Counted from the stretch's first letter, positions 1 through 52,982 are shown. The stretch: 52,982 bases of DNA from Micromonosporaceae bacterium (GCA_016926535.1 JAFGOK010000618.1:1-52982); one strand, 5' to 3'. Notes: generated by a model from the letters alone, not told the origin. Translations and numbers: made by a program.

Positions 1-664
1 GCCCGGGACGACGAGCATGACCAGCCCCCGGTACGGCCAGCATCGGCGAACCATCGGCCGGGTGGTTGGGCTCGCGCCGAAAAACATGATCGGGCTGCCA
101 TGGACGGTGGCGTTCGCACTCCGAGATTCAGGACTATGGATTCTATTCTCTGGGGGTATCCGCGAGTCCTGTGGACTCAGTCTCTGTGTTTTTGCAGCTC
201 AGCGGCTGATGATCAGAGTTTATGGTCTGCGACAGGTGTGGTGCAAGCACCTGGCAGGATGTCACGCTGTCGTGTCGCCTGGATGTGCTGGCCGAAGCCT
301 GGGGTGGTTCCTGCTGTACGCCTGCGGCGGTGAGCACCTGGCGCCACGGATGCGCCGAACTGATCAGCCCGGGTGTGCCGTCGGGTTTCTGCCTGCGTCT
401 ACGGTCCAGTTCCGACAACACGCGGTGGGAGTTGATCTCGTCGCCGCTTCGGCGAGTCTCGGCCTTGAACGGCAGCAGGTCCGTCCTGGGGAGTCGGTTG
501 GTCGTGACGTACGGATGTCACGGGTCTGCCGCGTCGAGGTCGGGTGTCACCGGCAGAGCGCGGCCGTGGCGGTACGCGGCCGGCAGGGTGTTACGGCGTT
601 GGTGCTCGTCGGTGCGTGCCCGGCCGCCGCTGAGGACAGCCGGGTCGTGGTGTTCGCCTGGAGG

Positions 665-1210
665 TCAGGTGGTGTTGATGCGGGTCATGAGCTGACGGTT
701 GGCGGCCCGGGCAGCGGCCAGTTCGTCGTCGCGTTCCTCCAGCCGCAACCGCAGGTCCACGACCTGCTGTTCAAGGGTGACGATGCGGTGGTTGAGCGCG
801 TCGATGTCGGCGGGAGTACCGAGTCCGCTCTCTCGCCAGGCGTGCTCACCGAGGGCCTCGGACAGGCGCTTTTCCAGCTGGTGCACGCGGGCGGCCATTC
901 GCGATGCTCGCGCTTGGGCGTTGAGCAGGTCGGCTTGCAGGGAGGCCCGGCTGACCGCCGGGCCAGCACCGGCGGTGGCTGGCTGGGCCTCGGCGGCGTG
1001 AATCTGTTCGAGCAGATCACGGTGCCGGTAGAGGAACGTGCGGTCGACCGCGGCGGCGCGGGCGATCGCGGTGACGCCGATCTCCTCGCCGGCGGCCGTG
1101 GCCTGGTTGAGAGCCTTGATCACACGTTGGCGGCGGCGGGCGGAGTCGGCCTGGCGTCCAGCCGTTGCGGCGGCGGTCCGGGCGGGGGTGGCCGGTGATG
1201 GGCTACTCAC
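665..1210 (-). CDS. DUF6262/TnpC-like transposition accessory protein (N-terminal HTH, C-terminal coiled coil)
   Basis: 181 aa: TAIARAAAVDRTFLYRHRDLLEQI HTH followed by a heptad-rich tail; ATGA overlap with the upstream recombinase; typical last gene of Tn554-like recombinase sets. Confidence 0.75.
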   Translation of the reverse strand: MSSPSPATPARTAAATAGRQADSARRRQRVIKALNQATAAGEEIGVTAIARAAAVDRTFLYRHRDLLEQIHAAEAQPATAGAGPAVSRASLQADLLNAQARASRMAARVHQLEKRLSEALGEHAWRESGLGTPADIDALNHRIVTLEQQVVDLRLRLEERDDELAAARAANRQLMTRINTT

Positions 1211-3627
1211 GCCGACCGGCCCATCCGCGTAGCGGGCAGCGGCCCGGGTACCTCGGGTGTGCCGAGCGTGCGGTCGTGGTGGCCGCGAACGACCGCGACG
1301 GCGTGTTCGACCTTGGCCCGTTCGGCCGGGGTGAGCTGGTCGAGGCCGCTCTTGACGCGGTTGATCAGCCGGCGGGTCTGGCGGATGTCCTCCTCGACCG
1401 GTGGTGCCGGGGTGGCCCCGGCGGTGACGGCGTGGAGCTGTTCGCGGTGACGCAGCAGGGCATCGAGGTGGACCTGCAGGTCGGGCAGGTACGACACGTC
1501 AGTGCGGAAGTGGTCGCAGTCGATGCAGCGGAAGCGGTGGGGGCAACTGCGTCCGCCGGAGGCGATGTGGGACCGTTCGGCGTAGGTCCCGAACGGGACC
1601 ACGGCCCCGCCGACGGTGTGGCGGGCGGTGTCAGCGTCCAGCAACGCCTGCGCCTGGTGCCAGACGCGGTTGCCGTGCTGGTCGAACTGCAGCGCGGCCA
1701 GCCGGTCGACGGCTTCGCGGCGGCGGGGTTCCCCGACCCGGTAGTAGCGTTGCGTGGCCTGCAGGCTGGTGTGGTCCATCAGCTGTTGCAGCACGTCGAC
1801 GGCGATGCCGGCGTCGGCGTGGCGCTGGGCGTAGGTGTGCCGGTAGCAGTAGGGCACCAGGGCGGCGGTGTCGAACTCGGTGCCGTCGGCGCGCAGGAGC
1901 GGGGGCAGGCTGTCGACCCATTCCCGGTGCCGTCCGCTGAGGGTGTGCGGGGCGATGCCGCGCGTGCCGTCGGGGTTGTAGTACGGGGAGGGCAGCAGTT
2001 TCAGCGTCGCCAGCGCGGCGTGTGGGTAGCGGTGGCGGACCCGCTGCTTCTGCGCGGTGATCAAATCGGCGGTGGCCTCGGCGATGGGCAGCCTGCGGGC
2101 CAGACGGTTCTCCTTGTCGTTGTTGTAGATCAGCACCGGTTTGCCGGCAGCGTCGCAGGTCAGGCAGTCCCAGGCCAGATCACAGATCTCTTCGGGTCGC
2201 CGGCCGGTGTCGATGGCCAGCTCGACACCGACGCGGACCTCACGGGTGGCCAGCTGCTGCAGGGCCGGCAGGTGGGCACACAGCTGCCGCATGATCTCCG
2301 GTGGCAGATCCCGGCCGGGCTCGCGTTCCGGGATCGGCGGGATGTCGGCGGCGATAAACACGAAGTCCTCGCCCAGGCCGGCGGCCGGGCCGCCGGGGCG
2401 GGGCAACCCTTGCAGCCGGATCCGGGCGAAGACGGTCTTGAGTTCCTGCACCGTCCGGATACGCGCGTCGCGGCCGAGTTGCCCACTGGTCTCCTGGTAG
2501 GCCAACCGGTTGAGGAAGTTCTCCACATCGGCGCGGCCGAGGGCGGCCGGAACCAGCCCGTGGTCAGGGCGCATCTGCAGGCTCTGCGACAGCCGTACCA
2601 GACAGCCGATGTGATGGCCCACTACCCCGCCGACCCGCCGGCCTCGGCGTTTGGGCAGGTCGTCGGCTGCCCACCGTTGCGCGGTGAGCCGCAGCCACGG
2701 CTGGCTGAGCCCGGTGAACGACAGGGTGCCGCCATGGCCGAACGCGGCCAGCTGCCAGACGTCCTTGACCCGCTCGGTCTCCGGATCGAGCACCGCACAC
2801 CGCACGTAGCCGATCATCGTATTGATGATGCCGCGCAGCGCGGCATACGTCACGGCCGCGTCGAAGGCGGTCAGGTCGGTCACCTGGTGACGGCGCAGCA
2901 CGTTGCAGATCAGGCGCAGCTGGTCGTCGTTGGTCTTGCGCCCGGCCCGGGTACGTTGCTGCAGGCCGAACAACACCTGCACCACCACCAGCGGGGTCAG
3001 GCCACGCAGGCTGACACAGCCGGGCTCAGCCGAGGCGGGTACCGTCGCCCGCCACACCTGCTCGTCGAGGTCCGGTGTGGCCTTGCTGGCGATCCACCAG
3101 CGCTGCTCGTGGGCCCAGCAGTAGGAGCCGCTGCCGCTGCGCCGCTGGCGGGCACACGCCGCGACCAGGCACGGCCCGTGTGCGGGCAGCGGGGCGACCT
3201 CCGGATGGGCCACGAACTCCTCCAGCGGCACCCGCAGTACCTTGACCCGCTGGTGGTCGTGGGCCGAACACAACCGGCGTACCGAGGACTTCCACACCCG
3301 CGGGCAGCCGGGCACCGCACATCCCTGCGGGCCCCGGCGTTGACGCGCCGGCAGCGACCCCAACTCCTCGGCTCCCAGCCCGTGCCTGGCCAGCCGGATC
3401 TCGCAGCCCCGGCAGATCCGCGAGGCGCCGCGGGCGCTGGCGTCGCAGCCGTCCGCCCGGCAGACCGGCCGCCCCAGCAGCCGATGATCGTCTGGCAGCC
3501 GCAACACCAGCGACTGCGCGTCCCAGCCAGCCTCGGCCAGAAACCCCGGGTCCAGCAACCCCCGCAGCCCCGCAGCCGCCCCGCACTCCGCACGCCCGGC
3601 GACCGCCAGGACACCAACCGCACCCAT
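1207..3627 (-). CDS. Large tyrosine recombinase/site-specific integrase (Tn554 TnpB-like)
   Basis: Tyr-recombinase motifs TGRRPEEICDLAW, CYRHTYAQRHADAG, LMDHTSLQATQRYYRV; Cys/His-rich N-terminus; ATGA overlap at 3625-3629 places the start at 3627 rather than the 944-aa ORF start. Confidence 0.8.
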   Translation of the reverse strand: MGAVGVLAVAGRAECGAAAGLRGLLDPGFLAEAGWDAQSLVLRLPDDHRLLGRPVCRADGCDASARGASRICRGCEIRLARHGLGAEELGSLPARQRRGPQGCAVPGCPRVWKSSVRRLCSAHDHQRVKVLRVPLEEFVAHPEVAPLPAHGPCLVAACARQRRSGSGSYCWAHEQRWWIASKATPDLDEQVWRATVPASAEPGCVSLRGLTPLVVVQVLFGLQQRTRAGRKTNDDQLRLICNVLRRHQVTDLTAFDAAVTYAALRGIINTMIGYVRCAVLDPETERVKDVWQLAAFGHGGTLSFTGLSQPWLRLTAQRWAADDLPKRRGRRVGGVVGHHIGCLVRLSQSLQMRPDHGLVPAALGRADVENFLNRLAYQETSGQLGRDARIRTVQELKTVFARIRLQGLPRPGGPAAGLGEDFVFIAADIPPIPEREPGRDLPPEIMRQLCAHLPALQQLATREVRVGVELAIDTGRRPEEICDLAWDCLTCDAAGKPVLIYNNDKENRLARRLPIAEATADLITAQKQRVRHRYPHAALATLKLLPSPYYNPDGTRGIAPHTLSGRHREWVDSLPPLLRADGTEFDTAALVPYCYRHTYAQRHADAGIAVDVLQQLMDHTSLQATQRYYRVGEPRRREAVDRLAALQFDQHGNRVWHQAQALLDADTARHTVGGAVVPFGTYAERSHIASGGRSCPHRFRCIDCDHFRTDVSYLPDLQVHLDALLRHREQLHAVTAGATPAPPVEEDIRQTRRLINRVKSGLDQLTPAERAKVEHAVAVVRGHHDRTLGTPEVPGPLPATRMGRSA

Positions 3628-4853
3628 CACCGCACCCCCGCAGCCACGCGGGGCGTACCGACCCTGTCCACCGCAGCCCGCAGCCGGGAGGGATCCGGAT
3701 GAAGATAGACCTCGGTCGAAGACATGCAGGCGTGCCCCAACAACTGCTGCACCTCGTCGATCCCACCACCGGCATCGACGAGATTGCTGCCGAAGGCGTG
3801 CCGCAGCTGATGCGGGGTGACCAGCCGCCCCAGACCGGCCCGTCGACCCAACGCGGCCATCAACGTGTTGACCGCACCCGGCGGCATCGGCGCCCCCACC
3901 GGCGGGCGAAACAGGTTGACCAGCACAAAATCGCTGGCCTGCGCCGCAGGCACCGTCAGGCGTTCGAACTCGTAGGCGTCGAACGCCTGCACGACCAGGA
4001 AGTCCAACGGCACCACCCGCTGCCGCCGCGACTTGGCCCACGCCCCGTTGACGTTCTCCCGCCGCACCACATGCAGATGCGCCCGTTCCACACCGCAGCC
4101 CAGCAGACCAGAGTCCAGCAGCAGATGCACATCGCAGCGACGCAGCCCGACCACCTCGCTACGACGCAGCCCGGCCCGGGCCATCAGCACCACGATCAGC
4201 CGGTCCCGGGCGCTGCGGCACGCCCGCAGCAACGCCACGATCTCCTCATCGCTGGCCCGGTCGACCGGCTCCTGCGGCTCGCACAACCGGTGACGGGCCC
4301 GCATCCGCCATGCCAGCCGGCCCTCACCGCCACGGGCGGCAACCGGCAGCTCCCGCTCGTCGGCCAACTCGTACAGCAACGACAACAACCCAGCTGGAGC
4401 CGTACCGCAGGTCACCGCGTGCGTCACCAGCCCCCGAACCGCAGCCAGGACCCCGTTGACCCGCCGCTCCCGGCGCACCGGGTCCATCCCAGGACCGACC
4501 AGCACCTGCCCGCCACCGGCCGGCGCGTCGATCCCGCTGACCGCCGGGCCGGCATGCCGCAACCAGACGATGAACAACGCCAACTGCTCGACCCCGGCGA
4601 TCCAGTCCCGGCCGGTACGCCGACACCACCGAAGGAACAACGCGATCCCACCTGCGTACGCCCTCGTCGTCGACTCCGCACCATCGCGGCCGAACCGCAC
4701 ATGACGCAGAAACGCATCCGCCACGTCGACCACGGCCAGGTCCTCGTCCAGCACGGTCCAATACCGCACCCCCGAAGGCATCGTCACCGCGAACGCCCGC
4801 ACCGCCCTCACCCCGTTCTCGTACTCGTACTCGCCAGCAGCACCGACCGCCAT
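3627..4853 (-). CDS. Tyrosine recombinase/integrase
   Basis: R-H-x-x-R...H...Y set: RAGLRRSEVVGLRRCDV, TPHQLRHAFGSNLVDAGG, LLGHACMSSTEVYLHP; N-terminal SAM-like core-binding domain; start GTG 4856 or ATG 4853. Confidence 0.85.
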   Translation of the reverse strand: MAVGAAGEYEYENGVRAVRAFAVTMPSGVRYWTVLDEDLAVVDVADAFLRHVRFGRDGAESTTRAYAGGIALFLRWCRRTGRDWIAGVEQLALFIVWLRHAGPAVSGIDAPAGGGQVLVGPGMDPVRRERRVNGVLAAVRGLVTHAVTCGTAPAGLLSLLYELADERELPVAARGGEGRLAWRMRARHRLCEPQEPVDRASDEEIVALLRACRSARDRLIVVLMARAGLRRSEVVGLRRCDVHLLLDSGLLGCGVERAHLHVVRRENVNGAWAKSRRQRVVPLDFLVVQAFDAYEFERLTVPAAQASDFVLVNLFRPPVGAPMPPGAVNTLMAALGRRAGLGRLVTPHQLRHAFGSNLVDAGGGIDEVQQLLGHACMSSTEVYLHPDPSRLRAAVDRVGTPRVAAGVR

Positions 4854-5488
4854 CACCTACGAGAACGACACACCGAGAACAGCCCCGTTTCGTGCAGCAG
4901 GGCGAAGAAGAACCGGTCCCGCAACCGTGTGCAGGCATCCAGAACCGCCTGCGTCTCGGAGACCGTGAGGATCCGAGGCACCTTCTGCGGGACCTTCAGC
5001 GAGATGGCCCGGCCGCGGTACGACTTGCCCTTGCTGACGTGATGCAGGAACGGCTTCCATCCGCCCCGCCCACCCGTCTTCCACAGGGCGAGTAGGTCGC
5101 CAACCTCAGCGCCGTTGCGAGCATGGTAGGCATAGAACGCACTGACGGCCGCGAGCTTGCGGTTTACCGTCGCCGCGGTGACCTGCGCCACCACCAACGG
5201 CAGCACCGAGACCACCCCGGACCGGCCCGCCGGAGGCAGCTGCAGCCAAGCGACGAACTCCCCGACGTCGTCGAGTCGAGCCTCCCGCCAGTCCAGGCCC
5301 CGCACCCCGAGAAAGCCCCAGAAGTCCTTCAGATCGTGGGCGTATGCCTTCACCGTGTTCGGCGATCTACCGATGTCAGTCAGATAGGCCAGGAACCGGT
5401 CCACCGGGACGACCGCCGTGTCGTCCTCCCCGAGCACCGTCCACGACAGCCTCCCCGAGCCGGGGACCACCACCGAATGCACGAGCAT
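4853..5488 (-). pseudogene. Truncated tyrosine recombinase (N-terminal domain retained, catalytic domain lost)
   Basis: RSPNTVKAYAHDLKDFWGFL...RILTVSETQAVLDACTRLRDRFFFALLHETGL then diverges to FSVCRSRR* where the catalytic Arg region should follow; RBS-like AAGGAGGAG before ATG at 5488. Confidence 0.75.
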
Positions 5489-5584
5489 CGTCTCCTCCTT
5501 GAACAACGTCATAGACAAGGCAGGAGATAACCACGGATGAACCGTCATTCGGGCAGGTGAAGACGCCTGTGATGGACGTCAGAG

Positions 5585-6574
5585 ACACATCAACTGAGGC
5601 TTGAGATAATCGTCCACGGGGCTGCCTGGCAGCACGACGGATCGGCCAAGGGCCGCGACGGGATCGGCCGGGGCAACTGTTTCGTGGTGGTCGGCTTCGT
5701 GGTGGCGGTGCCGTTCATGACCCGACCGGTGCTGCTGCCGATGCTGTTCCGGCTGTATGTGCCCAAGGAGACCCCGTCGAAGGTCGAACTGGCCAGGACG
5801 ATGGTGAATCTGCTGTCCCGGGCCCTGTACCCGCGCCGGATCCACGTGGTGGCCGACGCGCTGTACCGGGGACCAGCGTGGCGGAACCTGCCAGGCAATG
5901 TCACGTTCACCACTCGCCTGTCGGTCCGGGCGGTGCTCTACGGCCGGGCACCGGAGCCGACGGGCAAGCGGGGGCATCCGGCGTGGAAGGGTCCCCGGTT
6001 GGGCACCCCCGACGAGATCGCCTCCAGTGTGGCCTGGCGGACGGTGACGGTGACCCGCTACGGGCAGGTCCGCGAGGTCCTCATCGCCGAGGTCGCCTGC
6101 CTGTGGTGGGGCAGCCTGCACCGCACACCGGTCCGGTTGGTCCTGGTGCGTGACATCGACCGCCGCCGCAAGGACCTGGCCCTGGTCACCACCGATCTGG
6201 CCACCCATGTTGAGGATCTTGTAGCCAGATACTGCGTCCGCTGGTCTATCGAACAGACGATCAAGGATGCGAAAGAGATCATGGGGGCGGGCGACGCCCA
6301 GAACCGTCTCGAGAACGCGGTGAAACGTACCGTGCCGTTCATGATGCTCAACCTGACGATCCTGGTCTGCTGGTACGCCAAGTTCGGCAACGCCGAACAG
6401 GACCTGACCGAGCGCCGTACCTGGGCCCGCTGGTACCGCCACAAGAAGACCATCAGCATCGACGACATGCTCGTCGCCTTCCGCCGGGCCCGGATAACCA
6501 CCGTTGACCCAGCTCAGCCCGTACCCAATCTATTCGACGACATGGCCGTGACCAGCACCGCCGTAGCCGCATAA
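5585..6574 (+). pseudogene. 5'-truncated DDE transposase (IS701/IS4-like)
   Basis: Frame open upstream of the listed start: HGAAWQHDGSAKGRDGIGRGNCFVVVGFVV; VADALYRG; YCVRWSIEQTIKDAKEIMGAGDAQNRLENAVKRTVPF; N-terminus with first catalytic Asp missing and C-terminal end replaced. Confidence 0.65.
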
Positions 6575-7090
6575 CCGAGAAACTTCAGGAGGCAGCGCAG
6601 GGCGGTGTGCAGCCGGTTGGCCTGGCGTTGGGCTGGGGTCAGGTGGTCGCCGCGGGGTTTGCGGAAGCCGGTGGCGACGTCGTCGAGGCCGAGGGAGCCC
6701 AGGCCGGCCAGGACTCCCAGCAATCGGCCGATTTTTTTCGGCATGCCGTGGCGGCGGGCGGCGGTGATGTCGTTGACTTTGCCGGGCAGGGCGGCGGAGG
6801 CCCACAGGAGCCGCCCGTCGGGGGCGCAGACGGTCTGGATGTTGACTCCGTCGATGAGTAGGTATTCCCAGCCCATCTTCGTGGCCGGGCGGGCCACCTC
6901 CGACAGGCGGGGAGCCCGCTGGGCGGGTAGGTCGATGCCTTCGCTGATGATGCGTCGGCAGGTGGCGGTGCTGATGTGGTTGGCCATGGCCAGTTCGGCG
7001 TGGGTGAGGTTGGTGCGCAGGAAGGCCAGGATCAGTGTGGCCTGGGTGGTCGGGTCGAGTTTGCGCCACCGGGAGCGGATCTTCTACCGT
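6514..7090 (-). pseudogene. IS5-like DDE transposase remnant
   Basis: Frame reads RSRWRKLDPTTQATLILAFLRTNLTHAELAMANHISTATCRRII (HTH) then LLIDGVNIQTVCAPDGRLLWASAALPGKVNDITAARRHG; incomplete at both ends, overlapping the convergent transposase remnant. Confidence 0.6.
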
Positions 7091-7960
7091 CGTACGGTGA
7101 TCTTGTTGGCGAGCCAGTCGCGGGTGGACGCGGAGATCGCGACGGCGGCGGCGAAGGTCAGCCAGCGGCTGGCCGGATCGGTGGCCGTGGCCGTGGTCTG
7201 GTAGGAAGGCATGGCGAGGTCTCCGCTTCGAGGGGCGTCTTGGTCGAACCCATCGAAGTTCGGGGGCCTCGTTTCGTTGTGGTGCCGTGACTGGTGTTGA
7301 TCGTTTCGTGTCCGGATCGTGATCTTCTTGGTCTGGCGTCCGGTTCCGGGTCGACCAGGCCGATGATCAAGGATTTGGCCTGCGGCAATCCACAATCAGC
7401 GGTCCCGTCGAAACAAGCGTTGACCTGCGGCAACGCCACGATGAAACGAGCTCAATGCGAACGGAACCGGCCACACCAAACGGCTGGACTACCAGCATGC
7501 CTCTCCACGGGTTCACCGAACACGTACGTTGAGTGAGCTGCGGCGATCTCCGGACACCCAAACGAGTGATGGCGTCGACGCCCGGTATCGAGGCTGATAA
7601 GGTCCACGTTCGTCGCGTTTCAATTCGTTGATCTACTCCCTGTGCTGGATGAATCCGGGGACCGTTGCTGGCTGGGCTCCTAGCCGGGCGTTCTTGGGGT
7701 AACGGTATTGAGGGTCGTGGAATCCCGCAGCGGCTGGGCTTCCGCGCTTCGGGGCTGGCATTTGCGGCAGATTTGCCGACATGACGTGAGTATGGAGGTG
7801 TCCGCATATCGACGCCCGGCATCATGTTGGCGCTCTTCCGACGACCCTGCTCGTTCTTGCTGGGATTTTCTGGGCGGTCGCTGGCGTCGCCTATCTCCTG
7901 CTCGGCCGCAGGCGGCATCAATACCTCACGATTTCGTTTTTCCTCGGATCCCATATTGCT

Positions 7961-10900
7961 GTGGCTTCTGGCTTCCTGCTGAGCGGGTCGACGGACACCG
8001 TGTGGTGGCTGCTGGTGAGCTGCCCGATCTGGGCGCTGCTCGCGTGGTCGGTGTGCCTGCTCAAACGCCAGCTGGGCAACGGTGACTGGACCGACCTTCC
8101 CGGTCCGGCACTGGCCGTGGTCCTCGCCACGAGCCTCCTGCTGGAGTTCGGGGCGCTGCTCCAGGTCAGGTTGGTGATCGTGCCTGATCCCGATGACGGG
8201 TTCGCGTCGGGCCTCAACGCGGAAGCCCTGTCGACCGGATGGGATGTACTTGGCAAACCGCTGCTGATTGTTGCAGGGACGCTCCTGGTGTGCCAGGTCG
8301 TCGCCTCGGCCAGCACCTCGGTCCGCTGGCCGGTCGTTGCGCGGTGGACCGAGCGGATGTTGCGGTCGATCGGCGCGGACTGCCCCGCCGGGCGCGAACG
8401 GCCCGGGGACGTGCGCCTGTGGCACCAGGACGGGGCCGTGTGGGTGCTCGCCAGCCTCAGCCTACTGTTCTTTCTCCTGCCGTACTTTGGCTCCTCCAAC
8501 GCAGGCGCCCGCCTGACCCTGGGACCGGTGGCCTTCGCCGAGTACGGCAAGCTCCTGATGATCGCGGCGCTGGCGCGGACTGCGGCCCTGGAGTACTGGA
8601 AATTCGACGACGGCCGGCCGGAGGTGCTGCGGCTGATCCGGCAGGCGCGCAGTGCGGGCTTGCGCCCGAGGGCGCTGGCGGCGCTCTTCCGGGAGACCGG
8701 CTTCATGGTCTTCCCGCTGGGATTCTTCGCCCTCGTCGCCGTCGCCAGCGCCCTGCGGTCGGACTTCGGCACGCTGATTCCGGCCTTCGCCGCGACCGTC
8801 GGGGTGACATGGTCGGTGACCTCGAACAATGTCAGGCGGGCGCCGTCAGGCGGCCTGAGGTCGACGTTGTCGGCGTATCCGCTGCTCCGGGCGTTCCTGC
8901 TGATGATCGTCGCGGCCTTCCTCGCAGCAGGGCTGTTCGGCGACTACGTCCAGGAGCGGTGGCGGGTCTGGACCGACCCGTGGGCCTATCGCTGGGACAC
9001 GGGATGCGTGGTCGTCGCAGAGCGTGTGCCGGCCCCAACGGTGCCAGCCGGGGCGGCGGCCTGCCAGGAGTCCCTGGCCGCGTACGCCGAGAGTGAGCGG
9101 TCACAGATGTCGCATGTCCTGTCTGCCATCGCCGACGGCGGGTTGTGGGGCAGGGGGCTGCTGGACACGGCCTCCAAGGACCTGCCGGTGTACTCGACCG
9201 ACTTCATCCTCGCCACCATCTGGAGCAAGCTGGGCGGGCTGGTCGTGTTCGCCAGCGCCCTGCTGATCGTCCTGCTGGGCGCTGGTCTGGTCCGGACGTT
9301 CCGGCCGTCGGGGCACGATCGGGTGCCCACCTTCGGCTCGCTGTTCGCGGCTGGATTCGTCGCCATGCTCGTCGGGCAGTACCTGTTCGTCTATGCGGCG
9401 ACCGCGAATCTGATCCCGCATTCTGGTATCCCGGCCCCGCTGCTGTCCCGAGGGGGGCAGTCCACCCTGGCCCTGCTCCTCGGTGTGATCGCGGTGGTCG
9501 TGCTTGGGCTGCGGCAGGGCACGCTGCGTCCGGCCCTGGCAGGCCCGGCCCGCCGCCGGGGCAGGGCAGGGGTATGGATCCCCGCTGCGGCCTGCGCCGC
9601 CATCACCGCGCTGGCCACAGCGGTGGCCTATCCGGCCCCCAGCCCGGTGGGAGGGTTGTGGCCGGCGGCCTACAGCGAGCAGCGCCCGCCGTGCCCGGCC
9701 AGACCCGCCACCGAGGCTGGGCTGACCTCTGCGCCACCCGACCCGGCGCGGTGCTCCACCGACCGGATCGCCTTCAACCGGACCCGCATGGAGATCAGAT
9801 TCGGGGATCGGGTGGGCCTGCGCCAGAACCGGCCGGAGCTGACCTGGACGCCGGAGCACACTGCGGACCTCGGTGGCCTGGTCCCGGAGGATCTCGCCGG
9901 GCTCCTCCGGGTGCGATCCGGGCAGGGCGGGGTCCTGGAGGGGGCCTATGCCTCTGTGGTCAACGGCACCGCCGGCACCAGCCTCGACGAGCGGGTGTCG
10001 GTCACCCGGCGGGACGATCAGGCCGACGGCAACCTCACCCTGACCCTCAGCCCTCGCTGGCAGCACCGCATTGCCACGGCGCTGCGGGACAGCACCTCGC
10101 CGGAGACGGCCCTGCTGGCCGGAGGGGTCGTGGTGCTCGACGCCCGCACCGGCGAGATCCTGGTCAGCGCGTCGGCCCCGTCCAGTGTCGAGGCGCCTTC
10201 CCAGCAGACACTCTCTCAGCAGACAACACCCTCCGACCCGACCGCGGGCGAGGCTGACGACGAGCGGCAGCGGGCCGCCGAGCAGTTCACGCAGCAGCAC
10301 AAGGACTTCGCCACTCGATCTGACGGCGACGGCTATGAACTCGACGATCCCGATCAGAGCAAGGAGACCTGCCGCAGGCAGAATCCCAGCGCCGCCGACC
10401 AGGCCCGCTGCTGGCGATGGTCCTACGTCGACCAGTCAGACCAGGCGCGGGCAAAGGCCGCGTCCGAGGTGGAGATGCGCCGGTACGTCGGCAACGATCC
10501 GTCGGTGAAGCCCTCGGCCCTGCCCTCCCCGACGACGAACCGCGCCCTGGGCAAGGGATACGGCCTCGGCTCCACTTTCAAGGTCATCATCGCCGCGGCG
10601 TACCTGTCGAACGAGGGCACGAGCGCCCAGGACCGCATTGATGCCCCTCGCACGCTGGACCTGGCACCAGGGGTTCCGATCCGCAACGGCGGGGTGCACA
10701 GCACGGCTGCCTGCCCAGGGACCGTCAATGAGAAGATCACCCTGGCTCAAGCCCTGGCCGTCTCGTGCAACACGGCGTTCGTCAAGCTGGCCAGAGACGT
10801 TGTGGGCTGGCCTGCGATCGCCGCGCAGGCCAAGCGGTTTGGCCTGCGCGTGGGCAACTGCAACGGCTCGACGGCCTGGCTGGGCGGTCCGGAGATCGCT

Positions 10901-11458
10901 GAAGGAATCACCCCGGCGATGGGAACCGGCACGTGCGTGCCAGCCACTGTGGACGCCGTGTCCATCGGTAACAACGCCCTGGGCGGGGGAGCGGTCGAGG
11001 GCACCCCCCTCGGCATGGCCACGGTGATGGCCGCCATCGCCAACGGGGGGACCACCCTCCAGCCATACCTGGTCAGCAGCCTGACGAGGCCGGAGACCGC
11101 GCGGCTGGTACCCAGCGCTCCCGCGGCCAGAGTCGCCGCCCTGCCGGCCAGGGCCGCGGCAGAGCTGCGCACCGCCCTCGCAGGGACGGCTGTCGACGGC
11201 ACAGCCAAGGGCCTGCGCGACGCCGTCGGGATGGACCTGTTCGTCAAGACCGGAACGTTCGAGCGGGTGCCGACCGGCACCGCCCTGCCGCGGGGAGAGT
11301 ACGTGCGTGACCACTCCTGGATCGCCGGGTTCGTCGACACTCCCACCGGCCCGGTGGCCTTCGCGGTGGTGGTGGAGGCGCCGGATCAGAAGACGGGATC
11401 GGCCAGAGCGAGGTACCTGGTCAAGGAGATCTGCCAGGCGATGGGAGAGCGGAGATGA
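7961..11458 (+). CDS. FtsW/RodA (SEDS) glycosyltransferase fused to penicillin-binding transpeptidase
   Basis: Polytopic N-terminus with SEDS signatures (ADGGLWGRGLLDTASKDLPVYSTDFILATI; NLIPHSGIPAPLLSRGGQSTLALLL) followed by PBP motifs SxxK (GSTFK), SxN (SCN), KTGT. Reading frame is open back to 7790 with TM-like sequence; see finding about the start. Confidence 0.9.
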   Translation: MASGFLLSGSTDTVWWLLVSCPIWALLAWSVCLLKRQLGNGDWTDLPGPALAVVLATSLLLEFGALLQVRLVIVPDPDDGFASGLNAEALSTGWDVLGKPLLIVAGTLLVCQVVASASTSVRWPVVARWTERMLRSIGADCPAGRERPGDVRLWHQDGAVWVLASLSLLFFLLPYFGSSNAGARLTLGPVAFAEYGKLLMIAALARTAALEYWKFDDGRPEVLRLIRQARSAGLRPRALAALFRETGFMVFPLGFFALVAVASALRSDFGTLIPAFAATVGVTWSVTSNNVRRAPSGGLRSTLSAYPLLRAFLLMIVAAFLAAGLFGDYVQERWRVWTDPWAYRWDTGCVVVAERVPAPTVPAGAAACQESLAAYAESERSQMSHVLSAIADGGLWGRGLLDTASKDLPVYSTDFILATIWSKLGGLVVFASALLIVLLGAGLVRTFRPSGHDRVPTFGSLFAAGFVAMLVGQYLFVYAATANLIPHSGIPAPLLSRGGQSTLALLLGVIAVVVLGLRQGTLRPALAGPARRRGRAGVWIPAAACAAITALATAVAYPAPSPVGGLWPAAYSEQRPPCPARPATEAGLTSAPPDPARCSTDRIAFNRTRMEIRFGDRVGLRQNRPELTWTPEHTADLGGLVPEDLAGLLRVRSGQGGVLEGAYASVVNGTAGTSLDERVSVTRRDDQADGNLTLTLSPRWQHRIATALRDSTSPETALLAGGVVVLDARTGEILVSASAPSSVEAPSQQTLSQQTTPSDPTAGEADDERQRAAEQFTQQHKDFATRSDGDGYELDDPDQSKETCRRQNPSAADQARCWRWSYVDQSDQARAKAASEVEMRRYVGNDPSVKPSALPSPTTNRALGKGYGLGSTFKVIIAAAYLSNEGTSAQDRIDAPRTLDLAPGVPIRNGGVHSTAACPGTVNEKITLAQALAVSCNTAFVKLARDVVGWPAIAAQAKRFGLRVGNCNGSTAWLGGPEIAEGITPAMGTGTCVPATVDAVSIGNNALGGGAVEGTPLGMATVMAAIANGGTTLQPYLVSSLTRPETARLVPSAPAARVAALPARAAAELRTALAGTAVDGTAKGLRDAVGMDLFVKTGTFERVPTGTALPRGEYVRDHSWIAGFVDTPTGPVAFAVVVEAPDQKTGSARARYLVKEICQAMGERR

Positions 11459-12264
11459 GCAAGCCTGAGCTCGAAGGCCGGGTACTGGTCGAGTTTCGCA
11501 AGTGCATCCGGGAGTACTGCTTCCTGGCCAGCCTCGGCGGCCCGAGGGACGGCCAGGGGTCTGACATCCAGGTTCGGGTCATCACGCCCTTCGATCTCGG
11601 CCAGACCTGCCGGGCCGACCTCGACGAGTACGCCAGGAAGGCGGTGGCCGGCCAGCAGCTGGACGCCAGGGTGTTCCTCTACTTCGACTCGACCCCCGGC
11701 GGGGCGTTCGACATCGTCATCCGTCCGGCGGTGCCGGGGCAGCGCTCCCCGGACCCCAATGCCCTGGACCAGCGCACCACCCTGCTCGGCGGGCGAAAAC
11801 CGGACGACCCAGACGATCGGGACGCGGCTGGTGCCGGCCAGGTTCCGACCATCCCTCACCAGCCCACCTGCCGGCAGGTGGGTGAGGGACCCCGGCGGGT
11901 CAGCCTGATCTTCAGGGCCGGTAACCCGGATGACTCGTGGACGTACCCGCTGCTGTCAAGCCCACTGTGGATTCCTCTGGGCCGGGGCATCTGGTCCCGG
12001 CCGGGGCGTCAGGTCCACAGCCTTCCCGATCGTGCCCGGATCGTGCCTCGCGGACCGCTGATCCAGCTCCGCTGTCAGGGCGACGAGGTGGATCTCCGCA
12101 GGTCAGAGCACCGTATCGGCGAGTATCTCGTGTCCGTCGACGGCCAGCAGCTGCACTGCGGCCACACGGCCCGGATCGAGGGGGACGGGACGCTCAGCTA
12201 CTCCTCACTGGACAGCAGGTTGTCCGCTGTCCTGACGTACCAGGTGAGCAGGAGGCCAACCTGA
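11455..12264 (+). CDS. Unknown protein with possible FHA-like C-terminal beta domain
   Basis: ATGA overlap with upstream gene; C-terminal WIPLGRGI...LPDRARIVPRGPLIQLRCQGDEVDL...VSVDGQQLHCGHTARIEGDGTLSY pattern; family assignment tentative. Confidence 0.55.
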   Translation: MSKPELEGRVLVEFRKCIREYCFLASLGGPRDGQGSDIQVRVITPFDLGQTCRADLDEYARKAVAGQQLDARVFLYFDSTPGGAFDIVIRPAVPGQRSPDPNALDQRTTLLGGRKPDDPDDRDAAGAGQVPTIPHQPTCRQVGEGPRRVSLIFRAGNPDDSWTYPLLSSPLWIPLGRGIWSRPGRQVHSLPDRARIVPRGPLIQLRCQGDEVDLRRSEHRIGEYLVSVDGQQLHCGHTARIEGDGTLSYSSLDSRLSAVLTYQVSRRPT

Positions 12265-13664
12265 TGGCACCACAGCAGGCAGACGACCACCTGATCGTCA
12301 AGGTGCGCCGGCGGGGATGGCGAGCGTACCTGGCTGTCCAGCCCCCCACAGAGTATGCGGAGCGGACGGTGACCTTCGGCGTCGCCCCGCTCGGCCCGGC
12401 AGACAACCAGCGGCTGACCATCCGCGCGACCGTGCGCTACACCACCGCGACGAGCACGACGCCTGGCACCTGGCCCCGGTGGCATGCGAAGATCTACCGC
12501 TGCGCCACCCAGGGCGAGGCCGAGGCGCTGCGGACCCATCTCACCGAGCAGGCGACCAAGCTCGACGTCAACCACCTGCTCCCGACCGCAGGGAGCAACC
12601 CGGCCAGACCGCCGTGGGCGATCGTGCCGGTCTTCGTCCGGCGGGGCGATGGCAGGGAGGATCCGAACTCAGCCCCGCCGACCAGCTTCCCGAGCGGGGA
12701 CGAGCAGGAGCAGGTGCGCACCAGCCTGCCCGCGTGGTGCGGCGGGCCGGTCACCAGCCCAGAGCTCTACCTGTTCGCCCTGTCCCCGCAGGTGGACCGG
12801 CTGTCCTGGCAGGACAACGACGACGAGGATCTCAGCCAGCCCAGGGTGGAGCAGCTCGACGACTTCGTCACGCTGGCCGCCGGGCTGGATCTCCTGCACC
12901 AGCGGGGCTGGGTGCACGGCGACATCAAGCCAGACAACGTCTGCCAGGCGGACACCACCGGCTACGCGCTGATCGACGCTGACTCTGCCACCCGGATGAA
13001 CCCGGCGCCGACGGCGCTGCGGATCACCCCGGCGTACGCCTATGGCCCGCTGCGCCAGCACCTCGCTCAGCGGATGGACGGCAGGCGACCCAGGCCCCCG
13101 GACTCGAAGCTCCTGATAGCCCACGACCGGTTCGGGTTCGCCCTGCTGGTCGTCAGCGAGCTCGCCGGCCGGTACCGGGCGGAGGAGCTGGTGTCCGTCG
13201 ACGACGACCCGTCCGACCGCCGCCCGATCGACGACCACGACACGGTGGTGGAATGGCTGAGCCGCTGGTGGGGGCCGCGCTGGAGACCACTGATCGAGGT
13301 GCTGGCCCAGCCGTTCGGCCCTGTGGGCACCCCGGCCGGGTCGATCGAGTCCTACGACCCCTCCGAGCACTGGCTGACTGCCTGGGTCGGGCAGCTGCGG
13401 GCCAGTGCCCAGCCCGTCGACCGGCCGTCGGAGCCGCCGGCGGCGCCCGGCCGGTACGCGGAGGAACTCGACCGGATCAGGGCTGTGGCCGGCGGGCAGC
13501 GGGTGGCCAAGGCGCGGCGGGCGCCTGTCGCCTGGGCCGCGGTGGAGCAGGTGGCCCTCGAAGTGGCGATGCGTGCCTTTCGGAGGTGGGGCGCCGCCTC
13601 GGCGGGGGTCGTGATCGGGATCGTCGCTGTCGCGCTGTTTGGCGCACTGGTGTTGAGGAAGTGA
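12264..13664 (+). CDS. Protein-kinase-like protein with C-terminal transmembrane anchor
   Basis: Catalytic-loop-like GWVHGDIKPDNV (HGD in place of HRD), IDAD in place of DFG, candidate Lys in WHAKIY; C-terminal AAGVVIGIVAVALFGALVL TM; TGATG coupling to upstream gene. Confidence 0.7.
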   Translation: MAPQQADDHLIVKVRRRGWRAYLAVQPPTEYAERTVTFGVAPLGPADNQRLTIRATVRYTTATSTTPGTWPRWHAKIYRCATQGEAEALRTHLTEQATKLDVNHLLPTAGSNPARPPWAIVPVFVRRGDGREDPNSAPPTSFPSGDEQEQVRTSLPAWCGGPVTSPELYLFALSPQVDRLSWQDNDDEDLSQPRVEQLDDFVTLAAGLDLLHQRGWVHGDIKPDNVCQADTTGYALIDADSATRMNPAPTALRITPAYAYGPLRQHLAQRMDGRRPRPPDSKLLIAHDRFGFALLVVSELAGRYRAEELVSVDDDPSDRRPIDDHDTVVEWLSRWWGPRWRPLIEVLAQPFGPVGTPAGSIESYDPSEHWLTAWVGQLRASAQPVDRPSEPPAAPGRYAEELDRIRAVAGGQRVAKARRAPVAWAAVEQVALEVAMRAFRRWGAASAGVVIGIVAVALFGALVLRK

Positions 13665-13665
13665 G

Positions 13666-13950
13666 ATGAGCTGGCTGAGCCAGGACGTGATGCTGGGGAG
13701 ACTGCGCGGATCGTGCCGCCCATCAGAGAGTGTCCAGAAGCGACTGGGGTTTCGCTTTCCCGACTGGATCGAGCGGGGGTCGAAAGTCCCCACTGCGGTG
13801 GAGAGGGACGTCACGGGCGCCCTCATTGAGCAGCTGGAGCGGGCTGACCGGGCGGGATTTCGCTGGGGGGTGTGTCTGGGCGCCGTGCTGGGCCTGCTGG
13901 CTGGCGCGGTGATGGCCGCGCTGGGCGTCGGCTGGACGATGCTGCGATGA
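13666..13950 (+). CDS. Small membrane protein
   Basis: 94 aa, C-terminal hydrophobic FRWGVCLGAVLGLLAGAVMAALGVGW; tightly packed between operon genes (ATGA overlap with next gene). Confidence 0.65.
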   Translation: MSWLSQDVMLGRLRGSCRPSESVQKRLGFRFPDWIERGSKVPTAVERDVTGALIEQLERADRAGFRWGVCLGAVLGLLAGAVMAALGVGWTMLR

Positions 13951-15791
13951 TCTGGCGAAAGCGTCCGGGGAAGCCCCAGGCAGAGCCCCCCAGCGATGGT
14001 CTGTTCAGCCGGTTCGCCGGGACCTGCCCGGTCTGCGGGGCGCCGTTCGGGCCGGTGGAGGTCGAGACCGATCCCTTGAGAGACAACCGGTTCGTTGTCG
14101 CCCCGCCGATGCGGCTGGAGGTGGGAACGCCGGACTACGAGGTCGGCACGTACATGACCAGGCAAGGCGACCGGTACTCGTTCCGGGTGACGATCCTGCC
14201 GGGAAACTATCCCCCGGCCAAGTCCCGGGACCCGCGCTTCTCCCCGAGGGACGTCGACTACTCCTACCTGCTGTGCGGGGGCGGGCACATCTTCCCGGAT
14301 CCTCGGCCGGTCGCAGGGGAGGCCGAGGACCAGGCCGTCGAGGACTGGAACGTGTTCGCCGCCGTCGGGGCACCGGCGGTCGGGAAGACCTATCTCCTCG
14401 TACGCATGCTCGGGCAGAGCCTCGACAGCTTCGATGACTGGTCAGTGGCCAGTGACGGGGGCATGCCCGTGTGGCGATGTGAGCAGAGCCGCTTGGAGGC
14501 CGCCCCACTGCAATCGCGGCAGCAGATGTACGAGCGTACCCGGATGACGGGAGAGGTCATCGACGCGACGGAGATCGGCGGGATGGCGACCCCCTCGCAG
14601 ATCCTGGAGGAGATCTATCCCGAGGCGCTCGAAGAGATCAAGAACCTGGTCGAGAAGACCGCCGTCGAGAGCCGGGACCGGAGCGAGCGGTGGGGCAAGC
14701 AGTTCCGGCAACCGCTGACCGTCCGCACCGAGATCGGCGGAACCCGCGTGTGGACCGGCATCGTCGACCTGCCCGGCGAGGTTTTCGATTCCAGCAAGGT
14801 GGCCAACACCAGGGAGCTGCGGACCCTTCGGGGATTCAATGGGCTGCTGTGGGTCATCGACCCGGTGCTCGCCTCCAATGCCCCCGCCTGGCTGTCGGTC
14901 AGCGGCCGAAGCCAGCAGGAGGTGCTCACCGCGAGCCTGCGGCCGGACTCGGTCGCCCGCGACTCCATCCAGGTGGTCCGCGCCCACCGGGCCAGGATCC
15001 AGTCCGACATCGGTGACCGTCTGACCAGGCCGGGCAATCCCCTGGCCAGCCCGGTGGGTCCGTCCTTGAACATGCTCCTGGCGATCACCAAGTGCGACCT
15101 GATCCACGCCATGCTCGCCAGCGGCCAGCAATCGCTGGCTGGCCTCGGCCGGCCGGGGGTGGTCGTGCGGGGCGGGGCGTCCTACCTGGGACGGATGACT
15201 GCTTTGTGGTCCACGGAGCACGTCACGGTCGACGAGGCCTCGCGGGACCTGATGGAGTACCTGTTCGCAGCAGGCTCTGAGGCACGCAAGCAGCGCTGCG
15301 AGCAGGTCTCGGCAGAGCTCCTGCGACACTACTCGGAGCCGAAGCGGTTCTGGAACCTGATCCACGGCGGGGCCGAGGACACCATCTTCGTTGAGAAGAC
15401 CTCCGACAGCCGGACCCTCAAGCGGCTGAACCTGCGGGTGCCGTCTCTGGCCGGTCACCTCCGGGCGGCTCTGACGCCCGAGAGCGTCGAAGACCTGCTA
15501 TTCCGCGATCTCATCATGTCCGCTGTCGGCTGCGGTATCGGCTTCGGCGTCGGCCAGGACAGCGCGCTGCGCAAGATCCTGCTGGCTGAGTGGATGCGCC
15601 CCAGGGTGTTCCTGTGCTCACCGCTGGGGACCGTACCGCTCCCGAAGGACGGCAGCCTGATCGAGCCCAACACGCACAACGAGCCCTTCCCCGAAGAGGG
15701 AGAGCCCTCGGCCGCCCTGACCCAGCTCATGCTGGCCGTTCTGGAAGGAGCACGGATCCATGGGGCCAACGGATCCTCAGCCACCAGCTGA
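13947..15791 (+). CDS. Zinc-ribbon P-loop GTPase (TRAFAC/double-GTPase-like)
   Basis: CPVC...LLCGGGH zinc-binding residues; Walker A VGAPAVGKTYLL; DxxG (IVDLPGEVF); TKxD (ITKCDLI); paralogous to the C-terminal half of 21925..25614. Confidence 0.75.
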   Translation: MIWRKRPGKPQAEPPSDGLFSRFAGTCPVCGAPFGPVEVETDPLRDNRFVVAPPMRLEVGTPDYEVGTYMTRQGDRYSFRVTILPGNYPPAKSRDPRFSPRDVDYSYLLCGGGHIFPDPRPVAGEAEDQAVEDWNVFAAVGAPAVGKTYLLVRMLGQSLDSFDDWSVASDGGMPVWRCEQSRLEAAPLQSRQQMYERTRMTGEVIDATEIGGMATPSQILEEIYPEALEEIKNLVEKTAVESRDRSERWGKQFRQPLTVRTEIGGTRVWTGIVDLPGEVFDSSKVANTRELRTLRGFNGLLWVIDPVLASNAPAWLSVSGRSQQEVLTASLRPDSVARDSIQVVRAHRARIQSDIGDRLTRPGNPLASPVGPSLNMLLAITKCDLIHAMLASGQQSLAGLGRPGVVVRGGASYLGRMTALWSTEHVTVDEASRDLMEYLFAAGSEARKQRCEQVSAELLRHYSEPKRFWNLIHGGAEDTIFVEKTSDSRTLKRLNLRVPSLAGHLRAALTPESVEDLLFRDLIMSAVGCGIGFGVGQDSALRKILLAEWMRPRVFLCSPLGTVPLPKDGSLIEPNTHNEPFPEEGEPSAALTQLMLAVLEGARIHGANGSSATS

Positions 15792-18357
15792 GATGATGAC
15801 TGTCGTCGAGTGGGCCGACCGGGGAGGCGGCGGGCTGAGCCTGCAACGCGGGACGACAGCGGTGCGCCGGGAGTTCCGGGCGGTCGCCAGCGGGCTGATG
15901 GACCGGGGGGTCGGCCAGCCCTCCGGGGCGATCGGGCCGACCTTCCCGCATCCGGTGTGGAGTTTGCGGCATCTGCGGGTCGATCGGCTGGGCGGGTTCT
16001 GGTGTTTCGCGGTGCAGGGGCGGCACGGCCCGTTCGGGGCCGCCGGCACGTGCCGGTTCGGGTTTCTGCCCGACCAGGTGCCTCCGGGGGACGTGTGGCG
16101 GCTGGGGAACGAGCGGCTGGCTGCGAGCGAGCAGGAGCCCCTGCCAGAGGCTGATCCTGCGGCCCTGGAGGAAGCGGTTGCCGGAGTGCTGGCCGGTCTG
16201 ACGTTTGGCCTGACGACCATCCGGGCGGGGCGGGATCCCGCCCTGGCCGCCCAGGTGATCGGGCGGGTGCTGGCCGGGCTGCCCGCCGGCATCGTGCAGC
16301 GCTGGGTATGGATGACCTGCCCGCTGGGGGCCCTGCCCAATCCGAGAAGGGGGCAGGGGGCGGTGGCTGGGCTGCCTCCGGAGTCCTTCGGGAGGCCGAC
16401 CGCAATCCAGCGTGCTGCCCTGGCCCTGCGCCAGGTTGGCCCGCCTGACCGCAGGGAGCTGACCACCAAGCTGGGCGAGGAGGGCTTCCACGCTCTTGAG
16501 GCACTCGGCCGGCGTATGTGCCAGGGACCTCGTGCTGATCGCTACCAGCAGGTAGAGGCGCGGGAGATGGTAACACTGCTCGACGAGGTGTCTGCCCAGG
16601 AGCGTGCGATCAGCTGGCGGGACCTGCCTGGGCTGCTGTCGCACCGTGACCCCGCGGAGCGGGAACGGATCCTGGAGTATCCGCATCTGGTCGTGCAGTG
16701 GGCCACAGAGCAGCCGAAGGAGGTGATGGACTGGCTGCGGAAGCCTGGGAGTGCCCTGGTCGCTCTGCTGGCCAGGTTGTTTCCAGCTGGTGCTGCGGGG
16801 GCTGCGGGGGGTATGCCCGCTGGCCAGGCGTCTGCGGCCGGTGGGGATGAGCTGCTGGAGGCGCTGTTCCCGGAAGGTGCGACGTGTGATCCGGACCGGG
16901 ACCTGGAATGGCTGAAAGAGCTCAGGGTGGACGTGACGACCCACCCAGCACGGTTTCCCCCGGCGTTCCAGTGGGCCGGTCGGATCATGGCGGGGTCGTT
17001 TGCCGCGATGGCCCGTGGGCCGTGGCAGGTGGACGAGGCGGCGGCGCTCCTGGCGGAGATTGACCGATACCAGGTGTCAGGGCGTCTGGAGCGTGGCTGG
17101 CTGGAGCCGTCCGCGGCGGCGGCGTTCCTGGCGGCCCGGTTCGCGCCCAAGGCCTGCGGCCAGGCTCCCGAGGCGCTGGGGGAATTGCGGCGCTGGACGG
17201 CGGTGCTGGCCGCCGCCCCGTCCGGCGCTCATGGCCGTGATGCAGTGAGATGGGTGGAGGGGCTGCTCAAGGACCTGCGGAAAAACCCGACCTGGCAGGA
17301 GCCTTCGATCCGGGCTGTCATGTATGGCGCGTTCGAGGTCCTCATCGAGCGCAGGGAGTACTTCGAGTCAGACATCAGGCTCCAGCGGCAGTGCGCCGCG
17401 ATCGGGGTCGACGACCAGGCGCCGCAGGGATTGCGGGACTGGATCACACCGGTGTCGGCGCCGGAGCCGCCCAGGCAAGAGCCTGTGGCATACCAGCCGG
17501 AGGCTTCGGGGCGGGGGCTGGACTCGCGGTCGAGGGACCCGTGGCCGGGCAGCTCCCACTCAGAGTTGGGCGGGCAGCACGCCACGACCGACGTCAAATG
17601 CGATGGTGGCTCCGACCCCGGGTATTCGGATGCTTCCCGGTCCACCGGGAGGCACTCGCAGCCGGACAAGATCCATGCCGGGCCGCCGCCCTCTTCTGGT
17701 CCCAGGCGCATCCGGGACGGTGGTCTCGGGCGATGGATTACGGATAATCGGCTGCCGATCGGCGCGCTCGCTGTGACCCTGGTGCTCATGCTGGCAGTGG
17801 GAGGTATCAGCATGGCGTTCCTGGAGCAGCAAGGCCCAGACCAGCCTGCACCGGCTGCCAGTGCCACCGCTGCCAGTGCCCCCTCCGAACAGCGATTCCC
17901 GACCGCTGACCCCACCTCCTCGGTGAGTGAACCAGCAACGGACTCCCCAGGGGAGATCCCGGAGGAGTTTGCATGTCCGACGCCTATGCCAGGGGCTGTT
18001 CTTGAGGTGCTGTTGACGGTGCCGGTGGGGGGCTTCAGCTCCGACAGCACGTCATCGAGTCGGCTGCGCCAGCAGTTCGTCACGGAGTTGCGGAGCATGA
18101 AGCAGCAGAGGTCCGACCTGAACGACGCGACGATCGGGCAGATCATCATCGCCGGGTACGCGGCGGAGCAGGTGTCCGCCTCGGAAGCCGTGGCCAGGGG
18201 AGAGGCCCTGAAGACCGCCATCAGCAACAGACGGGCCGAGGTCTGGAGACTCCCGGAGGGTGCGCCAATCGAGGCGTGCGCCCGGCGCGCTGATCCCGGC
18301 GAGAATCCCGACGGCCGGTACAACCTGCGGGTTGAGGTCGTCTTCCCGGAGTCATGA
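15760..18357 (+). CDS. GTPase-associated-like membrane protein with C-terminal OmpA/MotB-like candidate domain
   Basis: N-terminal VEWADRGGG, IGPTFPHPVWSLRHLR, WCFAVQGRHGPFGAAGTCRFGFLPD shared with next gene; TM IGALAVTLVLMLAVGGISMAFL; C-terminal IIIAGYAAEQVSASEAVARGEALKTAISNRRAEVW. RBS GGAAGGAG before 15760; ATG 15793 also possible. Confidence 0.65.
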   Translation: MGPTDPQPPAEMMTVVEWADRGGGGLSLQRGTTAVRREFRAVASGLMDRGVGQPSGAIGPTFPHPVWSLRHLRVDRLGGFWCFAVQGRHGPFGAAGTCRFGFLPDQVPPGDVWRLGNERLAASEQEPLPEADPAALEEAVAGVLAGLTFGLTTIRAGRDPALAAQVIGRVLAGLPAGIVQRWVWMTCPLGALPNPRRGQGAVAGLPPESFGRPTAIQRAALALRQVGPPDRRELTTKLGEEGFHALEALGRRMCQGPRADRYQQVEAREMVTLLDEVSAQERAISWRDLPGLLSHRDPAERERILEYPHLVVQWATEQPKEVMDWLRKPGSALVALLARLFPAGAAGAAGGMPAGQASAAGGDELLEALFPEGATCDPDRDLEWLKELRVDVTTHPARFPPAFQWAGRIMAGSFAAMARGPWQVDEAAALLAEIDRYQVSGRLERGWLEPSAAAAFLAARFAPKACGQAPEALGELRRWTAVLAAAPSGAHGRDAVRWVEGLLKDLRKNPTWQEPSIRAVMYGAFEVLIERREYFESDIRLQRQCAAIGVDDQAPQGLRDWITPVSAPEPPRQEPVAYQPEASGRGLDSRSRDPWPGSSHSELGGQHATTDVKCDGGSDPGYSDASRSTGRHSQPDKIHAGPPPSSGPRRIRDGGLGRWITDNRLPIGALAVTLVLMLAVGGISMAFLEQQGPDQPAPAASATAASAPSEQRFPTADPTSSVSEPATDSPGEIPEEFACPTPMPGAVLEVLLTVPVGGFSSDSTSSSRLRQQFVTELRSMKQQRSDLNDATIGQIIIAGYAAEQVSASEAVARGEALKTAISNRRAEVWRLPEGAPIEACARRADPGENPDGRYNLRVEVVFPES

Positions 18358-18372
18358 CAGGCAGATGAGCGA

Positions 18373-20274
18373 TTGGCTGATGGTGTGATCATTGTCGAGT
18401 GGGCCGATCGGGGCGGGACGGGGTTCCGGCCGCAGACCGTGGGAGAGCAGGCGCCGCCAGCGTGCTGGGCGATGGCGAGAACACTGCTGGACGACCAGGT
18501 CAGACAGCCTTCCCGGACTATCGGCCCCACCTCGCCGCATCCGGTGTGGAGCCTGAGGCATGTCCGTCTCGGCGACTTGGGCGGGCACTGGTGTTTCGCC
18601 GTGCAGGGCAGGGGCGGCCCGTTCGGGGCCACAGGGATGTGCCGCTTCGGATTCCTGCCGGACGCCCGGCACCCCGCGGAGGCTTGGATGTCCGGAGTCC
18701 TCCGGCTGACCAGCGACGACGTTGTCCAGCCGGACGAGGACACCACGGCGGAAGCCGATCTCGTCAGGGTCCTGCGCGGGGTAGCCCTTGGTATGCGGGT
18801 GGTGTGGGCTGGCGCATCTCCTGCCAGGGCAGCGACAGTGATCGAGCGCCTGCTGCGGACGCTGCCCCCGGCCGTCGCCCGGCAGCGGGTGTGGACGACC
18901 TGCCCGCTGGGAGTCCTGCCTCGGGGGACGCAGGGCATCGTCGCCGGGCTGCCGCCCAGGGCGTTCCGGCGGTCGTTGGCGGTCAACCAGGCAGCCGTCG
19001 CGATTGAGGGCGCGCTGCCACCTCCGGAGCCGAAACAGCAGACGATCCTGGGAGCACAGCGCTATGGCGCCCTGATACACCTGGCCCGCACCCTGACTAC
19101 CGGGGTGGGCGTCGAGGAGTACCGGAACGCCAGCGTCTCGACGGCGGGGGCGCTGCTCGATCTGGTCGCCGCTGACCTGGAGCGGCTGTCGTGGCGGGAG
19201 GTCGCGTCGTGGATCGGCAGCCGCGACCCGGTGAGCTGCGATCGGGTGCTCAATCATCCGGCGCTGGTGCTGGACTGGGCGGGCAGCGCCAGAGACAGCC
19301 TGCTCGCCGTGCTGCGGGAGCGGGGAAGCCCGCTGGCCGTCAGGCTTCCCGCCCTGTTTCCCACGGTCCCGGACCTCGGAGGGGTCGAGCGCGCCGCACT
19401 GATCTTCCAGGTGTTCGGCCCTCGGCAGCGGTGTGATCCGGAGCTCGACAGCCTGTGGCTGCATCAGCTGGGCGCGACAGAGCAGACCTGTCCCAGGATC
19501 TATCCCCGGGCGTTTCGGCTGGCCAGGCAGATCGAGCGTGAGGGGTTCGCAGCGACGGCAGGCCACGAGCTCGGTCTGGACGAGGCTCGGACGCTGCTGG
19601 CTGAGGCGGGCACCTCGCTGGAGCCCGGATGGCTGTCTGCGCCCGAGACGGTCACATTTCTCAAGACCAGGTTTCCCGATGAGGCCGAGGCGTCCGACCT
19701 GCGAGGCTGGGTCGGTCTCCTGGTGGCGGTCGCACCTCAGGCGCACGGGCGGGCCCGAGCTGCCTGGCTGGCAGAGGTACTTGCGACGCTGCACCGCACT
19801 CCTGGCTGGGAGCGACGCGTTCGGGCCGCGATGTACGGCGGGCTGGTGGCGCTCGTCGAGGCCGGGGAGCCCTACCAGCCCCACCAGCAACTGTTCGACG
19901 TGTGCGCAACGATCGGGCTCGATCGCCGGGCACCCCGGGTGCTGCGAACCTGGCGGGACCCCAAGTGCGCCGGCAGCGATGATGCTGCGGGGCTGCCGCT
20001 GCTGGTTGAGGGCAGTGGCGGCGCCGACCCATCGGCCGATGCGACGGCGGGCGTGAAGGGGCCTTCGCCTGCTCGCGCGGCGGGCGCGAGACCGGCTGGC
20101 CGACTCCTGCGGCGCCCGGAACGGCCCGCTCGTGCGACGACCACCGCGGGGCGTGCGGTAGCGACTGACCGGCGAGCGTCCCTGGACGGGCGAACGCTGA
20201 GGATCCCGGCCGCGGTCACCCTGGGAACGGTGATCGTCGTACTGGCAGCGGCCGTGTGGCTATGGTTGCGCTGA
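18373..20274 (+). CDS. Paralogue of preceding GTPase-associated-like protein, C-terminal TM anchor
   Basis: VEWADRGG, IGPTSPHPVWSLRHVR, WCFAVQGRGGPFGATGMCRFGFLPD, VWTTCPLGVLP shared with previous gene; TM AAVTLGTVIVVLAAAVWLWL at the C-terminus; TTG 18373 or GTG 18385 start. Confidence 0.65.
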   Translation: MADGVIIVEWADRGGTGFRPQTVGEQAPPACWAMARTLLDDQVRQPSRTIGPTSPHPVWSLRHVRLGDLGGHWCFAVQGRGGPFGATGMCRFGFLPDARHPAEAWMSGVLRLTSDDVVQPDEDTTAEADLVRVLRGVALGMRVVWAGASPARAATVIERLLRTLPPAVARQRVWTTCPLGVLPRGTQGIVAGLPPRAFRRSLAVNQAAVAIEGALPPPEPKQQTILGAQRYGALIHLARTLTTGVGVEEYRNASVSTAGALLDLVAADLERLSWREVASWIGSRDPVSCDRVLNHPALVLDWAGSARDSLLAVLRERGSPLAVRLPALFPTVPDLGGVERAALIFQVFGPRQRCDPELDSLWLHQLGATEQTCPRIYPRAFRLARQIEREGFAATAGHELGLDEARTLLAEAGTSLEPGWLSAPETVTFLKTRFPDEAEASDLRGWVGLLVAVAPQAHGRARAAWLAEVLATLHRTPGWERRVRAAMYGGLVALVEAGEPYQPHQQLFDVCATIGLDRRAPRVLRTWRDPKCAGSDDAAGLPLLVEGSGGADPSADATAGVKGPSPARAAGARPAGRLLRRPERPARATTTAGRAVATDRRASLDGRTLRIPAAVTLGTVIVVLAAAVWLWLR

Positions 20275-20290
20275 GCTGAGCTGAGTGCTG

Positions 20291-20335
20291 AGCCGGTGGG
20301 TGCGGACCGGGTCCTCCGGTCCGCACCCACCGGCT
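20291..20335. terminator. Bidirectional hairpin terminator between convergent operons
   Basis: AGCCGGTGGGTGCGGACCGG-gtcct-CCGGTCCGCACCCACCGGCT: perfect 20-bp stem, 5-nt loop, between stop codons at 20274 (+) and 20356 (-). Confidence 0.85.
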
Positions 20336-20355
20336 GCGCTATGCCCTGCGGGCGG

Positions 20356-21813
20356 TCACAGCGAGCGGCCGTCGTGCTCTTCAAGGTAGGGCTCCGGCTC
20401 GGGCTCTGGCGGGGGAAAGGGCGTGAACATCGGCTCCGGCTGGGGCTCCCCGCGCTTCCCTCGCCCCTTGCGCCAGCCCTGGGGCGGCACTGTCGGGTTG
20501 GTTGCCGCCGCGGCCTGGCGGCGCAGGTCGTCCAGCCGCTGCCGGTGGATAGTCCGTTTCGTGTGGAGCGTGTGCTGCTCCAGCTCGGCCCGGATTCGCT
20601 CATCCTGCTCCGCGTCCAGTTTGGCGCGTCGCTCCCTGGCGTCGGCCCGGAGTTGCTCCGCATGCTCTGCGATCCGGATATCGGCCTGCTCCTTGCGGCG
20701 CAGGATCGTGTCGTACGCGCTGGCGCGCCCGCAGTTCATCAGGAACTTGGTCAGGACAGGCAGCACCTCGATCGACGTGATGAAGATCAGTAGGACAAGG
20801 TAGGCGGTCCGGAGCGTCGAGTTGCGGCTGGTGAGCTTGCTCAACGCGTCGAGCCTGGCCAAAATGCCCGTGTCGTTTCTGGTGCTGGCGCGAAACGAAT
20901 CCTCCTCCTGCTGCTTGAGCTCTTTCAGGCGCGTGAGGTCGGCCGTGGCCTGGGGGAGTCGCTGCTTGGCTGTGGCGCGCTCGTTGCCGGTTGCCGTCTG
21001 CTGCTTGGCCTTGGCCTCGTCCAGCTCCCTCTTGGCGTCGTTCACGCGCTGCTTGATCTCGTCCGCGGCGGCCTGCCGCTGCCGGAACGCGGCGCCGTTC
21101 CCCTTGGTCTTGGTGCCGCAGGTGCCGTCGTACTCGCAGATCGCCTGGTCCCGTGCCTCGGCGTACTGCTGTACCAGGGCGTCGTACTCGGACTGGAGCT
21201 TGGTGACCTCGGCGTCCTGGTCTCCACCTGGGAGATTGGTCCCGTTGGCCAGAGCCTGGAGCTTGGCCACCTCGGTTTCCAGTTCTGGGATGCGGCTGAA
21301 GCGCGTGTCGCTCTGAAGGTCCTGCTCGTGCTGGTTGAGCCGCTTCTGGTGCACGACTTCGAGCTCGGCATTGATCTCGTTCTGGAAGATCCGGAGCACG
21401 AGCGGCGTCGAGATTACGGTACCGATGATCAGCGCCAGCATGAGGCGGGGCAGGACGGCGACCAGGTTCTGGTACCACCGCTCCTGCCGCTGGGCGGCAG
21501 TGACCAACCACCGGTCGAGATTGAGGATGGCCAGGCCCCAGAGGAGGCCGATGGGGATCGTGGCATACCAGGGGGCACGAATTCCCATGCTCAGCGCGAA
21601 CATGCTGGAGCCCGCCGCCATGACAGCCGTGGTCAGGACGACGCCTCCCAGACCCTGGTGCTTGTGGATGTCCCGGGGGGCCTGGGCCAGAGTCTCGGGA
21701 TCCGCGCCGGACAACCAGATGAACGGCCCTCGAAGCCGTCGGCGTGTGTCGTAGTCCTCGCTGGTGATGAGGTCCGGCTCCGCCACTCTCGGACACTCCA
21801 ATCTCTCTGCCAC
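20356..21813 (-). CDS. DUF4407-like membrane protein with long periplasmic/extracytoplasmic coiled coil
   Basis: TM segments GLGGVVLTTAVMAAGSSMFAL, IPIGLLWGLAILNLDRWLV, LMLALIIGTVISTPLVLRIF, long heptad-rich segment, then LVLLIFITSIEVLPVLTKFLM; family resemblance by architecture. Confidence 0.75.
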   Translation of the reverse strand: MAERLECPRVAEPDLITSEDYDTRRRLRGPFIWLSGADPETLAQAPRDIHKHQGLGGVVLTTAVMAAGSSMFALSMGIRAPWYATIPIGLLWGLAILNLDRWLVTAAQRQERWYQNLVAVLPRLMLALIIGTVISTPLVLRIFQNEINAELEVVHQKRLNQHEQDLQSDTRFSRIPELETEVAKLQALANGTNLPGGDQDAEVTKLQSEYDALVQQYAEARDQAICEYDGTCGTKTKGNGAAFRQRQAAADEIKQRVNDAKRELDEAKAKQQTATGNERATAKQRLPQATADLTRLKELKQQEEDSFRASTRNDTGILARLDALSKLTSRNSTLRTAYLVLLIFITSIEVLPVLTKFLMNCGRASAYDTILRRKEQADIRIAEHAEQLRADARERRAKLDAEQDERIRAELEQHTLHTKRTIHRQRLDDLRRQAAAATNPTVPPQGWRKGRGKRGEPQPEPMFTPFPPPEPEPEPYLEEHDGRSL

Positions 21814-21924
21814 CGCCGACGCAAAATGATAGAACCCTATCCTCCCAATCGGGCGATGGCTGAATCAGCGAGAATTGATGGCCGACAATATGTGCACCCT
21901 GTCGAGGTGCGGGGCGGCAGAAAA

Positions 21925-24900
21925 TCACTCTTGGGGTGTACGGTACGGTCCGCGATTCGCGCCGTGAATCCTGGCTCCTTCCAGGACTGCGAGCAGGAGT
22001 TGGGTGAGCGCTGCCGATTGCTGGCCCGCTTCGGGGAAGCGAGGGCCGCCGGCCCGTGGTCTGATGCGCCCGTCGGGCTGTGCCACTGGCACGCTGCCCA
22101 GAGCCGAGCAGAGGTAGACACTGGGCCTGATCCACTCACACCTGAGGATTTTGTGCATCGCACTGTCCAGCCCGATGGCATAGAGCATGCCAGATCCGAC
22201 CGTCGACATGATCATGTCGCGGAACAGCAGTTCACCAACGTGTTCGGGGTCCAGCGAAGCGGTGCTGTGGTCGGAGATGGCAGGCAGGTCCAGATCCATT
22301 CGACGCAGTGCCCTCGTGCCATCACCGTCAATACGGAGGTGCTCTGCCGCACCCCCGTTGACGAGGTTCCAGAATGCCGCCGGCCGGGAGTAGCACCTGA
22401 GCAACCCGTCGGCGACCTGCTCGCATCGCCGCCGCGAGGCATTGCTCCCGGCCGCGTGCAGGTACTCCAGCAGGCGAACGGAGGGGCTGTCGGCCTCGAT
22501 CATGCTGTGTGACCACCGCTGCGCGGTTCGGGCCAGGAACCTGACGGCGCCCTGTCGCGCTGCTCCTTCGCGGCCCAGGGTTGTCAACTGGCGGCCGTCG
22601 AGCAGAGCGGCGTGGATGAGGTCGCACTTCGTCACCGCGATGATCGCGCGCAGTGACGGTCCTTCTGGCGAGAGGAGAGGGTTGCCCGGCCGGGTGAGCC
22701 GATCCCCGATGTCCCGCTGAATACGCGCTCTGCCCAGGCGTGCCTCCTCGCTCCCCTCGGGGCGGGCGGCGGACGGTCGCAGGCTGCCGGCGAGGACGGT
22801 CGACCGCTCGTGCGGGTCCAGCCAGTCGGGGGCGTCGGGTGCCAGCACCGGGTCCACCACCCAGATGACGCCGTTCATGCCTCTGAGGGGCCGCAGCTCC
22901 CTGGGGGTGGCCATGGCTGGGGCGAACAGCTCTCCGGGAAGGTCAGCGATCCCTGTCCACGCCCGCGTGCCGTTGATCTCAGTTCGGATCGCGGGAGGCT
23001 GGGGAGCGATCGTTCCCCAGGACTGCTTCCACCCTTTCGGATCGGCGGTGGTCCGCGCCACCAGCATTAGGATGGTGTCCAGGACCTCGGGGTACGCGGC
23101 GTGCAGGATGTCGTGCGGGGTCTCCGGGTGCGAGCCTGTTGGTGCGATGGTGCTGCCGGACGTCCTCGTCTGCTCATACATGTCCTGGCGGGACCGCAGC
23201 GGCAGGTCCTCAAGGTGATTCTGCTCAATGCGCCGGATGTGCATGCATCGCTCGTCGTCCCCCAGCCAGGCCCGCCCGTCGGATGGCAGCTGACTGAGCA
23301 ATCGGGTCAGGAGATAGGTCTTGCCGCACGCCGGCGCGCCGACCGCTGAGAATACGGCGAATTCGTCGATGTCCCAGGCCGCGGGCTGGGAAAGCGGCGT
23401 GGGATCGGGGAAGAGGTGCCCGTTGCCGCAGAGCAGATACGCCTGGTCGATCTCGTGCTCGCGGAATACCGGGTCCCTCGACGTGCCGGGCGGATAGTTG
23501 CCGGGGAGGATGGTGACGCGATGCGGATGGCGCAGGCCCTGCCGGCCGTTGCCCAGCCTGGCCCGGGCCACAGGTGGCCCGATTTCCACTCGCAACGGTG
23601 GCGGGACGACAAACCGGCCATCGCGGGCTGGGTCCTGCGCGACGGTGGCATTGCCCAGCGGGCCGCCGCACACCGGGCACACGCCGGCAAACCGCGACAG
23701 CGGGTCGCCAGTTGCCGCTGGCAGCGGCGCTGGCCCGCGGTTGACCGCCGCCCTGGTCCTGCGCAGGAACCCGGCCAGCCCCCCTGCCTGGCCTTCGAGG
23801 GCGCTGCTGCTGGGGGCGCTGCTGCCGAACGTATCGCTGTCGGGGGCACCGCTGTCCGGCGGCGGAGTTGCCGGCTCGGGATCTGCCGATGTGCTGGATT
23901 GTGGTGTGTCGGGCTGTGGTGTGCTGGCTTGCGATGCGCTGGGCTGCGCTGTGCCGCGCTGGGTGCTGACCCGCGACGCTGCGATGAGTCGATCGGCCAG
24001 CTGAGCGTGGTGCCCGCCGAGCCCGCGCAGCACAAGCGCGGCAACCTCGGCAAAGGGCTGAGCCTGCGCCGGGATGGTCGCTGGCCCTCCAGGACCGTCG
24101 GCGGGCACGAGGGCGCGGAAGTCGAGCGTCCCGCCGAATCGCTGAGCGATGCTCGCCGGCGCGGCTCCCAGGACCCGAAGCGTTCGGCGGGCCTCGGTCC
24201 GCGGGAGCGCGCGCAGCAGTTCTGCGCGGACCCCCGGCAGGAACTCGAAGCACTCGTCATCGATTCGCGGCGGCAATCGGCCGCCGCCGCGGCGTACCAG
24301 CAGCCCAGACAGGTACACCTCTGCGAGATGCACCGGTCGGGACTCTGGCAGCATCGCGTGCTGCACCAGGTACATGACGGGCAGGCTCAGCGGCACGGCG
24401 GCCAAATATGTCGCTAGCCGGAAGGCCATCGGGGAGGCCGACGCCCGGAATGCCCTGGCCTGCTCTCTGCTGCTCAGGGCAGGCTGCCTGCCAGCAGGCC
24501 CGAGGTCTCGTTCCGGAGGCGCGCCAGCCTTGGTCGGCACGAACCGGGCTGTGGCAGGGTGCCGGGTGGGTACCGTTCCAGCCAGGGCGGCGGCCCAGTC
24601 GGTGATCCAGTCAGGGGTGAGTTCGAGCACGGGGATCCACGTCCCAGGGCCGTGGTCTGGGATGGGTTCCTCGTCGGATCTGGAAGTGATGTCCAGACCA
24701 GCGTGCCGGTGGTGGGATCGGCACCACACCGGTTCTGCCCGGAGGGACGTGCGGTGCCACAGCTGGTGCGGGAGGGGGCTGACCAGGGCGGTCGGGCCAG
24801 CCTGTCCCCACTGCCGCAGCAGCGCTTCCATGGCTCCCGTGCGCCAGAGCCTGCCGATGCCGTCGGTGACGACCAGCACGACCGTCGTGCCCGTCGGATC

Positions 24901-25614
24901 GTGCAGCTCCCTGGGATGGGTGCGGTGGCCGCTCTCCGCGACGAGGTGGACCGGCCCGTCCAGGCCGGACCCGTCGGTGTCAACCGTCCACAATCGCACC
25001 GTTCGGAACGCGCCGTGGCGCCGCATCATTGCGGTGAGCTCGACGACCGTCGGGCGCCATACCAGCATCGAAGCGCTGGTGTCTGCGACGAGGACCAGCT
25101 TGCGATGCCGGGTCTCATCCGGCCGGAACGCCAGCATGGCGATCCCGGTATCCGCCAGGCGTGTGGCCGTCTCGTGCTCGTCGAGCGTCGTCCCCCTCGT
25201 CGACGACCGCCTGCGCCCCTGGGGCCTTGGCTTGAGGGGACGCAGCGCGCGATCGAGCTGCAGCCGCTGGCCCAGGGCTGAACTCGCGGGCACGCGCACG
25301 TAGCTCGCTGGCAGGCCGTCGCCGGTCGGGGCCGGCTGGGCGGCGAAGACCTTGACCTGCCCACTTGAGGGGGAACTCGGACCATCCGGCGAGCGCGACG
25401 CCGGGCTGTCGGAGGCGACCTCGCTGTCCGGGGGCAGGGGGAGGGCAGGAGCCTGCGGGGTGGACAGTGGCGCGTCTCCCCCCGCGTCAGATGCGACCCA
25501 TCGCTGGTCAAGATGCCCGGCGAGCCAGATGACATCGGCCAGCTCGCCAGGTGACAGCGCCTCGCGTTCGCCAACGGCGGCCAGCGCGGCCAGCAGACGA
25601 TCGGGGAATGGCAT
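21925..25614 (-). CDS. vWA-like (SAV_2336 N-terminal-type) domain fused to zinc-ribbon P-loop GTPase
   Basis: MIDAS-like LVLVADTSASMLVW and VVLVVTDGIGRLW in the N-terminal half; C-terminal half CPVCGGPLG...LLCGNGH, VGAPACGKTYLL, IADLPGELF, VTKCDLI parallels 13947..15791. Confidence 0.8.
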   Translation of the reverse strand: MPFPDRLLAALAAVGEREALSPGELADVIWLAGHLDQRWVASDAGGDAPLSTPQAPALPLPPDSEVASDSPASRSPDGPSSPSSGQVKVFAAQPAPTGDGLPASYVRVPASSALGQRLQLDRALRPLKPRPQGRRRSSTRGTTLDEHETATRLADTGIAMLAFRPDETRHRKLVLVADTSASMLVWRPTVVELTAMMRRHGAFRTVRLWTVDTDGSGLDGPVHLVAESGHRTHPRELHDPTGTTVVLVVTDGIGRLWRTGAMEALLRQWGQAGPTALVSPLPHQLWHRTSLRAEPVWCRSHHRHAGLDITSRSDEEPIPDHGPGTWIPVLELTPDWITDWAAALAGTVPTRHPATARFVPTKAGAPPERDLGPAGRQPALSSREQARAFRASASPMAFRLATYLAAVPLSLPVMYLVQHAMLPESRPVHLAEVYLSGLLVRRGGGRLPPRIDDECFEFLPGVRAELLRALPRTEARRTLRVLGAAPASIAQRFGGTLDFRALVPADGPGGPATIPAQAQPFAEVAALVLRGLGGHHAQLADRLIAASRVSTQRGTAQPSASQASTPQPDTPQSSTSADPEPATPPPDSGAPDSDTFGSSAPSSSALEGQAGGLAGFLRRTRAAVNRGPAPLPAATGDPLSRFAGVCPVCGGPLGNATVAQDPARDGRFVVPPPLRVEIGPPVARARLGNGRQGLRHPHRVTILPGNYPPGTSRDPVFREHEIDQAYLLCGNGHLFPDPTPLSQPAAWDIDEFAVFSAVGAPACGKTYLLTRLLSQLPSDGRAWLGDDERCMHIRRIEQNHLEDLPLRSRQDMYEQTRTSGSTIAPTGSHPETPHDILHAAYPEVLDTILMLVARTTADPKGWKQSWGTIAPQPPAIRTEINGTRAWTGIADLPGELFAPAMATPRELRPLRGMNGVIWVVDPVLAPDAPDWLDPHERSTVLAGSLRPSAARPEGSEEARLGRARIQRDIGDRLTRPGNPLLSPEGPSLRAIIAVTKCDLIHAALLDGRQLTTLGREGAARQGAVRFLARTAQRWSHSMIEADSPSVRLLEYLHAAGSNASRRRCEQVADGLLRCYSRPAAFWNLVNGGAAEHLRIDGDGTRALRRMDLDLPAISDHSTASLDPEHVGELLFRDMIMSTVGSGMLYAIGLDSAMHKILRCEWIRPSVYLCSALGSVPVAQPDGRIRPRAGGPRFPEAGQQSAALTQLLLAVLEGARIHGANRGPYRTPQE

Positions 25615-25617
25615 GAT

Positions 25618-26613
25618 TTACGGCTCGGCGGGGTTGAGGGCGCGCAGGACGTGGTTGCGGATGCGGTGGCGCTCCTCCTCGCTGTCCCATCGGCTGGTGA
25701 CGGCGAGGTAGATGGCATTGAGGAGTTGGTCGGTGGCGACCTCGCGGCCGGCGTGGTGCTCGTCGAAGAACGCGGTGAGGTACTCGTCCAGGTGCGGCGG
25801 CAGCCGGTCGAAATGCGCCGCGATGATTCTGTTCATCGCAGCATAGTCAGGATATTTGAGGTCGAGCCTGATGCATCTACGCAGGAACGCCGCTGGGAAC
25901 TCCCGCTCGCCGTTGCTGGTAAGCACCACGATGGGAAACTCCTTGCAGAGGACCCGCCCGTCGGTGACAGGAATTCTCGCCCCGTGATCATCGCTCATGA
26001 CCTCCACGCAATGGGCGTCGCGCAGGCGCTGCAACTCCGGGATGTCGAAGCAGCCGTCCTCGAAGACCCCGAGGAGATCTCCCGGCAGGTCGATGTCACT
26101 CTTGTCGATCTCGTCGATCAGCAGGACGCGAGGTTTGCCTGTGGCTGCCAGGGCAGTGCCCAGCGGGCCCAGCCGGAGGAAATCGCCAATATCCGGGGTA
26201 CGGGAGTGATCGAGATTGGCCTGCTGAAGGCGACCGATGGCATCATATCGGTACAGGCCATCCGTCAGCGTGGAATGACTGCTGATCTGCCAGCGCAGGA
26301 CCGAGTCGAGGCCAAGCTCGTGCGCGATGCTGTAGGCCAGTGTGGACTTCCCAGTCCCGGGTTTGCCGGTGACGAGCAGCGGACGACGAAGGTAGATCGC
26401 CGCGTTGACAAGCTCGATCGTGTCCCGGTCCACCTGGTATGCCACCGTCTGCGGCGCTCCGATCCGGCGAGCGACCTCGCGACGGTTGGCGAAGTCGCGC
26501 CAGGGCGGGGGCGCCGGCCGGCGGCCAATGCCGTTGTGAGGGGTTCCGCTACCCTGGAAGATCCACCAGGCGGGCCGATCACCGCTGGCGGTCTGACTGT
26601 CTGAGCTGGTCAT
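25618..26613 (-). CDS. MoxR-type AAA+ ATPase
   Basis: Walker A LLVTGKPGTGKSTLAY, Walker B RVLLIDEIDKSDIDLPGDLLGVFEDG, sensor IVVLTSNGEREFPAAFLRRC; internal ATG at 26613 (MTSSDSQ) preferred over the longer ORF. Confidence 0.85.
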   Translation of the reverse strand: MTSSDSQTASGDRPAWWIFQGSGTPHNGIGRRPAPPPWRDFANRREVARRIGAPQTVAYQVDRDTIELVNAAIYLRRPLLVTGKPGTGKSTLAYSIAHELGLDSVLRWQISSHSTLTDGLYRYDAIGRLQQANLDHSRTPDIGDFLRLGPLGTALAATGKPRVLLIDEIDKSDIDLPGDLLGVFEDGCFDIPELQRLRDAHCVEVMSDDHGARIPVTDGRVLCKEFPIVVLTSNGEREFPAAFLRRCIRLDLKYPDYAAMNRIIAAHFDRLPPHLDEYLTAFFDEHHAGREVATDQLLNAIYLAVTSRWDSEEERHRIRNHVLRALNPAEP

Positions 26614-26663
26614 CGAGCCTCCAAGAGCTGATCCTGCCTGCCTGCCGATACAGTTGATCCTGT

Positions 26664-28462
26664 CTACCTGGGCGCCCGCAGCTGGGGTGCCAGGTCCTGT
26701 GGCTGCCAGTCCCGGTCGTCCCACAGGAGGACGAGGTCGTCTGGAACGGCATCCGAGGCGTTGCCCTGGGCGACCTGGTTGCGTACAGCGTGGACCTGCT
26801 TTGGCAGCCTGCGCAGCCGGGGGAGACCCGAGGCCGTCTTCCTGCCGCAGAGCTCCTCGTACAGCCGCCCCACAGGTCCATTGCGTCGCCACATCACCGC
26901 GGGGATACCGGCGTCGACCGCCGCCGTCAGCGCGGCGATGCGCTCGCGCCGGTGGGTCCTGCCAGGAAACTCCAGGGCGAGGAGCATGACGTCCTGCCCG
27001 TTGTCGCGCAGGGCAGACCGCACCTGGGCGATGCTGCGGTACGGAATGACGTCCGGCCGTCCGGGCGGTGTGTCCTGGCAGACCAGTCCCATCTGCCCAT
27101 GGCCGTCACACAGTCTCGTCCACCGTTGCTGCCATGGATGGTTACGACGGCCCCGGGCTCGGACGACCAGCGCCGCCCACGTACCGAGAAGATCGGATCC
27201 AGACTGGTGGATGGGCCAGGTCTCGATTGCGTGATCCAGGAGCGCGACCGGAGCGGAGAACTCCACCCAGGCATGCTGGTACGAGCTGGCATCAAGCTCG
27301 GCGACGGCCTGCTGTACCAGGTGGAGGTGTTTCTTCTCCAGATTGGCCTCACGATGGAACGCGTCCGTCTCGCCCTGCAACACCCGGAGAGGATACGGCG
27401 AGGGAGGAGCATAGATGAGGATGGACAGTCGGTAGTGTCCATCCTTGCGACCATGCTCGTCAGCGCGGATCACGATGCATCGGGAGACGTCGGTGGCTGC
27501 ACGGTCGGTCGCCGCTGTGCGGATGGCCGTCAGAGCGTCGGCCGGGATCGCGTAGCAGCGAGCGGCCCGGTCGGTCCACTGGCACAGGGCCTGCCGCGAT
27601 CGCGAGTCCAGGACGGCGGCCAGGTGCTCCAGGAACACGACGACCGGAGGCACGGCGTCAATACTCATCTGCTCGCACTTGACGAATGCCAGCGATCTGA
27701 GCAGATCAGCCGCTGGAAATTCATCGAGAACGATATCCAGGGCCCGGTCAGCAACCATGCGGATATCTGCTGGCATGACGCCGTGCTGGATGGGGGAGAG
27801 TATTCGCCGCAGCTGGTCCCAGACCGCGAGGCCAAGATAGTCGAGCTCGTAGAGCATCTCACGAAGGTCCAGCGGCGGGGCCTCGCCAGTCGTCTCTTCA
27901 ATGAGATATCCGAGTTGCTCCCACTGCATGGAGGGGGGATAGAAACAGACCATTCTGGTGACGAGCTTGCGCGAGTGGTAAGTGCCAGGGTGGTGAGTGC
28001 CGGCGGCGGCCGGAAGGCCGAGCCGCTCGGCCAATGCTCGCAGTACGTCAGGGTCGTCCAGTGACGGGGTGGCCAGCAGCGCGTCGCGCAGGCGATGCCT
28101 CTCCCTGCGACCAAGGCGCTGGGAGCTCGACGGCACTGGCGCCGGGAGTTGCCCGGGGGTGGCACTGGTCAGGGGCTGCGGTGGGTCCTGCTCGGCAGGG
28201 ACGGGCTCGGCGCCCTGCCCGGGCTGGGCTTGATGAGGCGGTCCTATGTAGATGGCGGTGGGGCCGTAGATGTTGGTCTGGGTGTTGCCTCCGGAGTTGT
28301 TGGCCTGAGCTCCCTTCGAGCTGGAGAAATCGGCGGCTGCCGGCGACTGGGAGTGGGATGCTTCGGGCCTGCCGGTCGCGCGGGGGCGAAACAGCGCAGA
28401 CAGCGCTCGTGCCCCGAGAAAAGGCCGACCTCCGGTCGATGTGTCTTGATGAGATCTATTCA
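26664..28462 (-). CDS. VMAP-C-like (vWA-MoxR-associated) protein with N-terminal amyloid-like motif and effector-associated-like helical domain
   Basis: Located directly upstream of MoxR and vWA genes; LRDALLATPSLDDPDVLRALAERLGL helical module; C-terminal HAWVEFSAPVALLDHAIETWPI...GTWAALVVRARGRRNHPWQQRWTRL...AGIPAVMWRR; motif GAQANNSGGNTQTNIYG. GTG 28462 start preferred, uncertain. Confidence 0.7.
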
Positions 28463-28523
28463 CGACAGCCTGCGGGCACTCTGGCTCCTGCGGACAGCAT
28501 AGTGGCAAAATATCATGAAGAGC

Positions 28524-28556
28524 TTTCACAATTGGCCGCGAATCAGGCCAGTGAAA
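28524..28556. promoter_or_regulatory. Interrupted inverted repeat in divergent intergenic region (candidate operator)
   Basis: TTTCAC-aat-TGGCC-gcgaatca-GGCCA-GTGAAA; 11 complementary positions with a 3-nt bulge, between VMAP-like gene and the two-TM gene. Confidence 0.35.
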
Positions 28557-28652
28557 AACTATACACGTCGAAACAACGGTCAACCAGGGAATACCACCAG
28601 CGCGGGTACACTACTGCTGCCAGTGACGCGTCGTCCGGGTAGGGGAGTTGGC

Positions 28653-28976
28653 ATGGCACGGCGGAGTCCTCGATTGATTTGGGCAGGCCGGGTGGGATTC
28701 GGCGTAGTCGTGACCGCACTGGTGACCTACTTGTGCGTCGTCGGGCTCGACCGGGCCGACCAGTTCGGCAGCGCCGCGGGCTGTGTGTTGGCGCTGGTCG
28801 CCCTCCTGGCGCCGTACCTGCTCCCGCCAGCTCAGGCGGCGCCCAGAGGGCAGGACGTCTGTGAACCCGACGAGATCAGGACCTCGGACACCGCAGCCAG
28901 CAATGACGTTCGTGGCGCGCAAGGCGTCCAGATCAACTACGGCGGATCGGGCACGCAGACCAACTGGTTCGCGTGA
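28653..28976 (+). CDS. Two-TM protein with C-terminal amyloid-signalling-like motif (candidate membrane effector)
   Basis: 107 aa; RBS-like AGGGGAG; TMs WAGRVGFGVVVTALVTYLCVVGL and GSAAGCVLALVALLAPYLL; C-terminal RGAQGVQINYGGSGTQTNWFA*. Confidence 0.7.
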   Translation: MARRSPRLIWAGRVGFGVVVTALVTYLCVVGLDRADQFGSAAGCVLALVALLAPYLLPPAQAAPRGQDVCEPDEIRTSDTAASNDVRGAQGVQINYGGSGTQTNWFA

Positions 28977-28989
28977 GCAGGCCCCGCGC

Positions 28990-29515
28990 TCGCTGCGACG
29001 CTCTCGCCGCGCAGGCTGGCAGCGCTGGTCGGCGAGCATGCCGCCATCGATCGGAAGCTGGAGACGAAGCTGCGTTCCTGGGCTGGGGAGTTGGGGTCGC
29101 CGAGCCCTCAGGACCTCGCGGCGGTCCGCACGACCATCTCCCGCATCGCCACCGAGGCCACCCGGGGACGCTGGACGGGCATCTCCACCACCGACGACAG
29201 CGACCACGGCGCCGGCCAGGCCGCCTCCCACACCGAACTGACCGCGATCGAGCGCCTCGACGAGATCCCCGGCATCAGCCCCCTGGGCGCCCAGATCATC
29301 CTCGCCGAGGTCGGTCTGGACATGACACGGTTCCCCACCGCCACCACCTCGCGTCCTGGGCCAAACTCACCCCCAGGACCATTCAGTCCGGAGCCAGGCA
29401 CCGCCCCGGGAAGACCGGCAAGGGCAACCCATACCTCAACGGTCTGCTCGGCGAGGCCGCCACCGCAGCGGCCAGGACCAACACGTTCCTCGGCGAACGC
29501 TACCGACGCGACGCC
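28990..29515 (+). pseudogene. IS110-family transposase C-terminal remnant with frameshift
   Basis: AIERLDEIPGISPLGAQIILAEVGLDMTRFPT in one frame continues as HHLASWAKLTPRTIQSGARHRPGKTGKGNPYLNGLLGEAATAAARTNTFLGERYRR in another. Confidence 0.75.
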
Positions 29516-29832
29516 GTCGCGTCCACCGAGAGCCCGGCTTGGGGCATTCCGAACGAGCACGCGCAGGATGGAATCCCCGGCAGGTCCCGCAGAGCAAGGG
29601 AAACAGGTACTGAGCTGCAGCAACGTCCCGGTTGCCTTGTTGAAGGGTTCGTTACGCTCGTATAGGACACCGGGTTGCCGTCGGTTGCTTTCCGCGCAAA
29701 CCAGTCGATTGATGGCCAATGGCTGCTTCCGTGCGGAACGCTGGCCGTGATCGATTCCGTCCGGATCTCGGCCACGACCACCATCGCCAGCACGAACGTG
29801 GTCCTGGGTATTTCTTCCGACACTCAACACTT

Positions 29833-29895
29833 TGTTTACACTGTCAAGCGGCGCAGTGGCCTCATGAATCGAGGCTAACGTGTACTGTTTACAGT
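29833..29895. promoter_or_regulatory. Repeated TGTTTACA boxes upstream of and abutting the HTH-methylase start
   Basis: TGTTTACA at 29833-29840 and 29886-29893 (53 bp apart); second lies in ACTGT-TT-ACAGT (29884-29895), ending one base before ATG 29897. Confidence 0.4.
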
Positions 29896-29896
29896 C

Positions 29897-31540
29897 ATGG
29901 ACGCCGCAGCCCAGGTACCGACCGAACGCCTTGTCTCGGCCGCAGAAGTCGCACGGATAGCTGGGGTGACCAGGGCAGCGGTCTCGAACTGGCGTCGGCG
30001 GTACCCGGATTTCCCCGCCCCGGTCGGCGGTGGACGCAACGCCCTGTTCCCGGAACCGGCAGTTCGCGAATGGCTCCAGAACCAGCGAAAAGGCAGTGAC
30101 GTCTCTGGCGAAGTGCTGGTCTGGCAGGCGCTGCGAAGCCAGTACCACGATGAGATCGTGCAAGGCGTCGCTGATGTCGCCGGCTACCTCCTCGACGGGA
30201 CCAGCGGAGTACTCAATCCCGCCACCCAGCGTTTGGTGGATGGTGTCTCCGCCGATAGCTCGCCGCCCGAACTCGCCGAGGCGCTCGCCGAGCGGCTCGC
30301 CAGCTCGACCAGCCGCACCGAGACACAGTACTGCTCAACCCCGCGCCTCGTCCGCGTCGTCCAGCAGTTCGTCGGCCCGGTCAGCGGAACGGTCTTCGAC
30401 CCTGCCTGTGGCGCCGGTTCTCTGCTGCTCGCCGTTGCGAACGGCCAGGTAGCGCAGGTGGCCGGTCAGGAGCTGAGTGAGTCAGCCGCCCGTCTTGCCT
30501 GGACCCGTGCGAGGCTGGCCGGCCAGGAAGAGGTAGTGATCAGGCACGGTGATTCGCTTCGGGACGACCAGTGGCCCGGTCTTCGTGCGGACCTGGTCGT
30601 GTGCGACCCGCCGCCGGGCACTGCCGACTGGGGACGGGAGGAGCTACTCCTGGACCGCCGGTGGGAGTTCGGCGTCCCCACCCGAGGAGAGAGCGAGCTG
30701 GCCTGGGTACAGCACTGCTTCGCCCACACCGCGCCCGGTGGAACGGCGCTGATCGTCCTACCCACGTCCGCCGCGTACCGCAAGGCAGGGCGCCGGATTC
30801 GGGCCGAACTGGTCCGGCGAGGCGTGCTCATCCAGATCGTCGCGCTGCCGCCAGGGATGGACAGCGTACACGCCCAACCAGTCCATCTGTGGCTGCTTCG
30901 ACGCCCCGGGTCTCCCGAGGACGCGGTCACCACAGTCAGGATGGTCGACCTAACTGGCGAAGACCCAGACGAGGTCGCCACGCCGGCACCGGACCACACG
31001 GCCGAGGTCCCACTGATCGAGCTGCTCGACGAGACGGTGGACCTCACCCCGACCCGGCATGTTCGTGCCCGCCGTATCGATCAGGTCAAGGAGTTCAGCG
31101 CGATTCGCGAGTCACTCCTGCAGCAGTGCCACGAGCTACTGCCGCTGCTCCCATCGTTGACTGGCGGCTGCGGCACCCTCGACGGTGCCATGGTCAAGGT
31201 CGCAGACCTGGCCCGGGCCGGCCTCGTCGAGTTCGCGGACGGCATCGCGAATTCCGCCAGCGATCAGCTGGACAACGACTTCCTGAACGGCTTCCTGCGT
31301 AGCGCCGCGAACATCGCGCGCTCAACGAGCGCCAGCGGCACCTTCCGGATCGACGCCCGCGCGGCCCGCCTACCCCAGATGAGTATCGACGAGCAGCGGC
31401 GCTACGGCACCGCCTTCCGGGATCTCGACGAGTTCGAGCGGCGCATCAAGGAGATCGCACGGCTGGGTGAGCAAGCCGCGTCCCTCGCGCGGGACGGGCT
31501 GACCACCGGGGCGTTGAACCCACCACGATCCGATCACTGA
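29897..31540 (+). CDS. N-6 DNA methylase (HsdM-like) with N-terminal HTH
   Basis: HTH VSAAEVARIAGVTRAAVSNWRRRYPDFPAPVG; SAM motif I VFDPACGAGSLLLAV; motif IV-like VVCDPPPG. Confidence 0.8.
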   Translation: MDAAAQVPTERLVSAAEVARIAGVTRAAVSNWRRRYPDFPAPVGGGRNALFPEPAVREWLQNQRKGSDVSGEVLVWQALRSQYHDEIVQGVADVAGYLLDGTSGVLNPATQRLVDGVSADSSPPELAEALAERLASSTSRTETQYCSTPRLVRVVQQFVGPVSGTVFDPACGAGSLLLAVANGQVAQVAGQELSESAARLAWTRARLAGQEEVVIRHGDSLRDDQWPGLRADLVVCDPPPGTADWGREELLLDRRWEFGVPTRGESELAWVQHCFAHTAPGGTALIVLPTSAAYRKAGRRIRAELVRRGVLIQIVALPPGMDSVHAQPVHLWLLRRPGSPEDAVTTVRMVDLTGEDPDEVATPAPDHTAEVPLIELLDETVDLTPTRHVRARRIDQVKEFSAIRESLLQQCHELLPLLPSLTGGCGTLDGAMVKVADLARAGLVEFADGIANSASDQLDNDFLNGFLRSAANIARSTSASGTFRIDARAARLPQMSIDEQRRYGTAFRDLDEFERRIKEIARLGEQAASLARDGLTTGALNPPRSDH

Positions 31541-33684
31541 GCGTGCCCCAATTCCCGCAGGAACGGGCTGGCCTGCCCGCTCCACGACACGTGCAGGGCT
31601 TCCCGCCCCCGGGTACACGCAACGAACAGCACACATCGTTCCCGCAGCAGGTCACTGTCGTGCTGCAGGCGGTCTACCTCGACCGGGGTGACTTCCTTCA
31701 GAAACGGCACCGCGCTGGCGTTGACGCCCACCACCGCGACACAGCGGAACTCCAACCCCTTCATCGCGTGCATGCTCGCCAGGCGGACTCCCTCGATGCC
31801 GGCCCCCGGCTGATCTTTGACCCGAACCGCCTGGATACCGGCCTCACCGAGCGCGGTGCTCACCCGGTCCAGCAGGAGGTTGAACCGGGCACATATGGCG
31901 ATCTCGCTCGGCTGGATGCCCTGGCTGGCCCATTCCCTTACCTGGGCGACCAAGGCGGAGACTTCCGCCTGCTCGCTGGGATGCCCCTTGATGGAGGGCC
32001 GGCCGCCATGCAGCAGGGAGCGGTACCCGGTGAGGCTGTCCACGCCGTCGCCGCCGAGATCCTCGATGCGCGTCGCGGACAGCAGCCCGGCGGCCCACGT
32101 GAGGATCTCCTCGGTGTTGCGGTAGTTGATGCGCAGCCTGCTGGTGCGGCCGGTAACCGAGATACCGAGCGCCCCCAGTGACACCCGGGAGTCATAGATC
32201 CGCTGGTGTGGATCGCCGACGATGAACAGGTCGTCCGGACCAGGTGCGACCGCGGCCCGCAGGACCCGCCACTGGGCCGGGTGCAGGTCCTGCGCCTCGT
32301 CGACGACGACATGCTCGAAGCCGTGTACGTCGAGATCCGTGTTCCGCAGCAGCTTCGCGGCCCTCGCGCAGATCTGAAGATGGGTAGCGCGACCGGTCGA
32401 CCGCAGCTCGGTGGTGAAGGCCTCCATGGCCTGCCACACCCGGTCGCGCTGCCGGACGCCCAGTGCGGTGCCGCGCCCGCGTCGGGTCGCCGTGCGGTAC
32501 TCGCTCGCGTCGCGAAGATCCTGTGCCAGCACGACGTGCCGGTACTCCTGCTCCAGGAACTGCTCGGTCCACGGCAGACCCAGCCGCCACTGGATCTGCC
32601 GCCACAGCTGGCGCTCGTCGGCATCCCCGATCAGCGACGGTGCCGTCCCCGCCAGCGCCCGAACGGTCCGGTTCGCCAGGGCGTTGACGGTGGTGACCTG
32701 GACCCGGGCGAGCTGCTCCTCGTCTCCCAGCAGCAGCGCGAGGTTCTCCCGGAGCGAGCAGGCCAGGGCGTTGGTGAACGTGGTCAGCAGCACCCGGCTC
32801 GTCAACGAGCGGGAGAGCAGATGCTTCACCCGGTGCAGCGCCACCACCGTCTTGCCGGTCCCCGGACCGCCGCACACCTGGGCGGGTCCGTTGTATGAAA
32901 CTCGGTACGCGACCCGGCGCTGCGAGGGGTGTAGGAAGACCCGCCAGGCCGCGAACGGCTGGTCGAGGACCTCGGCGAGGTCCGCAGGGCCGGTGACGAG
33001 GGTGATGCGGTTCCTGGTGTTCGCGATCGCGGTCGCGAGCGTCGCCTCCGCCGCTTGGTCGGCGTCGGCCGGTCGGCGTTCGGCTACCACGTCCCGGTAC
33101 ACGTCGTCTGGCGAGAAACCCTCGGCGAGGAACTGCAGCACCTCGAACTGGTCCTCGGGCAGCAGCCCGCCGAACGCCTCCAGCTGCGAGGTGTCGGTGA
33201 TGGTGCGGACCGCCCGCAGCACCTGATCGTCGATGCCGAGATCGCGTAGGGTGCGGTCCGAGTGCTTGGCGAACAGCAGCGTCGGGGCCTGCGCCGCCGC
33301 CTGCTCCAGCGTTGGGGTCAGCTGCTCGATCGCCACGACGTTGCGAACCTCCAGGGCGCGGGTCGCGGTGTTGACCGTGTAGAGCCGCTTGGCGGCCCAG
33401 GTGTACGCGTCATCGTGCGGCACGACGCTCAGCAGCAGGAACGTGTCGCTGCCGTCGTCTGGGGCCAGCACCACGCCGCGCCAGAAGTCGTTGATCCGGA
33501 TGGTCCGCATCCGCCGGTCGCGGGCGTTGCTCACCGACTCCAGGTGCAGCCCCTTGTCGGAACGCAGCTCGGCGACGCTCAACTGCTGAAACTTCGCCAT
33601 CGCCTTGCGGACGCCGGCCTTGACCGGCTTCTCCAGCACGTCGTAGCTCTCCCAGAAGCTGCTGGCGAAAGCGAGCTGCGGCAC
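31534..33684 (-). CDS. UvrD/Rep-like superfamily 1 helicase with N-terminal RelE/ParE-like candidate domain
   Basis: Walker A VCGGPGTGKTVVALH; DEAQDLHPAQW; IVGDPHQRIYDS; LRINYRNTEEIL; SMHAMKGLEFRCV; N-terminal LEKPVKAGVRKAMAKFQ...RTIRINDFWRGVVL. Confidence 0.85.
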   Translation of the reverse strand: MPQLAFASSFWESYDVLEKPVKAGVRKAMAKFQQLSVAELRSDKGLHLESVSNARDRRMRTIRINDFWRGVVLAPDDGSDTFLLLSVVPHDDAYTWAAKRLYTVNTATRALEVRNVVAIEQLTPTLEQAAAQAPTLLFAKHSDRTLRDLGIDDQVLRAVRTITDTSQLEAFGGLLPEDQFEVLQFLAEGFSPDDVYRDVVAERRPADADQAAEATLATAIANTRNRITLVTGPADLAEVLDQPFAAWRVFLHPSQRRVAYRVSYNGPAQVCGGPGTGKTVVALHRVKHLLSRSLTSRVLLTTFTNALACSLRENLALLLGDEEQLARVQVTTVNALANRTVRALAGTAPSLIGDADERQLWRQIQWRLGLPWTEQFLEQEYRHVVLAQDLRDASEYRTATRRGRGTALGVRQRDRVWQAMEAFTTELRSTGRATHLQICARAAKLLRNTDLDVHGFEHVVVDEAQDLHPAQWRVLRAAVAPGPDDLFIVGDPHQRIYDSRVSLGALGISVTGRTSRLRINYRNTEEILTWAAGLLSATRIEDLGGDGVDSLTGYRSLLHGGRPSIKGHPSEQAEVSALVAQVREWASQGIQPSEIAICARFNLLLDRVSTALGEAGIQAVRVKDQPGAGIEGVRLASMHAMKGLEFRCVAVVGVNASAVPFLKEVTPVEVDRLQHDSDLLRERCVLFVACTRGREALHVSWSGQASPFLRELGHAQ

Positions 33685-33708
33685 AGCGGATCCTCCTGCG
33701 GTGAGTGG

Positions 33709-34926
33709 TCAGACGGGACTGGCCGCGACCAACCGGGACGCCAACGCTCGGATGTCGGCGAGCAGCCGGGCCGGTGGCTGGTCGAGCTCCAGCGCGTGCT
33801 GATGGATGGTGATGGACGCGTTCCGCACCTGGTGCTGGGTCTGCGGAGCGTGGCCCTTCGCGTAGACGAGGTGCCCTTCCGACAGATGGAGCGCGGTGCA
33901 GTAACACAGCATCTGGTAGAGATCGGCGTTGGGGAATCCTTCGGGCCGCTCTGCCTTGTACTTGGCGTCGGCCACGACGCTGGGGGTGCCATCGTCGGTG
34001 TACAGCACGAAGTCGGGCTGGATCTGAATCCGGCGGAGCTCGTCGAGATGATGGGCGGCCTGGAGTACGCAGTGGCCGCCCTGGCCAGCCAGGGCCTCGC
34101 GCAGCGCCACGGTGACGAAGTCCTCGAAGACCTTGGCCATGTCGAACAGGAATCCGCTGACGGTGACCGCGCCGGACCTGTGATCAACCGATGCGCCCCG
34201 CAGCACGAGTGCTGCCAGGCGCAGGGCAGGCTGGTAGCGGGCGTTGAGCCGGGTGGGCCGCCACGCCGGCAGGTCACGGCCCAGGCCGATGACCGTGATG
34301 TCCGCCAGCCGGACCCGCAGCCGCAGCAGCCGACCGCGTACGTCGGCCGGCACGGCTCCCGGACGCCCGTGAGGGAGCCGGAGCAGCCGGTCGCAGGCGG
34401 TGCGCAGCAGCTGGTTCTCGGCGATGTCCGGCGTGTAGTCGTCGTGGACGATCTCCACAGGGAGAAGACGGCCGTGGTGCCTGCGGATCTGGTCGGCCTC
34501 ACGGATCCGGCCACGCACCAGGAACGCGGTCTCCTCGGTGGTCCGGTAGCCCTGGAGCAGTCCCTGACGCAGCGCGTGTGTCGCCTGCCGCTCGAACAGC
34601 CGCGCCAGGACCGGAAGCAACTCCGGCTCTTCCTCCAGCAGCACGTCGTCGTTGCGCCAGCCCTTGGCCGAGAGACTGTAGCCGAGCAGGAACAGCAGCC
34701 GGGCGATCGGCACCTTCGGCCTGATCCGCAGCGTGAGCGGTGAACCGTCGGGCACGGTCACGGTCGCGGTGCCGACCACGCCCTTGGCCTTCACCAGCCA
34801 GAACCCGGGACGGTACGGATCTGGCCCGGCCTCGACCAACCGGGAGGCCGCCAGCGCCCGCCCTGCGGTGTCGCTGAGCGGGAAAGACCGCGCCGTGCCG
34901 TGCTCGGCCAGCTCGACAGCGTTCAT
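33709..34926 (-). CDS. McrC-like restriction subunit
   Basis: Nuclease-like PDFVLYTDDGTPSVVADAKYK; LTLRIRPKVPIARLLFLLGYS; pairs with McrB-like gene by ATGA overlap. Confidence 0.8.
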   Translation of the reverse strand: MNAVELAEHGTARSFPLSDTAGRALAASRLVEAGPDPYRPGFWLVKAKGVVGTATVTVPDGSPLTLRIRPKVPIARLLFLLGYSLSAKGWRNDDVLLEEEPELLPVLARLFERQATHALRQGLLQGYRTTEETAFLVRGRIREADQIRRHHGRLLPVEIVHDDYTPDIAENQLLRTACDRLLRLPHGRPGAVPADVRGRLLRLRVRLADITVIGLGRDLPAWRPTRLNARYQPALRLAALVLRGASVDHRSGAVTVSGFLFDMAKVFEDFVTVALREALAGQGGHCVLQAAHHLDELRRIQIQPDFVLYTDDGTPSVVADAKYKAERPEGFPNADLYQMLCYCTALHLSEGHLVYAKGHAPQTQHQVRNASITIHQHALELDQPPARLLADIRALASRLVAASPV

Positions 34927-36800
34927 AGCGGCTCCGGCGCGCCGGGTTCTGCCAGCGTCGACGCCGATACGGGCGCCGGGGACACCGGTGCTGGGGCGAC
35001 GGCCGCGCGAAGCGCGCGCAAGCCGTACCGCCGCTCCACGTTGACGTCGTCCCCGTAGTGGTACTCCTCCAATAGGGGCAGGATCTTGGTACGCCAGGTG
35101 CGCTCCAGCCCGCCCTCGCGATACACCCCGGGCTTCATCAGGTACGACGGGCCAATCCGGAAGTCGGGGTCGTCGATCCGGGCGTTCAACGCGTCGAGCA
35201 GCTCGGCGGGCTCGACTCCCCGGTTCTCGCGGGCCAGCCAGCGGCGCAGCAGCCCGCTGGTCGGTTCGGTCCGGGGCGAGAGCTCGACGAACGCGAAGCG
35301 GCGGCGCATGGCCGCGTCGACGAGTGCGATCGAGCGGTCGGCGGTGTTCATGGTGCCGATGACGAACAGGTTCGGCGGTAACGCGAAGTCATCGCCGGAA
35401 TAGGTCAGCCGCACCGACTTGTTGCGGTACTCCAGCAGGAAGTACAGCTCGCCGAAAACCTTCGCGAGGTTGGCCCTGTTGATCTCGTCGATGATGAGGA
35501 AGTGCGGGATGTGCCGGTTGCCCTCACTGGCGGCCAGGTCGGCCAGTTCCCGAAGCGGACCGTCGGTGAGGCGGAAGGCGACCTCCCGGGTATCCGGATC
35601 CTCCATCGGCCGGAACCCCTCGAAGAAGTCCTCATAGGCGTACGACGGGTGGAACTGCACCAGCTTGACCCGCTCCGGGGCGCCGGCTAGGTACTCGGCC
35701 AAGCCGAGCGCCAGGTAGGTCTTGCCGGTGCCGGGCGGTCCGTACAACACCAGCTGCCGCTCGTCCCACAACAGTTCGCGGACCTCCCGCAGCCACCCGA
35801 CGTCGTGGATCAGCAGCCGCTGCGCGAGGTCGTCATCCGGCTCTGGCAGCTCCAGCTCACGGCGGGCCGCCAGCGCGGCGAGTTCGACACTCGGATCACT
35901 CTGCGTATCCTGCGCTTCTTCGGCCAGTTCCTCGTCGCTGCGGCCCAGCCCGGCGACCAGCGCCTGGACGGAGGTGAGATCCACCAGGTCGTGTGGTATG
36001 GACAGCTTCTGCTGGATCTCCTCTGGCAGCTCTTCTGTGGCGTATCCGGTGCTCTGCCACTCCACCGGGCGCCGCAGATTCGACCAGCCGCTCTCCGACG
36101 CGACCTGCTCGACGCCGCCGGTGATCTCGCCGACGAACAGCTGACCGTTGGAGATCGTGCAGACGGTGTCCCCCGGTTTCATCCGCGACAGGAAGGCGTG
36201 GAACTCCTCGACCAGTTGCTTGCGCTGGCCGTACGTCGCGGTGGCCTCGTAGTCCTCCTCCACGAAACCGCGGATCTGCTCCTTGCTCGCCCCCTGACGT
36301 ACGCCGGCGCGCAGCCGCCCGGCGGCGACGCTCACCAGCCCCTCGGGAAGCCACAGCCGCGCGACCAGATCAAGGGCGGAGACGCTAGAGCCACGCACCA
36401 ACCAGGTTCGGTTCGGCCCCCACCCCGCTTGTTCCAGGAAATCAGCCAGCGGACGTCCATCGGTGGTCTTCCACTGGGTCCACCCGTTGGCACTGGACCC
36501 GGTCAGGATATCGCCTGCTGCCGACGGGGAGTTGCAGGTGATGTCTCTGGTCGTCTCCAGATGATCGGGGAATTTCGTGGATGTCACGATCGCCCCCTCG
36601 ACGATCAGCTGCTCCCGAAGCTTGTACGACGATGGGATGCGGGCCCGAAACGACGGCACAACCTCCGCTCTGACCGGCGAGCCGGCCAACACGGTAAACT
36701 TCTGGCTACCGTTCGTGCCCTTGTCGGACAGAAGACGCCCGCGTGCCACAAGGCCGCCGTGCGGCAGACTCAGTTGGAACTCCGGGTACTCGTCGGACAT
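34923..36800 (-). CDS. McrB-like AAA+ NTPase
   Basis: LVLYGPPGTGKTYLALGLAEYL; VQFHPSYAYEDFFEGFRP; FLIIDEINRANLAKVFGELYFLLE; VIGTMNTADRSIALVDAAMRRRF. Confidence 0.85.
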   Translation of the reverse strand: MSDEYPEFQLSLPHGGLVARGRLLSDKGTNGSQKFTVLAGSPVRAEVVPSFRARIPSSYKLREQLIVEGAIVTSTKFPDHLETTRDITCNSPSAAGDILTGSSANGWTQWKTTDGRPLADFLEQAGWGPNRTWLVRGSSVSALDLVARLWLPEGLVSVAAGRLRAGVRQGASKEQIRGFVEEDYEATATYGQRKQLVEEFHAFLSRMKPGDTVCTISNGQLFVGEITGGVEQVASESGWSNLRRPVEWQSTGYATEELPEEIQQKLSIPHDLVDLTSVQALVAGLGRSDEELAEEAQDTQSDPSVELAALAARRELELPEPDDDLAQRLLIHDVGWLREVRELLWDERQLVLYGPPGTGKTYLALGLAEYLAGAPERVKLVQFHPSYAYEDFFEGFRPMEDPDTREVAFRLTDGPLRELADLAASEGNRHIPHFLIIDEINRANLAKVFGELYFLLEYRNKSVRLTYSGDDFALPPNLFVIGTMNTADRSIALVDAAMRRRFAFVELSPRTEPTSGLLRRWLARENRGVEPAELLDALNARIDDPDFRIGPSYLMKPGVYREGGLERTWRTKILPLLEEYHYGDDVNVERRYGLRALRAAVAPAPVSPAPVSASTLAEPGAPEPL

Positions 36801-39800
36801 CAGCCGTTACCGTCCTTCCGCTGGGTGGGGGCGGGAGCATGACGGGGGCCGTGTCCCGGTGGCGGGGCGAGCGTCGAGGTGTAGTTCTCCCCGTCAACGA
36901 GCGGCGTGGTCAGACTGACACCTACCGTGGCCATCCGGTCGTACTCGGCGAGCACCAGGTCTTTGGTTCGATACGTCCCGTACTTGGCGATCTCGTTGTT
37001 CTTCAGCCCGCCGGTTTCGGACTGGAACGTCTCCAGGATGTACTCCACGTCGGGCCGATCGATGCCGTACAGGTGGAAGAAGTACCCGTCCAGCTCCGCC
37101 CGGATCCTCGCCCGCCGCTCCTCGTCCCACCGGAAGGGCCCCAGATCCACCGGATCATCCAGGTCCCGAGCAAGCCCTTCCATGTCGTAGGCGGTGTACA
37201 CCAGCTCGAGAACCCGAGGAACGATGAACGGCACGTGGGGCTCCATCTGATCCGGAGCGGGGACTGGCAACTGCTTCCATGTCATCAGCGCCATATGCGC
37301 GCCGCCGACCTTCTGACGGCTGACATAGTCGAAGACCAGCGAACTTTGTACGGCGAGGAGCGTACTTACAAGAACCGGACTTGCCCTTGGCAGCATCAAG
37401 GGAAACGTATTTCCGACCGGTACCCGAGGAATAAATGCGGGGATGGCAGTACGCTCATTCGTGGTCGACGTTACATCGCACCAGCCACAGAGCCAAGTTC
37501 TGTCCCACGAAGCATCCGCAAGTCGACTCGACACCCCAGAGACTTCAACATCTCGACCGTTCCTTCGAGTGCAGATGAGTCCTTCATCTTGAACCCAATG
37601 CAATGGAAGTGCCAGGCGGGCAGGGTTGGCCAGTTCCGGTACCGAAAGGTAACGTGGCTGATTCTGTCGATTGACTGCGGTTTCACTCCTTATTACATCT
37701 GCCACACGATGACTAAAGTAGCCGACCATCTTGGCCTCGTAGAGCGGGAGCATCCGCTCACCCTGCCGAACGAACACGTTTCCCTGGAGTTCCCATCCTT
37801 CGCGATCGAGCTGCTCTCGGCTACGAAAGAGATCTGAGTCGTCGGTCATATCAAAAAGGCGCTTAAAGACAATGCCCCACGGGTTTCCGTCGCTCCGAGA
37901 TTCGTCCCACAGTACAGGTAGGCGCCGATAAATCGCGGCAGTAAGATCCGCGTTATGGCGCGAAACAAAGATCGGCAAAGTCCTGGTGTTCGGGTTAATG
38001 AAGGAGATCTCCTCTGAATTCAGCTCGAATGTTCGACGTTCGTCATCCAGGTCTGCAATGTCAAAAAGGAAGAAGGCGAACCTAGAGATGGGTTCAACGA
38101 GTGATCGTCCAGCAAGCGACAACAGGCAGAACTTTTGGCTGGAATGTACGCCAACAAATATCGGCTTTCGGTTCTCGAAGTCGTATAAGCAAGAAATTGC
38201 GCCACGGCGAGTAAGATCACTGAAGAGATGTTGCGCTCCCGCCCCGGTTGCAATTGCCGTCGGGACAATACAGCCTGCGCGACCGGTGGGCGCCAGTATT
38301 GAAGTAAACCGTTCAACAAATAGCTGGTCTATCTGGAGCACGGTGACGCCCTTGACGGTCAGACCCCTGCCGCACAGCGGAAATACGCCGGACTTGCCAG
38401 CAAAATGAAGGCCGGTTTTAACCATCCGTCGCGCGATGTGATACCGGATTCCATATTCCGGATTCTCCACCACCCATTCGGCGATACGTGTTCGCCGCGC
38501 GGCACCCGTCAATGCAGCAATAGAAGGTTCGATGACACCGAAATATTCCCGCTCATCGAATGCGAGCTCATCCCACGGGGGATTCCCAAGCACGCAGGAA
38601 AAACCACCATTCCAACCAGTGGTTGGATCTACTGATTCGCGACCATTGTCCGATACAGAGAAGATGTGGGGAAATGCGAGATGCCAGTGGAAGAACCGAT
38701 ACTCCCGACTGAGTCGCACGATTTCGTCGTGCGTAGCCTGGGAAGCGGCGGCGCCAGCCGGGTCCCGGAGGGCACGGAAGACCTCATCGGTGACCGGCGG
38801 CGGGGCATCCTTGCTCTTGTGCCACATGAAGGCTGCGCACCAGGCGTCGGCGACATGCACAGCGTGCTGGTATGCGGATGCGGATTCCCAGTCTCGGTAC
38901 GCCGAAGCCTGGCTTCGGACATCCCGAAGGGTGTTGGCCGGGGCGGCCGTGACCCGCCGCAGATCGGCGGCGAACGACTCGTTGCTGACCGCCGGCTCCG
39001 CCGACAAGCTGAACAGCCCGTCCTGGCCGGCCCGCGAGGCGGCGTTCTGCCGTTCCAGGAAACGGGCGTAAGCGGCGTCGTCGCCTTCGACGGCTTTGAA
39101 CGCTTTGTCGGGGATGCCGTCCCGGAGGAGGGCTGGCGTCACACCGATCAGCGCGTTGCCGTGCTTGATGTGGGCGTCGAGGAAACCGAGCGGTTTGCCG
39201 GGCTCCATCGCCTCCAGCCACAAGGAGACCTTGGCCAGGTCGACCGCCATCGGGTTGAGGTCGACGCCGTAGACACATCGGCCGATGACCTCGTGCAGGG
39301 CGTGCCGAACCGTGTCGACGGTGGGTTCGGGGTTGCCTTCCCGCACCGCCGCGATCCGTTTGGCGATCCGGCGGGCCGCTGCGACCAGGAAGTGGCCGGA
39401 GCCGCAGGCAGGGTCGCAGACGGTGAGCGAGAGTAGTTCGTTGACGATGCCATCGGTCGGGTCAACCTCCCCGTTGCGGGACGCCCGCTGCTCGCCGCGT
39501 TTCTGGGCGGCGTCGATGACCGGGTCGAGGCTGGAGTCGAGCAGTTTCTCGATCAGCGAGCTTGGGGTGTAGTAGGAACCGGTCTTCTTGCGGTCGTTGC
39601 CGAGCCGGTTGACCAGTTCGAAGGTGTGATCGACGGCGCTGTGCTTGGGCACGAGTTCCAGCAGCGACTCGTAGATGGAGCCGAGTTCCTCGGCGCCCAT
39701 GTTGCGGTAGTCCACCTGCCGCCAGCGGGCGGAACCCTCGTCGCGAACCCTGGCGAGGTGGCGGACCGCGTCCAACAGGTACGCGTTGGACAGGGACAGC

Positions 39801-40954
39801 CCGCGCAGCGGGGCGTCGGCGTCGGTGTCGTCGAAGAGCCCGCCGAGCCCTGGCAGCCCGAGTTCCGGGCGGCCGTGCTCGTCGCCGAGCGCGTCGAGGA
39901 CGATTCGCAGGGCCTGGTAGAGGTCGCTGTGGGCGGTGCCCCGGCGGCGCATGGCCTGGCGGCGCAGGCGCGCCGACGAGAAGTAGGTCGCGTACCGCTG
40001 CCGGGTTTCCTCGGTCGTGCCGGGTGGGTGGAGCACGTCGCGGTCTTCGGCGACAAACAGGAAGATCATGCGGTACGCCAGGCGCAGCAGTGCGGCGTGG
40101 AAAGCATCGACGTCGAGGTCACGGCGAAGCTGGGTGTTGGCGGGGTGGTTGAGGAAGCCCGTGCCGAGGGTGGTGAGGGCGTTCTGGACGCCGTCCCGGT
40201 GGTGATCCAGTGCCCGGGTGCCGGACTCGATCGCTTCGAGTCGCCACCGTTCTAGCCAGCAGGCAGATGGTGGTGCTGCCTCTGCCACGTCGAAGCGCGA
40301 GACGTGCAGTAGCCGGTAGAGCAGGACAAACTCGCTGAACAGCTCACCGTCGAAGATCGCTTCCAGGTCGAATTCGACGTAGGAGGCGGTGGCCAGCGCG
40401 CTGGAGTCTCGGAGGATGCGCAGTTGCCGGCCGTTGGTGAGCACGCCCCAGAGGTGGGACTCGCAGCGGTTCAGGCACTCCTGCACCAGCGACTGGGGTG
40501 GGATGCTGCTGGGAATCACCCGTTTGTCGAGTTTGGCGGACCAAGGTGCCAGGTGGATGAGGACGTGGTTCCAGCGGTGGGTGATCGGGAAGCTGGTGCC
40601 GCCGCCGTCAGCGGTGATGCCGGAGGCGCCGATCGAGGTCAGCCGGCCGAAGCCGAGTTCGGCGAACAACGGTTCCAGCCAGCGGGAGTTGGCCAGCCCG
40701 GTGGGGTCGGATGGCGTTTCGGCTTCAGGCGCCACGGGGAGTTGCTCGCGGAGTTCCTTCCAAACCGATTTGAGGTAGTCCCAGTGCCGCTCGGCGTCGT
40801 CGCGTACCGAGCGAGATCCGACGACGTTGTAGTCGCCTGGTGCGCATCCCTTGACGCCCTTGCCTTCGGAGATGCGCAGCAGCATGTCGGCTGGGAGTAG
40901 GCCGCCGACGGTGTGGACGGCCGAGAAGACCTGGTTGCGGGCGGTTACTGACAT
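36800..40954 (-). CDS. Large N6-adenine DNA methyltransferase (Eco57I/PglX-like)
   Basis: KTGSYYTPSSLIEKLLDSSLDPV; motif I VCDPACGSGHFLVAAA; YGVDLNPMAVDLAKVSLWLE; motif IV VLGNPPWDE. Confidence 0.85.
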   Translation of the reverse strand: MSVTARNQVFSAVHTVGGLLPADMLLRISEGKGVKGCAPGDYNVVGSRSVRDDAERHWDYLKSVWKELREQLPVAPEAETPSDPTGLANSRWLEPLFAELGFGRLTSIGASGITADGGGTSFPITHRWNHVLIHLAPWSAKLDKRVIPSSIPPQSLVQECLNRCESHLWGVLTNGRQLRILRDSSALATASYVEFDLEAIFDGELFSEFVLLYRLLHVSRFDVAEAAPPSACWLERWRLEAIESGTRALDHHRDGVQNALTTLGTGFLNHPANTQLRRDLDVDAFHAALLRLAYRMIFLFVAEDRDVLHPPGTTEETRQRYATYFSSARLRRQAMRRRGTAHSDLYQALRIVLDALGDEHGRPELGLPGLGGLFDDTDADAPLRGLSLSNAYLLDAVRHLARVRDEGSARWRQVDYRNMGAEELGSIYESLLELVPKHSAVDHTFELVNRLGNDRKKTGSYYTPSSLIEKLLDSSLDPVIDAAQKRGEQRASRNGEVDPTDGIVNELLSLTVCDPACGSGHFLVAAARRIAKRIAAVREGNPEPTVDTVRHALHEVIGRCVYGVDLNPMAVDLAKVSLWLEAMEPGKPLGFLDAHIKHGNALIGVTPALLRDGIPDKAFKAVEGDDAAYARFLERQNAASRAGQDGLFSLSAEPAVSNESFAADLRRVTAAPANTLRDVRSQASAYRDWESASAYQHAVHVADAWCAAFMWHKSKDAPPPVTDEVFRALRDPAGAAASQATHDEIVRLSREYRFFHWHLAFPHIFSVSDNGRESVDPTTGWNGGFSCVLGNPPWDELAFDEREYFGVIEPSIAALTGAARRTRIAEWVVENPEYGIRYHIARRMVKTGLHFAGKSGVFPLCGRGLTVKGVTVLQIDQLFVERFTSILAPTGRAGCIVPTAIATGAGAQHLFSDLTRRGAISCLYDFENRKPIFVGVHSSQKFCLLSLAGRSLVEPISRFAFFLFDIADLDDERRTFELNSEEISFINPNTRTLPIFVSRHNADLTAAIYRRLPVLWDESRSDGNPWGIVFKRLFDMTDDSDLFRSREQLDREGWELQGNVFVRQGERMLPLYEAKMVGYFSHRVADVIRSETAVNRQNQPRYLSVPELANPARLALPLHWVQDEGLICTRRNGRDVEVSGVSSRLADASWDRTWLCGWCDVTSTTNERTAIPAFIPRVPVGNTFPLMLPRASPVLVSTLLAVQSSLVFDYVSRQKVGGAHMALMTWKQLPVPAPDQMEPHVPFIVPRVLELVYTAYDMEGLARDLDDPVDLGPFRWDEERRARIRAELDGYFFHLYGIDRPDVEYILETFQSETGGLKNNEIAKYGTYRTKDLVLAEYDRMATVGVSLTTPLVDGENYTSTLAPPPGHGPRHAPAPTQRKDGNG

Positions 40955-43869
40955 CAGGCCACACCCCCGAGATCGGACACCGGTAGGTAGACGTAGGTGC
41001 CGAGAAGGTCGGCGGGTTTCTGCACAGTGACGGTCACGCCTCGGACGATCTCGCCGGAGGCGCTGCGGACGCGGCGGTGGGAGGCCAGCAGTTCGGCGGC
41101 GAGTTGCTCGCCGTAGGTCTCCAGATGTCCGGTGATGGCGGGGAGCGCGTCGAGCAGCCGGCCCATGGTGCGTTCGCCGAACGTGGGGTCGGTGTTCTCG
41201 GCTGCGGTGGCATCGAGCAGGTTCAGCACCTGTTCGGGCGGCAGCCAGGCCGCGTTCGCCGGTGATCCTTGGAAGGCCAGCAGCCGGGCGTCTTCGGCGA
41301 CCAGTTGGCGCTCCCCGATACGGGACGGCAGGGTGAGGTGGAAGCGGTAGCGCACCAGCAGCAGCGTCGTTCGGGCGTCAACCGCCCTGGTCCGCAGCAC
41401 GCCGCAGCGACGCGCGGGGCGGGGACCATCGGCCTGGGCATCGAGGGCGGCGTTGAGCAGGTATCCGGCGAGTGTTCCGACGACGGGGTCGGTGCGGACC
41501 AGTGCCGCTTCGCCGCGGGTGACCGCTGCGGTCTGCAGGAACGGGATGGGACGGTCGACCGCGTCACCGCCGAGCAGCGGGGCGAGTGCGTCTCGGAGGC
41601 CAATGGGGGTGTTGCTCACGTCAGCGGTGAAGTCGCCGCTGGGGTCGTCGCGGAGCACACCGTCGAGTGCGGCCAGCGCGTTGCGAACGAACTCCCGGAT
41701 CTCGCCGGCTCGGCCGAGGGTGTCGCGGATCGCGGCCACCTCCCGGGCGACCTCCTCGGGTCGGATCGTACGCTGGGCGAAGCGGGAGCGGGAGGTTCGT
41801 TCACGTTCGGCGGCGGAGTTCCAGTCATTCTCCAGCTGTGCCGCCTTCCGGTCGATGGTGCTGAGTTCATCGAGGTCGAACAGGGTCTCCTGCTGGGGTT
41901 TGCGGCTCCGGACGAGTAGCCATTCCACGATCGCGTCGGTCACGGCCGTTGAGGCGGCATCCGGTACCGATACGCAGATGCCCAGATCCTTGCGGATCTG
42001 GCGGTGTTTCTTGATGAGGACGTCGAGGACCTTGCCGTCGATACCGTTGTCGCTGCCGTAGAGGGTGATGACCCGGACGGTGTCGCGGCGTTGGCCGAAC
42101 CGGTCGACCCGACCTTCCCGCTGGTCGTGGCGGGTGGGGTTCCACGCCAGGTCGTAGTGGACGACCGCGTCGAAGTGGTGCTGCAGGTTGATGCCCTCCG
42201 ACAGGCAATCGGTGGCGATCAGAACGCGACGGGCTGAGCGATCATCGCCGGCCTCATCGGCCAGGTCGTCGATACGCTTGAGCCGCTGCTGCGGGGACAG
42301 CGTCCCGGTGACCGCGCGGACGATCGTCTTCTTGCCGAGCTTGCCATCCAGGTGCTCGGCGACGTACTCGGCAGTCGGGATGTAGCGGCAGAAGACGATC
42401 GGATGGTGTCCGTCGGCGAGCAGGGCTTTCAGGTGCTTGGTGAGGGCGGCGAGTTTGCGGTCTTCGGCCGGTCCCTCCAGGGTCTCGGCGCGGGCGGCGA
42501 GTTCGGCCAGGCGCGCTCCTGACTCATCGGTCTCGGCGCCCGGGGCCACGTCCAGCCCTTCGAGCGCGTCGCTGTCGGCGGCGTCGCTGGTCAGCGGGGC
42601 GCCGAGGATATCGGCTTCTTCAGCGCTGGCGGCGGCTGCGGCGGCGGACCGGGTTCGCAGGGTCTGGGCGGCTGCTCGGGGTGAGGAGACCAGCGAGCGG
42701 AGCAGCGCGATCGCCGACCACCAGGCGATGCGCTGGTCGCGTTTGCCCCTGCCTCCGGCGAGATCCACGCGTTCGCTCGCGTACGCGATCGCGTCGTCGA
42801 GCAGGGCGTGGTAGGCCGGCGAGAGCTGGTAGGTCGCGTCCTTGAACAGCCGGTCGGAGGGGAACGCGGTGGATTCGGCGAGGCTGTCGTCGGCGAGGCC
42901 GTCCTCTTTGGTGAGATATCGGCGCACGTCGGCGCGTTTGCGCTGCACGAAGTGGGCTGCGAGGAGCCGGCGACCGGAGTCGGTGTCCAGATTGACGTCG
43001 GCCAGTTCCGGTCGGACCAGGCCGAGCAGGTTCCGGAAGGCGCTCTCCTTGCCGCTGTGGGGGGTGGCCGTGACCAGCAGCAGGTGGCGGTTCTCGTCAG
43101 CGCAGACGCGCTGGAGCAGTTCGTAGCGCAGTTGGTTCTGGGCCGATCGGGTGTCGTCGGCCACGACACAGGTGTGCGCCTCATCGACGATCACGAGGTC
43201 TGGGCAGTGCCGGACGAAATCGTCACGGTGGCGGGTGGACTTGATGAAGTCGGTGGAGACGATGACGTGCGGATGCCGGTCGAACAACGACTGACCCAGG
43301 TCGAGCCCGCGTTCGAGTTTCGACACCGTGGAGGCGAGCACCAGTTCGGCGTCGAGGCCGAACTTCACCCGCAGCTCTTCCTGCCACTGCTCGGCCAGCG
43401 CCGGCGAGCACAGCACAGCGAGGCGTTGCGCGGTGCCCTGCGCCAGCAACTCACTGACGATGAGGCCAGCTTCGACGGTCTTGCCAATACCGACGTCGTC
43501 GCAGATCAGCATCCGAACGGTGCGCTGCCGCAGCGCCATCATCAGCGGAACGAGCTGGTAGGCGCGGGGTTCGACCGCGATCCCGGCCAGCGATCGGAAG
43601 GGGCCAGCGCCGGAGCGGAACCCGATCCGCAACGCCGACCGCAGCAGTCCGGCTGCCTGCGCGTCACCGAGGTCCGCAGCCGACGGCGGCGCGAACTCGG
43701 CGCTGGAGATCTGCTCGAATGCGGGGAAGACCGCGGCGATGTCGTCGTCGCTACCGCCCAGAGGGCGCAGCACCAGCAGGTCGGAAGCGCTCTCGGGCAA
43801 CACGACCCACTCCCTGCCGCGTGCTGAGACCAGCGAACCGGCCGTGAAGGTGGCAGTCGTCATCGGCAA
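40954..43869 (-). CDS. SNF2-family helicase (DrmD/RapA-like)
   Basis: [85 protein letters not shown]. Confidence 0.85.
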
Positions 43870-43923
43870 CGTCCTTACCTCGTCACTTGCGGGTGGTCAC
43901 CATTGTCAACGCCCACGCTGGCC

Positions 43924-46900
43924 TCAGCGGCTCGCGCCCGCGCCGAAGTACCGCCGGTGCTGGTCGACGATTGCCGACCAGTCAGCGTCGTAGGGGAAAC
44001 GCACGACGTCCCAACCCCTGTCGTAGAGCCGTTCCTCGGCATCCGCGTCCCGCTCGGCGATGACGGTGTGCTTGTGCATCGGTCCGTCAACAAAGACCGC
44101 GACGCTGGCACCAGGCAACCGGTAGACGTAGTCGGGTCGCGCCAGCGCGTCGGCGACGAACGTCTGCGCCTCGTCTGGCAGCCGCAGCCCTCGCTCCTTC
44201 AACCAGGCGATGAGGTCACGTTCCAGGCTGCTGTCGGACTGGGCCGCGAGCCGGGACAACTGTTCGGACCGCGACTCGCCTCGACCCGTGGTGTTGGCGT
44301 GGGCGTTGGCGAAACGCAGCAGCAGGTCCCGGACCGAGTGCCGGTCGATCATCGCGTGGTTGAGCTGATTGCCATAGGTCAGCAGGCACTCGTAGCAGCC
44401 GCGCTCGCAGGGCCGGTCGGGATGAGCGCCGCCTCGGTCACTACCGTCGGGATCGAAGTGGCAGATGGCGAGTGCTTCGGCGGCGGCCCGAGCGAGCGCG
44501 TCGTGATCCGACTGCATCAGCCGCAGCACCCCGGCGCCACCTTCGGCGGCTTCGGTGAACAGCATCCGGTTGCGGGGGCCGTCGTCGGGGGGCAACAGCT
44601 CGCTGGTCAGCTCCGAATCCTCCAGCTCGAACACCGCCTCGATGCCCCGTTCCAGGGCATACATCAGCGACAGCGCCACCGGCGCATCCAACGGGGTGTC
44701 GAGCGTGAGGACCATGATGTTGCGCCGGTCTTCCACGTAGGGCAGCACCCGCTTCTTGCGTCGCCGCTCGTTGCCGTCAGCGTCGATGACCGGCATTTCG
44801 CTGGAGTCGCCGGACGCCTCACTGGCGTCGCGTTCGTTCATCCACCGGCCGTCGGCGGGGTCGAGCCAGAAGCCGTCGGGCTCGTCGGGCCGGGCGCGGA
44901 CCCTGCCCATGTTGGTGATGCGCACGGTGGCGGAGTCGCCGTAGGACACGGTCGCGAGCTTGCCGTCCGCGTTGGTGATCAGCGCGTCGCGGCGGCCAGG
45001 CCGCACACCATGATCGTGGAAGCGGTACGAGGTGACCAGCCGGAACCCGGCCCGACGTCGCTCTTCCTCGTCTGAGGAGATCCGCTCCCGACGCTTGGTG
45101 AAGACCGTGTGCAAGTGGAGCAGGCCGTACGTGGTGTCCCGCAACGTGGCCCGGCACATTTCGCAATGGTCGGCCCGGTCGCGGGGATCATGGTGGTAGC
45201 CGCAACTGGGGCACCGCCGGGCACTGCTGGTGACCACCTCGCCGTTGGCGTCCGGCGGCAGCTGAATCCGGGTCACCTGGTACCGGGATCCCTCGTGGTA
45301 GATGAGTGCCCCCGGCCCGAACTCGCGAATCGCCAGGAACCGAGGCCGTTGCAGGTAGTCGCCGTCACCGTAGCGCCGCCCGCGCATCGGCACGTACGCG
45401 GCCAGCGGCAGCCGCGGGAACGAGTAGCCGGGTAGGAAACCCTCGCTGGCCAGGTACCGGTACGGGTTGAAGTCCGACAGCACCGATTTGCTGTCCACAC
45501 TGTCGTTCTTCAGCAGGTTCAGCTGCGTTTCCGCCTCGCGACGCCGCCCCACCGCGATCTTGCGGTCCCGATCGGACAGCGTGTGATCGAGCACGCGGCG
45601 GTTCTGCTCGGCCTGGTCGACCAGAGCCGCCTTGAACAGGTCCCGCCACCGGTCGAACGCGCGGTTGAACCGCTCGGGCGCACCCCGCACCGTGTCCTCG
45701 ATCCACTGGGTCTCGTCCCACCAGCTCGACTCGCCGAACACGTCGGTGAGCCCGGTAAAGACCCGGCGGGCGGCGGCCACGGCGCGGCGCGGCGCGGCGG
45801 TGTCGCGCAGCGCCGCCGTGATGTGATCGTGCAGGTTGAGCACGGGATCCGGACGCCGGGCGTCCTCGGTGTAGCCGATGTCGATGACTTCTGGGATCGC
45901 CCGTCCCAGCTTCAGCCCCGCCTCGGCCAGCCAGATCGAATGAACGTGGGATCGCACCAGGTCCTCGTTCGCCAGATCAAGACGCGGCGGGGCCACGGCT
46001 CCAGCGACCATCCGCTCAGACCGGCGGAAGTAGTACTGGTCGTGGCTGTTACCGGTGGCACAGTAGGTGGTGACCAGGGCCGGTTGCCCGGACCGTACGG
46101 CGCGGCCGCTGCGCTGGGCGTAGCTGGCCGGCGTCGGCGGGACGTTGCGCATCATCACCGCGTTCAGCTCGGAGATGTCCACCCCCAGCTCCATGGTCGG
46201 CGAGCAGTACAGCAGCTTGAGTTCGGCGTTACGGAACGCCTCCTCCCGCCGCTCCCGTTCCTCGGGATCGACCTGGGCGGTGTGTTCCCGGGCCATCAGC
46301 CCGGCCAGTTCTCCGGCCGCGTTGAGGTACAGGTCGCGGAAGAACACGTTGACCCGGGGCCCCTCACCGCTGGCGTAGGTACGAGTCAACGGATCGTGAA
46401 TGCCGGTCTCGCCGCTACCGGCCTTCCAGATCAACGAAGCCGCCGCCACGCGGTACCCCGTGGTCGCCGGCCCCGCCGCTCGCCGGAACCGGCCAGCGTG
46501 CTGCGGCGCCACCGTGATCTGTTTGCAGATCCCCGCGCCAGCGAGGACTTCCAACAACTGTTCGATGACCAGCTGGGTGTCATCGACCGACAGGTGCCTG
46601 AAATGCGCCCGTCGCAGGTACTTGCCGAACTTGGCCCGCCCCGACAAGAACAAGCCGGACCGGTCGAGGCCGGGCCGTGACGCCTGCGGGTAGGCGGTGC
46701 CGACCCTGGGTCGATCGCTGGTCGAGAGCACCCACGGGTCGACCAGCCGCTCCTCGGTAGCCCGCTGCAGGGTGTCGAAGTCCTCCCGGAAGTACTGGAC
46801 ATCGATGGCCAGCGCGCGGCGCATCTCGTCGAGCAGCACCCTCATGATCTCAACGCGCTGCCCGGGATCCGCGTCACGCAGGACGGCCTCGGTGCGCGCC

Positions 46901-49900
46901 CACCGGTCCTGAGCACCAGCGAGCCACTCCAGGTCCGCATAGTGGATCTCCAGCAGACCGGTCTGCTCAAGGTTGGGCATGGTGACCCGCCACCCACGTT
47001 CCAGGTCCAGGTACAGCCGGAACGCGATGACGTCCTGCAGGGTCTTCGCGGCGTTGCGCGCCAGCGACGGCGCCAGATCGGTGGTGCCGGCGTAGTCAGC
47101 AACCTCTAGGCCGAGGGCGCCAGCCACGCGCGCGGCCAACTCCTCGTGGGTGATGCCCTCGTCGCCGGCCTCGACCGTCGCCCGGTACAGCGCGCTGCGC
47201 AGTTGAGTGATCTGCACGAAATCGTTGAAATGGCCAGCTTGCAGGGACGCGTCCTGGCGGTTATCGACGAACGTCAGCAGCTTGCGGGCCTTGCGACCCA
47301 GAGCCTCGGCCGGCACCTGCTTCAACGACCGCACGATCGACGCCGACACCAGGGAGGTGGCCGAGGAACGTCCCTCCTGGTCGAGGGTCGCCAGCTTGGC
47401 GAAGTCCCGGCCACGGACCTGCTCGTAGCTCACCCCACAGTGCAGGCAGAACAGGAATGGCGACGGGATGAAGGTGGCCGTCAGGTCGCCCTGCCCCTCA
47501 ACTCCGTAGGGATCAACGCTGACGGCCACCGGCAGCCGTGGGCGGAAGGAGTCGCGGACCACCTCCTGCCCGGAATGATCAAGTTCCAACCACGACTCGG
47601 GTAACCGGCGGTCTTCGATCGCCTGCTCGGTCGTGGCGGGCCACGGTCGATCGGAGCTGACATACAGGTAGCCGGCCCCGTCCCGGCCGCCGCTGGCTGA
47701 CGTGTCGCGGCGTGGCCCGTAGACCACGCTGTGGTCTTTCTCGGTGCGCCAGACCGTCAAATACTCCTGCCCGCACTCGCGACAGAATGCGAGCGGGAGC
47801 AAGATCTTCCCGCCGGAGCCGGGTTGTATGAGCTGATAGTCACGCGTGAGGTGGCGGGTCTCCTCGTCCTCGCAGGTGACATAGACGGTGTCACCCTTCG
47901 AGAGGAACTGATGCAGCCGAAACGCGAACAAAGGCCGGTCGGTAACCGGGTGGCGCGCCTCGGACCCGCTCTTGAGGGTGCGGCGGATCGCCTCCACGCA
48001 ATCCGCTGAGGTCAATCCGCTGGAGGCGGCAAGCTCCACTGCGGCCTCCTCGATCTTCGCCGGCTTCTGGCGGATCAGCCGGCCCGATTCGTCAGTGGCC
48101 AACCCGAACCGGGTCTCGATCCACCGGGCGAGCGGATCATTGACCAGGTCGTCATAGGCCCTTGGCGCGTCCAGCGCGCGCAGGCGTTCGGCCGGCACCT
48201 GATCAGGTGCCGGCGCGGTGGCCCGAATGAGCGTCTCGCCGATCACGTCGTCGGACTTGACCTCGACGCCGAACAACGTGGTCGCTACCCTGGCCACGAC
48301 TTCGCACTGATCGGCGGCACTGCCTTCGCTGGAGATGGTGGCTGAGGTGCCAATGCACTGCAGGTGCTCGGCCTCGCATGCCTCGCGGACCCTCCGAATC
48401 AGCATGGCCACATCGGCGCCCTGCCGACCGCGATACGTGTGCAGCTCGTCGAAGACCAAGAAGTCGAGTCCCTTGGCCATGCGGATCAGCGAACGCCGGT
48501 CGTCGGGCCGGGTCAGCATCAGCTCCAGCATCACGTAGTTGGTCAGCAGGATATCGGGTGGATTGTCGCGGATTTCCTTGCGACGAGCGTCGCTCTCCTG
48601 GCCGGTGTAGCGGGCGTAGGTGACCGGTTCGCGACCAGGCCCGTACCCGTCACGCAGGTACTTGTCGAGCTCTTTGAGCTGGCTGTTGGCCAGCGCGTTC
48701 ATCGGGTAGACGATGATCGCTCGGACACGTTTCGGTGCTGTGGGCTGCTGCTGCCGGTCGCGCAGCGCGCGGTCGACGATCGGCACGATGTACGACAGCG
48801 ACTTGCCGGATCCCGTGCCGGTGGTAAGCACATAGGAGACGCCTGCCTGAGCCTTGGCAATCGCCTCGCGCTGGTGGCGGTGCAACGTCAGCGGTCGGCC
48901 GTCGCAGGCTGTCCCGCCCTCGGTCTTGTCCTTCTGGAAGATATGGGCGCACTCCGGGTGCAGCACCTGCTCGGCTACCAGTTCCAGCACCGTTCCACCC
49001 GATGCGAAGAACGGGTTGAGGGACAGCCACGGATCCGGCCATTGTGACTTGGCGTCGAGGTCTGTTTCGACGAACCCCTTGATGCGATCATCACGGATGA
49101 TGGTGCCGCCCTCGGTGAACGCTCGATAGTCCTTGATGAGTTGCTGGTGGATCCCGAAGACGTTCATACCGAACCCGCCAGCAGGAGCGGACGCGGTCAC
49201 AGGTCGCCCGGCTGGCGGCTTCGGCTGCGGCACCCGGGCCTCAGGGCGGGCAGCGGAGACGCGCTGTACTGGGTCGAAATCCTCCCAACCGGTGACGCCG
49301 CCACCGCCGGTGGCGAACGGTCGTAGAGCCTCTCGCACGGCGACGGCATCGTCTGGCCGGTCGGCCGGCTGTTTCGCCAGGAGCCGTTCCACGAGTCGCG
49401 CCACACCATCTGGCACGTCCGAGCGCAGTAGACGCACGGCCGGCGGTTCCTCGTTGAGGTGCTTCTGGCCCAGTTCGTAGGCCGAACCGTCGTGGAACGG
49501 GGCGACCCCGGTGAGCAGTTCGAACAACACGCAGCCGAGGGCATACAGGTCGGCTGCCTGCGTGACCGCCGCAGCCTGAAACTGTTCGGGTGCCATGTAT
49601 CGGGCGGTACCGACCGTGACCCCGGTGCTGGTCAGCTTGCCGCCTTCGATGTCATCGACGATGCGTCCCATGCCAAAGTCGAGCACCTTCGCGGTGCCGC
49701 CACGCAGCAGCATGACATTTGCCGGTTTCAGGTCGCGATGCACAACGTCGACAGCGTGAGCGGCCGACAGTCCATCGGCGATCTGGAACCCGAGCGCCGC
49801 GACCCACGAGACCGGCAAACGAGGATTCTCAGCGAGCAAGACCCCGAGCGTCTCCCCGTCAAGGAGTTCCATCGCTAGGTACGGCAACCCGCCCTTGTCC

Positions 49901-50166
49901 ACCCCACCGTCGATGGTGCGTGGAAGGTTTTCATGCACCAGTTTGCGCATAATGCGAACCTCGCGAGCGAACCGCTCGACACTGGTGTCACCTTGCGACA
50001 CCCAGGAGGCGCCTGACCGGCCACGCAGAATCAGCTTGACCGCCACGAAGCGGTCGGGGTCGTCCTCGATCGCTTGGGTGTCCTCGGCGCGATGGACCTC
50101 GCCCATGCTGCCGCGCCCGATCGGGGCAACGAGGCGAAATCGGTCTGCAACCCACTCCAGCGCCAC
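43924..50166 (-). CDS. Ser/Thr protein kinase-DEAD/DEAH helicase-DUF1998-nuclease-like fusion (2080 aa)
   Basis: Kinase: GRGSMGEVHRAED, VAVKLIL, VHRDLKPANVMLL, VLDFGMGRI; helicase: TTGTGSGKSLSYIVP, DELHTYRG, GTSATISS, YAQRSGRAVRSGQ; Zn CPSCGYHHDPRDRADHCEMC; DUF1998-like RMLFTEAAEGGAGVL...CERGCYECLLTYGNQLNH; C-terminal RPDYVYRLPGASVAVFVDGPMHK...RGWDVVRFPY. Confidence 0.85.
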   Translation of the reverse strand: MALEWVADRFRLVAPIGRGSMGEVHRAEDTQAIEDDPDRFVAVKLILRGRSGASWVSQGDTSVERFAREVRIMRKLVHENLPRTIDGGVDKGGLPYLAMELLDGETLGVLLAENPRLPVSWVAALGFQIADGLSAAHAVDVVHRDLKPANVMLLRGGTAKVLDFGMGRIVDDIEGGKLTSTGVTVGTARYMAPEQFQAAAVTQAADLYALGCVLFELLTGVAPFHDGSAYELGQKHLNEEPPAVRLLRSDVPDGVARLVERLLAKQPADRPDDAVAVREALRPFATGGGGVTGWEDFDPVQRVSAARPEARVPQPKPPAGRPVTASAPAGGFGMNVFGIHQQLIKDYRAFTEGGTIIRDDRIKGFVETDLDAKSQWPDPWLSLNPFFASGGTVLELVAEQVLHPECAHIFQKDKTEGGTACDGRPLTLHRHQREAIAKAQAGVSYVLTTGTGSGKSLSYIVPIVDRALRDRQQQPTAPKRVRAIIVYPMNALANSQLKELDKYLRDGYGPGREPVTYARYTGQESDARRKEIRDNPPDILLTNYVMLELMLTRPDDRRSLIRMAKGLDFLVFDELHTYRGRQGADVAMLIRRVREACEAEHLQCIGTSATISSEGSAADQCEVVARVATTLFGVEVKSDDVIGETLIRATAPAPDQVPAERLRALDAPRAYDDLVNDPLARWIETRFGLATDESGRLIRQKPAKIEEAAVELAASSGLTSADCVEAIRRTLKSGSEARHPVTDRPLFAFRLHQFLSKGDTVYVTCEDEETRHLTRDYQLIQPGSGGKILLPLAFCRECGQEYLTVWRTEKDHSVVYGPRRDTSASGGRDGAGYLYVSSDRPWPATTEQAIEDRRLPESWLELDHSGQEVVRDSFRPRLPVAVSVDPYGVEGQGDLTATFIPSPFLFCLHCGVSYEQVRGRDFAKLATLDQEGRSSATSLVSASIVRSLKQVPAEALGRKARKLLTFVDNRQDASLQAGHFNDFVQITQLRSALYRATVEAGDEGITHEELAARVAGALGLEVADYAGTTDLAPSLARNAAKTLQDVIAFRLYLDLERGWRVTMPNLEQTGLLEIHYADLEWLAGAQDRWARTEAVLRDADPGQRVEIMRVLLDEMRRALAIDVQYFREDFDTLQRATEERLVDPWVLSTSDRPRVGTAYPQASRPGLDRSGLFLSGRAKFGKYLRRAHFRHLSVDDTQLVIEQLLEVLAGAGICKQITVAPQHAGRFRRAAGPATTGYRVAAASLIWKAGSGETGIHDPLTRTYASGEGPRVNVFFRDLYLNAAGELAGLMAREHTAQVDPEERERREEAFRNAELKLLYCSPTMELGVDISELNAVMMRNVPPTPASYAQRSGRAVRSGQPALVTTYCATGNSHDQYYFRRSERMVAGAVAPPRLDLANEDLVRSHVHSIWLAEAGLKLGRAIPEVIDIGYTEDARRPDPVLNLHDHITAALRDTAAPRRAVAAARRVFTGLTDVFGESSWWDETQWIEDTVRGAPERFNRAFDRWRDLFKAALVDQAEQNRRVLDHTLSDRDRKIAVGRRREAETQLNLLKNDSVDSKSVLSDFNPYRYLASEGFLPGYSFPRLPLAAYVPMRGRRYGDGDYLQRPRFLAIREFGPGALIYHEGSRYQVTRIQLPPDANGEVVTSSARRCPSCGYHHDPRDRADHCEMCRATLRDTTYGLLHLHTVFTKRRERISSDEEERRRAGFRLVTSYRFHDHGVRPGRRDALITNADGKLATVSYGDSATVRITNMGRVRARPDEPDGFWLDPADGRWMNERDASEASGDSSEMPVIDADGNERRRKKRVLPYVEDRRNIMVLTLDTPLDAPVALSLMYALERGIEAVFELEDSELTSELLPPDDGPRNRMLFTEAAEGGAGVLRLMQSDHDALARAAAEALAICHFDPDGSDRGGAHPDRPCERGCYECLLTYGNQLNHAMIDRHSVRDLLLRFANAHANTTGRGESRSEQLSRLAAQSDSSLERDLIAWLKERGLRLPDEAQTFVADALARPDYVYRLPGASVAVFVDGPMHKHTVIAERDADAEERLYDRGWDVVRFPYDADWSAIVDQHRRYFGAGASR

Positions 50167-50258
50167 GGCCCTCTCCTCGTCCTCGTCCGTTGAGCCGCGT
50201 GGTCACGTGGCAAATCAGTGCAAGATCGTAGCGAGCTTGCCACACTCTGTGGCTAGGC

Positions 50259-50274
50259 ACGTACACAGTACACG
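50259..50274. promoter_or_regulatory. Candidate operator upstream of kinase-helicase gene, similar to the element at 29879-29894
   Basis: Reverse complement CGTGTACTGTGTACGT versus CGTGTACTGTTTACAG (13/16 identical, first 10 identical). Confidence 0.35.
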
Positions 50275-50350
50275 ATAACTAGGCGGATTAAGAACTCGGA
50301 TCCGTTAACACTGCAAACGGACTGCCTGACTGTGTCTCCTGGATCGCTCA

Positions 50351-50653
50351 TCACGGCCTCGGCGGGCTCGGCGTCTCGCACTCCCCGCCGAGGAGAATTC
50401 CGGTGCGGCCGACCTTCAGTTCCCAGACCACGGTGAGTTCCTCACCGAGCCGGTCCTCGTCGAGCGCCTGGAGGGTGACGGCGTGGTCCAGGGCCGCCAC
50501 GGTCTCGTCGGCCGGGCTGCGGGGCAGGCCCTATTCCTGGACGTGAGCCACCGCCCAGGTCGAGCCTCGGACTTCGACCACCTGTCCAGGTTCGGGGACG
50601 GCGGGAAACGCGACAGTTTTGGATGTTTGCGGTTCCAATGTCGGCGGCGTCAC
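50351..50653 (-). pseudogene. Remnant of SNF2/DrmD-like helicase N-terminus
   Basis: Frame reads VTPPTLEPQTSKTVAFPAVPEPGQVVEVRGSTWAVAHVQE*GLPRSPADETVAALDHAVTLQALDEDRLGEELTVVWELKVGRTGILLGG...*; in-frame TAG (complement of 50531-50533) and early truncation; GxxVxxRGxxWxV module resembles the N-terminus of 40954..43869. Confidence 0.5.
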
Positions 50654-50698
50654 TCCAATGACCTTAATCGCACGCATTTGGCGAAGGCCGCGGAGTAT

Positions 50699-51283
50699 TC
50701 AGCGTGTCGAGGTCCGTGATTCCGGATGCGTGGTCGCGTACACCTGTTCTGCCACGTCAAGGGCGGGGCCCCAGCCGAAGGCGGTGATCTGTTCGTCGCC
50801 GCTGCCTGGCTGGTGCGGCTCGAAGCCACCGGTACCGAGGAGGACCTGGATTCCCTCGGCCCGCAGATCCTCGACGGCCAGCCGCAGCGGGCGGCGGGCG
50901 GCCAGGGCGGTGTTGATGAAGGGCAGCACGATCACGGGTACTCCAGCGCCGACGCATTCGGAGAGGATGTCGAGGGCGTAGGTGTCGGCGATCCCGGCGG
51001 CGAGCTTGCAGATGGTGTTGGCGGTAGCCGGAGCGACGATGACCGCGTCGGCGTGGGGACGGGACCGTCGCGGTTCCCCCGGGGCACGGTGGGCGTGGCG
51101 CACCGGGTATCCGGTCTGCTGTTCCAGGGCGGGGCAGTCGAGGAAGGGTAGGCCGGCGGGGGTCGCCGTGAGGTAGGCACGCCACCCGGCGGCCTGGGCC
51201 AGGGCTACCAGCGCGCCGACGTCCCGAGCCGGCCCGGCGCCACACACGATGATCGACAGGGTCTTGGTGGGTGTTGCGGTCAC
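50699..51283 (-). CDS. Flavoprotein (phosphopantothenoylcysteine decarboxylase-like)
   Basis: LSIIVCGAGPARDVGALVALAQAAGW; DAVIVAPATANTICKLAAGIADTYALDIL; VPVIVLPFIN; GTG start at 51283. Confidence 0.75.
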   Translation of the reverse strand: MTATPTKTLSIIVCGAGPARDVGALVALAQAAGWRAYLTATPAGLPFLDCPALEQQTGYPVRHAHRAPGEPRRSRPHADAVIVAPATANTICKLAAGIADTYALDILSECVGAGVPVIVLPFINTALAARRPLRLAVEDLRAEGIQVLLGTGGFEPHQPGSGDEQITAFGWGPALDVAEQVYATTHPESRTSTR

Positions 51284-51326
51284 CGGTGGGCTCCGATCCG
51301 GTCGGCCAGGTCGCAGACAGCGGCGT

Positions 51327-51884
51327 TCACGCCAGGGGCAGCACCAGCGGCAGCGGGATGACCATCGCCTCGAAGCGGGGGCTGTCGGGGAACGGCTGGA
51401 GGTGGCCCACCAGGTGCCAGCCCCACCGGAGATACAGCTCCCGGGCGGGGTTGTCGTCGCGAACCAGCAGCGTCGCCCGTTCCTCCGGCCGGGCTCCGAG
51501 AAGCTCGTCGTGCAGTCGGTGCGCGTGGCCGCGTCGCTGGTGGGCTCGGCGGACCAGGATCTCGCGGAACGCGAAGGTCCGCTGGCCGGTCTCGCGGATG
51601 ACATCGGGATCGGTGACCTCCGCGCCCCGCCACCACAGGGTGTTCGCCGGCAGGGTACCGCCGAAGGCGTACCCGATGAGCCCCTCGCCGATCCGCGCGG
51701 TGACCAGGTCGAATCCTGGGCTGAGTAGGTAGTTGTCCAGGCGCTCGCCGAACCGCTGGCCGGAGTAGAACGGGTTGTCGAGCAGATCGGCGCGGGCGTC
51801 GAGGTGGACGTCGATCAGCTCGTCGCGGAGCGGGTCGGCGTGCTGGGCATCGTGATGGGCCAGGGTGGGTTCACGGGGGGTCAC
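51327..51884 (-). CDS. GNAT-family N-acetyltransferase
   Basis: FREILVRRAHQRRGHAHRLHDELLGARPEERATLLVRDDNPARELYLRWGWHLVG (acetyl-CoA binding pattern). Confidence 0.8.
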   Translation of the reverse strand: MTPREPTLAHHDAQHADPLRDELIDVHLDARADLLDNPFYSGQRFGERLDNYLLSPGFDLVTARIGEGLIGYAFGGTLPANTLWWRGAEVTDPDVIRETGQRTFAFREILVRRAHQRRGHAHRLHDELLGARPEERATLLVRDDNPARELYLRWGWHLVGHLQPFPDSPRFEAMVIPLPLVLPLA

Positions 51885-52915
51885 CGGCTTGTGTCTCCTG
51901 ACTTCGCTGATGGCAGGGAGATTTCGTGTCGTAGCGCGGCGACGTCGCCTCGTCGATGCTCGACTGATGGGACGGCCTGCAGGACGTGGTGTGCGACTTC
52001 GCGGACCATTCCAATGCGGTGGGTCGCGGGCAGTCCGTCAAGGACGAGGTGGGCGTGCTGGACGCCCTGGGAGACATCGCCTTGACGGACCAGGCAGAGT
52101 GCCTGGTGGAGTCGGACCTGGACGCATCCGGCCGACTGCTGGCGGGGATAGCGGGCAAGGGCGTTGGCGTGAGCGACCTCGGCCTGCCGGGTGTTGCCGA
52201 GGTAGGTGTGGACGAAACTCGCCGTATGCCACAGCCGCACCTCCGGCCAGGTGTAGGCGGACATGGGGTCGCCTGTGATCGCGGCGGGGAGCCGCTCGAA
52301 GACGTCCCTCACCTGGTCCAGTGCCTTCAGGGCTTCCGCCGGGCGTCCCAGGAGTGCCAGGGTCTGAGCACGGGCGGCGTACACCGATCCCGAGCCCATG
52401 CCCGGCACGGCGGTGATCGCCATGGTTTCCTCGGCGGCGTCGAGAAGCTCTGTGAGGGGTCGGTGGTCGTAGAGGCCGTGGATGATCTCCCTGCCCCGGA
52501 CCCATACCCGGACGCTGGGCTCGGTGGAAGCGTCTGCCAGCCGCTTGGCGGTACGCCACCAGCGCAGGCTGATTCTGGGGTTGCCGAGGTCGCTGGTGGC
52601 CTGGGCGAGGAAGCCGCACAGCTGGGCCATGACCCGGTGCATGGTGTGCCGGTCGGCTTCGGTGTGGAGGCGGCCGAGGTGTTCCTGGGCGAGGGCGAGA
52701 TCAACAGTGAGGTCTTCCAGGAGATCCCGAGGCGCGGTGGTCGCTGTGGAGGTTCCGTAGTCCCAGGCGATCTGCTCCCACTCGGCGAGGTCGACCTGGT
52801 CGCTGTCGGTAGCGCTGCGGGCGAGCCGATGGCGCAGCGACTCGGCGGCTGCGGGGTCTGCCCATCCCATGCTGCCCAGGGCGGCGAGTCCGGTGAGTAG
52901 CTCACGACGTCGCAT
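51881..52915 (-). CDS. TPR-like regulator-type protein
   Basis: MRRRELLTGLAALG start and helical repeats (YAARAQTLALLGRPAEALKALDQVRDVFERL; VRLHQALCLVRQGDVSQGVQHAHLVLDGL); start ATG overlaps nothing upstream in the window, GNAT start overlaps its stop. Confidence 0.6.
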   Translation of the reverse strand: MRRRELLTGLAALGSMGWADPAAAESLRHRLARSATDSDQVDLAEWEQIAWDYGTSTATTAPRDLLEDLTVDLALAQEHLGRLHTEADRHTMHRVMAQLCGFLAQATSDLGNPRISLRWWRTAKRLADASTEPSVRVWVRGREIIHGLYDHRPLTELLDAAEETMAITAVPGMGSGSVYAARAQTLALLGRPAEALKALDQVRDVFERLPAAITGDPMSAYTWPEVRLWHTASFVHTYLGNTRQAEVAHANALARYPRQQSAGCVQVRLHQALCLVRQGDVSQGVQHAHLVLDGLPATHRIGMVREVAHHVLQAVPSVEHRRGDVAALRHEISLPSAKSGDTSR

Positions 52916-52982
52916 GTCGGGGACCTCCGGGGCGTATCCCGCTGGGCTCGCCGAGCCGCCTGCCGGTAGTCCGAACGCGAGC

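Follow-up and report, generated by a model that had tools for sequence, protein, structure and literature searches.

Pairs of SEDS proteins and class B penicillin-binding proteins (PBPs) are the core wall synthases of most bacteria; the SEDS protein polymerises lipid II and the class B PBP cross-links it. The coupling of polymerisation to cross-linking, and the way in which both are switched on, are under study with artificial fusions of the two partners, and natural SEDS–PBP fusions may also be held by Coriobacteria. Two papers describe engineered RodA–PBP2 chains that polymerise lipid II and bind Bocillin, and with which cell shape is largely recovered (PMC6207328; PMC10449877), and because such fusions work in vivo the one-chain arrangement can work. 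PMC10449877 also states that natural examples of SEDS–PBP single ORFs exist, citing the genome of Rhodococcus sp. RHA1; the fusion alone is therefore not new. A different group of described systems, which comes into question for the genes considered below, is that of the GAP1-N2 DO-GTPases, and Kaur et al. (2020; PMC7159879) mention no RodA, FtsW, penicillin-binding proteins or transpeptidases in connection with these. We found no paper on an operon such as the one presented here in the literature searched, where the conserved signalling module beside the fusion appears to be undescribed.

The locus lies in a stretch of 52,982 nucleotides from a Micromonosporaceae bacterium, referred to here as the window. 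The features needed for the argument are as follows.

4853–5548, upstream of the fusion: integrase fragment
5684–6574, upstream of the fusion: DDE transposase
7790–7960, plus strand: in-frame coding segment ahead of the ORF, whose N-terminal membrane helix recurs in the relatives (alignment, hydropathy)
7961–11458, plus strand: SEDS glycosyltransferase–PbpA-like transpeptidase fusion; the true start is probably upstream, the frame being open from 7790
11455–12264, plus strand: FHA-like protein (FHA by fold search only); its ATG overlaps the stop of the fusion (ATGA)
12264–13664, plus strand: atypical protein kinase with a C-terminal membrane helix; Lys76, HGDIKPDN and DAD are kept
13947–15791, plus strand: zinc-ribbon P-loop GTPase with GAPAVGKT, DLPGE and TKCD
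15793–18357, plus strand: GAP1-like protein A, with a membrane helix and an extracytoplasmic tail
18373–20274, plus strand: GAP1-like protein B, ending in a membrane helix; 39–40% identical to A
20356–21813, minus strand: DUF4407 membrane/coiled-coil protein
21925–25614, minus strand: second GTPase, vWA-like in its N-terminal region and sharing 51% identity with the first
25618–26892, minus strand: MoxR-type AAA ATPase (AAA_5, 4e-7)
26664–28583, minus strand: VMAP with VMAP-C (5.8e-24) and VMAP-M0 (1.2e-8) domains

Domains, catalytic residues, common ancestry, purifying selection and gene order were computed for the fusion. A preliminary description of this DNA had proposed a single-chain SEDS glycosyltransferase–transpeptidase, and the translation agrees with this: the plus-strand ORF at 7961–11458 encodes 1165 residues, and both Pfam domains lie in the one frame and score above their curated cut-offs. 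FTSW_RODA_SPOVE (PF01098) covers residues 382–510 (E = 2e-20; 73.5 bits versus a cut-off of 26.4) and is also matched in the copy of the fusion found in a second genome, G024, while Transpeptidase (PF00905) covers residues 844–1157 (E = 2.1e-29). Pfam gave no match in the fusion to a GT51 domain or to the dimerisation domain PF21922, which is present in the PbpA protein of the same genome. The signatures listed in the preliminary description are all there: TDFI within STDFI, a second SEDS signature, GIPAPLLSRGGQS, at residues 489–501, and the transpeptidase motifs SxxK (STFK, 871–874), SxN (SCN, 935–937) and KTGT (1096–1099). Aligned with proteins of related genomes, 15 RodA and 17 PbpA, these motifs fall on the known catalytic positions. 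The aspartate of STDFI, Asp414, is aligned with the DF of the 15 RodA proteins; it corresponds to the catalytic aspartate of the large extracytoplasmic SEDS loop, Asp262 in E. coli RodA.

NCBIfam and PDB searches place the transpeptidase half nearest to enzymes of the PbpA type, and with a four-sequence profile the PDB search returned M. tuberculosis PBPA at E = 1.3e-34. The preliminary description had proposed structure prediction as a check, and the model of the transpeptidase has M. tuberculosis PBPA as its best fold match (TMt 0.75), with pLDDT mostly above 85 in that part. The model also shows a beta-rich region at residues 610–740, which fits the non-catalytic pedestal that precedes the transpeptidase domain in class B PBPs. 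The SEDS half matches FtsW and RodA in the same NCBIfam and PDB searches and is divergent: PF01098 is matched over profile positions 219–345 of 356 only, and the canonical LTG and S-x-GG are replaced in the fusions by HSG and by SRGG or SRGP. Its model is moderate only, with low confidence in the catalytic loop, and in view of this divergence and of the loop the polymerase activity could be altered or lost. Hydropathy and the model, the latter of moderate confidence, place at least ten long helices ahead of the PBP membrane helix; the last SEDS helix spans residues 499–517 and the PBP helix residues 538–556, with a basic loop of about 20 residues between them.

With respect to the extent of the ORF, the frame given in the preliminary description translates as described but the start at 7961 is probably too late. 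The reading frame is open from 7790, following a stop at 7787, and nucleotides 7826–7960 encode a hydrophobic membrane helix, LLVLAGIFWAVAGVAYLLL; the encoded peptide begins VGALPTTLLVLAGIFWAVAGVAYLLLGRRRHQ and aligns with the N-termini of the relatives, so the true N-terminus of the fusion probably lies upstream of 7961. No in-frame ATG, GTG or TTG is present between the stop at 7787 and 7961. A good ribosome-binding sequence, GGAGGT, is located at 7794–7799 and is followed 8 bases on, a suitable spacing for a start, by ATC in the frame of the fusion. The missing start could reflect real damage, an assembly error of one base or the use of a rare start codon. Directly upstream of the operon, 4853–7204 holds a phage-integrase N-terminal fragment together with DDE transposase remnants.

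The search for other fusions and their neighbours, also proposed in the preliminary description, identified full-length relatives in three other genomes, G024 (41% identity), G045 (43%) and G094 (43%), which with the window's copy makes four fusions from three families. They are about 37–43% identical to each other, apart from the close pair G045/G094 at 78%, and the catalytic Asp, Ser, Lys and Asn and the KTGT motif are invariant in all four. Both halves of the fusion are under purifying selection, as measured on the G045/G094 pair, for which dN/dS is 0.15 in the SEDS core, 0.49 in the transpeptidase and 0.33 overall. In trees of the two halves the four fusions form one clade for each half, apart from RodA/FtsW and from PbpA/FtsI, with support of 100/100 and 100/99; because the branches are long, the order of the groups beyond the fusion clade is not safe. 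These trees are consistent with one old fusion event, which would be the simplest reading.

The fusion is rare. It was found in 3 of the 94 other genomes examined, and the frequencies in the individual samples, which are small and not random, were 0 of 10 other genomes of its own family, 2 of 40 genomes of the order, 1 of 46 genomes of one other family (one per genus) and two of four species of one genus. The genome that carries it also has separate RodA and PbpA proteins in a canonical FhaA–FhaB–PstP–RodA–PbpA cluster (locus L023), as have nearly all of the related genomes whose cluster was fetched; in two of these genomes RodA continued up to the edge of the stretch retrieved. Because of the separate RodA–PbpA pair in its own genome and its occurrence in only 3 of 94 others, the fusion is not a housekeeping enzyme; identity with housekeeping RodA–PbpA was also rejected on the position of both halves outside the RodA and PbpA clades. 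The preliminary description had named a widespread housekeeping enzyme of the lineage as a finding that would refute it, and the samples speak against one. A contig scan with short exact seeds yielded a single match, an ordinary PbpA of Bacillota beside a separate RodA, and is no test of absence. Among plasmid records only partial PBP matches were obtained, no Rhodococcus plasmid matched the fusion, and no relatives of the operon's GTPase or GAP1-like protein were found.

The preliminary description had placed the gene in an operon with kinase-like and GTPase genes, and this is borne out in a form that extends beyond the window. At four loci from three families the fusion is followed, in the same order and on the same strand, by genes for the FHA-like protein, the kinase, the zinc-ribbon GTPase and a GAP1-like protein, and genes of the operon have overlapping start and stop codons. 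The FHA-like protein (11455–12264) matches no Pfam family at thresholds up to E = 10. Its fold search returned FHA domains at the top (probability 1.00, TMt about 0.6, E = 0.003) with a low-confidence model whose mean pLDDT is 46, the C-terminal part reaching 61–81. Homology to FhaA was considered and rejected, as the profile comparison was not significant and there was no Pfam match. In G024 the FHA-like region and the kinase form one ORF (L031:8231-10327), which supports a functional link between the two. The kinase conserves Lys76, H-x-D-x-K-P-x-N and D-x-D across the loci, and the invariant glutamate of helix C was not seen in it. Across the loci the GTPase is invariant for the CPxC and CGxGH metal-binding pairs, GxxxxGK[ST], DLxGE and [TS]KxD; with its N-terminal zinc ribbon and invariant Walker B glutamate (DLxGE) it bears the mark of the DO-GTPases, and it matches no Pfam family. 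The GAP1-like proteins carry a membrane helix towards the C-terminus, and some copies also possess an extracytoplasmic tail. Of the two tandem paralogues in the window, only the first carries the tail after its membrane helix. Neither 15760–18357 nor 18373–20274 gave any Pfam match up to E = 1, GAP1-N2 included, no GAP1-N2 domain was found elsewhere in the same genome, and comparison of the GAP1-like profile with that of a certified GAP1-N2 protein, both shallow, was not significant. No FNIII-repeat component or PP2C was recognised among the neighbours tested. Membership of the GAP1-N2/DO-GTPase families was therefore rejected, since Pfam, the family search and the profile comparison gave no significant match, and for that reason we claim resemblance to these systems and not membership. 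In G045 and G094, relatives of the DUF4407 protein are encoded immediately upstream of the fusion.

We consider that the fusion is probably an accessory, signal-controlled peptidoglycan synthase in one chain, operating apart from the housekeeping RodA–PbpA pair. This agrees with the specialised accessory wall synthase of the preliminary description, which is still the best reading of the sequence data given the rarity of the fusion and the separate RodA and PbpA in the same genome. From these data we infer an enzymatic activity, its regulation by the neighbouring genes and the existence of a signal. The SEDS domain would polymerise lipid II in the membrane; the PBP membrane helix would be reached from it through the basic cytoplasmic loop of about 20 residues, and cross-linking of the new strand would fall to the extracytoplasmic domain of PbpA type. 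Judging from gene order alone, the kinase, the FHA-like protein and the GTPase/GAP1-like pair may control where or when the synthase works, so that it would be switched on, or placed, by a signalling module of its own. A partner would be phosphorylated by the kinase; candidates are the GAP1-like protein and those loops of the synthase that face the cytoplasm. The FHA-like protein might act as a scaffold or read a phosphosite, and the GTPase may form an on/off switch together with the GAP1-like protein, its partner anchored in the membrane.

Two alternatives concern the integrity of the gene. The genome is a draft of 790 contigs that is 82% complete, and the fusion might be an assembly artefact joining two genes, which the preliminary description had named as a finding that would refute it. 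However, the whole fusion recurs, beside the same set of genes, at independent loci in three other genomes, in one case on a contig of 229 kb; since these relatives are full-length, an assembly join and chance are excluded, and we attach practically no weight to this explanation. It is unlikely, too, that the gene is decaying or inactive in this genome, having lost its start after mobile-element activity upstream, with functional copies in the relatives. Such a history would fit the transposase and integrase fragment upstream and the fact that the conserved helix at the N-terminus has no standard start codon, but the frame is open for 3.6 kb without a stop, the catalytic residues are all kept and the downstream genes are intact. 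Moreover, with a GTG start at 7961 the chain would retain ten or more membrane helices ahead of the PBP helix, and one assembly error close to the start could also explain its absence.

The remaining alternatives accept a functional enzyme and differ as to its purpose. The fusion may be the effector or repair arm of an inducible, NTP-dependent conflict or envelope-emergency system of the kind treated by Kaur et al. (2020), responding to attack by building wall and not by killing the cell or cutting nucleic acid; it would rebuild or seal the wall, or divert lipid II, under assault by phage or competitors. The surroundings in the window point in this direction. The operon adjoins a MoxR–vWA–VMAP ternary system at 21925–28583 on the minus strand, the vWA match being weak (VWA_CoxE, E = 0.0057), and the GTPase of that system is the 51% paralogue of the operon's own. 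A defence island follows at 29897–50166, with an N6 methylase, a GajB/UvrD-like helicase, McrC, a McrB-like AAA protein with DUF4357, a DrmMI methylase, a DpdE/DrmD-like helicase with a full-length DpdE match (1684 bits) and a 2080-residue kinase–DEAD helicase–MZB protein that matches the PD-T4-6 and DruE models. The patchy distribution of the fusion and the likeness of the GTPase–GAP1–kinase architecture to GAP1-N2 systems also fit a defence role. In contrast, the operon flanks in G045 and G094 are metabolic-looking (sarcosine-oxidase-like and Rieske-type genes, on a reading of the sequence and not a domain search) and mostly 70–90% identical when the two genomes are compared. Relatives of the VMAP, MoxR or defence genes of the window were found neither in the 40 kb covered at these two loci nor on the G024 contig, which is short (29 kb) and annotated in part. 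Nor do Kaur et al. name a SEDS or PBP effector. As two of the three other loci clearly lack defence surroundings, a defence role is only possible, and we think it unlikely. A developmental synthase for spores, sporangia or hyphal branching under kinase/FHA control, comparable to SpoVE–SpoVD in Bacillus, appears distinctly improbable. The fusion is an extra copy beside housekeeping RodA–PbpA, FHA and phosphatase genes sit with rodA–pbpA in the canonical cluster, and kinase signalling is known to act on wall synthesis at that cluster; but the gene is too patchy for a core developmental gene, since two of the four species of one genus lack it, as do all ten of the other genomes sampled from its own family. 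As a separate observation, the vWA-like protein fused to a zinc-ribbon GTPase at 21925–25614 bridges two system types that Kaur et al. keep apart.

Returning to the fusion as a probable accessory synthase, a natural, old and selected chain of this kind would lend itself to structural and single-molecule studies, as an enzyme in which the two activities already stand at 1:1. The kinase–FHA–GTPase–GAP1-like neighbourhood suggests a self-contained control circuit that can be tested as a unit, and through such a circuit wall synthesis would be connected with GTPase signalling of this kind.

In comparison with known systems, the signalling genes resemble the GAP1-N2 DO-GTPase systems (Kaur et al. 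2020; PMC7159879), the actinobacterial kinase theme especially. Unlike these, they show no Pfam GAP1-N2 match and no FNIII protein or PP2C was recognised; in common are membrane helices, a neighbouring kinase, and a GTPase that has the zinc ribbon and the Walker B glutamate and whose gene is directly followed by that of a large protein. Class A PBPs likewise combine polymerase and transpeptidase in one chain, but their polymerase is GT51, whereas that of the fusion is SEDS and no GT51 was found. RodA and PbpA of the same genome have the same two activities, with FHA genes near, and of the characterised types PbpA comes closest to the transpeptidase half; they are separate genes, however, and the halves of the fusion fall outside their clades. 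The Rhodococcus RHA1 fusion is likewise a SEDS protein and a class B PBP in one ORF of an actinobacterium, likened here by description only, as the available text of PMC10449877 mentions it without gene name, neighbours or function. The engineered RodA–PBP2 proteins (PMC6207328; PMC10449877) have an artificial linker, are built from E. coli housekeeping enzymes and come without a signalling module, but their domain order is the same as here and they demonstrate that one chain can polymerise and bind penicillin. Their topology is kept in the natural fusion by the basic loop between the SEDS helix at 499–517 and the PBP helix at 538–556.
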